Below are positions 1 to 64,000 of a stretch of DNA of 64,000 nucleotides, in pieces. The DNA comes from Turritopsis dohrnii. Lineage: Eukaryota; Cnidaria; Hydrozoa; Anthoathecata; Oceaniidae. The notes beneath the pieces are model-generated. The model ran no database searches. It was not told where the DNA came from and was given only the letters and a program-made list of their open reading frames with translations. How positions within the stretch are numbered: position 1 is the first letter of the stretch; every line of letters begins with the position of its first letter. The translations under genes and the position numbers were made by a program. The stretch covers positions 868,001 through 932,000 of the forward strand of contig BQMF02000029.1 in assembly GCA_027922465.2 (NCBI GenBank), in the 5' to 3' direction.

Positions 1-374
1 GTTTTGAGTGCAAATAAATAACACATGAAATTTGGGTTTTTTTGGAACCATTGTTTAAACTGATATTTGATATTTGATTTCGAATCTGTCGCTAGGATAA
101 CTGACGTTTTTTCGGGTCCGCGATACAGGCGATGGGGTGACAAAAAATTTGGGTCTAACTTTTTTGGGAGGGGTCTGTGACGTCATCAAAATCTTTGAAG
201 AATGATATCTCTGTAACGGTTGATCGTAGCGGAACGATCCCATACATTTTTTTAATCAGTTTTTCGAGCTCTACAACATGGTAACACTTTCGGTTGCCAA
301 TTCCTTAATTTTATTTTTCGTGAAGTCAACGCATGCTGAACATGGGCGGCGAGCGACGCCGCCTTGGCGGCTAG
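1..374 (+). mobile_element. Helitron, 3' portion (copy A)
   Basis: The segment ends with a GC-rich hairpin (GGCGGCG, loop AGCGA, CGCCGCC; about 343-363), a short spacer and CTAG at 371-374 followed by T. That is the classic 3' terminus of a Helitron rolling-circle transposon: a hairpin about 10 nt upstream of CTRR. The same 35-base terminus recurs at 1180-1214. The 5' end lies before the window. No Rep/helicase reading frame is visible, so this is a non-autonomous copy or fragment. The boundary call is by pattern. Confidence 0.7.
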
Positions 375-1214
375 TCTATATATTAATAGCCGATCCTCCG
401 TTTGTTTGTAAGTCACGCAAAATGGTAGATTGAGTTGTGAGCGAAATTATTTCTTAATTTGTGTGCGACGTGAGTTCGAAGCAAATACATTGCAACCCCC
501 AATCGAACGTGACTTTTTTGGCTGATGAACTAATAGGAATAACGTTTTGTTTTCATCATTATTGTTAGTTTTATATTCCACGTTGACTTGGCTTTGAAAA
601 CACTACATCAACTAAATACAAAGAAACTAACTGATTAAACATTTTGGACAAAAAGCAGCAGTGGCAGAACGTGGCAGCATATGTTCGGTTTGCCACTAAC
701 TCTTGCCTGACTGTCTGAGACGGGTGAACTTTTTTTTTGAGCAATCAAAATGTTTAAAAACCGATAGGTAAAAAAAGAGTATCATATCAAAACAAAATTT
801 TTTTTTTTTTTTGCTTTTCTTTTAATAAATTAATTTCTTCTTTTAATTGTTAAGCGTTCTGATCGAACGTTTTTTTATTCTATTTATTCATTTAGCACGT
901 GCCTTTTTTCTTTCCTCCGTGTGAACTTTTTAAGAAGAGAAACCATTTCCCCCTTACGTTTGATAGCACCCATGTTAGAGCGCGTAACTTTTTTTAAAAC
1001 AAAGGTTAATAAAAAGTTGAAATTTTCTCTCTATACGTTTTGAGTGCATTGTTACACTGATAAAAGATTGGTTTTACCAGAGGTTGTGACTTCGAATCTG
1101 CTTCTGGTTGAACACAAGTTGTATGAGCCGTTTACAAGGAAATTTGACGTTCATTGATATAGTGATACAGAGCAGGTGGACATGGGCGGCGAGCGACGCC
1201 GCCTTGGCGGCTAG
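375..1214 (+). mobile_element. Helitron, complete short copy (copy B), tandem with A
   Basis: It starts directly after the CTAG of copy A with TCTATATATTAATAGCC, a typical Helitron 5' start (TC). It ends with the same hairpin plus CTAG (1211-1214) followed by T. The length is 840 bp. There are no terminal inverted repeats and no target duplication, as expected for Helitrons. It has no coding capacity and is therefore non-autonomous. Head-to-tail placement with copy A suggests insertion at the CTAG|T end of the first copy, or a rolling-circle tandem product. Confidence 0.65.
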
Positions 1215-1943
1215 TAACATCTATTTCTTTTCGCCTATTTGCATGAACTGATTACCTGGTTCTCATTCATTTACAGTTAAAAGATACAATATGTATTTAA
1301 AAAACTACAACTAATAGAAACCGTCTGCTACAATGCTATTTTAAGTTGTTCGACAGAATTGCTATTGTAATCCTTTCGGGAAAACGTTTTATTTTCAAAA
1401 AGATTAATTTTCACTTAGAGAAATTTTTCAGTAGAGATTTTCTTCGTGAAACCTTTTGAAGACCTATACTTCAATAGCATTAATAAAGATTTTGGAGGGC
1501 CGCATACACACTCTTAATGGGGCATTTGTTAAATGTTTAAATTTGGCTTCATTCTACCCATGAGAAAAACATTAGGAAGATCTTTTATTTGCATTGCATT
1601 GCATCTTCATTTTAAAAACATTCGAACACACTCTGTTCATGTATGTAAACATTCGATGTGAATTCTCTGATGCTTTGGCTGAAATCACGTTTTGGTTTTA
1701 TAAAGTTATCTTGAACTATTTGTGTTTTGTTTGTAAACATTGGAAATAAAAGATAATACATCGTTCCCTGAAATTCAAAACACACCTTCACAGCTACCAC
1801 AGAGAGAGTTAGAACTGTAAGGCAATTCCTAAAAAACAACCGATGGTATATTAAATTTACCGGAGTACGAACTCATTGTTTATTTCGGAAATGGAGAGGC
1901 AGTGTCCTCATTTTTATTAAGTTTATATGGCTGTAAGCTGAAG

Positions 1944-2591
1944 CATGGACGTATAAAAAGAGAAGGACTCACAACTCATTTCAATAGCTATTCAATTCTA
2001 TTGTTAAAATCCATTGTGTCGGCATCCCTTTCATACCAAAGCGTGTCTCGCATTTCACTGGATTTTTGTTGAGACGAACGATTATTTACGTGCCAATCCA
2101 ACGCGAAAAACTGAAATATCAGAGGAATTAAGACTCATTAGCTTTCAAAACACTTTTATTCATTGTTCAAAGCCACAGACGACGATATTTAATCGTTTTT
2201 AAAATGTCTGTGAGTTTGCTAGAAGATGTTACAAGTGAAAATAGAAGAAAATCATGGCACAGCGTCTCTGCATGTTATGAAGTTAATATTTGCGCCTCAA
2301 AAATGCCTAAGCTACACAAAACAGAGAGATAGTTTATCTATCTTTTCTGAAAGTTTCAAGTCTGAAGCTTTAGGAACTCCTAAGGAATCATACTTTTAGT
2401 TTTGGTGTTTTTCAACAGTTTTCGTGTTTATAACAAAAGGCTGCTAGTGTGGAAGCCAATGGAAACATGTATTTTTAACAGCACTTGAGGGAGTTTCAAA
2501 ACTGCTTTTGTCAAAATTTCAATAAAGCGAGACGCGCTTGTTTGAATAGATTTATAAAAGTTGTAAGTCCTTCTCTTTTTATACGTCCATG
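1944..2591. mobile_element. 648-bp MITE, copy 1
   Basis: Terminal inverted repeats begin CATGGACGTATAAAAAGAGA and end with the complement. The element is flanked by a perfect 7-bp target duplication GCTGAAG (1937-1943 and 2592-2598). A second copy of exactly the same length lies in opposite orientation at 5389-6036. The short open frame inside (62 codons at 2014-2202) is identical in both copies but resembles no transposase. CATG-type ends and a 7-bp duplication would fit the P superfamily; that assignment is an inference. Confidence 0.8.
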
Positions 2592-2639
2592 GCTGAAGCA
2601 TCTGAAAAAAATTTCATGATAATTACTTTTGTGAGAACT

Positions 2640-2850
2640 ACAAGAAAAGGTTTTCATAACCGTATAACATTTTATCGTTATGTTGTAACGTTGTATCGTT
2701 ATCGTTATCGTTACAGTAACGTTACTTTATAACAACGATATAACGTTATATCGTTATGCATAACGATATAACGTTATAAAGTAACGTTATTACTTAAAAT
2801 AATAACGTTATTATAACTATATAACGTTTTATCGTTTGTTATCAAAATCC
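2640..2850. repeat. TAACGTTA-rich palindromic AT tract
   Basis: A run of overlapping palindromes built from ATAACGTTAT and ATCGTTAT words, which can fold on itself many times over. It is a simple-sequence-like region with no coding potential, between MITE copy 1 and the LINE scrap. Confidence 0.7.
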
Positions 2851-2859
2851 CCTGGACGG

Positions 2860-3075
2860 TCACAAATATAATACTAGATATTCAAGGAATAACTACAAAA
2901 TTCCTCAAAAACGCCGTAAAGTAACAACTTTTTCCGTCGCCCATCGTGGCCCAGCCCTATGGAACAATATCTTGCAAAATGCAGAAAAGAACACTAGGTC
3001 TGTTTACCATTTCAAAAGATCTATAAAAATAAAGTTGCTTAATAGTGACATTGATTTTTCACAGTTTTTTTAGGC
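2860..3075 (+). pseudogene. LINE ORF2 C-terminal scrap
   Basis: Frame translation gives a basic stretch with the pattern usual at the C-terminus of non-LTR reverse transcriptases: TRYSRNNYKIPQKRR, then HRGPALWNNILQ, then FKRSIKIKLLNS before a stop. No reverse transcriptase core is attached, so this is the 3' end of a truncated LINE, followed by AT-rich 3' sequence. It is separate from the larger LINE that starts about 3400. The family is not resolved. Confidence 0.55.
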
Positions 3076-4400
3076 TGTTATATTTTAACAACGCCTAGCA
3101 TGCCATTTTCCCTCTATAGTTATGTTGGTATCTTTCGTTGATTTTTCATTTTCATTTTTATATTTGTTTGTTTGTTTTTTCCTTTTCATTTCACACTGTA
3201 CATACGTTTTCCTTTTGCTTGTAAATATTTCTGCCCAGATAGGTATTTTGTTTTCATGTTTTTGTATATATTATATTATTAGTAGTAGTATATTGAAAAA
3301 GTAAACTAGTTGTTACTACACGGGGCTTGATGATAAAGCACTTCTGCCTTCTGCTTGCTCCAGCCATTATATACGATTATATTTGAGATTTGTAAAGAAA
3401 AAAAAAAGAAAAAAAAAAGATGTTCTCCCATGTGATGGAATTAGCGATCACGACGTGCAATACATCATATGCAGTATCAAATATATTCGGTCTATAAAAC
3501 AATTCGTCCAACAATCTTTTGTAGCCGACGTAGATAAACTTCCTTTGAACCTAGTTTATGCCATGGAAACACCTGAAGAAAAACTGGATGTATTTAACAA
3601 TCTCTTCCTCTCATGTCTGAACCAACATGCGTCCCTCATCAAACAAAAGATTACAAGACCACCTGCACCCTGGCTGAAAGATCTGAATATCAGTGAAATG
3701 CAAGACAATGAAATCAACTTCGCAAACAAGCATATATGACACAAAATACAGCTGACTGGGAAATTTTCAGAAACATTAGAAATAAAATTAAGATGCTCAT
3801 TAAAACTGCCAAATCCAACTTCTACAAGAGAGCGCTATCATCCAAACGCCCAAAAGAAGTTTGGAATACCATCCACCGCATTCTAAATCCAAACCCTCAG
3901 CGTATTGCTGCAGATCCAAGCGTACTTAATGAGTATTTCAAAACCACTGCTAAAAGACTCTCAAATTCGCAACCGAAACCCGAACGTCTTCTACAAGACC
4001 TTCCAGTCCAAGATAACGCATTCCAAATCTCCGAAGTCAGCTACAGTGATGTTACGAAAACAATTCTTCGTAATGATTGCTCAACTGGTCCTGATCAGAT
4101 CCCTTCATACTAACTGAAGCTATGCATTGATGAAATAACAAGCCCAATATGTTACATAGTCAACTCGTCGATAAACAATTCAACATTCCCAAATCAATGG
4201 AAAATCTCTAACGGTGCCATTCCAAAAACATCCCGACCAAAGGAAGCAGATGACTACAGACCAATATCGATACTTCCGACCTTCTCCAAAGTGTATGAAA
4301 AACTAATTATGACACAAATCATTAAGCATGTCGACGATCAGCTATCAGAAAATCAATCTGGTTTTCGTAAAGGCGACTGCACTGAAACAACTTGTATTAA

Positions 4401-5163
4401 GGGCTCAGCGTACCTTTTACTCACATATGCATTGCATAACTTTTTCCGTTATTTCTTTTTACCATTACTTTAAAAAAAATATTTCGTGAATTCGTGTAGA
4501 GCAATAAATTTTCTTTCCAACGGGTGTATAAAAGGATATATTTACATAAATAATAAGGAAGAAAGTAGTCTGCGAAAACGATAAAAAATACCGACATTTG
4601 TTTGCTTCTTTGAGCTTCAACTCCCGAAGAAAAATGTTTTTTTACATATTTTTTTGTTTTTGGCGATTCCTCACAATTAGTGGAAACAAAGTGTGCCCGC
4701 GAATCTCAATTAATGGTTTTGTTCAGGAGAAAAACAGTTTTTTGGATAGTTGAAAACAATTTTGGATTTTAAGCCAATCAGGAATTTTCTTTCAAATCGC
4801 GGGCACTCTTTTCGTTAACAGGCTTTCATCTACTGCTGTGCAAAGTTTTAAAGGAAATGGGCCACTTGCTGGAAAGATGGAGCTCATAGAAGGTAGAACA
4901 CTAATAATTTTTCATCACATAAGCGACAATATGACAGCCTTTAATAAATTCACAAAGTGAGCTGCTAATTTAATTAAACGCCTTTTGAGTATATAACAGA
5001 TTGTATTAAAGGTTGTCATAACTCAGAAAGTGCCCATAACTTTCTCAAAAATCATTATTTTTCACTATAACTTTAAATGTAGTGTAATAGTAACCTAATG
5101 ATTGCATTTGCCAAAAAAAGTTTGAAAAAGCAAATTTTCACTTTTGAAACGTACGCTGAGCCC
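4401..5163. mobile_element. TTAA-flanked MITE (piggyBac- or Kolobok-type) in the LINE
   Basis: Terminal inverted repeats GGGCTCAGCGTAC and GTACGCTGAGCCC are bounded by the target duplication TTAA (4397-4400 and 5164-5167). The length is 763 bp with no transposase. It interrupts the LINE reverse transcriptase just before the ADFSKAFD box. A TTAA duplication is characteristic of the piggyBac and Kolobok superfamilies; which of the two cannot be decided from the ends alone. Confidence 0.8.
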
Positions 5164-5388
5164 TTAAAACAAAGGACGACATTATCTAAGCAATGGATCG
5201 TGGCGAAGTTACTGTAGCTGTCATGGCTGATTTCTCCAAAGCTTTCGATACTGTGGATTTTGAGATATTGATACGTAAACTTCACTCCCTGAAATTTTCA
5301 AAACAGACTATGCGTATCCTCGCAAGCTACGTCATCGTTACCAATATGTGCAAATCAACGAACTATCTTCAAACCATCTACCAATCAC

Positions 5389-6036
5389 CATGGACGTATA
5401 AAAAGAGAAGGACTTACAACTTTTATAAATCTATTCAAACAAGCGCGTCTCGCTTTATTGAAATTTTGACAAAAGCAGTTTTGAAACTCCCTCAAGTGCT
5501 GTTAAAAATACATGTTTCCATTGGCTTCCACACTAGCAGCCTTTTGTTATAAACACGAAAACTGTTGAAAAACACCAAAACTAAAAGTATGATTCCTTAG
5601 GAGTTCCTAAAGCTTCAGACTTGAAACTTTCAGAAAAGATAGATAAACTATCTCTCTGTTTTGTGTAGCTTAGGCATTTTTGAGGCGCAAATATTAACTT
5701 CATAACATGCAGAGACGCTGTGCCATGATTTTCTTCTATTTTCACTTGTAACATCTTCTAGCAAACTCACAGACATTTTAAAAACGATTAAATATCGTCG
5801 TCTGTGGCTTTGAACAATGAATAAAAGTGTTTTGAAAGCTAATGAGTCTTAATTCCTCTGATATTTCAGTTTTCCGCGTTGGATTGGCACGTAAATAATC
5901 GTTCGTCTCAACAAAAATCCAGTGAAATGCGAGACACGCTTTGGTATGAAAGGGATGCCGACACAATGGATTTTAACAATAGAATTGAATAGCTATTGAA
6001 ATGAGTTGTGAGTCCTTCTCTTTTTATACGTCCATG
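5389..6036. mobile_element. 648-bp MITE, copy 2 (inverted relative to copy 1)
   Basis: Same ends and length as 1944-2591, read in the opposite orientation. It is flanked by a perfect 7-bp duplication CAATCAC (5382-5388 and 6037-6043). It splits the LINE coding sequence between IYQSP and AITNGVPHG, so the insertion is younger than the LINE. The two copies look nearly identical over their length, which implies recent activity. Confidence 0.8.
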
Positions 6037-6296
6037 CAATCACTAATGGAGTACCACACGGTAGTATCTTAGGTCCAATGCTATTCAATATTTATGTTCA
6101 CAACATGTCTAATAAGACCTCTGCTAAATGCATTCAGTATGCAGACAACACCAGCATATACCGTCACTCTAAACCAAAACAAATTAAAGAATGTGCAAAT
6201 GCATTAAACAACGACATTGCCAAACTTCAAACATGGTCAAAAGAGACAAACCTGATGTTAAACCCGCATAAAATGAAACTATGCTGCTTTTTTTTG

Positions 6297-6578
6297 TGCA
6301 GCGATGGTGTAGTGGTTAGTACCTTTGAGTGCAACCGCTGCGTGTTCGAGTCCAGTCATGTCGTATCTCAATACACCACTCCGATGCGCTTTAAAAGCAG
6401 CGTGTCAGCCCATTAGGAGCCATAGACTGACTCCACACTGGCCTTCGGGCAAACTAGAGCAATGCCATACGTATCTCTGGCGATAAGTCAGCTAGAAGTT
6501 TCAAGTCGGCGGGCGGAGAACCAATCATTGCGGATGGAAGCCCAAGGACTAAAAACTCCCGTTACTTACTTACTTACT
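6297..6578 (+). mobile_element. tRNA-derived SINE with TTAC tail, in the LINE
   Basis: A tRNA-like head carries a pol III A box (GGTGTAGTGGTTAGTA, 6306-6321) and B box (GTTCGAGTCC, 6344-6353). A non-tRNA body follows, ending in a (TTAC)n tail near 6561-6578. It interrupts the LINE reading frame after NPHKMK; sense LINE sequence resumes at about 6580. Target duplications are not clean. Tails of short repeats indicate mobilisation by a LINE with a matching microsatellite 3' end. Confidence 0.7.
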
Positions 6579-7311
6579 TTTCTACTACACAAATGACAAA
6601 GAAACACCAGTTCGCGTATGAAACCAAATAACTAGATGGTAACATCATCGAACAAGTATCAATCTTCAAACTTTTAGGAATAATCCTAAGCAAGGACTTA
6701 AATTGGAATTCGCATGTCAACAAAGTAACATCCTCAGCAATCGCGACACATAAAACTCTGGCGATACTTACCATTTCACCTTAGAAAACAATTAGCTGAG
6801 TCACTTATCCTGAGCAAGCTTGAGTATGGCAACGCTGTATTTCATAATGCACCAAAATACCTATTTACAAATAGGTATTATAGAAATTACAAAGAGCTCA
6901 AAACGCCGCTGCCAGCTTTGTAAAGGGATCTTACTCAAGATGCTCCGAAGTTATTTCCTTGAACTGCCTGCCAATCGAAGAGCGTGTTGACCATAGCATC
7001 GTAAAATTGGCATGGAAATCAATTAATAGCCAGGACTGGCCGAAACTAATTCCAATAAAGATCAACGAGCCACAACGACCAACGAGGAATGTCAAAAGAC
7101 TAACCATCAACTGCGATAGCAAAAACCTCGCTTTGTTTGATCATGTATCCACAAAATCAACTTCACTCTGAAAACCTATGTACAGTGAACAGAAGAAATA
7201 TCAAGTATAGTCCATGTAATGCTTTGCTAGTCTATTCTATGGGGTAGAGGGGAGCGCTAAAAATCTTGGAACTGAAATATAACCTATTATTATTATTGTT
7301 ATTATTATTAA

Positions 7312-7700
7312 GAAGTTGACGATCGGACTTCTTTTCTACATTCTTTCGGCTGCCACCCTTATAAACTGCCGTAACGGTTTTAGGCAATTTTTTAAAGCGC
7401 GGCAAGCGGAAATAGGTAGAGTTTTTTTTTTTCTGGCTATTTTTTCATACCCTTTCATACTATGAAGACTTTTTTGAATACCACTCAAGATTTTTGTAGT
7501 TCCTGGATCACCACGTTATTCTTATTGTTACCACGGTAATATTATCAGCTACCACGGTAATATGATCAGCTACCACAGTAATATGACAACTCCACCACGT
7601 TAATCTTATAACTTGTATCCATTCAATACCGTTAGCTATGCTATCAGATTATCAGATTTTAAATTAACTACCGAGGTTTCAATCATTTTGAACATTTTGT
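7312..7700. other. No gene seen
   Basis: AT-rich sequence after the LINE tail. A short direct repeat of the unit TACCACGGTAATATGATCAGC occurs three to four times at about 7530-7605. Nothing else is recognisable. Confidence 0.5.
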
Positions 7701-7713
7701 AGCTCATGCAATA

Positions 7714-8055
7714 CAGTCAAACCGGAGTTCCTATTTAGCGGGCATTTTTCTTATAAATGGACTCTGAATTGCAGTCAAACTCTTATGTCTCTTAATAGCG
7801 GACACCTCCTTACAGTGGACCCTGTTTGTGTCTCCCGAATGGAAGGTTTGCCCTTTGGAAAACTTCTATATAGTGGACAGTGAAAAAAACTGTAATAAAT
7901 TGTTACTATGTAATAAGTTATTCGTAACGTTCTCTGTTACAGGAGTTTCCAAATGACAACTACTGAGGCGTTGAGAAGCCTGGATGAACTGCTCACTCAT
8001 GCGCAAAACCTAAATAACGATTCCTTATGCAAGGGTTTATCAGAGGCAATTGGCT
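7714..8055 (+). pseudogene. Degraded pogo/Tigger-like DNA transposon end
   Basis: From 7714 the text reads CAGTCAAACCGGAGTTC with TAGCGGACACCTCC repeats, the kind of terminal sequence found in pogo/Tigger elements. A short frame near 7950-8055 (TTEALRSLDELLTHAQN) resembles the C-terminal tail of Tigger transposases. No DDE core is present. A related end lies at 42783-42890. This is a weak call made from family resemblance only. Confidence 0.35.
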
Positions 8056-8059
8056 AAGT

Positions 8060-10680
8060 AGAAAAGTCTAAAATAGCTAAAACGGGTGGGTGAATTAGTT
8101 CAGATGAGGCAATCCCTTACCACCTCAATCGCAGCATCAAGAAGGATTTCGTTAATCCAGCTGCTTATTGTTTCAATCAGCGCGTGGTTTATAAGGTTTG
8201 CCATGCGTGATAAGGGGAGTTACGCTCAAGAACGTCACTTGATTCCTATGCTTCTGGTATTCTTGCCAACCTGAACACGCAGAGCAGAATTATCAATGAT
8301 TGAATGTGTGACTTGCTTGTGATAGATATATCGTTCTTCACTTTCACATCTCAAACTGTGAACAATTTAGGTTTACTTTGGCGTGTAAATGTATAAGCCT
8401 TTGAAGAACGTTTTGACAAGTGGATGATCTGAGTCTAAATACTAATTACGCACATAGCTGACATATAGCAAAAAGACAGTCGCGAATCATCCAAGGAGAA
8501 TAGAAAGTTGATTGGAAACAGATTGCTCATCAAAATTTCTGGAGATCAGGACAAAGATACCTGGGATCAGTGTCCGTTAAGTGTCTAGAGAAGTGGTCAG
8601 CTACTAAGTTTTTTCTAGGTACGTCTGCTCCGATCTGCCCTAGGTGCAATCAAGATGATACTTTTGCTATTCACTAATATCGAAAATATTTCAAAATTAC
8701 ACGAGTAAGAAACAAGTTCATTACTAAGTTAATAACGAGCGTGATCTTCATCATCTGATCAACGCGTCTCAATAAAAAAAGTCTTTTCCCAAGCAAATTC
8801 AATCGCAAAATGTTTTTACGTGGGTGACTAGTTAAGTGTGATGGTTTAAGTCTGCAATTTGTTTTGTAAGAAAGAGTCCATCATCAGTCATAATGGATAG
8901 AATGGCAGCTTGAAATCCTTATGATTATTCTCGTAACAAAATTTCCTAGGACCAGCTGCCGTGTTAAGTATGTTCTTGCAAACGTAGATTTGTGTAACAT
9001 ACGAAATTTTGCATGAATTCCTTAGAAAAACCTTCTTCTTTCAGCCAGCCACTTCACGCCTTTGAAAGTCAGTTTAATAATCGGTTAGTTGGACGGAATA
9101 GGCGGAATAGACCGCAGTGGAAGAGTTCTTTTCTCACACCAAGTCATTGAGATATATGCACATAAAAAAGAGTCAGCGGGGTAATGTTCCATTTCTTCAT
9201 ATTGGAAGATCCATTCAACGAACCCATATGTGCCAGACTTGTTTGCATTTATTTATTGTGTTTAGCAAATCAGTTGCTTGTAATGATTAGGTCAACCGGC
9301 TGCTATGAGAGCCATGACGAAGTAAATCAAACTTAGGCTAGATTCCGATATGGAGGCTCTACTGTAAAGAATTTAGAAAATTTTGTCTCACGTTACAACA
9401 ATAAATGTAGCCAATTGAGTAAAAAAGGAGCCCGACTGTTACAATGGAGTCCGTTAGTGTCAAAAAGGAGTCTGAAATTTGTGAAAAGGGAGTCCATCAA
9501 TTCAGGAATTTGCAATTCTCCAACGAGTGTTTTCATCAGTTCATGCTCGTACGACAAAAACTCATTAGCGAGTCCTTGAAAAAAATTCCTACCGTCCAGC
9601 GTATATTTTTTTCATCAAAATCTTTTCACGCAATTGGGATAAGACATCCGCTCGCTTAAAGCGATTTTCCAGCATAATGAAATCGATACCGTGTTACTTA
9701 TTGACGCTATTAAGGTATTCAACTGCTTGAACAGGGTTAGGAATATACAATAATGAAATCATGAGTTCCATATCAGCAATCAATCAATACTTATCAGAAA
9801 CCAGCAACCCTTTTGCCTTGCCATGGTACTCTTTGGGCGAAATAACGATTATTGATCAATTTAAAGAACTCTAGCTCACTGTTAAACAAGTGTGGTAAGC
9901 CAACAATGTTAGTGCTGCTAGAAAGCTACGTCCATCCTTCAATTGGTATCAAAAACTTGAAAGTTTAGGGGAAGTTACGCTTATTATGTGATATGATCCA
10001 AGTGTTGGCTTAGAGTCAGAATAATCAGTAAAAGAAACCAGTAAAATATTTGGCAAATCAGTTAAAATCACAGCGAGAGGAAAAGGACATCATGGTGGTT
10101 GTATGCCTTAAAATCGAAAAATTAAATACCAACAAAATCTTTAACCGCGAAATTTTACACTCGCAATTTTTTCCGAGGGTAAAAGCTCTAATATTTTGCT
10201 TATTTCTCGTTTTACTTCCCATTTAGGGAAATTGAATACTCAGATAAAATGTGAAAACTTAAAAATCGCGAAATTAAATACCCGCGTAGTTTTCTGCCTT
10301 TCAGTTAGGTTCTGAAGATTTTCAGTGTGAGTACTGTATTAACATTTTTGACGATTGGGTTAAACAGCTTAATAATTTATGCCAGATCAGTGATACTCAA
10401 CCTCAAGCAGCATTCATTGCATATACTTAAGGATTTAAATCAAAGTTTTCATATTTCCTCAGAATGATTGAAGATTTTCAATCGTTTTCAAATTCCTTCG
10501 ATACTTTACTAAACGACAAGTTTTTCCCCACCGGAGATGATTGTGAAATAATTCGGAATCTCCGTGATCTCCTTTCATTAAATCCATCCGAAGGAGGTGT
10601 GGCAGTGAATGTCCTAACAGTTCTATTCAACAATATAATGATTCCATGAATGTAACCAAAATTCATGTTGACGCCATTGT
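8060..10680. other. Gene-poor region with a GGAGTCC repeat cluster
   Basis: No reading frame here looks like a gene. The only structured part is 9420-9510, where four degenerate units of the form AAGGAGTCCGAnTGTnnn follow one another. They match in order a longer cluster at 27900-28070. The rest is AT-rich unique-looking sequence. Confidence 0.5.
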
Positions 10681-10682
10681 TA

Positions 10683-11182
10683 CACTGAGGAATGTAACTG
10701 AGTCAAATTTGACGATATAAAGGTAGTAATTTACAGTGCCTCTCACGACATCCTTTCCTGAGTCATAGTTACGACCTTAGCAAGTCTTTTTGACCACCTT
10801 TCGCGAGTTGAAATGACTTTTAAAACCCTGTAAATTTGACGACCATAAATAGTCGAATGACGACCTTTCTTGAGTCATATGCACCACCTAAGATGAGTCA
10901 ATTTCATTTTTTTTCGTATCACGACGGTATGCAGTTTAGAATTTTATGTCGTCTCATCACCTGTATCGTAGACCCCTATAATCGTCAATTTTCCCTTTTG
11001 GCGGCTTGTAGCGTTCGACCAGAGGCGAACTCGGAACCTCTGGTATGCCAGCCGAACAAGCTACCGTTATGCCACGTCTGCTTGTTGAAATAGTCAAAAT
11101 AACTACTTTCTGACAACGTGGGTAGTCAATGACAATTCACTACCTGAGCTTAGTCAAAATGACTCAGGTACATTTCTCAGTG
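10683..11182. mobile_element. 500-bp MITE with GAGTCA-rich ends
   Basis: Imperfect inverted ends pair CACTGAGGAATGTAACTGAG with the complement of the right end at about 11163-11182. Both ends hold repeated GAGTCA/TGACTC words. A tRNA-like sequence lies inside at 11005-11076. No target duplication is clear and there is no transposase. The superfamily is not assigned. Confidence 0.55.
11005..11076 (-). tRNA. tRNA-like pseudogene or SINE head
   Basis: Read on the minus strand, GTGGCATAACGGTAGCTTGT matches a tRNA 5' half with an A box. GAGTTCGCCTC near 11023-11034 fits a B box with a disturbed T loop. The acceptor stem does not close well, so this is probably a tRNA-derived relic carried inside the 500-bp MITE and not a working tRNA. 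Confidence 0.4.
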
Positions 11183-12059
11183 CATCCTTCTCCACATTCG
11201 TTTACCGCATGCTGACGACAATTGTCAAAAAAACCATACATCAATCGTGTGCGGTGAATAAAAAAATATTATCCATAAATTCAAAAAACGTAAAAGGTTA
11301 CATGTAATTTATTCAGCTTCGCAGTCTTCATCTTCATTATAACGAATTTACAACGACGCTTTCAAAAGTGACGATACTTGTGGAAAAGTTATTTTCCTTT
11401 TTTAATAAGATGAATTGAATGCTTTAAAAATCCGGAAAAAAACAACAATTGTGTGACGTATTAATCTACGGTATCTACATCTCCATTTTAGTGTAAGAGC
11501 CCTCGTCACATTTTTCCATGTCACTTTCCTCAGAATTTTAACTAGTTTAGGTGTCTTTGTTTTGTGGTAAGTATTAATGATCAACCAGTCTGTAAGGGGT
11601 CAGGGTTCCTACAGCTTCCACAGACCAAAAACGGAACAGGAAAAAAGACTCTTTTTCATGTCACGAGTCTCAGGCTTGAAATTTTTTTGAAAGTTAGGTA
11701 TAAATATCAAGAACAGGAAGACGCAAAATCTGACTAAACATTCGGGCTCCTTGGCCGATCTGACCCCTATATAGATACTGCCTAAAATAGGAAAATGTTT
11801 ACAAAAGATAGGTATATACATTAGGAAAACAAAAATGCAAAAACTGACCAAATTTGAAAATTTGAAAAGACCAAATTAGCAAATTTGAAAAGTGATGCAA
11901 AATCAGTATAGTTACAAAAAAAGAAACAAGAACTTGATATGATTTATAACAACTTACTCGAAGAATTAAAGCCTATTATTCAACAAACCTGTGACAAAGG
12001 TGAAAGTGCAAGGCTAACTCCAAGAGCAACACCTAGATCTTAATAAAGAAGAATTCAGA

Positions 12060-12530
12060 GAATTTACTTTGTGTCATGCAATGACTTGTAAAGGTGGCTT
12101 TGTAGTAAAAAATACATGATACTTTTCGTGATTTCTTAACAGTGTTCTTGAACAAAACTTGTAATGGCGTCGAAAAAAAAAGAAAAAACACTTAATTCCT
12201 ATTAACAAAAACACTTGCGATCTGAAATCTTTAAAGTCTGGTAATGAAGCACGTCTGAAAGCAAGAGGTTTTTGGAGGAAAAGAGAAACTGCATTTTTTG
12301 ATATTAAAGTCACGTATGTTAACTCCGAGTCCTCTAAAAACCCTCGAAGCATCAACACACGAAGATGCTAAGAAACGTGAATATCTACAACAAAATACTG
12401 CAAGTAGAACGTGGATCATTCAATCACCTTGTGCTCGGAACAAATGGAGGAGTGGGGAAGAGTGCCGTAAATGTTTAGTCTGTCTTGCACATGCAATGTC
12501 AGAAAGTCATGAATGTTCTGTTCTGTGATG
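12060..12530 (+). pseudogene. Broken REL-endonuclease LINE tail
   Basis: Pieces in shifting frames match the C-terminal region of the intact-looking LINE tail at 24925-25916. CHAMTCKGGFVV (near 12074) is the zinc-knuckle and following stretch. NEARLKARGFWRKRETAFFD (near 12243) is the restriction-like endonuclease core, followed by IKVTYVN. RGSFNHLVLGTNGG (near 12410) is the segment behind it. Stops and frameshifts separate the pieces. This is an old, dead copy. Confidence 0.6.
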
Positions 12531-12539
12531 AATTTAATG

Positions 12540-14090
12540 ATGGAAATAAGGGAAAATAATTTGATCGGTGAAAATCTGGAAAGTAATGTTTAATGCTAGC
12601 GATACGAACGGAGATTGGGGGAAGACGTACCATTTAGCTAGGGGGTTTGGGGGAATTTTAGATCTTCGGGTTAATTAAAGCCTTTTGGGGGCATTTGACC
12701 TTTTATTTTGAATGAAATTATACTTCATGTCATCGACGATAAAGACTAAAAAATTGAATTATTTTAAGAAATTCGTAGCTATCAAACGATTCGTATCAGA
12801 TTAGAACACTAAAAATAGTTGAACCGAGATAAGTCCTTCTACTGACTGCAGCATACAAATACTTCCTGTTGGTATCTTGACGTCCTCCCATTGGTTGTTT
12901 CATTTTAACGTCGGTTTTCACCGATTACCGACCGTTTTTCTGCATCAATGCGCTAACTAGATTTCCGATCAGATTATAAGACGCCGAAGAAATAAGTTTG
13001 GATAATTTTACTAGTGGAGATTATTATCATGGGAGTTGAACCACGATGTTTTTTCACTGGTCTTCACCTTACTGGCTTTTAAATTTAATGAAATATATGT
13101 GTTTTGTAAATTATCAAGGATACTAATCCCGCATAAAAACCTTTTAAGGTTGAATTTCGTAAAACAACAAATCGCTGCGTTCATGACAAAAACAAAAACA
13201 AATAGTGGAAGAGAAACCGTTTTGTAAATAATTTTTACCTGGGAGACTGGATCTAGAGCATTTTTTCCGTAGTATTTTCTTGTTAATACAAGGGTTTCCC
13301 GGAAAAAACTAACGTCGCCTCTACTTGGCTTTACGTCAAATGTATAAAAAATGACCGAAAAAAAAAAATATATATATATCACTCTTTAAGATAAAAGTGT
13401 TATGCACACTGCGTGTTATATATATGATGAAACCTAAATCAACGTGAAATAGAAAACTGCCCGTAGAAAACGATCTAACGGGTGAACGATCAACCGGCTT
13501 GGAAAAGTGTTTTATATTTATACATATCCCATATACCATGGCAAGCTTGCTTTGCCATGTCAAGGCTCAACAACTGCGCTAGTGTTGGATCCGAGCCTGA
13601 AATCCATATAAATGGTCTCGTACATTATCCTGAAAATCTAGTGTAAGTTCCAAATTGAACCAACATAATCGAGAGTGGATAAAACGATATGCGCTTGATA
13701 GCTATTATGCTATCATCCAAATATGTACGATTACATTGATTGCGTCAATGTTTTATTAATAGCCTTGTTAAGACATAGCATGCATTCTTTAACCAAACTG
13801 TAAAACAACAAACTGCAATAATCTTACTTATAAAGCCTAGGAAAATTTAGTCAGGGTTGTGATTGAAATATGATGGTATCTACTCCTAAGATCGATATTG
13901 TTTTCCGAATGTTCTGAAAACCACTGTTAAGTCTTAGTATTTAACTTAAGGGAATTTCAAATGTTTATTGACATGACCTAGATCTGGAACAAACTGCAAC
14001 CCAGGGTCCTCTTGCCTTTCCAATATGCAGATCCGTATATCGAAAAGGGAAAAGATTTTGAGTTCGAGGTTGTTAAACGCTTTCTTTGAT
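12540..14090. other. No gene seen
   Basis: AT-rich sequence with only short chance frames. A (AT)n run sits near 13370-13380. I see no exon with believable splice sites and coding bias. Confidence 0.45.
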
Positions 14091-14095
14091 TGGTG

Positions 14096-14349
14096 TTTTG
14101 ATTCACAAATGACGTCAACCAATTTTTCAAACTTTTTGCCCCCCCCCCCCTCCCCCCTCGGTCAACCTGCGTCAACTTTGCGTTGCCCCCTCCCCCTCAG
14201 TTGACGTCATCGTTTGAGAAGAGACATTCACATTTTCATAAAAAACTTTTACTTAATTTGAAAAATCAAGGTTCTGAAAACTGTGAAGGTTGACGTCAAC
14301 AGTAGTATCACCTCCCCCCCCCCCCTGTCAACTAGCGTCAACTTTGGCA

Positions 14350-14391
<42 letters not shown>

Positions 14392-14422
14392 CAGTTGACG
14401 TCATTTGTGAACAGTCCCTTAT
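14096..14422. mobile_element. TGACGTCA-ended inverted element with poly-C tract
   Basis: The ends read TTCACAAATGACGTCAACC (about 14099) and GTTGACGTCATTTGTGAA (about 14394-14412). Two internal TGACGTCA boxes (near 14203 and 14291) and long C runs, including about 38 consecutive Cs at 14351-14389, lie between. It may be two short copies side by side. A third, truncated relative is at 46505-46590. The length of the C run is unreliable in any assembly. Confidence 0.6.
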
Positions 14423-14573
14423 TTTGGATTTCCTTTTCTAATGTAAGGGATGAAGAATCTGATACGGATATTCATTGTGCTTACTATTCAAAAAGTCGAA
14501 AAACCATAATGTTAGAAAGGACTATGTTGACTTTCCCTGTGACATCCGCCATTCCTAAATAACAGATAATTCA

Positions 14574-14857
14574 CAACCTCGTTCCCAGGGCTTCTTCGAA
14601 ACGAAGGAAAGCCCTGGCACAGGCTGGTCCATTATAAAATCTGATTGGCTAATGAATTTAAATCATTTTTTTCCAATGCAAATTGAATTCTTGAAAACAA
14701 ACGCCTGACATCTCCATTATAACTCGCCATTTGTTTTTGAAGCACGGAGGCCCTAAAAAGACCGCTGAGTGAGAAAATCACCCATATTTTGGGTGATTTT
14801 TTATCTGCCTTTGCCAGGGCTTTCTTTCCTTTCGAAGAAGACCTGGGAACGAAGTTG
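14574..14857. mobile_element. 284-bp MITE with 10-bp target duplication (MULE-type)
   Basis: Inverted ends about 45 bp long begin CAACCTCGTTCCCAGGGCTT and close with CCTGGGAACGAAGTTG. A perfect 10-bp duplication AGATAATTCA stands on each side (14564-14573 and 14858-14867). A duplication of 9-10 bp is usual for Mutator-like elements. There is no coding capacity. Confidence 0.8.
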
Positions 14858-14867
14858 AGATAATTCA

Positions 14868-17172
14868 TAAAGCAATTATGTGTGCTTGAGGATTGCCGTT
14901 CGATGAAAGTTTTGAAACTGGTCTTGAACCACCCGGCTCCGAACGTTTTCCCTCAAAATGTCCGACTGGGCGTATGTAAAATTCCAGCCTCCTTTGTCCT
15001 GCAAGATCTTTGAAACACCCGGCCAGATGACATCAAGACCTGCTGCAGGAATTTTACGACTAAGAGGTTTGTTGATTCTTCAAAAATTCTAAATGGTCTG
15101 TAAAAATTAAGTCATGAGAGAGTAACATTTTTGTTCCTGTTCCCGGCCGCTGGTTTGTATTGTATTGTATTTTTTGACTCACTTTGCCGGGACTTTTCAA
15201 ACTCCCGCCTGGACATTTTGAGTGAAAATGTCCAGCAGGATATTTCAAAACTAGTCTCAAAACTCCCGCGGGACATCTCAAACTCCCCGATGTCTGAAAT
15301 ATTTGGCCGAATGGTTGAAGGATACATTTTACACCATCTTTTCGCGTAGCTTTTATTAAGGAGTCCGTTGGTAAATTTTTTCCGACACGAAATTTTCCGA
15401 AACCTAATCAAATGGTTCAAATATTGATAAAGTGGAGAGAATAAACATTAAAGATGGCCTAAAGTATGACCTCGTTTTAAAGATTTTAATTGCCTTTAAT
15501 TATCCCACTGCGGAATAGAAATAATAAGTGAAGATTACTAAGCAATAGATGTAATTAGTAAAACAATAAAAAACATAATGAAGAGGCAAATCTTCATAAC
15601 AAGGCATTAACACGGTGTTTCAACAGAAATTCGGGAAAGGTCTATATCTGTTTCACGCTGAATATTTCGTCTATGGATAAAGCTGGTTTGGCTGTACGTT
15701 ACACGTTACAAAGGAGTCCGTATAAGTTGTAAATGCAGTTTATCCGAGGCACCAAACATTTTATAAACATAATCCTCGTAAAGGGATAACCAATGCTTTA
15801 ACTTTCTGATCCATTTCGATGACGTATTGCAAATTCCTTAATAGCCCATAGTTTACCTTTTCAATTCACTTTTAGTTGGCTCTAATGTATTAAAACAACA
15901 GCTGATTACTTAGTACGAGGTCAGTTCAAAAATTTCTGGAATAATCTATAGATTTTCGTTATTCAACTTTTGTGAAACTTCTGATTTAATCCCCCCGGGA
16001 AACATTAAATATATTGAGACAAAGCACAACCCCCACCCGTTGTTGACGAACCACTGTTTTCGAACGTTGATTTAACCAATTTAGCTGGTTATTTGTATTC
16101 CTTTGTGAGATGCCCCTCGAATTTACAAAATAAGTCATTTAGTATTCTATATTCATTTCATGCTAACTGTGTATACTTTCTCAAAAGTTTCTGTAAAAAG
16201 AGTTGTTAAGATGAAATTGTCATTTCAAATGAATTTGAAAGTCATATATGTTTTGAGAAATGTGAAGTTGTAAGGAGGTTTTTGTCAAAAATTAAAGTGG
16301 ATCAAAGGCATTTTGGGCATTCAATCAGTTCCATGAAATTAGTCTAACACCAACAATTTAGTCCAGTACGTGGTCTTACCCGTTGACTCCAAGAGACGTC
16401 AGTAATTCCTTTTAGATTACGAGATTTGGGCCCTTAAATTAGTCATTTGCAGTGACCATCCTTAGATCTTAGAGTAATGATATCTGGGTATAGTGTCTTT
16501 TTCCCAATAGTTTACTGTTTTTCAAGCTTAATGCGTAAAGGCACTTCCCAACTAAGAGTTACCATTTCGTGCGACTAACAGACAGAATTGGGTATTAATG
16601 TATTGACACACAATAAGCCGAAATTATTTGCTCGAATAAAAGGGGACTCAGAGAATTCCATGTCAGCATAATGAAAGTTCAACTACCGTCTTTTTGCTCA
16701 ACCAGAGGTTGTAACCATGTTTATCTAAGTTTGCGAACAATTTAGGTAGTAAAAGCAAAGTAAATGGCCGGGTATTGAAACAAAATACAATCATACACTT
16801 CTACCTTGTTGGAAGAGCAAGCAATAGGTCCTATTGTATACAACCTAATATAAAAATCTTCTCATAGTATTTCAAAACGTGGTTGAGTGTCGTGTTGGGA
16901 GTTTCTTTCCTAAAGAACGTGCTTTTGTTAGAATATCTATCCAGGAAATTTAATGGAACAGAAGTTCATTTACTGATACTCAGACTTGACTGAATAAACT
17001 CTTGTTGTTTAATGAATCACAGTTCAACTCAAATGTAGACGAATCGAAACTATCTAAGGTCAACCTATAATCACTATTTACAACTTCGAAAGAAAAACAA
17101 GAAAAAACCAACTAACAAAGTCTAACAACATAATCCAAACTTTATTGACTTGTTCTACTCTCCTGCTTTCTA
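14868..17172. other. No gene seen
   Basis: Intergenic sequence downstream of the large minus-strand gene. A short dispersed repeat, ACACGGTGTTTCAACAGAA plus about 20 bases, at 15609-15646 recurs at 40061-40096. Near 15190-15300 there are short self-complementary stretches around GGACATTTTGAGTG. No exon is supported. Confidence 0.45.
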
Positions 17173-20100
17173 CTATTTCCTTTTCAATTTTCGTTCATAA
17201 TCTAATCTCGTCCTTAACTGCGAAAAGCTATACTGGGACAAGTCTCCATCTAATGCAGTGCGAATCCTTTGTTCGTTCAACGGACCACCATCAATAATTG
17301 CCTTGCACTTTTTCTTCAATATCTCTATCTCATTACGGGAAAAAAGCCTTCTTCTTGTTTCCGGTGAAGGGCAAAAATTCTGCTAAAAGGTCAAATACGA
17401 AAAGTAATACGAAAGAATCATTAGTCAGAATGTTGTTCATGGCACAGAACAATGCACTGCATTACTGAAAATATGGAATTGTCAAAACAAGTAAGTGGAT
17501 CACAATATCAGGGAAAGAATTCATCATACTTACTAAAGTAGCTGTGCAGCTAGACACTGGTCTTGGTGATGTTGGTAATTGTCTCTAAAAATTAACATTT
17601 ACAAAAAAGGTGAGACCATTGAAAACCATTTGAACGAACGAAATTGAGAAAAAGATCATTTGAAGAATTTGGGGATACCAATACTCTTAAGCAGGTAAAT
17701 AAACTGGGACTTACAAACCTCTATTCTAGGATAAGACTTACTTTGCACTTAGGAGAGTAACGCATCAAACTTCTAACTTTATCATATATCTGTTTCTCAC
17801 TAGTTCCGAAAAACTTTGAGCATTCATTAAATTTCTCTCTAACATCTGCCATAGACACATGATTCCTTTCTATTTCTTCGGAAAATATTCCCTTCAGTTG
17901 AGTGATGTCACTAATGGTCCACAAATGCTTTGGGGATGAGGTAGTCAAGTCTTTGGTGACTACAAAATCAGTTGGAGGTTCGGGAACAGTCCGAAAGTAT
18001 TTCCGAACGATTTCGGCACCTTTAGCTGCTGTTTGTTGCTTTCTTCTAATGAAATAATGCGACTCTGCTGTCTCCAAACTGTGTCCCATTAAGTCTGCAA
18101 CTTCCTGATTAAAGCCTAGACCTTTATCTCGTATGCCTGTGCTTGTTGATTTTCTTATAATATTGCAGGTCAAGTTCTTCACAGGCGTCTTCTCAAATAT
18201 TCCACCCTTGACCCAAAGTTGGTGAATTCTTAGACTGATTTGACCCGGATCCATAGAAGATCCAGTCCAAGACAAGAACACGTTTGGACTGTTCGAGTTT
18301 ATCTGAGGTCGAACTTTCGTGACAAATATGTTGAGCCAGCCATATTCCTCCTCATTTAAAGTTATCGCGGCAGGACCATATGCGTGTGAGGTCTTATGGT
18401 TTTTAACGAAAATTTCATAAACACCATCTACTTTTCTTGCGGCATGAAACTCCGAAACCAAAACGTTTGCCGATACTCCTGATCGATGACCATTAGCAAA
18501 ATGGATCGCCGAAAACAAATGGTCTCTCATCTGACAATACTGTGTTTGCGTAACATTGACATTACTCCTTTTAAGTATCGCAAATAAATCTTTCGCTTTA
18601 ACAGCATGATCACTTTTTTCATATGCTTGGACTTGTTCCGGGGTGACCAACATGGAAAAATCGTCAATATCTCTCTCCCATTTCCGTTTCCGATCCATTT
18701 TTTGATAGCTTTTCTTCCACCCGTTAAGTTTTAACTTCAAATCTAGTATTTGGGCAGAAGACACATCCCTGATCCCAACTTTTTCGGTAATGAGATATTC
18801 GCAGAAGATATCAACAGATAACAGGTACTTTTTTATGGTTCCCGGTAAACTATTGCGAAATTTGCAATATTCCATTAAATAATTATCACGGAAATGCTTG
18901 ATATCGAAAAACATTGAAAAAGGTTGGTTTTTGCATAAAACCAAATATATGCGTTTTACATCATCACTGAGTTGAACGCAAGATACTCTGTTGCCACCAT
19001 CTGGGCTTTGTAGGTATCTTACGAAGCCATTCAAAACAACTTTCACATCCCGTGGCAATTCTGCGTCTTTTGAATCCTCATCTTCCGAAAACAGATCCTC
19101 ATCGTCACTTTCATAATATTTGTTGAGTGATGAAGTAGGTGTAGTGGGTATCTTTCTTGTAGTTGATGAATCTTTATTGGCTTTCGAGAACAACAATCGC
19201 AGAGAATTCGTAACTGGCTCTGATGAATTAGGTGTAGTGGGTATGTTTCTTGTAGTTGAAGAATCTTTATTGGCCTCTGAGAATAACAATCGCGGAGAAT
19301 TCGTAACTGGCTCTGATGAATTAGGTGTAGTGGGTATCTTTACTGTAGTTGAAGAATGTTTTTTGGCATTCGAGAATAACGATCGAGGAGATTTTGTAAT
19401 TGTCTCTGGAAGAATGCTGGTATTAAACATTTGTGCTTCTTTTAGTAGTTTGTAATAGTCCGCATTCCGAGGTAGCTTATGATGTACAAGAAGATGCTTT
19501 GGCAATCTTTTCAATACCTTGTAACAGCCTTTGACAGGGCAAATCCGTGCAAAGTGATAGTCCTTTTGATTTCCCTTTTTTGGCGTTTTAACCTTTGGTT
19601 GCGATTGTTTTCTTAAGGAGAACTGTCCCATAACAGCACCACAGCTTGCCTTCGTCCATTTATGTTTTAGCATCAAATGCCTTGGCAAATTTTGGACAAT
19701 CTGCTTACAGACAGACACAGGACACTGTCTGCTGTGACGGGAAGGGCTAAAATGTTGGATAAACAAATGAAAATACACAAAAAAGGTTTACACAGATAAG
19801 TAATCTCCACATTGAAAACTTACGGTTTTCGCTTAACGTATTGCTCTTTATGAATGGTCAGGTTCTTATCTGGAAAGGTCTGGAATGAAATTAACGAGAA
19901 AAAAATAACAACTAGCTAATGTATCCCTTTGTTATACGGAATTGCAAATATAATAATAAAGATGTAATGTAATGTCATCGGATCGATAGCGCAGTCGGTA
20001 GAGCAATCGCCCCGCAAACGAGAGGTCGTGGGTTCAATCCCCACTAGATCCGTTACCTTTACGGAAAGTTCTATACAATAATAGTGACACTCACATTTGA

Positions 20101-23100
20101 ATTGAACTCCACATGGGCGTTCCTTTCTGTGTCATATACCATAGCAACGTCAGCATTCCATTCCGCGTTATCTATCAAAGCAAGCTTATCATTCCGATCC
20201 TTATTAACTACCATACCAACCTCAACGTTCCGTTCCACGCTACCTGCCAGTTCATCATTCTGTTCCACACCACTTACCATAGCAACCTCATTGTTCCGTT
20301 CCACGTCATCTACTATAGCAACCTCAACGTTCCGTACCGCGTAATCTACTACAGGAAGTTCATCGTTCTGTTCCACACCACTTACCATAGCAACCTCATT
20401 GTTCCGTTCCACGTCATCTACTATAGCAACCTCAACGTTCCGTACCGCGTAATCTACTACAGGAAGTTCATCGTTCTGTTCCACACCAATTACCATAGCA
20501 ACCTCATTGTTCCGTTCCACGTCATCTACTATAGCAACCTCAACGTTCCGTACCGCGTAATCTACTACAGGAAGTTCATCGTTTTGTTCCACACCAATTA
20601 CCATAGCAACCTCATTGTTCCGTTCCACGTCATCTACTATAGCAACCTCAACGTTCCGTACCGCGTAATCTACTACAGGAAGTTCATTGTTCTGTTCCAC
20701 ACCAATTACCATAGCAACCTCATTGTTCCGTTCCACGTCATCTACTATAGCAACCTCAACGTTCCGTACCGCGTAATCTACTACAGGAAGTTCATCGTTC
20801 TGTTCCACACCAATTACCATAGCAACCTCATTGTTCCGTTCCACGTCATCTACTATAGCAACCTCAACGTTCCGTACCGCGTAATCTACTATAGGAAGTT
20901 CATTGTTCTGTTCCACACCAACTACCATTGCAACCTCATTGTTCCGTTCCACGTCATCTACTATAGCAACCTCAACGTTCCGTACCGCGTAATCTAGTAT
21001 AGGAAGTTCATCGTTCTGTTCCACACCAACTACCATAGCAACCTCATTGTTCCGCTCCACGTCATCTACTATAGCAACCTCAACGTTCCGTACCGCGTAA
21101 TCTACTATAGGAAGTTCATCGTTCTGTTCCACACCAAATACCATAGCAACCTCATTGTTCCGTTCCACGTCATCTACTATAGCAACCTCAACGTTCCGTT
21201 CCTCGTTATCTGCCATAAATTGTTCTTTCTTTCCATCTTTCCATTCAACGTCTTTAATATTTAATATTTCCTTTAGTTCCGCTTCCAATGCTTCTTCAGA
21301 TGCAACTATAAATAATATAAGACTGAAATTCGCTGGGCAATCTACCAATCGGGAATACTGAAAGTGAAAGCTTTACCTTCTTCGTCTTCACTCTCAGGTC
21401 TTTGCCATATCTGCTGTAAGTATCTGCTGGCCTGTAACAAAAAGTAACAAAAAGTATTAATAATTTTTAATAATAATGGGTTTCAAAAGAATTGCAAATA
21501 AACCAAATGGTACCTCGGAATGGCTAACATTGGCATATAAGCAATACAATAACACCATACTTTCCGGAAATAATACTTTGAAAACGTAGTCAAAATACTA
21601 AAAAGAAACAGTTCAACGTAGACAAAACATCAATTTGCTTCCGAGGAATACCTTATCTTCTGAATGTAAAAAAAGAGTCCGACCCACCAAACGAGAAAAA
21701 GAAGTCTGATACTATAAGAGCTGTTTCGATCGTAAAGCACGAAGCAAATTATTGAAATTTCAGTAAGTAAAAATAAACTATTCTACCTTCCTCCGTTCAG
21801 CGGGACCAAAAGTTTGCAGGATTTTATCCATGATTGTACTTTCCTGTTCTTCTGTATAAGGGGAGCATACGTCAACAACTCTTAACCTCCCTATGCCGAA
21901 TTAAGCTGCAATTTAGACGAAACACTTTTTTACTATATAGTGAAGATTTAAGTGAGTTACCTTTCTGTTTACCACCTGCCTTGTATTGCTGATGTCGTTC
22001 ACAATACGTCTAATAAAGAAAATAATATAAATAGTTTTTAGGAACTAAGGTTAACAATCTGGAATTGAAGTTACTCAATGCTGGACTATACCTTCCCAGT
22101 AAATATACATAAAATTTGACTGTTTAGATTATCCATCATTTCTTTGATGGTCTCAATGGGAACATCTTGCACATTTCTGAAAATGCATAAAGTTTTTATT
22201 TTATTGGGGTTTCAGAAGATATAGTTAATAAACAAGCCTGAGAATACATCCAATATTTACTTGTATTTTTTCCAGCTAGGGCAAGCAACATTATCTTCAC
22301 CCTGTAAGATAACCTTTTTAATGTAAAAGATATGCAGGGCAGGCAAAAAGGAAGACATTTAAGAAGACTTAAGACTAAATTAGGACTAAAATAACATTAA
22401 TCTCACCATGGTAGCATATAGCATCGCAAAACTAAAAGGGAAAGGACATGGTAATAGTAGCTTTAGTGACTATAGATTTCGACATGAAAGAAAATGTTTA
22501 ATACTCCAGATAATTCCATATTTCAAAGTCTAAAGTAAACTAAAGATTCATAAGAAAGAGAACCAACTACCTACATTGAAGAGTTCGTATTAGTTTTTGA
22601 CCTGAGGTCATCGATGACTTGATAATTCAGTGGGTTGGTTGCATAATTTCTATGCTCAGTTCCAGTCAAATGCTAAAACAAAAAAACTAATTTAAGGCAA
22701 GAGACTGTGGTAAGAACTTTTGGGAAGTTTTTCGATAAGTAGTTTTCGAAGAAGGGGAACTGAAATGAGTAATTTTTGGTAGAATATAATTTAGTACATC
22801 TGCGGTCATGTTCAAAACTGTAATGGGTAAGTCTTTCATAACAAATACCTCATTTAAGTCTTCAAACTTTGTGTCACAGCATTCACAGTAGCCATAGTCA
22901 TTGTCATTTCGAATTATTCTTTCGGGATACTGAGACTCCCCAGAACTGGTTGAAATTGAAGGAAATTTTCCCTCATAGAAAAGTGGACAACTTAAACTGA
23001 ATGAATAAATTTAAATGTTTATCTGAAATACATCATAATTTAAATATAAAATAAACAGCTAACCATTCTTTGTCTTCAATTTTGAAGAATGGCTCTTTCA

Positions 23101-26100
23101 GTGCTGTAACTTTAGCTGCAAAGGAATGAAACAACACCCTTAAACATATCACCACGAATTGTTGTTGGAATAGAAAACTTCTTTTTATCAGTTTGTGCTT
23201 ACCAGAATTGGGCATTAATCTTTTTAGAGCAACCTACAAGGATAATTTTGACATGTATTTCACTTTCATAACCATTGACTATTTCCATAAACATGCAATG
23301 TTCATTGTTGGATATATGCCTGCAGAGAAGAATCCCTACTAAACAAACACAATCTGTACATAAGTATATACATACTCTACAATTAGGTTCCGAGTTTGTT
23401 TTCTCAATCGCAATAACCTAACATGAAAATAAAATTAATGAAGATGGGCAAGAAAAAGAATTCCTACATATTTGCTAAGAAAAAATAAAACAAAATAGAC
23501 CCCATAAAGTCCAAATGATAAGGTAAACATAAGAACTTGACCATTAACCATTAATATAAAACAACAAGAAAGTTCTTACCTGTACATCACTCTCAGAAAC
23601 AAACTCTATCTCCACTTCCTAAATGAAAAAGTATGCTAACAAAAGATCTTCAAAGAAACATAAAACTAATCAAACAAATCTATCTGATTTTTTTTGTCAA
23701 ATTAGGATAAAAAATAAAAGATTGGATTGCATACCACTGGTTTGAAACATGGAGCACAATACCTAACCTAAAATTACAATAAAACATATCACGATAATAT
23801 CGATCTGATATTATAACATTATATATATAAAAATGGTATTACATACATCTGACCGCCACCATAAATCATTGGATATATAGCTGTATCGCAATTCACAGCC
23901 AGGAAGTATATCCACAATGGCCACCAAAAATAAATGGGGAATGTTTCCCACCACAAATTTCTTCAAAAGACAGTTGGCCAATTTTGGTGGAGAGTCATTG
24001 ACAAATCTTCCAAGACTTGTTGACAAAGTTGTATCTATACTAAAAATAAGATATACTGGGGTGTACATATTTATGAAGTATAATGAAAAACTATTAGAAC
24101 ACAACTCCCCATATAAAAGGTAAATCAGATCAGTTCCATTGGTTAACATTCTTTCTTACAGAAAAATATGCATAATACATCACATTTCATAATACAAATT
24201 TATTAGATGGGTTTATTATAACTTCTCTGTTACTTGAATTTAAAATAGAGAGTAGTAAGAGTAAAAAGGTTTATTATTACCTTTGTGCACAATAGCAAGT
24301 CTTATATTCTGTAATTACAATATCCTACCTTAACTTTTCTTCTTTAAATATCACATCAAACATAGAGCAGTTAATTTTTCTTTTTCGATACTTTAAAGCC
24401 TGCTGCTGCGCTTGCTTGTTTTTTAGTAATGTTCCCCTCATCTCCAACAATGGCTGTCCTTTCTTGATGGATGTGGCAGTAAAAACACCATAGCCTATGA
24501 AAGGGTTTTTATATCATTTTTAAATCAAATAGTAACTTTTCAGTGTCAAAGGAATTTTCTGAATATTTTGTCTTATTGAGAAAGCTGAGCTACATCGCAC
24601 TTGTTTATAGGTTGGCGATGAACCAATCTATAAAAATAAGAGAAGAAAAATACTATCCTTCAGGCAGTATTCAGATTAATTTTTTCATGTTCATCATATA
24701 ACCGTCATTTAAGCAACAATTAAATACAACAATTGAATAAACATTATTTATTTTACAGGTATATAATTTTGGCAAAGTTAGTCCTCTTTTTGATTAACCG
24801 GAAGTTGTTAACGCTCATCATCCTTGCTGCAGTTTGCAGTAGAATGAGATTATCTGTAATCAATACATAGTGATAACTTTTAAGGCTCACCTTTATATTT
24901 TTCTTATTACATTGAACAGTCTCAGCCAAATCCATTTATCTGAGTATGAGAACTCCATCAACATCACCCAATCGATCAAAGGGAAACTGAAGAGCCACCA
25001 GACAATCTACGAAGAGATCCCCCAAGATCAGATCAAAATCAAACTGAAAATCCGAGCAGCCAAGCGTAAAGAAAATCAAAAGCGGCTCGAGGAGATCAAA
25101 AATGAAGTGCAATGTCCATTGAAGAAGAAGTCAATTGAGGCATCCACCGAAAATGGCGCATCACTATGGTTGACAGCAATACCAATCAAATCAAACAATT
25201 TCCATCTCGAGAAACAAGCATTCTGGGATGCAATTTTCATCCGGTACAGCATCCCGTTAAAGCGTTTACCGACAACTTGTGTTTGTGGTGCACCATTCGA
25301 TATCCAACACGCGATGAACTGCCCCCGTGGTGGCTTCATCATCTCAAGACATAATGAACTACGAGACCTGACGGCCGAAATCGCAAGAGAAGTCAGCAAC
25401 CACGTTATCGTCGAACCAACGCTCACTCCACTAACGGGTGAACAATTGGTGCACAAGTCAGCCATCAAAAGCGAAGGATCCAGAACCGATGTGGCAGTAA
25501 GAGACTTTTGGGTCATAGGACAATTAGCATACGTCGACATAAGGGTTTTTAACCCATTAGCTAAAAGTTACCTGAACCAGAGTCTTCAAGCTGCACACAA
25601 GAAAAATGAAAACGAGAAGAAGAGAGCCTACAACGAACGAATCCAAACAATTGAGGCTGGTTCCTTTACACCCCTCGTCTTTACGTGCTTCGGAGGAATG
25701 AGTCGTGAGTGCGATCGTTTCTTCTCTCACGCAGCAACCCGAATTGCCGAAAAACGAAACGTTGCAAAATCCATCGTGGTCAACTCTCTTCACGCAAAAT
25801 TGAACTTTTCACTACTACGCTCATGTTTGTTATGCATAAGGGGAACAAGAACGAATATAAACCCCATTGAACTCTCCGATATAGACTTCGCCGAAATGGC
25901 ACATAACTTGAACTAACCAATGAATATTCAATATTATCTTTTTCTTGGAAAAATTTTCATTTTAGGTTAAATATACTGTACACATTGTAAAAAAAAAAAA
26001 AAAAAAAAATTTATCTTGTCAATGTTGTTATTCAACTTTGTATTCCCCTTGAGATATATCTATCTTTTTCTTGGCTACTTGAGGAAAGTACCTCACTTCT

Positions 26101-27770
26101 TCATCATCGTACTATCCCATATCACACTAACTGATTTCATAGCTCTGAAAACTCTGATAACAGTTTGCTTATGACCCTGTTTTCTTATTGACTAAGATTA
26201 ACATGCTTTATAATTAAATCAAATAATCACGAGTAGTGCTCCTCAAGGTAAAGCAAATTAGTTTTCAGTTTGAAAATCAAGTAACATATATATCTCTTCT
26301 AAGGCTAACTTGCTGTGGACAAAAGAGTTTTGGTAGCTATCACAAATCTACTAATGGTTATATTGATGATTTTCTAAGTGATATAATGTTTATAAGCATC
26401 GGTGTTTTTAGCTATGAGTTTCAACATAATGCTGTATAGACATGCATCTTCACTGGCAATTAGATGCTCCCTATACACTTCAAGATTTTGTCGGTTAAAA
26501 TGGTTATCAGGAGGCATTTTTAAGACAAATAAAATAATAAAAACTAATACTCATTAGCACTCATAATCCATTTTTGTGAAGTTTGTTTAGATTTTAAACA
26601 GAGCTTTCACTGGTAACATCAGAACTCATCTATTATATTATATATTTATATCATTTTAACTGCACGCACATTCTTAACTTAATTGATCACGATCTTTATT
26701 CAAACCTAACCTCTTGTTAATTTTAATTTTTAATTTTTTTCTCTAAATAAACGTTCAACATTTGTATCATTTTTAACTTGATAAAGATTATGTAAGATAT
26801 CGAAAATTTGTGAAGAGATGTGTTTTTAATTGTTCATTATATGTAATATATTTTATCAGAAACAGCATCAGCATCAGGTGTAGTTATAGAAAATATAAAA
26901 GAATAGAAGTGAATAATCTCGAAAGCTTGACATTCAAAGTGTAGTTTTATAACTAAATAACTAAATTTCTTAAAAAGTTCATAGTGGGGAAATGGTTCAT
27001 TGCTGTCTATTTTAATTAGCTAGACATTTACTGGCTTGTCACATCCAAACATCTGAGCTGAGTGAAAAAACAGCACTATACTCTCACTTGATCGCATCAA
27101 AAAGATTTCTGGCTGTGTTTGAACATCAATGTAACTTTATACATACAAGTAGCTTATAAGTCCTAATATTTAAGGGTGGCCTCCTCCTCTCTCAACTAGT
27201 CCTCGTAGGTGTTCGTTCCCCTACTAACATAGACAAGTTTACAACTTCCTTACTTTAAAATAACAATACTATGTTATTTTATAAATATGATTGTAAATTA
27301 TAAATTTTGTAGTAATTAATATCCAAAGCTTCTTTTTCTTGTAAATTTATCAGTAGGGACAACCGTAAATAGAGGGATCCCGTAATTACGGGATACATCC
27401 CGTAATTAAAGGAATTTTGTTTGTTTTGAATCTACGGTGAACACACTTCCCCTGCAAGACTTGGAACTGTTTATCTTTGTTGGTGAAAATAAACTACTAT
27501 TACTACTACACTACTACCACATAAATTTGACTGGCTGATCAAACATATATATACATACCTATATGACTATCAATATATTTTTTTATCAAAAATGATGGGT
27601 CACTGTTGATCAACGATTTAATAACTGTATCTTCTTGATTCTAAAAGATGATGCGAGTTAAATAAAAAAACAAAAAAAGAAATTATATAATAAACATAGC
27701 TAGCAAGTGTTTATCAAAAAGAGTTATATGCTTGACAACTCACAACAGTCTGCTGAACTTTTTTTTCCAT
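17173..27770 (-). CDS. SET + DBF4-type zinc finger + tyrosine recombinase multidomain protein
   Basis: Exons in transcript order: 27744-27770, 27559-27640, 24329-24494, 23847-24039, 23735-23767, 23580-23618, 23376-23417, 23203-23233, 23064-23115, 22849-22996, 22575-22672, 22407-22431, 22261-22301, 22092-22176, 21961-22009, 21787-21890, 21377-21431, 20095-21305, 19824-19879, 17742-19746, 17534-17584, 17173-17382. All joins use GT donors and AG acceptors, all phases agree, and 4803 nt give 1600 residues with no internal stop. The start ATG at 27770 follows an in-frame TAG 24-27 nt upstream-side with no other ATG between. Domain order: SET (about 36-156), Cys-rich RYCAPCFKP (158-166), DBF4 motif M and CCHH finger (about 213-285), 36-residue repeats (about 445-800), two C2H2-like fingers (about 853-920), recombinase core (about 1180-1430), SANT-like basic tail (about 1470-1600). 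SET domains methylate lysines and tyrosine recombinases cut and join DNA; the joint function is unknown. It could be two adjacent genes, but nothing in the exon phases suggests a break. Confidence 0.75.
17742..19746 (-). other. C2H2-like fingers and tyrosine recombinase exon
   Basis: Exon 20 begins with two related finger-like motifs, CPVSVCKQIVQNLPRHLMLK and CPVKGCYKVLKRLPKHLLVH. Three 31-residue Ser/Thr-rich direct repeats follow (about 19130-19420). The catalytic core holds Arg in GHRSG (codon at 18483-18485), Lys in KNHKTS, the box NIIRKS (Arg at 18153-18155; His replaced by Asn), His in LMGHS (18081-18083) and Tyr in ESHYF (18054-18056). Spacings of 24 and 9 residues from box-Arg to His and His to Tyr are normal for tyrosine recombinases. 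The set is complete apart from the His-to-Asn change. The closest class by feel is Crypton-like. After it come two SANT-like segments (WTISDITQLKGIF, then RRLFSRNEIEILKKK in the last exon). Confidence 0.8.
19980..20052 (+). tRNA. tRNA-like sequence (Ala CGC by position), intron of the SET/recombinase gene
   Basis: A tRNA-length sequence with a perfect A box (TAGCGCAGTCGG) and a good B box (GGTTCAATCCC). The T stem pairs GTGGG with CCCAC. Acceptor GGATCGA pairs with TAGATCC except for one position. The anticodon stem has only three pairs and position 33 is C, not U. By alignment the anticodon would be CGC. No T run follows closely. It is probably a tRNA pseudogene or SINE head and less likely a working gene. 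It lies antisense in the intron between exons 18 and 19. Confidence 0.45.
20095..21305 (-). repeat. Coding repeat exon: nine 36-residue units (108 bp)
   Basis: Exon 18 of the multidomain gene (404 codons). Nine near-identical units run from about 21210 down to 20230. Each unit consists of three related 12-residue sub-repeats ending in an Asn: VEVAIVDDVERN, NEVAMVIGVEQN, DELPVVDYAVRN. The array is acidic and has alternating hydrophobic residues. The middle copies differ by only a few bases, so the array has been homogenised recently. Flanking divergent units (AGSVERNVEVGMV and following) show the older edge. The donor is GTGAGT at 20094 and the acceptor TAG at 21306. Confidence 0.85.
22575..23115 (-). 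other. DBF4-type motif M and CCHH zinc-finger exons
   Basis: Exons 9-11. EPFFKIED (residues 212-219) fits motif M of DBF4 (PFxKVED). The finger reads GYCECCDTKFEDLNEHLTGT then EHRNYA: Cys259, Cys262, His272, His278, spacing C-x2-C-x9-H-x5-H, the DBF4 finger pattern. YQVIDDL follows as in DBF4. In DBF4 these motifs bind and activate the replication kinase CDC7. Here the BRCT-like motif N is missing and the partner domains differ, so this is either a borrowed module or a distant DBF4 relative. CDC7 binding is an untested inference. Confidence 0.75.
23847..27640 (-). other. SET-domain exons of the multidomain gene
   Basis: Exons 2-4 encode the SET fold. The opening motif is GYGVFTATSIKKGQPLLEMR (residues 37-56), matching the G-x-G-V-F start of SET domains. 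The closing half has SLGRFVNDS, PHLFLVAIVDI and ELRYSY, which line up with the pseudoknot motifs GR(L/F)xNHS, the I-A-x-x-DI strand and ELxYDY. The general layout is closest to KMT5A/SETD8-type domains. The usual NHS is NDS here, and the last motif lacks the Asp of YDY, so activity is uncertain. No post-SET cysteines are seen; a Cys pair follows in RYCAPCFKP. Confidence 0.75.
24925..26009 (+). pseudogene. REL-endonuclease LINE, 5'-truncated copy with poly-A
   Basis: The open frame ending at 25916 encodes the C-terminal part of a non-LTR retrotransposon with a restriction-like endonuclease. There is a zinc-knuckle CVCGAPFDIQHAMNCPRGGF (near 25280), then GSRTDVAVRDFW and AYVDIRVFNP, which carry the two Asp of a PD-(D/E)xK-like site (near 25475-25555), and GSFTPLVFTCFGGMSRECD behind. 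The reverse transcriptase is absent. A 3' UTR and a poly-A run (about 25990-26009) follow. It sits in intron 2 of the SET/recombinase gene in the opposite orientation. It is well preserved, so the insertion is fairly recent. R4/Dong-like clades carry such domains. Confidence 0.75.
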
Positions 27771-27889
27771 TTTTGAAAAATAATCTAAATCAGATAAACA
27801 ACACTAGCTAAACTTCTCAACCAAAAACGTCTGTTCGCCTCTCTGCCGCTTGAAGGACCTCCATTATGGAAGCGTACGCGATATTGCCG

Positions 27890-28075
27890 GCTACCGATAA
27901 CGTGTGGAAAGGAGTCCGATCGTGTACGAATGGAGTCCGATCGTGTACGAAAGGAGTCCTAGAGTACAAAAGGAGTCCGAACATATTGTTAAAAAGGAGT
28001 CCGAATGTAACAATGGAGTCCGTTAGTGTCAAAATGGAGTCTGAAATGTGTACAAAAGGAGTCCATCAATTTCGT
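27890..28075 (+). repeat. Degenerate 20-23-bp tandem repeat around GGAGTCC
   Basis: About eight units of the type AAAGGAGTCCGAnTGTnnn lie just upstream of the start of the minus-strand SET/recombinase gene. The last four units appear in the same order at 9420-9510. Single units also occur near 15360 and 15706. One frame through both clusters stays open (MESVSVKxESExCxKGVHQF), but no gene is attached. It could be promoter-proximal or the core of an unrecognised mobile element. Confidence 0.6.
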
Positions 28076-28687
28076 TTTTATTATTATTAAAGCATTTTTC
28101 TTTTGTTATGATCACAAAATCTTTTGAACTCGTTAAGCAAAAGTACGCGCATTTAGTTCCCAAAACTTTTACCTTAAGAATTTCTAACGACAGAAATTAT
28201 GTTTGAACTCATCTGATTGTGTTTGTAAACGTGTTGTATTGTTGCATGCGTTAGTTATACCATGATATTTTCCTCAATAACTTTCGGAAGAATTATCATT
28301 TTGCTTCAAATTTCATATTTTCAGAAAGAGCTTTTACGTGGTACGTAAATCGCAAAAATTTGACGAATAATATTCGAAAAAACGCATTGTGGATAAAACA
28401 TTGTTAGACACACTGTATAACTTACTTTTCCTATTTCCCAGTGAAGTAATGAAAAGAGTTGTGAAATGTTAATTAGTTATATTTTCGGTGAAGCTATGAC
28501 ACAAACAGTTTAAAACTTTCATTAAAGATGAAATTTTGGAAATTGAATTGCATATCCTCCTATTAAAGTTTAAATGTTTTCATGAATTGGATGGGAGATT
28601 GGGATTTGACGAACCTATTAGTAGTGAAATGGAATAAAAAAAACTATTTCTTGTAAACAAACGTGAAAAAACAGAAAATTAAATAAA

Positions 28688-29203
28688 ATGAAGGAAGCCT
28701 TAAGAAAAACTTCAGACTTTCGGGAATCGTTAGGTTGGGTTGAGCTGCAAAGAAAATTAAATCAGTGCGCTAGTCCTTGTTCGAATGTTGAAGATGCGGA
28801 CATGCATTCACACATAAGTTTACCACTGTTAGTCAAAGATGATGCTTTTTCACCAAGGCGACAAAATTGCACGAAATCGGAACTGGGAATCGGTAATCGA
28901 AGAAATCGAAGGAACACAGTTGCGAGTGCAAATGAGTTTTTCAATGTTACTGGTAAAACAAAACTAAATAAAAATCGTAGGAATTCCAATATTCAATTTC
29001 AAGTGGGAGAAAGTTTTCCAAATCTTCATAGCTCTGAAAAGTCAGCTGAGATTCGACGGTGGAGTGTGTCAGTGACGAAACAAACAATCGCCCAACCAAC
29101 AGTCAACCTGCCAGCTATCAAGGACCTGCAACTAAGCAGGCACGAGAAAGTAAAATGCAGTCCTGAATTTGAGAAGGTGTTTGAATTATTTAGAGACTCG
29201 TAG
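28688..29203 (+). CDS. Unknown protein, 171 aa, single exon
   Basis: A single open frame with coding-like composition starts at an ATG in an A-rich context (TTAAATAAAATGA) and ends at TAG. I do not recognise the family. It is hydrophilic and basic, without signal peptide or membrane segment. Visible patches are RNRRNTVASANEFF and EIRRWSVSVTKQT, both Ser/Thr next to arginines as in kinase sites, and a C-terminal FEKVFELFRDS. A polyadenylation-like ATAATAAAAC lies near 29497. It is divergent in direction from the minus-strand gene that starts at 27770, with about 0.9 kb between. It could be the last exon of a longer gene. Confidence 0.55.
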   Translation: MKEALRKTSDFRESLGWVELQRKLNQCASPCSNVEDADMHSHISLPLLVKDDAFSPRRQNCTKSELGIGNRRNRRNTVASANEFFNVTGKTKLNKNRRNSNIQFQVGESFPNLHSSEKSAEIRRWSVSVTKQTIAQPTVNLPAIKDLQLSRHEKVKCSPEFEKVFELFRDS

Positions 29204-29209
29204 CAGGAT

Positions 29210-32200
29210 AATAGAAATATCTAGGTTGTTGGGTGTAACTCTGTCCAGTGATTTTCTTCAAACTGCAAGGAGATTTTAATTCTATCTTTTGTAACAAAAA
29301 GGAAAAAAAAGAGTGAAGGAAGTGAACAAAGTATTTTCAATTTCAAGTAATACTTTGTCAAATTTTATTCAAGCATTGTTTTTTCAAAAACTAATGTTGT
29401 AAAATAGAATGAATGTAAATATATGTTGCGATGTCAAAAGATTGATGTTTTAAGCAAAGTTATAATGGATTGAATCCATTTTTATTTTTTGGTACATAAT
29501 AAAACAGATATTACATGGCCTTGATCTCGTTTATATCGTGATTTACTAACTCGAGGTGTTTGATTTGTAACGACGCATAGCAATATCTGTTTATTATTAA
29601 AGCGCCCATTCCGGGAAAATGAAATTTATTAATGAATATAAAATGGCACTGTTAGGTACCTCGTAGTAAGTTGTTTTTTAATTTATTTTATTTTATGTTG
29701 TTGCTTAACAAATTTAAAAGGAAGTGTCAAAACTAAAGAAGATTATGAACTTTTAAAAATGGCGACGACGAGTAATAAGGAATGATATTTCTACTTTTTC
29801 TTATGTTAAATAAAACTAGAAGCCTTATGGCTTGAACAATTTCCGCATCAGGCCTAGAGGAAATTGCTTTAGCCTAATTTCCAAAGTATCTGAATGACTA
29901 TACATTGTTTTCTTGTTGCTTATGTGAGAACAGGTCAATGACAATTCTCAAAATATGACTAATGGTTCACATGGAGAATAAAATGAGATTTGATAGAAGT
30001 GAACGAAAATCATTTGACAAAAGAAGCTGTATAGATTAAAGACTTTCACAATTGCATTGCCCTCAACACTATTAAATCTATTACAACCAATGATTTAAAA
30101 TAGGTCAAACTTGTTTAAAAACTGAAGACTCGTTTATTTATGATCAAGTCAGCAAAAGTGACTGCAAAATTTATTATCAGGACCTCGTTCGTTGTGCAAA
30201 CATTCCAATTTTTTCCAAAAATGTGAATTTGGCAGCATATTTATGTAAGCATTACATAAAATTGTTCATAACTTGGATTAGTAGAAGCAGAAGAAACTTG
30301 GGCAATTCAAACTTGAGCATTTCAAAGACTTTAGTCCATGACAGTTAACAAGATGTTACAAGAAGAGAGTGTTAGCAATTCAAACATAAAAGAAAAACGT
30401 TCAAATAATCCCATTGAAAATATAAATTGAATTCGCATATGTTAAAGCGCTAAAGTTAATTCAAAAAATAGCTTTACCGCCGTCGGTGTATCTGTCTGTT
30501 TTCCGATCAAGAAACAGTGAAAAAAAATTTCACACATTCCAATACTCTCATGGGGGAAGGAGAAAATGTTTTAAAAAGTTTATACATTCGAATACCATAG
30601 GCGGATACAGACCCTCTAGATCCGCCACTGTCTGCATATTATCACTTGAATCTTTTATCACTTGAATCTTTTCATGGAGTTTAAATAACACAAATACGCA
30701 CGAAAAGACAAATGACACAATAAAACTTTGTTAGAATTCCGTATTACAATGCTCTCTTCAAACATGATATATTGTTTCCTACAACACATTACAATCCAAA
30801 GGCCTTAGTGATCTGATTGTATGTATACATTAGCTATATGTATCTCAAACTAAATCATTGTGCATCCATCGAGTGTTTTTCAGTGGAAAAAATCTTGATT
30901 ATTTTGAACAATGTCATCTTTTCCAATGCGAATTTAACACTAATCAGTCCCACAGTGATAACTTGACCGAGCATTATACAGTGACTAATAATTTGATATA
31001 GCCCAGAATTCACCAAATTACTCCCTTCTTTAAATTATTTAACTTAATCGGAGCCAGAAAAACAATTTTATTAGACATATCGTTCACCTATATCTCGCGC
31101 ATGATGTTTATACTCTCAGTATGTAAACAGATAGGTCAATTCACTCAAAGTGAAGTAATTTGTGCTTTATGACAATTTCATTGGTTTACTTTTTTCAAGA
31201 TCTTGAACTTTTAGTGTAATAGATTGAATTAGGAAGTTTTCAACGACTAAAATAACCTCGAAACCTCTTAACTGTATTACATTTAGCATAAAGTTTTGAG
31301 TCTGTCATTAATAATTCTGAATAAACAAAAAATCCGATATCCGAACAGAGTTTCCGAAAACGGCAAAAAAAAACTGTTACACAGATAAACAGATAGATAG
31401 AATGTGTAAACCAAACAATTTTTCATACATTTTAAAGCGCGGAAATTAAATTAATTCTGACCACGATAAAGACATAAATATACATTGACTACCTTTTTGA
31501 GTTTCTTTATAAATACTTTCCCTACATCATATTTCAAAAAAATAACCCTGTCTGTCAATGGGCGGATTCAGGGCTAGTAAGGAAGCGGCGAAGTTCAGTG
31601 ACATAGCTATAATTTCTTTTGAATATTATGCATTAAACTCAACTCTCGACCTTCCCTTTAAATCCGAATCGTTATCTCAAGAATAAACACGAAAGCACAA
31701 GTGAATCAATAAGAGCAATTATCTTTACAATGACGTATCGTTTTTTTCCGCGGTCAAACTTGTTGTAAATTGTAAATACAACTTCTAAAATTCAAAAAAA
31801 ATCATTAATTCCTCTAACTTTAGGGAGAAACTTCCGGAGTTAAAGGTAAAACTACGAAATTGTTTTGATGGCATCAAAGTCAATGCGAGAATTAGTTAGT
31901 TCAATTCCACTAATTATCTTTAATCACATAATTGACGACTTAGTTATTCTCAGTGGTTAGCGAGATATTAGTCTTGGACATTAATGCCAAAATTATGCAA
32001 TTTTTTTTATTTTTTAAACCTTCATAAAGTTTCACTCATTGTACACAGTTTTTACATAAGACATTAAAGTTTGAAGTTTACTCAAAACTCACAAACATGA
32101 CGTGACAGTTGCAGGTAGATATTCGGTTGTAGTTTTTACATATCACGAGCGAGGAATTTTCTAAGGTATCTTTAAAAAGAAAGCTGAAAAGATAGGTATT

Positions 32201-33130
32201 GTGTTTGTAAAAGAAGTTGCGATTTTTGTTCTTATCCGACCTGGTTTCCTATAAAAAAAGCTTGGTTGCCAGTTATTTTTACTTTTGATATCTCACAAAT
32301 GAAGTTTCGACTAGTAACAAAGCTTAAAAATTTTTACGGGCACTCTCCAATTTACCATCAAGTAGCTAACGAAATTTCTTTACTGCAAAATCTTTCTATA
32401 AACATTGTCATTATGATGCAGGGCCGGAATCTACACCATTGCAAATTTTCTACCAGATGTGAGTTAAGTTCGTTTTCGCTTTTGGCATCACTGACTCGAA
32501 AAAGTTCATTTGAGCTTTCCTAAGAGAAATTTTAAAATGTTTTCGCAAACAGTTTTTGCGAAGAAATGAAAGAAATGGTATCTGTATCTGAAGAAGACAT
32601 TATGTCGTCACTCTTGAAATTGAAATGAAAGTTAACATGATCATATTGCAAAGCATTTTGGATGGGCAGGAAAATCCAGCCAACGTCAGCTTAAGCAAAC
32701 GTTATTTTTTCATTCTTGTTGGATCATGATGGATTAACAGCTTATTAAGCTCGGTTTTTCCCTGGCTTTTGAAATTATAAACGCGAGAAATTTTCCTTTG
32801 AAATTTATTATATTAATACAGTAGGAAGAGTAAATCCAAAAACAAATACAACAACAACAACAATAAACAACAACAGAAAACAAAACAAACAAATGAAGCA
32901 AATTGAAAAATGGAAAAACCATTTGGTCATAAAAAATTATGGTTTAGAAAAGTATCTTGGCAGCTTCCATAGCAACCTAAAATCAAGTCTACAATGTATT
33001 TCTGTAACATAGAATATATGAACTGCACCAATTTTCAAATTCACGAGATCTTTACGCCACCTTGCTTCGAGTAAACGAACATTTATTTTTCATGTTTGAC
33101 AATTTCTGCAAATTCCGTTCAAATACAACC
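29210..33130. other. Gene-poor AT-rich region
   Basis: No credible exon or mobile element. Poly-A and short AT runs dominate. The frame at 32266-32523 (85 codons) has no family resemblance and no clear splice context, so I do not call it. Confidence 0.45.
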
Positions 33131-33134
33131 ATGG

Positions 33135-33497
33135 TCACACGACCCATTGCTGTTCGTCGTCATCATCTTGGTAAGTGCAATACTTGCAAGGTGAGCATAT
33201 TAAATGCATTATGCAGCCAACCAGAATAATCCCTATCACCGTCCCCAATGCAATACCGCCAGATAGAAGTCCAACTTTTGGTTTTTGAAAGGAATTGTGG
33301 TGCGGGCGGTGTTTTTCTAACCTTGGATACAATAACTCAGCTTTAGTGGTTTGGGATTTAACTTTGGTGTCAATTTTTTCAGAAATCACATTAGTAGCCG
33401 ATGCAGTATAATAAAACAGTCCGGATACATGGAATCCATTTATTAACAAAATGACTAAGATTATATTTCTCATATCTTTTGAAGAAAAAGATGTCAA
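33135..33497 (-). CDS. Small single-pass membrane protein, unknown family
   Basis: The frame offers two starts. The second, MRNIILVILLINGFHVSG, gives a textbook signal peptide and is preferred. A short extracellular stretch follows, rich in Lys/Thr/His, then a membrane segment (GLLSGGIALGTVIGIILVGC), a membrane-proximal Cys cluster (CSPCKYC, possible palmitoylation) and an acidic tail (DDDDEQQWVV). This is a type I layout with an outside of about 60 residues and a short inside. No neighbour helps to define its role. It may be a single-exon gene or the last exon of a longer one. Confidence 0.5.
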   Translation of the reverse strand: MTSFSSKDMRNIILVILLINGFHVSGLFYYTASATNVISEKIDTKVKSQTTKAELLYPRLEKHRPHHNSFQKPKVGLLSGGIALGTVIGIILVGCIMHLICSPCKYCTYQDDDDEQQWVV

Positions 33498-33499
33498 TT

Positions 33500-36400
33500 A
33501 AAAGCAATAGATAGTTTTTACTTATTTTGGCTTCAAATTGCAATCATGTGAAATATAACATCAATCGAATGTGGTTTCTAAATAACTTAGAAGCACTTTA
33601 CCACATCGTTTAATCTTCTGTAATTGTCGGCGGATTTATTTGGTTCATTAAATATTCAACATTATCACTAAAATAAAGTTCAAACAAATACATAAATGAA
33701 AAAATGTGATCGAATAATAGCTAAGGCTTGTCAGTGTAAATGCAGAACCAACAAAAACAGAGAATGAGTACCATCTATTCGATATTCGACGTTGTTGAGA
33801 TAACACTGTAAATGCTCTCAGATCAATCAGTTCTTGTTAGAATGTAAGCACTTGCATATATCCTAATGCAGTGAAATCTTTAGTAATCTGCACTGGAAAA
33901 ATGAGATCAACTTAACGTTAAGTCTCCTTCTTCCAAACAACTCAAATTGAATGTTTACTTCCCATCATTTTGTTCTCTATTCAAACACAAGACACAAATT
34001 GAGTCTGAAACTAACTGAAACAGGCTTTTAAGAGAAATAACTTGATTACCAACAGATGGACCCGAACTAATACATTTCAGCAAACATTTGTCCATTTCAG
34101 CATTCAATCAGCACACAGGAAAATGAAATGATCAAGGACTTTTAAGATATTAACAGAGCCATTTGAAAATGTTAAATTTTAATGGCATCCATACTTTTAA
34201 TGGCATCTGGAATAATGATTTACCAACTTACATTTTAATTTGGATATCACTGGATTTTTCAAAGTTTGCTCAGAACCTATATTCATCAAATTCTAGCTCA
34301 AACTTAATGAAAATTAATGATAAACTTAATAACATATATTGGTGTTACTCTTTCAGGACGGCCTTAAATCCATAGAAGGAAAGAAGGGCTAAACGTGGGT
34401 AAAATTGGGAGTAAATTGCAAGCTATAAGTGGTGTATTGATAGATTATTCTCGATAAGAGTACACTTACAAGGATCTAAAGGATGATTAACACTAGCCCT
34501 GGGAATGTTTTGATAACTACGATTATTGTGTTGCTATAACGTAGAGAATATGATTGGTGTTTTGATGTAAACATCCCAGTTGAGAAAAATTCACTGCGAC
34601 GGAGGGCACTTTTATTGAAATTATATATATATTTCTAATAAAATGCAGTTCCTTCACAGAGATTTTTTAACAAAAGTGCCGGCTGGGCATACTTTACTGA
34701 CTAACCAACTATCATCCACATTAACCAACTATCATTCACATATACATTCACATGTGGCACACAACTCGTCTAACAATTTGAGTTCATCAAAACCTTCTTA
34801 ATTTTGTCCAGGTCATTGAGCATGGCGCTACGCTATGTCTAGTTTTTTCAAACATCCTGATAAGACTATCCTACAAAGCTTTGACGAACGCATACTTTTA
34901 GAGATGAATCTAATCTTGGAGGTCAATATTTTAACAAAATGAAATATTAAAGTAAAGTTTTTTCATATATATATGAACAAAAATTATAAAGAACAACATA
35001 AGATCATTTTGAGATTGGGAAATTTGAACACTTAAAAAAACAAACAATGTTGATCAATTATATTTCTTCCTATGGAAGATTCAGAAAGCAAACCTGACGA
35101 GGCCATTTTCGACACACATCTCTAAAACTTCGTTCTCCGCTAGATGTTCACAGCCGCGTAAATAAAAAAAACACCAAAAAACCCTTATCATACAAAACTT
35201 CAATCCTATACAAGAGGAAAAATGTTTTAATCTTATATAAGCAATCCTTCAATACGAAACATTTTATTGTTCATTAATGTCATAATTTTCAAATATAATT
35301 TTGCGACAGCACTCCCTTTATTCCACCCATTACTCTCCTTAGATCTTATTTTTAATCATCGAGAAAGTTCTCGAAACGTGTAAATATTAAGGTTTCATAA
35401 GCAAAGCGTTAGCTGCTAAGTGGGCAATTGAAAAATGTAAAAGGCAAAAATGAAAACATTTGGCCATAACCAAATGTCAGCAAAAGTTTTATCTGTCGAT
35501 ATTTCTATATCTAAATACATTTGTGACAATCTTCTGAAGCTGCTCTACATTGCTTTCAACTTTCAAGTCTACAAGTCATTAATCAAAGCTTTTCAACAGA
35601 TTCTTCTGTAATCGCTGATAATGTATTGTGAATACATGTGAATACAACTGAAATTAACTCAAAACTAATCAATATATAAGGTTTGCGGAGTGGGTGCGTG
35701 GAATCACCCGTTCGCTAGCGAAAATATGGAATGCGTGAAAGCCGGATATTCATTCAACAAATTCCGACGAGCGAGTTGAATGCATGAATACGCATCCATA
35801 ACTGAAAGGGCGCTATTTCCTCTTCGCACCACCCCCCTAAATATGTGCCATATTTTTTACTGTTCGCTCTTCATCATGGAGATAAAAAATAACCGTAATC
35901 CTAACCCTTAACCCTGACCCTAAAACATCCCGGACGGAGACCACTCTGCGAAAAGAAAATAGCACCACTGAAAGAATATAATGTAATTTTTGTTAGTTTT
36001 CTTGAAATGTATACTATCAATGTAATGTACAATTTAGTTATATTGCGATTCAAAGACCTTATTACTTCAAATGTCCAAATACCAAACTGTGCTCCCTTGC
36101 CTCGTTTTGATGTGGTAATTTGATGAAAATTGTCAGAAATTGGCCCATAGCAATTTTCAGTTATGAAAAACTTAATATCAAGTAATGTCACAATATAAAA
36201 AATAAGGTCGGGTTTGATAATCTGATAACGTGTATTTAAAGATTTGATTTTGTGAATGTGGGATGGAGATAGAAAAGAGAAGGAAAACAAAATGCTTTAT
36301 GAATCAATCATTTCCAGTTGTTTTATGCATAAGTACAGATTCAAAAAAATTCCGACATTCATAGTCGCAAAAAGAGCATGAATAAAAATGATTATAAAAA

Positions 36401-37035
36401 AATAGCTTTTTCGTATGCATAAAGAAACACTAGGAAGTAAAACCAACAAGAAATACATAACAGACATCTTTTAAACTTTGCCAAAATGTTCAGGTATCTT
36501 AACACAGATATAATGAACAACATCCAGTTTTATGTTGCAAATTTAAATGTCAATCAACAAAACTCAATATATGTATACATAAAACATTCTTGAATTGGTC
36601 ACATGTTCTTTTCAAATGAACGGTAACCGATTTGAATCAATGTTTCCTGACCACATATGCTGGAAATTTCCAACATGTCACATTTGTTACTCCTGTCTTG
36701 GTACAGCAGTTCCATTGTTTCAAGTGTACCAGATATTCCACGACTATAGTGATTCGTCTCAATTCATAAATTGATATCAATTACTCTTGATAATGCCTTA
36801 TACACCTGAAATAGTAAAACCAACAGACAAATTATTAGTACTAGTAATAACATGGTTTCGAGGGTGATTTGGGATTAATAGCCCCGAGGTTTATTGAAAA
36901 AATTTCAAAATAGCCCGAACGTAGTTAATTATATGGTAAAAAGGTTGATGATTGAAAGCAGGAATTCAAAGAAATAGACATTCAAATATTGAAATCAACA
37001 ACTCAAGAAATATTAAACAAATTGAAAATAAATTT
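33500..37035. other. No gene seen
   Basis: AT-rich noncoding sequence. A short island of higher GC lies at about 35685-35850 with self-complementary pieces (ATTCATTCAAC ... GTTGAATGCATGAAT) and may be an element remnant. No exon is supported. Confidence 0.4.
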
Positions 37036-37039
37036 ATTA

Positions 37040-37139
37040 AAACATTCGAAAAGTCCATTCGAATTATTTGATTGGTTTACAAAAATTGTGCGATATTTTT
37101 TAGCCAATCAAATAATTCGAATGGACTTTTCGAATGTTT
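37040..37139. repeat. Hairpin with 38-bp arms
   Basis: AAACATTCGAAAAGTCCATT and the 18 bases after it (37040-37077) are repeated as the complement at 37102-37139 with one mismatch near the loop. The spacer is 24 bp. It would form a stable hairpin and could be a miniature inverted element. No target duplication is seen. Confidence 0.7.
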
Positions 37140-40100
37140 TGATAGTGAAATCGATTGTTTCACAAATATCGTACGACTTTTTTAACCAATAGAAATCTTT
37201 GTTTACATCAGGGTGTACAAAAATCAGGGTTATTACAGATTAATCGCCCCGCTCTCCCCGTATATATATTGAATAGCAAATCAGACAATAATTTTGCGCC
37301 ATTACAGGTAGGTAATTGTTGTTTACAGTTTTTGTTGTAAAGCAGTTCAATTTGTGAGTGGATTACATTAGAAATAATAAAGGTCAATTTTTTTCTACAG
37401 AGGGTAGATAAAGCCTAATACGCTACATTTCCAACTAGCAATAAGAATTCAAAATCTCTAAGGACCAATTAACAATTTTGTGGGTGTAAAAGTGGTCTCA
37501 TTGCAAATGATGTTGTGTTGACTAGTTCGGTTTATTGTGCGGAAATAAACTCTTTCTTGTGCCAGTGGTTCAAAAAACACAAAAGGCTAAATAAAAATGG
37601 CTGAAACGTAGTAGCAAAAGGAATGGATAAGAAATATGTATGGATGTATGGATATTCCTAGCACACAACACAGCTGTTGAGCACATTGATGCTCAGTCAA
37701 CAAATAATTTTAGTGTGCTTTGAAAGTTTAGAAGCCTTACTTCTATCTAGAATATGAGAGATTGTCAAAAAGGTCAACAAACAATATATTCCCATCCACA
37801 ACTTACATTAATAGCATGAAGGTATTGGTTTCCCAGAAACAAACCTCAAAGCAAAGCAAAGCCTTCCCGGGGGAAGAGGAAAAATGTCTACTTAACTCTA
37901 ACTAAGAATGACAACTTTGCATTTTGGTAAGCAGTCCATGTACCGTAGAAACGGGAAAATTTGCCTAAAAGCCATACTGTGAAAATTTTTTTGCTCGCGC
38001 ATTCAAGGTATTATCTGACCGAATTCTACTTGGAAAATCTGATGTAAGTGAGCCAAATTGCACTTTTTGTATGACCCTGTAGGAGGCTTCATCGAGTTAC
38101 GGCAGCCGAAATGCATCTCTCTGTTAGTATTTTGATGACAATATTTGATCTTGCCAAATGAGCTCCGTTCCGCTAAAAAACTACACTCCGCAAAAAGTGG
38201 TTATAAAAGTTATAAAAAGCGATGCTAGTAACCGCCCCACAGAATGTGTATATCATACATTTGTCATGGAAGGTAAAGCAACAACAACAACAAAAAAGAC
38301 CTTCACTTTTTAAAATGATCAAACAAACAAAAAAAATAAAATAAAATGCGCCGTGAAACTAGAACATGCTCAAATTGGTTAAAAACGCATGTCTTTCTTT
38401 ATTATGTATTTCTTGTGGCATGTCAAATAAACGTGAAGTTGACTATCATAGCTTTCTTTCACAAAATAAATCATCAAACGATTACAACAAACACAAGGCC
38501 CAAACAAAAGCTTCCACTTCTTTAAATTGTGGTCCAAAAAATATCGGGATTTCGGGGTTTCATAAATTGTCACTTCAAACGAAACCGAATCAGGATTGGC
38601 AGGGACATACGTAATGAAAAAGTTCGCCGAAAATAGATAGAGAAGATGTATAGATACCAAGACGAAATCAATATCTTTTGCTTCTAACTAGCGAAATCTA
38701 ACAATCTCTAAATATACACTTATTGATGATGTAGATATATCATATCCTACAACAATTCCTCACTTGTTTAGTGAAAACGTGGCAACAACCATAACAACTA
38801 AAATTGAAAAAGGGAAAAATCTGTATACTATCGACCAAACGTTTGGAGAATTAAACGATGTCCACTCGAACTGCGAAAAACTATGAAGATTGTCAAAATG
38901 TTAAATTGTAAATATTGATTTTGGTTTTTACTTTAAGACAAAAAAGAACTATTTCACTATCAGTGAAAGGAAGGACTGGTCTTCGTTAACAGGTAATCTT
39001 AAAAGCTATGAAAACATTTTCTGTATACTGTGAATACTGTGAATACTGTGAATATTGTGAATATCGTGAGTATTGTGGATTTGAATTATTGTACTATTGA
39101 ATGAAAAAGAAGCCCTGGGGTTGAGGTTGCAAGGTGAAAAATAACTATGACATTGATGTATGTAACACAAAGTTAAAAATAATATTTTTCACTCTATGAA
39201 ACGGTGTACGTGTCGATATTAACTTGGTTAGTAAGGAAGGCTGTCGATTACATAAAAATGATTGGTCTTAAGGTTAGTGTAAAGTTGTGAACTATTGCTG
39301 AGCGCATTTGGTAAAGAAATTGCTGTCATTTTAACTATTTCATAATACGCATTTGAAATATTGTGGTTGTGCTGACCTGGCCTTCGGTTTTTGAGACTAG
39401 CAAATTTAAGAAAACAGAACAACACAAGGGTGACGCTGTAGACTATCTATAGAGACTTGTCGAAACTACAACTGCAATGAAGTCGATAACGTCCAATATA
39501 TTCATATACAATAAATCGTAAAAACATTTTTTCATCTAGGATCACAAGTTTATTTCATGAACTTAGAAAGACAGAATTGTGAAGGAATCAAGAAAAACTA
39601 ATCCGAAATACTGCTATTCTCACATCCTCTTTTTCAGTGCGACTTCAGAAAGCTATATTTCACGTTGTGTGTAGAACATGCAAATCTGATAATGATATTT
39701 CTTGATAGTATAGAGTGAAAAAAACTGCCATTCTTAAACAAATCTATGAAGGAAAATGAATTTTTTGTTTTGCTCACGTTGTTTTCCTTGTTGCCGTCGC
39801 AGTTTGAGGTTCTTAATAAAGTTTGGACCAAATTCGTCCAATGAGCTTTTGTGCAATTCTGGATGAATACACCTTTCCTGAATTTCTGCTTAAATGCAGA
39901 GTTAATGCTTAATTATCAAGTTTAGCCTCATTTCTATGTTTTTCATTGTTTTTCTAATGTTTTCAGTAAGTAATAGTTACTCGTTCTTTCAGTTTCCCAC
40001 TGGAATAATTAGAAGTAATTAAGAGTTTGAAAAAGAGGCGAAACTTAAAAGCTAGGCTATAACACGGTGTTTAAACAGAATTCGGGAAAGGTCTATTAGG

Positions 40101-41180
40101 GCTGTTGTAAAAAAGTCCATGAGTAATTAGTATAGCCATTTAGCGAACGTCATGATGTACTAACTTGTATACAAAATTTACGAGAAATGTTTATTAATAA
40201 TTTAAGTAGGTGATTTTGATTCAACATGAGGGTCTTTAACAAGCCATTTGGCAGCCCTGCAGTAAGTATAGAATGACAGAAGTTTAACATTTTAAACTTC
40301 GTTTTGATTATACACTCTGTCAGGGGTGGATCTCCAAGGTAGTCGCAACTTGTGGAGAAGCGCATTAACATAAATTGTGAATTCAATCTATATTACCAAT
40401 GGGAACATCTGAACTTGTTTATTTAATGGTTAAGTTGCTAACAGTCTCTTACACAAATTGCGACTGCCCTCTTGATCCGTCGCTGCCTTATATGTTGCTA
40501 AATTGATTTTTTTATTTGCTCAGACGCTCAAAATTAAGGCTTTGTTAGTTTGTACTATTTTTGATGTACTTCAGGAAGTAGTTATTCCACAATTTTAATT
40601 TCTTCTTCTTTATTTGGTAGATATATACATTTGGGATAGCGATCGCAGTCATTTTCAACATTGGTACGTATGTAAAAATATGAACATAAAAAACAAATGG
40701 TTAACAGTGTGTGTAGATCTGTTGGGCAACACAATATTCATTGATAAAAAGCATGCTTTTAAATCCCCACGGTTAGAAATTATAAAGTTGATAGCACGCT
40801 TTGATAACCAATTGTTTCAACTTTCAGTAGTGAATGGCATACCTTGCGACTGATTTTCCTGAAGGACAATAGGTTTAATCAAGAGTTGTTTCTTTAAAAG
40901 CCATTGCCAAGTAATAGCTTATCACCGGTTAAATATCATTGTGTGACCCATCTTTGCTTTAAGAAAACGTTCAGTCGTAATTCCGAACACTCAATTTCAT
41001 GTTTCTTTCAAATTTATTCACACGGCATATAAGATTCATATATAAGCCTGGTGATCCTTTTAATTCTGAATCGATTAAATTATGTGACATGAATGAATAC
41101 ATAGGAATGCCCACACGATAATTCGCGAGAAAATTTATAAGTTATAAATAAAATTATTATCAAAGTTCGTCATGTTTATT
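37140..41180. other. No gene seen; one small minisatellite
   Basis: Noncoding AT-rich sequence. A 9-bp repeat TGAATACTG runs about six times at 39022-39070. The repeat shared with 15609 lies at 40061-40096. Frames such as 40614-40853 are open for 79 codons but show no domain or splice context. Confidence 0.45.
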
Positions 41181-41181
41181 G

Positions 41182-41340
41182 GATAATGTAAGCATTAAAA
41201 ACAATAAGTTAAAATAGCAGAAGCTTTTCGGTTAAACAACCATCGTCAGTGCTACATGAAGCACATGTAGCACTGACGATGGTTGTTTAACCGAAAAGCT
41301 TCTGCTATTTTAACTTATTGTTTTTAATGCTTACATTATC
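41182..41340. repeat. Perfect palindrome, 77-bp arms, 5-nt loop
   Basis: The left arm 41182-41258 and right arm 41264-41340 are exact reverse complements around AAGCA. Each arm contains CACTGACGATGGTTGTTTAA followed by CCGAAAAGC. That block has a CUGANGA-like word, a short hairpin GGTT/AACC, and GAAA. A related block with different but still pairing stem bases (GATTT/AAATC) lies at 55518-55560. Such blocks are known to me near Penelope-like elements. Confidence 0.75.
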
Positions 41341-41470
41341 TTATAAATAAGAGTTTTCAGTCTTTTTCTTCTTATATATCTAAGGTAAGAGATTCTAGTT
41401 TCTGCTTATCGCAGAGAAACTTGAATTGAATTTAAGAGAAGACTAGTGAGTAAGCAACTGGAAGGTCGTA

Positions 41471-42408
41471 CCTTATTCGGATTAACTTTGGCGTGGATTA
41501 AATTTGGCGATGGACCAAATCGACATTTTTTAAGTGGATTTAATTTGACGATGACAAAATTTTGAAAAATTTGGCGTGGATTTAATTTGGCGTAATTTTT
41601 TCTATTTCCCTATCTTGTTTGATTTTTTATACTATTATAAGGCAATTATAAAAGCGCTATTACACAGCAGGAGAATATGCATGAAGAATTTGGCAAAAAA
41701 TCTATTTCAAAGAAAACCCGATTTGAATCTCTTCGAAACTATAATGAATTCGTAACAATAAGTAATTACTTGTTTCTATTGACTTGTGGAATGTAATTTT
41801 TTTTAAAGGGACGCACATGTTTTTAAAGGAACGCTCAAAACGAGACGAGGATTTTTTCCCCGTGTTTCTATGGAGTTGTGGAATTTAAACAGATTGTTAA
41901 AGGGACTTGCGAAACGAGACTAGAATTTATTTCCAAGAAAATCCTTTCGTGTTTCTATTGTTTCTAGAGATTTTTAAAAGTCTGGTAGTTCTGAGAAAAT
42001 TGTGTTGTTTGTTGAAGCGTCAATTTTGTTTGAACAAAAAAATCGATGAAATGAAAATATTTTCCCATGTATTTGGTTGGAGTATAAAACCAAAAATGGC
42101 TTTGGTGAATATTTAAACCCTTATTAATGTTAATAATTTCTGAGGAGAATATATGAAGGAAGACTATAATAATTGATTAGTACTTATTGCATTTTGTTAT
42201 AATACTGTAAAAAGAACCAATGCATAAAAAAAGTTGAATTTTCGATGGATTTAATTTGGCGACAGAACAAAAAAGTTAATTTTTAGTGGATTTAATTTGG
42301 TGAAGGATAAAAAAATTAAATTTGGCAAGGATTTAATTTGGTGATGGAAGTAAAAAATTAATTTGGCGTGGATTAAATTTGGCGATTTTGGAGTTAATCC
42401 GAATAAGG
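41471..42408. mobile_element. 938-bp MITE with TA target site (mariner-like)
   Basis: The inverted ends start CCTTATTCGGATTAACT and are flanked by TA on both sides. Inside each end, four or more copies of a GTGGATTTAATTTGGCGA-like word are arrayed, pointing inward as subterminal repeats. There is no transposase. The TA duplication fits Tc1/mariner or related families, but two bases are weak evidence for a superfamily. Confidence 0.65.
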
Positions 42409-42782
42409 TAGTCCTTGGTCGTTCATCCGTTATTTCACCAGTCGATTTGAAACCATCGTTTACTGGAAGATTTTCCTAATTCTATCATTTTTTTGAAACC
42501 CCAAAGCTAAGCACTACTTGGGAAAAAGTCATTCAGTGTACAGTGTACAACTGCATTAAACAAACAAGGGTATGTTTCAACAAGTTCAAGTAGTAGTCTC
42601 AGATAACTAGGTAGCAGCTGAAACGAATATGCTTTCTCGTCAGGATTTCCAATCTGTTATAGATGTCATTTTCATACTTTGAAGGTTCGCCAAACCGTAA
42701 TGTATAATGACAATTAAGACTTCGATAACATTAATTATTAGTTACTTTCAACGATTGATTCCAAAAAGGACGTTTTTCTAAT

Positions 42783-42890
42783 GCAACTCAAAATAAAGTG
42801 GAACCTCCTTAAAGCGGACACTTACGAGGCCAGAGATTTTGTCCGCATTAGAGAGATGTCCGCCTTGGAGAGGTTTTGCTTATTTTGACT
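42783..42890. repeat. pogo/Tigger-like terminal fragment
   Basis: GTGGAACCTCCTTAAAGCGG is followed about 60 bp later by its rough complement (GTCCGCCTTGGAGAGG), giving a folded-back terminal sequence like that of pogo-group elements. It is related to the fragment at 7714. No transposase is nearby. Confidence 0.4.
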
Positions 42891-43033
42891 AGAAACTCGG
42901 AAGAAATTCTACTCCTTAGTCGGGAACCCATTAGTATGCTCGTATACCCTTTGCTACCGACCAGTTTGGCAAAGAAACATTCATAAAAGGAAATTTGACC
43001 TGAAAAAAAACAATAAGTAGATACTTATGTGTT

Positions 43034-43260
43034 ACAGAAGAAAAGAATGAACACGACAAATATGCCGCTGCTGTGTTAAATGATGGTAGTGTTGTGGTGT
43101 GGAGCACATTTCGCGATTGTCAAAGTATATCACCATGTTTTGGAAATTGGTAGGCTCATACATGGAAGCAGAGGTGACTGGAAATTACGTTTACAGGGTA
43201 GTTGGTTAAGGGTTACATCTATCTGTATTTCAGGTTGGTGGTCAAGAAAGGGCTGTAACA
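43034..43260 (+). pseudogene. HIRAN-like fragment, frameshifted
   Basis: After an acceptor-like TTACAG, EEKNEHDKYAAAVLNDGSVV can be read. In another frame, further pieces follow: KYITMFWKLVGSYMEAEVTG. The order (N-x-H-D-x-x-A-V-A-V, G-x-V-V, then a V-x-G turn) resembles a HIRAN-type domain that is common in repeated genes of invertebrates. A frame change near 43095 breaks it. The call is weak. Confidence 0.3.
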
Positions 43261-43459
43261 AACAAATAAAATAAACCTTATAATAAAAGTACGAGAAAAT
43301 ATTGTAAACAGATGTTGAGAAACAAATAAAAAAGAAAAGAAATAAAATACTGAATTTTGATATAGAATGCAACTTTTAACTTGCTGCTTAAAATCTAATG
43401 TAAACTAATCAATGTAATGGATGAATGCTCCCCATGCACGACCAGGAGTGGAAAAATTT

Positions 43460-46400
43460 TACAATTGAATTGAATTGAATTGAAAATATATTTACCGCCA
43501 AAAAAGATGGATGGGACCCTCAAATAGCTATAAAACTGAAATACAAGGTGCAACCATAATAAACAAATAAAGAAATATAACGAGAAAAGAATAGAAAAAA
43601 TAATACAATTCTGTCTCGCTAAAGAAATAGAAATTAATAAAAATAAAAAATTTTTTTTGTAAATTTCATAAATAAGTCCTTTATACATTGATCCATCAGT
43701 GTACGAGTTGATATAAAATTTTGTTAATAGGGATTCAAGTTTAGAAGGTGTGATGTCAGAGAGGTTGAGATTAAGAAAGTTTAGCTGAAGCTAGTTCCAT
43801 TGAAGGGAAGATGTGCGACAAGAAGGGTTCTAACCAAACGATGACGTATTAACACACTGTAGCTTGAGAAGACCCTTACTGCCACCTGTAGTTCCAAATG
43901 AATGACTTAGTTTGTCAATCCTAAGATTAGCAAGGCTATCAGTCGGTAGATTTTGGTTGAGAAAACTATGAACATATAGGATGTTCATTACTTTGACAAG
44001 ATCAAAAAATTTAGTGGCTGAGGTTCTGTGATGGAAAATGTCATTAGTCTTAGTGACGTGTTTTGTGTGACAACTCTGTGAGTAACAGTGTTATCACAAA
44101 GTCCCAAGACTTGACAGGCATATCTTGCATGGGATATAAAAATGACATGGTAGACATTGAGAAGCACGTCAAATGAAACAAAATGCTAAAGTTTTGAGAG
44201 GGTGCCATTGGCTCTTCTGAGTTTAGTGGTTAGTGAGGAGACATGACCAAGATATTTAACACTTTTACTTTGAAATAAAATGCTACCTGCAAGTTTAATG
44301 TGAGGAATGCAGTCAAGATACTTTCTGGGAGATCTAAAAATCATGAACTCAATTTTGCGAGCGTTAAGAGAGATTTTGTTGACATTCAACTATTCGACCA
44401 GAATCCTGAGATCAGCATTAATTCTTCCACAGAGAGATTTCAATGAATTTTGAAAGTTCAGTAGATGAGTGTCATCTCCAAAGTGGTACGTATTTGATGT
44501 ACGAATACAATAGCAGAGATCATTTATATACAACAAGAATAGAGGACCCAAAACAAAGCCTTGAGGAACTCCATGTTTGATCGAATTAGAGTTGCAAATA
44601 GTGACAAATTGGGTGCGTTCTGAAAGATAGGACCTAAACCAATTATTGGCAACACCTCCATTGCCATAGTGTATAAGCTTGGTAAGTAAGATTTCATGAT
44701 CAACAGTGTCAAAGGCCTTCTGGAGATTGACAAACACACCGCAGGCTAACTCACCTTTGTCAAGTTTATCGCGAATGTGTTCTACAATATTGAGAAAAGT
44801 ATCAATAGTAGAGTGTTTTTTTCCTGAAACCAAATTGCCTAGTATAAATCTACTTAGATCTATTGAGAGATCCATTGAGTCTTGAGTACGTTGCCTTCTC
44901 ATAGATTTTATCAACATTTGAGAGTAAAGAAATAGGACGGTAGTTAGATGCCTCTAGAAGGTTTTTTGGAAACAAGAACCGCTTTAGAGATCTTAAGGAC
45001 AGAGGGAAAGACTCCGGTTTCAAAGGAAAAATTAATCGAAGAAGAAATAGGTTTAGACATCTCAAGTTCGGGTAAATTCAGAATTCTGACTGGTATACTG
45101 TTCGGACCATAAGATTTTGAATCTGAAAACTTTCCAATTATTTCAACAATTTCTTTAGGTGAGGTAGGTCTGAGAAAAGTTGAGTTTGGATTTCTATTTT
45201 TGGGAAACCTTGAAAAATAAGAGTTAGAGGGAGGAGTTTTGGATCTGATTGAGTCCGCTATTGATGTGAAGAAATCATTGAAAAGATTGGTCACTTCCTT
45301 GGATTTAGATGAGATAGAGTCTCCAATCGATAGCGAGATCGGATCGGAGGATCTAGGTGTCTTAGAGCAGATTATTTCGCGCACACCTGAGCAGATTCTT
45401 TGCATATTGTCATAGTTATGGGTAAAATATCTTTTGCAGTGGTTAGATTTGCTTCTTCTACACAAGGATACAATTTGGTTTCTGTAGGATTTGAAAAGAT
45501 CCAGATATCTAGTTTTATCATCAGTTTTTGAAGCTTTATTGAATTTGCGATGAAAAACGTCACGTTTAGAAATTTCATAATTCCTATAGTGATCTAGGAC
45601 TTTGAATTGGCCTTGACCTGGATTTGAGAAAGCCTGACGGTGGGTACATGTGGCTCCAGAAGGACTTTGATCTTATCATTGAAAATATTATAGGACTGTT
45701 TAGGATTAAAATTAAAGTTTTAAAAAAGATGGTTCCAAATAGTGCAAAAATAGTGGAGGAGGAAATCCTCTCTATTGAATTTTGACCAGTCTTTTCGAAA
45801 ATATGGTCCATCATCCCCAGTCCCACATTTCTCTAGTGAAGGAAACAAGCAAAATTGAGGAAAGTAGTCAGATATAGAACAACAAAGGTTACCAGATATG
45901 GCGCCAGAGTCAGTGGGAGTGGTGAAGATGTTGTCAATCAGGGTTTCAGAGAACTCTGTCACACTTGTTGTAAAAAGATCTGAGGAAGTATGAGATGGGA
46001 GCTAATAATGTCCATAAAGGACATAATATCAGGATCTTCATTACATTTTAGGAGATTTATATTGAAATTCCCAAGTAGAAGAATTTGCTTTTTCTCAGGA
46101 GTTATTTTGTGGAGAAGAGGTTTCAGAAATTCAGATTTGAATAAATTTATAAGCATCCTTGGATGTTTATAAATATTGCCGACTATAATATTACTTTGAT
46201 TTGGGAGACAAATTTCGACAAATATTGTTTCAAATTGACTATCTTAGGTAAAGGAGTGAGTCAGTGCACTCCTGGGTTTAATATAGTAAGAGTCTGAGAT
46301 GTAAAGTGACACGCCACCCGCTGCGGTGGCAGTGGGAGTTGAGAATTTAACGAAACTAGGTATAGAGAAACCTTGAGTATGTCCAGAAGTAATTTTGGTT

Positions 46401-47090
46401 TCTGAAATTCCAATGATGCCGAAGTTGCATTTTGTCATTGAGTCAACATGGTTGAAAGGGTTACCAAGGAGTTAAACTCATTGCAGTCCATGTAACGGAT
46501 TGTTCAGAAATGACGTCAACCATTTTTAAATATTTTTGACCCCTCCATCCCCCTCTGTCAACCTGCGTCAATTTTGCGTTGCCCTGGTGATCTTTTTGTA
46601 TCTTAGCGATTGCGAGCGGAATTGAATTTCCAAGTCCTCATCTGGCCATAAAAGTAAGGTCATTTAGACCTTAATTTAAACTAGAGGAAGCAGCAGATTC
46701 CTCACAAGCCACAGTATTTGCGTTTCCAAATTTGCTGTCTGTGTCATTTTTACAGTCATTTTTACAGTCATTTTCAAGTTTCAGAGTTAGGTTTAGACAA
46801 TAAATCAAACTGGGGGAAATAAGGTCTAAGCATTTGTGTTGGTGTATCCAATATTTGCAAATATCACATTGAATTGACCGACATTTTTCACTGACAGATT
46901 TTGTGCACACCGGACAGAAAGTAGTTATACAAATATTAAACAAAATCAAAAAAAAATAAACTAGTTTAGTACACAAAAAACTTATGTAAAACTTAAAAAA
47001 CAAGAGAAAGCAGAAAAATAAAATAAAACTCACTTTTGAATCAGCTAAAAATAACAAAAAACAACAACAAAACAAGTTAAAATTGTAGAC
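43460..47090 (-). pseudogene. LINE (L2/CR1-like) with PHD finger, endonuclease and reverse transcriptase
   Basis: Minus-strand pieces in order: a PHD-like finger CPVCTKSVSEKCRSIQCDIC (near 46860-46920), APE endonuclease motifs GISETKI and GGVSLYISDS (46244-46438), LIDNIFT and SISDYFPQF (near 45870-45940), then reverse transcriptase motifs YGPNSIPV, NYRPISLLSN, NLQKAFDTVDHEILL (near 44690), HGVPQGFVLGPL, and the catalytic box FGDDT (near 44470-44484), followed by VKYLGH. The 3' end is a TTTGGCGGTAAATATATT-like stretch and an (AATTC)n tail at 43462-43482. Several frameshifts make it inactive although the Asp pair is intact. A TGACGTCA-element relic lies inside at 46505-46590. Confidence 0.85.
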
Positions 47091-47094
47091 CGTA

Positions 47095-47326
47095 GCCATG
47101 TTTTGAGCCACCATCCGGTGGAAAATGATCGTTCTGGTGTGCATGACGTTGATGGATTTACCAAGAGGAGTTTGATAACATGCATCAAATTTGGGATTAG
47201 GTCACGATCAGTCTTAGAAAAATTCTTAATCTCCTTGCAAATACCTCTAAAACACACAGGTTTTGATTCGATTGCTGCATGAAGAACATTACTTTTTTCA
47301 AAACCCGGTGTTTCATCTTCCTGCAA
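47095..47326 (-). pseudogene. hAT transposase C-terminal dimerisation fragment
   Basis: LIPNLMHVIKLLLVNPSTSC followed by TPERSFST and LKTWLRST matches the conserved end of hAT transposases (P-x-x-x-x-x-x-E-R-x-F-S-x-x-x-x-x-K-T-x-x-R). The rest of the transposase is missing. The minus-strand LINE begins directly after it, so the LINE probably inserted into an older hAT copy. Confidence 0.7.
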
Positions 47327-47329
47327 TTT

Positions 47330-48230
47330 TTTATGACGTCATTTCTATTGTTTGGAAGAGAACAAGGGTGAAGGGAGATCAAAAAATTCATATGAATGTT
47401 TTTGTAAAACTTTGCACAGTAACAAATATATACATATAATATATATATAAACACAATAATAATTGTTCATATGAAACAATGGTTAAAAAGTTTTGCAATA
47501 CAACAAATAGTTTCATAAGTAGTGTAATCATGTGGCATAACATAGCGGTGGCGGTATTTCAAAACCAACTTGGAATATGCAAACCAAATAGATCTGAACT
47601 TAAACAGATGAAAATCTGCACAAAACTTTGTTACTTTTTGTTATCTCTTAAGCCTAAGTCACACTGATGCTAATATACCTTTCAAAAAGTGTAAATAAGG
47701 CTTAACAAGTTATATCAAAATGTTTTTGCAACAAACAAAAGAAATGTGTGAAAAATCCATTAGAAATCAGCGTTTCAAACTTTGATTCGAAATTAAAAAT
47801 AGCCGAAGACTACTTAAAAAAAAACAAGAAAAAAATATATAAAGGTTTTATTGATCATGATCACACCAGGTTTGGAGGACAGAAAGAAGGAAAAAAACAA
47901 AGAACGATAATTTGGAGGCTCTCTTGCATACACAGAAATCCAATTATAATCCAGTTATTAGTTATAAGTTATAAGAGAAATCTAAGCGCGCTTGCTTGCG
48001 TGAGAATGTTTTTAAGCGTCTGACCTCATTGAGTGCCGAATGTGGAAGGACACAAGAAACAATACAAGAAACAGGGAAAAAGGGGAAGTTCGGTCTAATT
48101 TTTCACTTTTCATTTTTTCGTTTTCACTTGTAATGCTTTGAAAGGTTAAAAAAACACTTTTTGAACTTTTGAAAATGCACAAATATCAAATAAACAATAC
48201 CTTATTGAAATTGTCGAAATTAAGAATATA
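47330..48230. other. No gene seen
   Basis: AT-rich sequence without credible exon. The 91-codon frame at 47748-48023 is lysine-rich by composition and has no recognisable domain. Confidence 0.4.
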
Positions 48231-48234
48231 TTGG

Positions 48235-48563
48235 ATCCCACGACAACCCTTACATTATTTATTATTTGTTTACGAATGTTTACCCAGGATAACCTCTTCA
48301 GTTCCTTAAGGTACTGTTATCAACGAGGGTCCTGCGAAGGAGGTCCTAGAGTATTTAATGCTCCCATTTGGGCTACAGAGGCTGTAATGACAGAAACGGC
48401 TCAATTAGACAACCATCCTTGAAATCATTCCTACTCTCTGGCTGAGTGCCAAGCAGAGAGGAATGATTCACACTGTTATAGTCGCTGACATGACTCGGTC
48501 GGGGATTGAACCCGTACCTCCCGAACAGGAAGCGAGCACTCAACCACAAGGCTACCAGTCACT
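48235..48563 (-). mobile_element. tRNA-derived SINE
   Basis: On the minus strand, ACTGGTAGCCTTGTGGTTGA starts a tRNA-like head with the A box (48536-48554) and B box GGTTCAATCCC (48502-48512). A body about 250 bp long follows, ending near the ATAATAAATAATG run at about 48250. It is a typical pol III SINE of a different family from that at 6297. Confidence 0.65.
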
Positions 48564-48569
48564 AACTAC

Positions 48570-49880
48570 AACTCAGCTTAGGGGTGTTTGTGAAAACTTG
48601 CCAGGTAAATTTTATTCAAATCTTATCATTTATTTGGAACATGTTTTGTCAAATAAGACTCGTCACAACGTTCTTTAAACTGTCACAAGAGTAATCCTAG
48701 TCGTATCACGTGTAAATATTTCTCGCAGTCATACTCCATTATCACAGGATTTTTCTACATTTTGAAGAATATATCTTTCAAATAGAAAATTATACAACAT
48801 AGCTACTACATACTGTGTTTTTTGGGATAAAGTGTGTTTAAAAATACCCTGCCTTTTTGTTAAGGTTTTGATTAAGTATTTAATTTTCCGTTTATTTCAG
48901 CAAAGATTTTGAAATATTTCTGAAACTTTAAAACAGTAGCTCAGATTTATCAAAGCATATGCGTCTGCATTTGTTACACACAGCATTTTTTATTATTTTA
49001 AGCATTATGTTTAACTAATAAGTCTTAAATGGTACATGAAATTCATAGTTCAAAAGAAAGCGTAGTAAGTTATTGCTGTGAAAAGTCAAACTTTTCATTT
49101 AAAAGTAAAACGAATTTTGCACAAATCAAGGCCTGTGATTCGTACTTGCTCATCATACTTGTATGAATACAAGATATCCTGTAGCTAGAGTTAATGAGGA
49201 GGTATTCTTTCAACCTGTGTTTGAGAAGCAGGAACGTCATGTACGGTGACATTTCATGAGCTTTCATCTGCTTTTATCTGTTGATAACTATTTTTTTCTC
49301 AAGCCACACAAAAATATACCTTAAAACAAAAAACGACAATTTTCATACTCGGGTTTAATACCATTTAGATCCAATGAAGAACTGGTTAATTTTGAAAGTA
49401 GGACATGAAAAAAAAACAACAGATGCAGTGTGGAAAGATATTTAATTACATCGATATAATTTAATCATTTAGTCATTTAGAGTCGCTCTTAGGACCGTTG
49501 CATACTTAATTTAGGAAGAAACAAACCACAGTTTATAATGCAGTCATTTAAAGCAAACATACCGCACTAAGAGCATTATTCCTAGGCCGGCTTACGACAC
49601 TATTACTAGAGAGTATTAATAGAGAGCGGCTCCAACCAGTCAATAACTAACTTAAGTTACAAACACATAAATCAGAATAACTGAAACACAGAGTATATTA
49701 TTTAGTGCACATTTTGACATGAATGTGTACACATGTATTATTTTTTACCCTGTAACAAAAACGTGATTTTCACACACGTAAAACCCTGAATTGACTTTAT
49801 ACAATGAACATTTTATGGTTGTGGGTACCTTGAGTAATTATTTGGAAGCAAACTTCACGATGATGGTATATATTGTTTTC
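48570..49880. other. No gene seen; upstream of the lectin exons
   Basis: AT-rich. The first exon(s) of the C-type lectin gene, with the signal peptide, should lie here or further left, but I cannot pick one with confidence. Confidence 0.4.
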
Positions 49881-49883
49881 AGG

Positions 49884-52800
49884 GAGCTTTTGCAGAAGGA
49901 CAGGAGAATGCTATATGTACCTTGATACTGCTAGACCATGGGATGAATCAGAGACAGAATGTAGAAAATTTGGAATGCGACTCACAACATTAGCATCGGA
50001 AGATGAACAAAACTTTGTATTAAGTTTTGCATCATCACCAGAATTTTGGATTGGATTAAAGGATGATTACAGAACATGGAATATTGGTATCGATTCTAAT
50101 TTTTTTTTAGTCCAACTTTTGGTAGGTGTAAATAAAAAACAACTTTGGGTGCATTGAGTGATAGCCAGTCTAGATTTTTAGACTGATATTTTTGGTATTT
50201 TTTAGGAGGCTCAGTAGACCCAGCAGGCATTTCAACGTTGTATCAACGTTGTGTTGAAGTTGATGTCCAACGTTGAACAAACGTTGATTCACAGTTGAAA
50301 ATAAAACAAAATCCGACGTCAGATTTTCAACGTTGAAACCACGTCAGATTACAACGTTATAGCAACGTTGAAACAACGTCGAATAACGTTGTTTCAACGT
50401 TGTTTCAACGTTGATAATGCTAAAATTCAGCTAAAAATAGCTTCGTTTCACTTTATTGTCTGAACTGGTAGCCGAGTAGATGATTCGTAATTTAATGTTG
50501 TTATTGACACAGATTTTCATCTTTAACAAAGTGGACAGCGGCTAACCCAAGGAACTAACCGACACACAAAAAACAATCTTATTGTCACGCTGAAATTCTT
50601 TTGTCTTATTATAAGAACATATTCACAATAATACTTAATCAATATCTTTCCACATCATACAATAACTACCACTTAAATAAATAGATAAAATTTAATCATG
50701 TTGTAAGTCGTCGTCGTCCATATCATTTTCCGCGTCGTCTCCTTCATCATTTGCAGCCTTATCTGAGATGGATTCCCGTGTCTTTCGGCCTCCACCGTCC
50801 ATGCGGTCTGGCGCATATTTCAGCTGGTCCATAATCACTAGACGAACCTTTGCTTTGGTAACTTTCTTGAAAGTATCCATTACAGCGGCTAAAATAAAAG
50901 TACTTTTAAGTGATGCAGTCCAATTCATATGGTCATTCAGATCGATAATTATTTTAACCTTCTCTTATACTTTAAATCAAGTTAATGAATCTCACTTGTA
51001 ATCGCATCATATCAATAAGTTTCTTCAAAGGATTCTTTTTTGACCGCCTTACGTTTTGGCCCACTTTTTTCTAAATTGTTCGACAGGATTTCGAACAATT
51101 TAGAAAAAATAATTATAGCAGACGGTTTCTACTTGTGGTTGCTTTCGAACTAACTGCAGTATTGTTAATCTCCCATTGAATATGAAAACCAGCTAAGTAA
51201 GTTTAAGTTTATATGTAGAATTTTATAATCGAAATATTTGTAGCAGAAATTGTTCTCCTCTGAAATTTTCGATCGAAAAATTTCGATTAAAAGTGACTGT
51301 AGTTGTTGTGTTGCGCAAAAAAACTACTCAGTTGTATAATAGGAAATATAAGTCGCATTTCGGTCTCAAAAGTTGTAAGGGAAATCTTATAATTTGACCA
51401 TGAACATCTTCAATTCATAATAGGTACAAAAAAGTTCTTTTGTGGTGTTAAACTCAATTCTCTCCTGCTTTAAGGACAAAATCTATCTGAGTATCAGATT
51501 GATGATAGTTATACAATGTAATTATTTAAAATGATATATTTTTCTTATGGTTATCTCTATGTACACACAATAATAAAATTTCACAACTTTATAGGGAAAT
51601 AGTTGCATATTTTTATGAATCCTGTTTAACATTTGATCTAAAATAATACACAGTGACGACAACTAAAACACAAAAATTACTGTAGTGGAATTTTCTTTTT
51701 GTAAAAGTTTCTCTACTTCAGGTCTATTCTTCTCAAAATTACAATTTCAAGGTATATTTCCAGTTTTTCTGATACTTTTTCATTAACATTGCAATATCTC
51801 TTGTTCTGAAAAACATTCTTAAGTGTATAAGAATCTTAGTGGAAGCAAATTCAAATTTCAAAAATTCTCTAAAATGTCAAATGTTTGTAATCAGATACCA
51901 CCAACAAAACGTAATTAATTATAATTAACTAGGATTCATCGATATGGAAAACATATACTTTATGTTTTTGTTTTGTGTTTTCTTTTATAATGAAACACAG
52001 CAACCTGCTAAACACCGACAACGATAGCTCTCCTAGCATATTCAACATCAATTTTTAATTTGAAACAAAATTTACAAAAGATACATACCACACATTCATG
52101 GCCTTGCCGCTTGGTGAATCTTTCTGAAGTGCGTGTGCAATTCAATTTCATTGGATTATTTCATAATTTGGCGGGAAAGCAACCAAAAAACCGCGCGCAC
52201 ATCGAAAAGTACATCAACAACCAAAAACAAAATGTAAAGATATAGAAAGTTAAGGGATAGATGTACAAGCAAAAAATATGTCCATATAGAAATATAGACA
52301 ATGAAACTATGTGATAAAAACAGGAAATGCTTTTTTCAAAAAGAGATCAGCTTTTGCTCTCTTCCACTCATCTTAGACACGAAATCTCTACCCTCTCAAA
52401 AGTCTTTCAGGGAGTAAAAAGACACAAGTCTTCGACCATGACTAAAACGAACTTGATCTAACGTTGTTTGATCAACATCAGAAAACCGACATTACTTCAA
52501 CGTTATTCTAATGTCATTTATCCAACGTTAAAATTCCAACTTTACTTCAACGTTATTCTAATGTCACTTATCCAACGTTGGAATTCCAACGTTACTTCAA
52601 CGTTATTCTAATGTCGCTTATCCAACGTTGGAATTCCAACGTTACTTCAACGTTATTCTAATGTCGTTTATCCAACGTTGGAATTCCAACGTTGCTGCAA
52701 CGTTGTTATAACGTTATCCAACGTTGCAACTTCCAACCAACGTTGATACAACGTTGAAATGCCTACTGGGGAGTGGACCTCATGGAACCATGGAGAACCA

Positions 52801-55800
52801 GGCTTACCTTCTGGTTCTGGTCAATGTATCTTGTTCTATGGGACAGGTTGGAATGATGCAAAATGTACTTTAAACAAACATGCCGTTTGTAAAAACATTC
52901 CAAGTAAGATTTTTCTTAATGATTTGCGCGGAATATTTAGTATTCTGACAAACTCTTTTCAAGTGAAACTCATAATTGTGTTGTAAGTATTTCTTGAATA
53001 ATGGTATATTTGAATGACTTGGCCAAACTGCAGGATTGTCAAAAGTTTGATTCGATGTTAACACGTGATCTATATTTCTTTAAGATTGAACTAATTTTCT
53101 TTATAATACATTTACAATGTTCGTATCTGTCAAATCAAAATCGTAATAGCGAATTTTTTCTAAATTAAGGATTTACATGTTATGATAGGGGCGTAGCAAG
53201 ACATTTTGAGTTGGGGGGGCTCAATAAATCTCTATTGTTGAAAGAGGCCCCACCATGGTTGGGGCCGTTGCGCCAAGAAATTTTTTGAAAAATACTACCT
53301 CTAGATTGCCTTTAAAAGCACTCAAAATCTATAATTTCAACATGATTTTCAACTTTTAGGAAAGGCAAAAACAAATTTCTCATAATTGACAAAAAAGTTG
53401 GGGGGGCTCAAGCCCCCAAGCCCCCCCTAATTCTACGTCCTTGTATGAATACATTCAAGCATCAACGTCAATAGCGACAACCATTCAAGGTATTGTAGTT
53501 CTATCTTAGTTCGCAATTTTGGATGATTTTGTTTGGTTGAACCAGTATGAATGATAAATGAGGAAATGCTTCATGTCGAAACATTTTGTAATATCACCAC
53601 TTTTCGTTATTTCATTTGAAGCATAGTCAAAAGAAAATACCCGGTATTTTCCATTGACTATATTTTCTATTGACTATATTTAATTCTGGCTATCCCTTAT
53701 CTTATTGCGTCACTTATTCTTTTTGTAAGAGATTGAATGTTGCTTGTTGAATTTGTGTATCAGAGAATTATTTATTTCGTTTCCCACCTCAATAATTAAG
53801 TTGTCATTTCATCTAAACGATACTTTGCTCTATTAGCCAGCTACTTTATTTCGAGTATGAAAACTATCGTTATTTATTTTATTTTTTTCTGCGGACAGTG
53901 TCAGCATTGGGTATCTCTCATTTAGCATAATATAAAATAATAACAGAATGAGGAACTTAATATCATCAAAATGGCAAACAAACGAAGTAACAAAATGATT
54001 GACTGTTTCATGGAGATCCCCTCATAAGAAACTGCAGATTCATTTTCACAACCTTTATAACAATGCATACTATTGCATAAACTTGTTGCAGAACATTGTC
54101 TTTACCCATTTTTCCTGTTAATTCGATTGCCAGTTATTTCACTAAACTCTTCCCAGTAAGGAATAGGATTATAATGTATTGATGTAGTAATCTGACCGTT
54201 GTACTTGTTTTTCATTGAGAAGCTATGGTTATGAATATAGATTGTTGCAATTTTTGCAAATTAAACTTTTCTAAGACGAACAACCTTATTACAAGAAATG
54301 TGTAAAGCAAGTAATTAACGGGTCAAAAAATTAACGAGATCAGAAATTAACGCGAATAGTCGTCAAGATTTCATGTAATAAGGTAGTAAGTATGTACTAT
54401 AGTTGTGATATAATTGGATACAGCTCATGTCGACAGAAGGAAAAATGAACAAGAGGGCCTGAGGCCTGAAGTCAGCGCTTTTAGGAAAGTTGAAGAGTGA
54501 TGGATTCTAAAGCAAAATCGAAAACCTTTTTGCTCACCAGAAAGCTCGAAATAGGAATTTTTGAGATACAACTAGTGTGACAGTGAATAAGAAACCCCAG
54601 TTCAAATCTGAAACAGATATTGGGTTCATAAAGCAATATATATCATTGTAGTAAAATTTAATTCAAAACAATCATAGATATTAAATATACACCTTATCAC
54701 TCAAATACTTATGAATGCACCATTAATGTCTACACATAAAACTAATGGAAACAACAGGACATGAGGCCTGAAAGTTAGTGATTTCAGCAAAGTTGAAAAA
54801 TGTTGGACTATGAAGCAAAATTGAAAAACACTTATGCAGCAGGAAGGTCAAAATAGTGGCAGCGATTCAGAGAACAACACATTCCAGTTGAAAAAGCAGA
54901 CAGGTACCCTCTCAAAATTGAGTGCATATACAAGCATCATTACAACAAAACTTAATTCAATAAAAACTTTATCAAAAAAAATAAAGATACGAAGCATTCA
55001 CTCAAATATTTATTAATGTCTTATTTGTATATACCTGTATATGTAAAATTAAGTTTATATAAAAAAGACTTTCATGTAGGGGTTTTCTCTTATAAGTTAC
55101 TTATAAGAGATCTTTTCCAAACAAAATTTATGACTTTTTCTCAATTGAAGTGATTACAAATCTGATTTCGATTAAAAAAGTTTGTATTAAAGTCAAAATA
55201 AGTTACTAAGTCTTCAAATAAGCTGTTTTTGAGTATATATACTTCAAAAGATTTTATTCAGACCTTGTGTTATATGATCACGAAAAGTTCAAAAGTAAAC
55301 CTCTACCTATGCAGATGATTCCGAAAAGGAATGACTGTAAATCTATGACAATATTAAAAAATACTGTGCTCGTATGCGTGACAATGTGTCTTTCACACAT
55401 TTTTGTTGTACTTCATTGAAAATAAAAAAGTAAGCACAACAACTGCTTATTATTTGAGATTAAGAAAATAAGGAATTGCTGGCCAAGCAGAGAAACAGAA
55501 TAAAACATAAAAAACAACAACAAATTCGCAAAGGCTTTCGATTTAAAAATCATCATCAGTGCTGATGTAAAAATGAAAAAAATGAAAAAAAGGAAATTTA
55601 TCTATGATGAATAATAATTTTTTACATTCATGCAATCATAAAAGATTATACGAAACATGGGTGACAAGACAAGACTATGAAAGAAATAAAAAATTGACTT
55701 ATAATGATTTCATAGGGAATTTGTTCATTAAAATACTCAATAGACATTCTGGATTTCAAGTGATAATTAGGGTTTGTAAACATTATGCGTCCATTGCTTG

Positions 55801-55953
55801 ATAATACGTGCATTACATTATAACGAACACAGAATATTGTTGATTAGTTCAATTTTTAGTGTAGCACACAAATGCACCTTCACAGAGGTAACTACAAAAT
55901 TTCTTATATTATACACTTTGGAGATGTTGTCTGTTTAGGTTACTACAGATTTC

Positions 55954-55985
<32 letters not shown>

Positions 55986-58900
55986 AAACTCTTCTAAGTT
56001 GACGGATGTAACTATATAATAGATTACAAAAAATAACATCAACATTATGTAATGGAATGCATCAAAGCATAGGCCATTGCTTGGCTCGTTGGAGGTAGCA
56101 GAGCTCACATATTTCCTGACCAATTTAATAACACAAAACACAAAATCAGCACTAAGTAGCCAGCAAGGAAACTCAGCAGTATATAATCACAGTATCACTT
56201 ATAATAAAGATCATAATTATTGAGAATTGCATTGCTTCTCTGTTTCCAGAAACGTAAACTCCTCTTTATTTTTATGGAGGCTGCACTCACCCTGATAAAG
56301 TAGTTGTAATTATCAATCAATAAGCAATTCTTAATTAAGCCACAATCAACAAATAGTCTCTATTCCAGCCTTAAAATTATGGCTTGTGTTTTAAGTGGTA
56401 TCAGACTACAACTGGGAACAAAAATTTATGGACTTACAGACGGACGGACGGACGAACACAAATGCTAATAAAAGATCAGCTGCTGCCGCGCTGAACAATA
56501 AACTGCTCAGGAGTACTTTTATCTAACACATTCAAACGATGAAAATTAATATTGTTTGAGAGAACGAAGATGTTGCTTACAAACTCGAGTAGCTAAAGTA
56601 AGTATACGCGGTTATCACATGATGTTGTCACATTGAAAAAATCATAAAGTCTTTCTATCAATGAAAAAATATCATGCTAAAAGATTTTCTATTGGTAATG
56701 CTTTATACAGTGAACAAATATAAGATACAAAATGTAAGACGAAAACATCACTTCTTTAAACGTCAACGATTGAAAATTTTTCATCTTGGATTTTGACGCT
56801 ACTAAAAGATCCATGCGCTAATTCGAGAAAGAGGACACCGTATTCAGATATTTTCTCGTGTTCGACTGTTTATCGGGATGGTTTGTTGCATTTTTGCATA
56901 TGCAATTCCTTCACGTTTCCAAAACTTTAACCAAAATGAAAATATACGATGAAGTGAGAATAAAACTTGTGTTGGACATAATAGGTGTAGACGGTAGATT
57001 CCTAATAAAATCCTCACTTTCTCATTTTAGTGCAACAAGAAGCGACTGAAACATCAGTGACAAAGTCATCTACAATAACGAGCTCTTCTCCAGAATTGTT
57101 ATCTTCTACAGGGGGTAGCACTATATCTTTTAGTAATAGAAGAAAAAACATATGAAAAATTGCTTTAACTTTTAGTTTTTTCATGTTCCCTTTACACTGC
57201 AAAGAATTTTCATGTTTTAGAGCATGCTATTTTTGGAGCAGGCAACAATTTGTTAATGTTTGGTGATTTACATTTATACTACAAAAATTGGCAGATCAAT
57301 GCTTCAAATCATATGCTTATCTTGATACTTTGTTCGATCCAAGACTAACTAAGAATGAAAACTTTACTTATATTATAAGGATTTGAACAGGCCCTTTATT
57401 CCAATGTTAAGACATGAATTTCAATGTTGGAAAGCTTGAAATAGTGTTACCATCCAAAATTCGATGCTGTTCATAATAGATTCCAGTTCTAAGTCAATAC
57501 ATTTGGCACCATCTGTAACGAGCTATTCGAAGACTGAGCAAATATCTACAGTAATTACAACCCAAGGTACATAGGTTAAATTGTATTTCGCCTTATGTCA
57601 ACAAAATATGTTAGACAATTATGATTGACCCATGCTGATAGTCAGAAAGGTAAATAGAAAAATTAACACATAAGTTTTATTTGTCAATAAAACTACATTA
57701 AGACCGGATCCATTTTATTGCTTTATCATGCACATTATATACGAGAGTCCATATTTCGCATAGTTCTTGGAGGTGCTAGCTTTGCCGAGATTTCCTTGTC
57801 ACCATCAGTATCAAGCTCTTCACAGTCTGGAAAAATTTCTACTGTAAAAACTACACAAGGCACGTAAGTTTATTTGCAAGTATTCGATTTTAACACAGTA
57901 TCTGTTCATATCCATCATTTTAAAGTTAAAAAAATTAAAAGGAACTAAATTTGAGATTTTTAACATCATATTTCCTCTTGTTAAAATTGTCAACGTTTGG
58001 ATGTGGTGTTTAATAGAAAGCAGTGTAGAAGGTGGCCGTCCTCTTTCACGACATAAAAAGTTTTATAGCTTTTGGTGACATGAGAACCCATTGCCTATAA
58101 TCCAAGACGAATCCTGATTATGCTTTTAAAATGCACAGGAAGATGTTGGGACTCTCTAAACTGGTAGCATATGATGTGAGAATGCGAAAATATGGTTTGA
58201 ATGTTCCTGCGCAATTAATTATATATTAACTAAGTTAAAAACCTTACAGAACTGAACTTCTCATCCCCATTTCATTTCCTCTTATAGTTGCAGTATCCTC
58301 AAGTTATTTGTTATCTCCATCATTAACTCTGCAAAGTATCATTGTAAGCAAGATATCAAGCTCTGCATCAACAACAGGTGATAGTTAATCAATAGTTGTG
58401 AAATGTTTCCCCGAATATTTTAAATAAAACATCAATTCGATTTTAGGATCACCAATAGCAATTACATCACGTGGTAGTGTATCACCTTCCAAGCCATCTG
58501 CTGTAGAAACAAGTGTGCGGGTAAAAAAGGCAGCCCTTTCTAAGCGAGGTATCTGCACAATTTAACATGCTTTCGGTATTGCATATCTTTCAGCTTTAGC
58601 ATATTCCATATTAGGGACATTCGTAAAATCGACGATCCTGTCACACGACAAAAATAAATTGCTTGCGAGAATATTTTTAAAACTGTTCCATTATAAAGTT
58701 ATTTTAGAAACATCATTACTTTGCACGCTTATTTCAAATGTTGACATGAGGGTTTCTAATGACTTTGTAGGGAAAAATTCACGATCAACTTTACTAAGTT
58801 GTACAGAAACAAATAATTTCACAAATCACAAAAATATGCTAGCCGAAAGAGCTTGAAAGTGGCTTTCCATCGATGCATTTTGAAATTAGGTACATTCATT

Positions 58901-59441
58901 TAAAAAATCAGCTTTAAAATTTCAGTTTCCAACATTATGAAACACACTGTATATAATTCCCTACAAATCTATAGAAAAATAGTTTTCTCTAGACGAAACA
59001 TGAGCTGATGACCTTTCTTGTGAAACTTCACATCAGAAAGTTCTTAATGAATTTGTTTTGAATTTAAGTGACAATTCTTTGCACAAGCATGAAGTGAATG
59101 ACATGAGGTGAAAAAACTATACACTGGAAGACATCTCTTCTAGGAATAGATTAAATAAAATGCAATATATTTTCTTTTAAGCTCAACTCAATGGTCGCTT
59201 GTACATTTCTTCTCATGAACATATCAACAAAAGATTGAGTGCATCTATTATTCGTACAGAAAAGCGAGCAACCAACCGCTGGATTTGCATGAACTTATAC
59301 TGCGATAAAGAGGAAAGCTGTGAAAGTTACAATTATAATTCAGAAACCAAAGATTGCGAACTGTTAGCAACAAAGATTAGTGGTGGAAATGATAACTTGG
59401 AAAATGCAGATGGCTGGACATATTATGAAACAATGAAGTAA
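49884..59441 (+). CDS. C-type lectin / Ser-Thr-rich / PAN domain secreted or surface protein, partial 5'
   Basis: Exons seen: 49884-50086, 50206-50218 joined to 52773-52903 across an inserted transposon, 57031-57114, 57480-57566, 57764-57863, 58288-58377, 58447-58548, 59182-59441 (stop). Almost all introns are phase 1, as in modular extracellular proteins; exon 57764-57863 does not keep the phase with its best donor. The C-type lectin domain shows ECYMYLDTARPWDESETECR, FWIGLKDD, WNHGEP, GQCILF, WNDAKC and AVCKN. GEP in place of EPN or QPD leaves sugar preference open. The middle exons are short Ser/Thr-rich, mucin-like units (SSTITSSSPELLSSTG). The last exon is a PAN/Apple-like domain (CMNLYCDKEESCESYNYNSE, then DCELLATK). 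The likely role is carbohydrate binding outside the cell. The 5' end is not identified. Confidence 0.65.
50219..52770. mobile_element. 2.55-kb inverted-repeat transposon splitting the lectin exon
   Basis: The ends read CCCAGCAGGCATTTCAACGT and, inverted at the right, CCCAGTAGGCATTTCAACGT, matching for about 33 bp. The target duplication is GA (50217-50218 and 52771-52772). Removing the element plus one GA restores an open CTLD frame (GSVEWTSWNHGEP), which supports the boundaries. Both ends contain many CAACGTTG palindromes: 50225-50415 on the left and four about 58-bp tandem units at 52490-52700 on the right. No transposase is evident; one acidic exon-like frame lies inside. The superfamily is not assigned. 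A 2-bp duplication occurs in EnSpm- and ISL2EU-type elements. Confidence 0.8.
50698..50888 (-). CDS. Exon-like acidic frame inside the transposon
   Basis: On the minus strand, an acceptor TTTTATTTTAG is followed by an open frame: MDTFKKVTKAKVRLVIMDQL, then KYAPDRMDGGGRKTRES and a strongly acidic end (DEGDDAENDMDDDDLQHD) before the stop. It looks like a last coding exon. The family is unknown. It may be what remains of the element's own gene or a captured host exon. Confidence 0.35.
53187..53442. mobile_element. AGGGGCGTAG-ended MITE with G/C runs
   Basis: It begins AGGGGCGTAGCAAGACATTT with GGGGGGGCTC next, and ends GCCCCCCCTAATTCTACGTCC. The ends are thus rough inverted repeats with G/C runs, a form common in hAT-related miniature elements. 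It lies in an intron of the lectin gene. The duplication is imperfect. Confidence 0.5.
54440..54860. repeat. Direct repeat pair, about 310 bp apart
   Basis: GGCCTGAGGCCTGAAGTCAG with the following 80 bp (54453-54545) is repeated with divergence at about 54760-54855 (ATGAGGCCTGAAAGTTAGTG). It lies within the large lectin intron and is probably an old local duplication. Confidence 0.55.
55955..55981. repeat. (CA)n microsatellite
   Basis: Thirteen consecutive CA units within the large lectin intron. Confidence 0.9.
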
Positions 59442-59444
59442 ATG

Positions 59445-60180
59445 TAGATAGGACAAAAGCATTGTTGGGTTCGTAGTGGCAAATCTACCTACTTTCTACT
59501 TACAAATCTCTTACTGTTTTGGTATTTTGAGCGCAACATTTTATCCAAAGAAGTGTAAATATTTCAGAGAAGAATCATATACAACTTTTTGACATTACTT
59601 TGTCTTGTCTTACGTAATTTTGAGTATTTGTTTATTTATTGGTAATTTAAAGTTTTTTCCCGTAGTATGACATTGCACTGTAACTGCACTATCCATTTTA
59701 GTGAGCATTCTCGTAGTTCATTTGTTTCACATTCCTTACCCCGATACTTATTAACAGTATCTCTCTTAACATTCATAAGCCAATGAAGAAATGATCATCA
59801 GATCCAATTTGACAAATGAAGCAAGGGGATACTTTGCCATTACCTGCGTCTTTTTAATCAAGCTGTCAAAATGACTTGTGATCTTTTTTGCATACACTGT
59901 GAAAAATTCGCCCGGTTCCAGCCCGCTTAGCAGAGGTCCTCGGTTTACTGGGGTCTCGGCTGACTTTCATTTAGAAAAAATCTGGCTGTCACTAATATAA
60001 ACAGAAAAAAAAGCTTTCTCGACAAACCGAGGCTCCCATTTAACCGAGCTGAAACCAAACTGATTTTTCTCATTTAAACACCCCTAAGAATTGAATCAAA
60101 AGATATAATGCTTCCTGTGTATATTCAAGCGTCAGTTAGGCGTTTTTCTAAAAGTGCGAAGTACGTTATAACTCGCAAAC
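59445..60180. other. No gene seen
   Basis: Downstream of the lectin stop codon. No strong polyadenylation signal is obvious. The sequence is AT-rich without recognisable parts. Confidence 0.4.
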
Positions 60181-60489
60181 ATATATGTCGGTCAAACAAT
60201 CCGGGGTTTACGCACCAGAATGAAAGAGCACGGTAGAAAAGAAAGTCCGGTTGGAAACCATATGTTGAAATGCAACCACGCCCTTAGTATTGATGACGTA
60301 GATATTCTTTCCTCCACAACGAAATCCGTGAATCATTTAATGACATTAGAAGCTTTATTTATAAATAAAATAAAACCAACAATTAACACCAAAGATAAAT
60401 ACAGAGGTCGCACCTATTACACCGACAAATGTAGTAAACCTACGTCAAATGTAGTAAACGCTTTGAAGATTGAACTGAGCCATAATTAG
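60181..60489 (+). pseudogene. Penelope-like element, GIY-YIG endonuclease end
   Basis: The frame reads IYVGQTIRGLRTRMKEHGRK, then SPVGNHMLKC and EALFINKIKPTINTKDKYRG, the pattern of the C-terminal GIY-YIG nuclease of Penelope-like retroelements (YVGQT-x-R-x-L-x-x-R-x-x-E-H; x-V-x-x-H-x-x-x-C; E-x-x-x-I). The reverse transcriptase that should precede it is absent. The last codons are followed at once by the tandem repeats at 60478-60970, which may be the element's 3' region. Confidence 0.7.
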
Positions 60490-61937
60490 GTCAAACACAT
60501 GAAGGTCTTCACCAGGTAACTTTTAAAGTGCTATCAGGTGGCCGTATAATAAAACCCAAAATTGCGCATGTGCAGCAAAAAAACCCACTAATATGAGCTA
60601 AATGAGCCACAATTGGTTAAACCTCATCAAGGTCTTCACCACATAACTTTTTCAGTGCTAACAGGTGGCTGCGTAGTAAGCCTGTAATTTGCACATGCGC
60701 AGTAAAAGATTGACAATACATGCAAAAGGGTCATAACTACGGGAAACACGTGAACATCTTCCTGAATTAGTATTGTAAGGGCTGTCAAGTAGCCGTAAAA
60801 TGTAACCCAAAGTGGCGCATGCACAGTAGAAATATGCTAATATGAGGTAAATGGGCCATAATCAGACAAAAGCGTCAAGTTCTTCACCAAATAATATTTG
60901 AAAGGCTACCCAGTGGCTATATAAATAAAGCTCAAAATTGTGCATGCGCAGTTCTAAATGCAAGCTAAATTAGCCAGACTTACTGGTACCATTCTTAGTT
61001 AATTTGAATATTTTCTTTTCTCGTCCCTACATCGAAGGGCGAAAACGTTTACGACTAGAACCGTGTGTTTCACTAGAGCATAAGCAACGGGGCTGATTAC
61101 ATCCCACGTTTGACATACCAGTAATAGTTTATAATCATTGTCACCACGGTGTTTCGCTAAAAAGACTAACTTATTTACACTTTGAGTGTACTAACATTAA
61201 AGATTCAAATTTGCGTACCTGTGGAAGTAAAAATATCTTCAAATAGATGAGACATTATTTGCTGCAACTAAGCAAAGATACCACATAGGGGATCAAATAA
61301 CCCTGGGCTGCGTTACCAGAATATTCAACGTCAGTATTAAGGTTTTGTCATCCTTAAGAGAAGACAGTACACATCTCAAGAAGAAGGAAATTGTGACAGT
61401 TTACCTCTAATAATATTGGGACATTTATACGAAGGTTTGACAAGGAATTATATTTGAGTTTTACTACATGGCCACTTGATACCTCTTGAAAAGTTACTTG
61501 TTGAAGACCTTAATGCGTTTTACCTAATTGTGGCCCATTTACCTCATATTTCTACTGCGCATGCGCGATTTTGGGTTTCATTTTATGACTATTTGACAGC
61601 CCTTACAAAGCTACTTCAGGAACACGTTCATGTGTTTCACCTAAATATGACCCTTTTGCTTGTATTGTCAGTCTCTTATTGCTTATGTGAAAGTTACGAA
61701 GCCACATAATAGCACTGGAAATGTTACTTGATCACTTTTTCCCCATTGTGGCTCATTTAGCTCATATGAGCGGGGATTTTTAATGTGCATGCGCGATTTT
61801 GGGTTTTATTATGCGGCCACGTGATAGCCCTTGAAAAGTTACCTGGCGAAGACCTTCATGTACTTACTTACTAATTATGGCTCATTTTAACGTTCAAGGC
61901 GTTTACTACATTTGACGTAGGTTTACTACATTTGGGC
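60425..61937. repeat. Large inverted repeat built of about 120-bp tandem units
   Basis: About four direct units of 115-125 bp lie at 60478-60970, each with GAGCCATAAT, TCTTCACCAGGTAAC, AGTGCTATCAGGTGGC and TTGCGCATG. The same sequence returns inverted at about 61440-61937, including the stretch that codes the end of the Penelope-like frame (60425-60490 against 61880-61937). The spacer is about 460 bp. Units are diverged from one another by roughly a fifth to a quarter by eye. Confidence 0.7.
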
Positions 61938-61939
61938 AA

Positions 61940-62635
61940 AAATGCAAAAACAGCAGCCTTGATCGGTTTCCCATTTGTTTCCCATCGGTTTAACTTTGAC
62001 AAACTTTTCAATTATTTTGACAAACTTAAACAAAATGTAAATGTAAATGTAAATGTGAATTTTCGAAACATTGAAATGTGAAACTATTATACTTTATCAG
62101 TTCTTTTTATTTCCACTTTTCTTGTTGTTTATTGTCACCTAATTTCTTCACCCTGTATTAAGTTAATGTGCAGGCCTCTATATGCTCAGACCGCCCTGAT
62201 ATCATCACAACAAGCTGCGCATAGCCGTCTAAAGCACAAATTAAATCTACCTCGTTCACTTTTCAAAATATTGGCATGTCTGCTTCAAAGATACGAATAG
62301 GTAGGTAACCGTCATTTTTTCCTCGGCCGGACAGGGGTAATGCGAGGAGAGGGTGTAAGCGAAATATATTTGTTCACACCCAATCTCATGCAAACGCTAT
62401 TACGAACGCCGTTGTTTTATATAAAACCTGCCGTTTTGGTCCAGTTGTTGAAAAGTTCATATTTTTGTTAATTTCTTCGGGTTCGAACATTTTCCCCTCA
62501 AATTACTTGAACAAAAAAGAAATTATGTACCAGCGGATACAAAAAAACAAAAACAAAACAAAGTAACAATTTGCTGTCATTTTTTTAAAATTTGATACAA
62601 ATATAAATTAAATGAGTTCTTCATGATTGACAGCA
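61940..62635. other. No gene seen
   Basis: A short ATGTAA run lies at 62034-62056; otherwise the sequence is AT-rich noncoding. Confidence 0.4.
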
Positions 62636-62639
62636 TTAT

Positions 62640-62906
62640 TTATTCCAAGATGCGAGAGACTAAACGAGTTGACGGTTTATATCGAAAAGATATCATCATT
62701 AAATCAGATCTTAATTTTGGAAACAATAATCCGGTTTCCCGATTGTTGAAACAGCCTTCGTCATCAATATCTATGTTTTTATTGCTTCCAATCACTTTTT
62801 CCGCTCTTCTTTTAATCGATTTGAACTTTCTCTGTTGGGTTTGAGTGAGTCGCAACTGTATGAACGTGCTGTATAGAAGGAGTGGAACGAAAGCTCTGTT
62901 CGTCAC
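62640..62906 (-). pseudogene. LINE reverse-transcriptase C-terminal scrap
   Basis: LYSTFIQLRLTQTQQRKFKS and IKRRAEKVIG match the region behind the reverse transcriptase core of non-LTR elements (W-x-x-L-T-x-x-Q-x-x-K-x-E-x-I-Q-R-R-A). No core is attached. The open length suggests a moderately old fragment. Confidence 0.5.
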
Positions 62907-62909
62907 TCG

Positions 62910-64000
62910 TCAATGTTGCGGACCGTATAAGTTATCTAGACAATGCATTTTTTGCATTATCTAGATTGCTTTGCAATCAACACTGGAGCGCAGAACATAA
63001 AAATCGTTTTACTTGTAAGATATCCTCATTCGTTCCCGAGACGTCTTTTCCGAAAAACAACTTGTGAGATTGGAGATGCAATGCAATGCATCTCTAATCC
63101 AGGAAAGAAAAGACTCCTCACCCTTATAATTAAAGCTCTATGCATTCCTGTTAAAGCAGTTTTACGTGTTCACTATTAACACTGGAGCTTTGAACAGAAA
63201 AGTCTACTTACTTGGAAAATCGAAAATACTTCAAAATATTCATAATAAATCCTTTGGCGATACCATATATATATAGGAATAATAAATTATGGATAGAGAA
63301 AAAAAACAGAAAGATTAAAATGACCGTCACAGTTCATGAAATCCACACCCAATCGTAAACAAAAGCCAAATTCGTAAGTCGTAAACGCGTCAAAATACGA
63401 ATTGTAAACAAATCTCTACCTTGCGATTTTCTTTGCACGAAGGTAAGATCGGATATCAATATAGAATTTGTTCTTCACCAACCCAGAACGTCATGATTTA
63501 AAGCCATCAGATTCATTTCTTCAATCGCGTAAATATTGTTTTTAGTTGTCTTCCCTAAGGGAAAAGTAATGATGCAGATCCATATTATAAGAAAAACAAA
63601 ACAAATAAAAAAAGTTCAAGAGCGTACTTACCCTAAAAAGATTATTAAATATTACTTTTGTTAATAACTTTGTTGTCTTGAAATTTCTTACCCTCGTATG
63701 TATCATTACCTGCTTTTCAAAATTGAAAATGAAAGCTTGCTGGCAAGCGAAGGTTGCTATCGTATTTTGATCTCGAGAACGAATGAAAACATCTAAAACG
63801 ATCAAATGCACTGCAAGGGTTGCTCCTTGTATTTACCTAAAATAACGCGAGGTAAAAATAATTATTTTGACTGGCACGCGCAGAAAACTTTGTTAAAATA
63901 AATTACGAAGTTTTGAATATCCGAGCAAGCGTTGATAATTGGACGAAAATAAATTGAAAGTCATTCAAATAACATTCAATGTGTTTGCTGCTCATCTAAC
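62910..64000. other. No gene seen
   Basis: Frames here are short and without family resemblance. The sequence is AT-rich up to the window end. Confidence 0.4.

Follow-up and report, generated by a model that had tools for sequence, protein, structure and literature searches.

An intron-bearing, multi-copy mobile element of Turritopsis dohrnii that likely encodes SET, DBF4-type and tyrosine recombinase modules in one gene

The 64,000-nucleotide stretch of Turritopsis dohrnii DNA analyzed here (the window) holds one copy of an intron-bearing, multi-copy mobile element of about 20.8 kb. The element is likely an intron-bearing tyrosine-recombinase DNA transposon that carries chromatin and replication modules, all in one gene. 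The order of parts along this gene is a SET domain, DBF4 motif M, a DBF4 zinc finger, a middle domain, a repeat array, two C2H2-like fingers, a tyrosine recombinase and a C-terminal domain. A first-pass annotation of the window had placed a SET domain, a DBF4-type finger, a 36-residue array and a tyrosine recombinase in a single gene, and this composition is borne out at the sequence level by Pfam matches, an 8.9-copy array, the predicted fold and one open frame. The same annotation considered the domain order undescribed, and we found nothing like it among the literature matches listed.

The gene had been proposed to run on the minus strand from 27770 to 17173 in 22 exons, with 4803 nt in frame, and we rebuilt it from the listed splice sites and frames. 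Between 24494 and 17173, 20 GT-AG exons (4694 nt) were rebuilt, with phases that all fit and a single stop at the end. The two remaining 5′ exons would account for 109 nt. The candidate first coding exon (27744-27770; MEKKVQQTV), placed by its frame and donor position, is putative. Its ATG at 27770 falls within the element, and positions 27750-27949 are kept in 16 copies. We treat the 5′ pair, including the splice to 24494, as a putative part of the gene. All exons lie on the minus strand. The SET domain is encoded by two exons (24329-24494 and 23847-24039), followed in the splice model by linker exons at 23767-23735, 23618-23580, 23417-23376 and 23233-23203. The motif M exon (KVTALKEPFFKIEDKE) lies at 23064-23115 and the two zf-DBF exons at 22849-22996 and 22575-22672; the second of these, if unspliced, reads into an in-frame stop at 22573-22571. 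After exons 22431-22407 and 22301-22261 come the middle domain exons (22176-22092, 22009-21961, 21890-21787, and 21431-21377), which are homologous to frames of intron-poor relatives discussed below. The array exon (20095-21305) encodes the 36-residue repeats, a 108-bp unit present 8.9 times at 20249-21211, and array length varies between copies of the element. An exon placed by the splice model (19824-19879) precedes the exon that encodes both C2H2-like fingers and the tyrosine recombinase (17742-19746). Two C-terminal exons (17584-17534 and 17382-17173), also from the splice model, carry the frame to the stop at 17173. Within the recombinase exon, upstream of the recombinase domain, a 93-bp unit is repeated three times (19128-19408).

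Splicing between the zinc finger and the array was assessed by dynamic programming over the stretch 22575 to 21305, with 60 shuffles and four penalties. The best in-frame splice chain exceeded 60/60 shuffles at penalties 4, 6 and 8, and at penalty 10 it was equalled by 2/60. For this stretch, the original assertion that chance could not give such a frame is borne out at three penalties and less clearly at the fourth. The best chain also differs from the hand-made one: at penalties 4 and 6 it drops 22301 and 22176 and takes an acceptor at 21851 instead of 21890, and at penalties 8 and 10 it retains 22431 and 21431 only. Codon scores favour exons 22301, 22009, 21890 and 21431, and not 22431 or 22176; for exon 21431 a second frame has a slightly higher score. 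Alignment with intron-poor relatives supports 22176, 22009, 21890 and 21431, and in this alignment no counterpart was found for exons 22431 and 22301. Because these two exons together amount to 66 nt, omitting both preserves the frame, and we consider them doubtful members of the gene.

On the spliced protein, the SET domain (PF00856) was recognised at 1.1e-10 (42.3 bits against a cut-off of 22.4) and the finger (zf-DBF, PF07535) at 1.5e-16 (60.5 bits against a cut-off of 24.8), with both scores taken from an early hand splice that differs from the final model at exon 23233-23203. Taken singly and unspliced, the SET and zf-DBF exons fall below the Pfam cut-off. Among solved sequences in the PDB, the nearest to the SET part is KMT5A/SETD8 (1.5e-8) and the nearest to the finger is human DBF4 (8.6e-11). 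The SET domain is common to KMT5A-like methyltransferases and this protein, but the NHS motif of KMT5A/SETD8 is not; it reads NDS here (Asp for His), with both paired tyrosines kept. Motif M, which precedes the finger, is a weak match to human DBF4 (4.3 bits) and could be aligned in three relatives. Motif M followed by a zinc finger is also the order found in DBF4, the activator of CDC7 (PDB 4f99). The protein differs from DBF4 in that the other DBF4 parts were not recognised, and in the SET domain in front and the recombinase behind. Protein-library searches for SET-DBF4 relatives covered lengths of 860-2735 aa and 212-675 aa and returned none in either range.

Pfam gives no match for the recombinase exon itself, and PF00589 is matched by two of the 13 aligned proteins. 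Its predicted fold (mean pLDDT 68.8, pTM 0.46) matches XerA, XerH, lambda Int and Cre in Foldseek, with a best E of 2.8e-5 and TM-scores that are low over the query (0.17-0.27 in the top 36 rows; 0.17-0.24 where E is up to 0.001). Catalytic positions were compared in an alignment of 28 sequences, made up of the window sequence, 12 proteins from the library and 15 frames at least 700 aa long, taken from 15 of 20 genomic loci described below. Among sequences with a letter at the position, the first R is kept in 27/27, K in 27/27, the second R in 25/25, H in 25/25 and Y in 23/24, and the first H of R-H-R-Y is replaced by Asn (22/25) or Thr (3/25). The identity of this domain as a tyrosine recombinase is supported by the modelled fold together with the kept catalytic residues; a PDB profile search with the recombinase alignment did not find an integrase. 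Scoring of 7987 candidates from the protein library gave 12 relatives of the exon (best 49%). Those with names come from Hydractinia, Hydra and Clytia, and the viral contigs searched gave no match. The Hydractinia protein P0001 also matches the last exon (63%). By eye, several of the library frames reach back into a T-rich stretch just ahead of the first finger or continue past RYSP, a pattern consistent with introns in the same positions. Repeat arrays recur at about the same place in relatives, with unrelated units: the long repeat of the DBF4-bearing relatives L021, L022 and L027 is a different one (ESGWESETRSTKGRHKRA...), and a further repeat precedes the fingers of Clytia P0012.

The zf-DBF domain has 52 matches in the same 436-Mb genome, and 20 of these loci were fetched with up to 10 kb around each. 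The DBF4-to-middle part was matched at all 20, and the finger/recombinase part at 19. At 11 of the 20, a single frame of 1018-1394 aa runs without interruption through the DBF4 part and the recombinase; these 11 loci make up three families, and in two of them (L016 and L026) the recombinase is cut short. Because the uninterrupted frame is shared by so many loci, the join is not an annotation error, and judging from these frames the region from DBF4 to the recombinase is one gene. No SET domain was found in the intron-poor families, either by tblastn at the 20 loci or by Pfam in 4.7 kb upstream of two of them. Five of the intron-poor frames start directly after a splice-acceptor-like TTTTTATTTTTAG, so upstream exons are probable for these. 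The DNA upstream of the frame at L018 has a weak PHD-finger match (E 0.0076, below the cut-off), and the chromatin module at the N terminus may vary from family to family.

Matches to SET exon 2 in the genome number 18 with at least 93% amino acid identity, among which C226 carries a stop, together with two at 85-86% and 25 at 40-60%. In 12/12 near-identical copies, the gap from SET to recombinase is 3549-4093 bp. Linkage was then counted, within 15 kb, between the 25 diverged SET exons, to the exclusion of the 18 near-identical rows and the two at 85-86%, and 44 diverged recombinase hits, which are those of 89 recombinase rows that remain once rows with at least 84% identity and smaller second pieces are excluded. 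At five loci a diverged SET lies upstream of a diverged recombinase on the same strand, at 7.1-10.7 kb, against an expected 0.019, a figure that overstates the odds because it treats loci as independent when there are probably just two families. At C145 and C313 the recombinase is 74-75% like that of the window, and at C824, C158 and C291 it is 44%, with nearly equal scores; by these likenesses the five loci probably form the two families. For the remaining 20 diverged SET hits, the rows listed contain no recombinase placed in this way, and these hits may be other genes. We infer from the linkage that SET belongs to the element, and the join of SET to DBF4 would follow from phase, splice sites and this linkage.

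The uninterrupted frames at 11 of the 20 loci, and the homology of the middle exons to them, argue against an element with two genes, in which SET (or SET-DBF4, ending at the stop after exon 22672-22575) would be followed by a separate recombinase gene. What favours two genes is that this exon reads into an in-frame stop, that the NCBI-named relatives P0001, P0005, P0010 and P0012 appear by eye to be without a SET or DBF4 part, and that the library searches yielded no SET-DBF4 relatives. The intron-poor families without SET in our searches, the linked SET-recombinase loci that are probably just two families, and the hand-model exons passed over by the splice chain count on the same side, as does the trans-splicing of leaders in hydrozoans. 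The exons from SET to motif M nevertheless keep phase and have good splice sites, and we regard the two-gene arrangement as unlikely. A break in the gene before the recombinase, the case that the first-pass annotation had named as refuting its model, is accordingly disfavoured for DBF4 by the frames themselves, and for SET the join goes by phase, splice sites and linkage. We continue with a single gene, from SET to the C-terminal domain, within a mobile element.

Including the TTA letters shared with the flanks, the element occupies 7305-28089 (coding on the minus strand), with the left limit read from three copies and the right limit from 14 scored copies; without those letters its body is about 7311-28074. 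The left end (7305-7337) consists of TTATTA followed by AGAAGTTGACGATCGGACTTCTTT. The window, C14 and C94 agree from TTATTA AGAAG at 7305 and differ before it. The right end (27907-28089) has subterminal repeats of ~21 bp that are rich in GGAGTCC (27907-28064), then CATCAATTTCG (28064-28074), and then a TTA tract, the last base before the tract being at about 28074. A right-end probe is present in 16 copies. For the right limit, 40 of 361 candidates were scored with an outer limit of 28480; of the 14 scored copies, 10 end exactly at 28089, one at 28085 and one at 28106, and the window and C94 continue together. Close to the left end, ACGATCGGACTTCTTT (7319-7334) is inverted relative to the right-end repeats, matching at 15/16 positions with a score of 27 versus a best of 25 in 300 shuffles. 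TTA tracts flank both sides in the copies read, and because TTA is common to flanks and ends the crossover point cannot be placed. The right flank of the window from 28088 (28088-28419) is another dispersed repeat, found at at least 21 loci at 72-80%. In the left 10 kb (7296-17173, both strands), Pfam recognised no protein.

The recombinase exon is complete at at least 12 places, at 99-100% amino acid identity, in addition to broken and diverged ones (89 rows in all, from a genome search in which 66 of 542 candidates were scored). The complete exons are free of stops and differ from that of the window at 0-9 of 2004 nt. Around this exon, the longest piece that each of 11 further copies shares with the window measures 4.4-5.0 kb, with its introns, and is 98.1-99.8% identical. 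Since the copies keep their introns, they spread as DNA and not via spliced RNA. Further 3′, C14, C94 and C318 are 97.9-100% identical to the window, and C477 falls to 92-97.5% in 3′ non-coding sequence. The spacing from the right-end probe to the SET exon ranges from 2536 to 8353 bp in 11 copies, which indicates separate insertion histories. Variable positions among the 12 copies comprise 10 synonymous ones over ~429 sites and 12 in changed codons over ~1575 sites, a hint of purifying selection on the recombinase exon.

The first-pass annotation had left the choice between a domesticated recombinase and an intron-bearing mobile element. The mobile alternative is the one that fits the near-identical, intron-containing copies with a common right end and different flanks, and copies with boundaries at many loci, which had been suggested as a check, occur at at least 12 places, with a common right end in 12/14 scored copies. 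A single domesticated host gene, which the many introns and intact frame might suggest, is scarcely credible in the face of 12 near-identical complete recombinase exons. An assembly artefact or a segmental duplication, in place of transposition, has in its favour that some copies lie near contig ends and that C94 and the window have a right flank in common (501/501; to at least 28691) despite their differing left flanks. The right end is nevertheless the same in 12/14 scored copies, the left flanks of the three copies are all different, and copies differ in array length and by separate internal insertions, so that artefact or duplication is very improbable. Transposition of an intron-bearing DNA element remains our reading of the copies. 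Two other sequences were noticed within its introns. In the array-finger intron, within the stretch common to 12 copies, Rfam gives a tRNA match (19980-20052, plus strand, 45.2 bits), whereas ARAGORN found no tRNA in the window. In the 5′ intron, a frame at 24843-25990 (plus strand) resembles by eye the 3′ end of a LINE with poly-A and has no Pfam match; C542, C477 and C226 are ~0.8-1.2 kb shorter in this intron, which would fit absence of the LINE-like piece.

No such element is named among the literature matches listed, from a search to which Repbase and most subscription papers were external. The closest known systems are the Cryptons, which are likewise eukaryotic DNA elements with a tyrosine recombinase as the recombining enzyme; they are known in cnidarians and a circle intermediate has been proposed for them (PMC3212892). 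The present element is set apart from them by its length of about 20.8 kb, its numerous introns, the SET and DBF4 modules and the repeat array, by a C-terminal domain whose exons are conserved in Hydractinia P0001 and which, according to PMC3212892, animal Cryptons do not have, and by Asn in place of the usual catalytic His of R-H-R-Y. Cryptons have short direct end repeats and no terminal inverted repeats; here there are TTA tracts on both sides in the copies read, and 16 bp near one end match the repeats of the other in inverted orientation. The first-pass term "Crypton-like" is fair for how the element works; actual membership among the Cryptons would be tentative, with the C-terminal domain speaking against it. 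As in Cryptons, no reverse transcriptase of its own was found, with no Pfam match in 7296-17173 on both strands, 17173-24302 and 24300-28801 on the minus strand, or 18093-28090 on the plus strand. DIRS/Ngaro retrotransposons carry reverse transcriptase and RNase H along with the recombinase; the present element does not fit them, as no such Pfam match was found in the scanned frames and the copies keep their introns. Retrotransposons carrying cytosine methyltransferases are reportedly mobile elements that acquired a chromatin-modifying enzyme, but they involve DNA methylation and reverse transcription, and the present element SET, DBF4 and a tyrosine recombinase. Starship elements of fungi are large DNA elements with a tyrosine recombinase; compared by description only, they differ in that the host here is an animal and no cargo gene was recognised. 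SETMAR, according to the portion of PMC8704517 consulted, also joins SET to a transposon enzyme, but is a host gene with an inactive mariner transposase, whereas the joined protein here is encoded in a mobile element and its recombinase residues are mostly kept. The terms "Crypton", "SET domain" and "DBF4" were not found in the accessible part of a review of giant transposons (PMC6431247). A paper on the Hydractinia sex locus (PMC9926710) has separate entries, in the part consulted, for a SET-domain gene and for a gene described as DBF4 zinc finger-like.

In the mechanism that we propose, the recombinase would bind GATCGGACT-type repeats, inverted at the two ends, and cut there. The element would be joined into a TTA tract by strand exchange, with a circle, like the one proposed for Cryptons, as the most likely intermediate. 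More tentatively, the DBF4 part might serve to dock CDC7, a kinase of the host, and the SET part, whose nearest sequence is KMT5A/SETD8, might methylate a histone or another protein. Together, the two modules might couple the DNA of the element, or its site, to S phase or to the initiation of replication. Whether marks would be written on chromatin at its targets, as the first-pass annotation suggested, is a matter for a SET domain that has Asp where KMT5A has the His of NHS. H4K20 methylation by KMT5A helps origin licensing. It is conceivable, as a speculative extension, that the element carries its own replication-start kit, with a KMT5A-like SET and a CDC7-calling DBF4 fused to the recombinase, such that licensing and firing take place on the excised circle or at the new site and the element increases in number during S phase. 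A link of this kind might account for the gain in copies of an element with a conservative recombinase, and copy gain by cut-and-join recombinase elements would become directly testable. If the proposal is correct, this is a DNA transposon with a histone-methylase-type domain, a piece of a replication-kinase activator and a recombinase in one protein, and an intron-rich gene that moves together with its introns. It would also be a natural fusion, found in an animal, through which site-specific recombination is connected with chromatin state and with the timing of replication.

Other repeats occur elsewhere in the window. Two 650-bp inverted copies (1943-2592 and 5388-6037) are 99.8% alike and are perhaps the ends of another transposon. 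Frames at 44390-45672 (minus strand) resemble LINE reverse transcriptase by eye. A 50-bp tandem repeat with AACGTT motifs at 52490-52737 is related to the sequence at 50219-50402.
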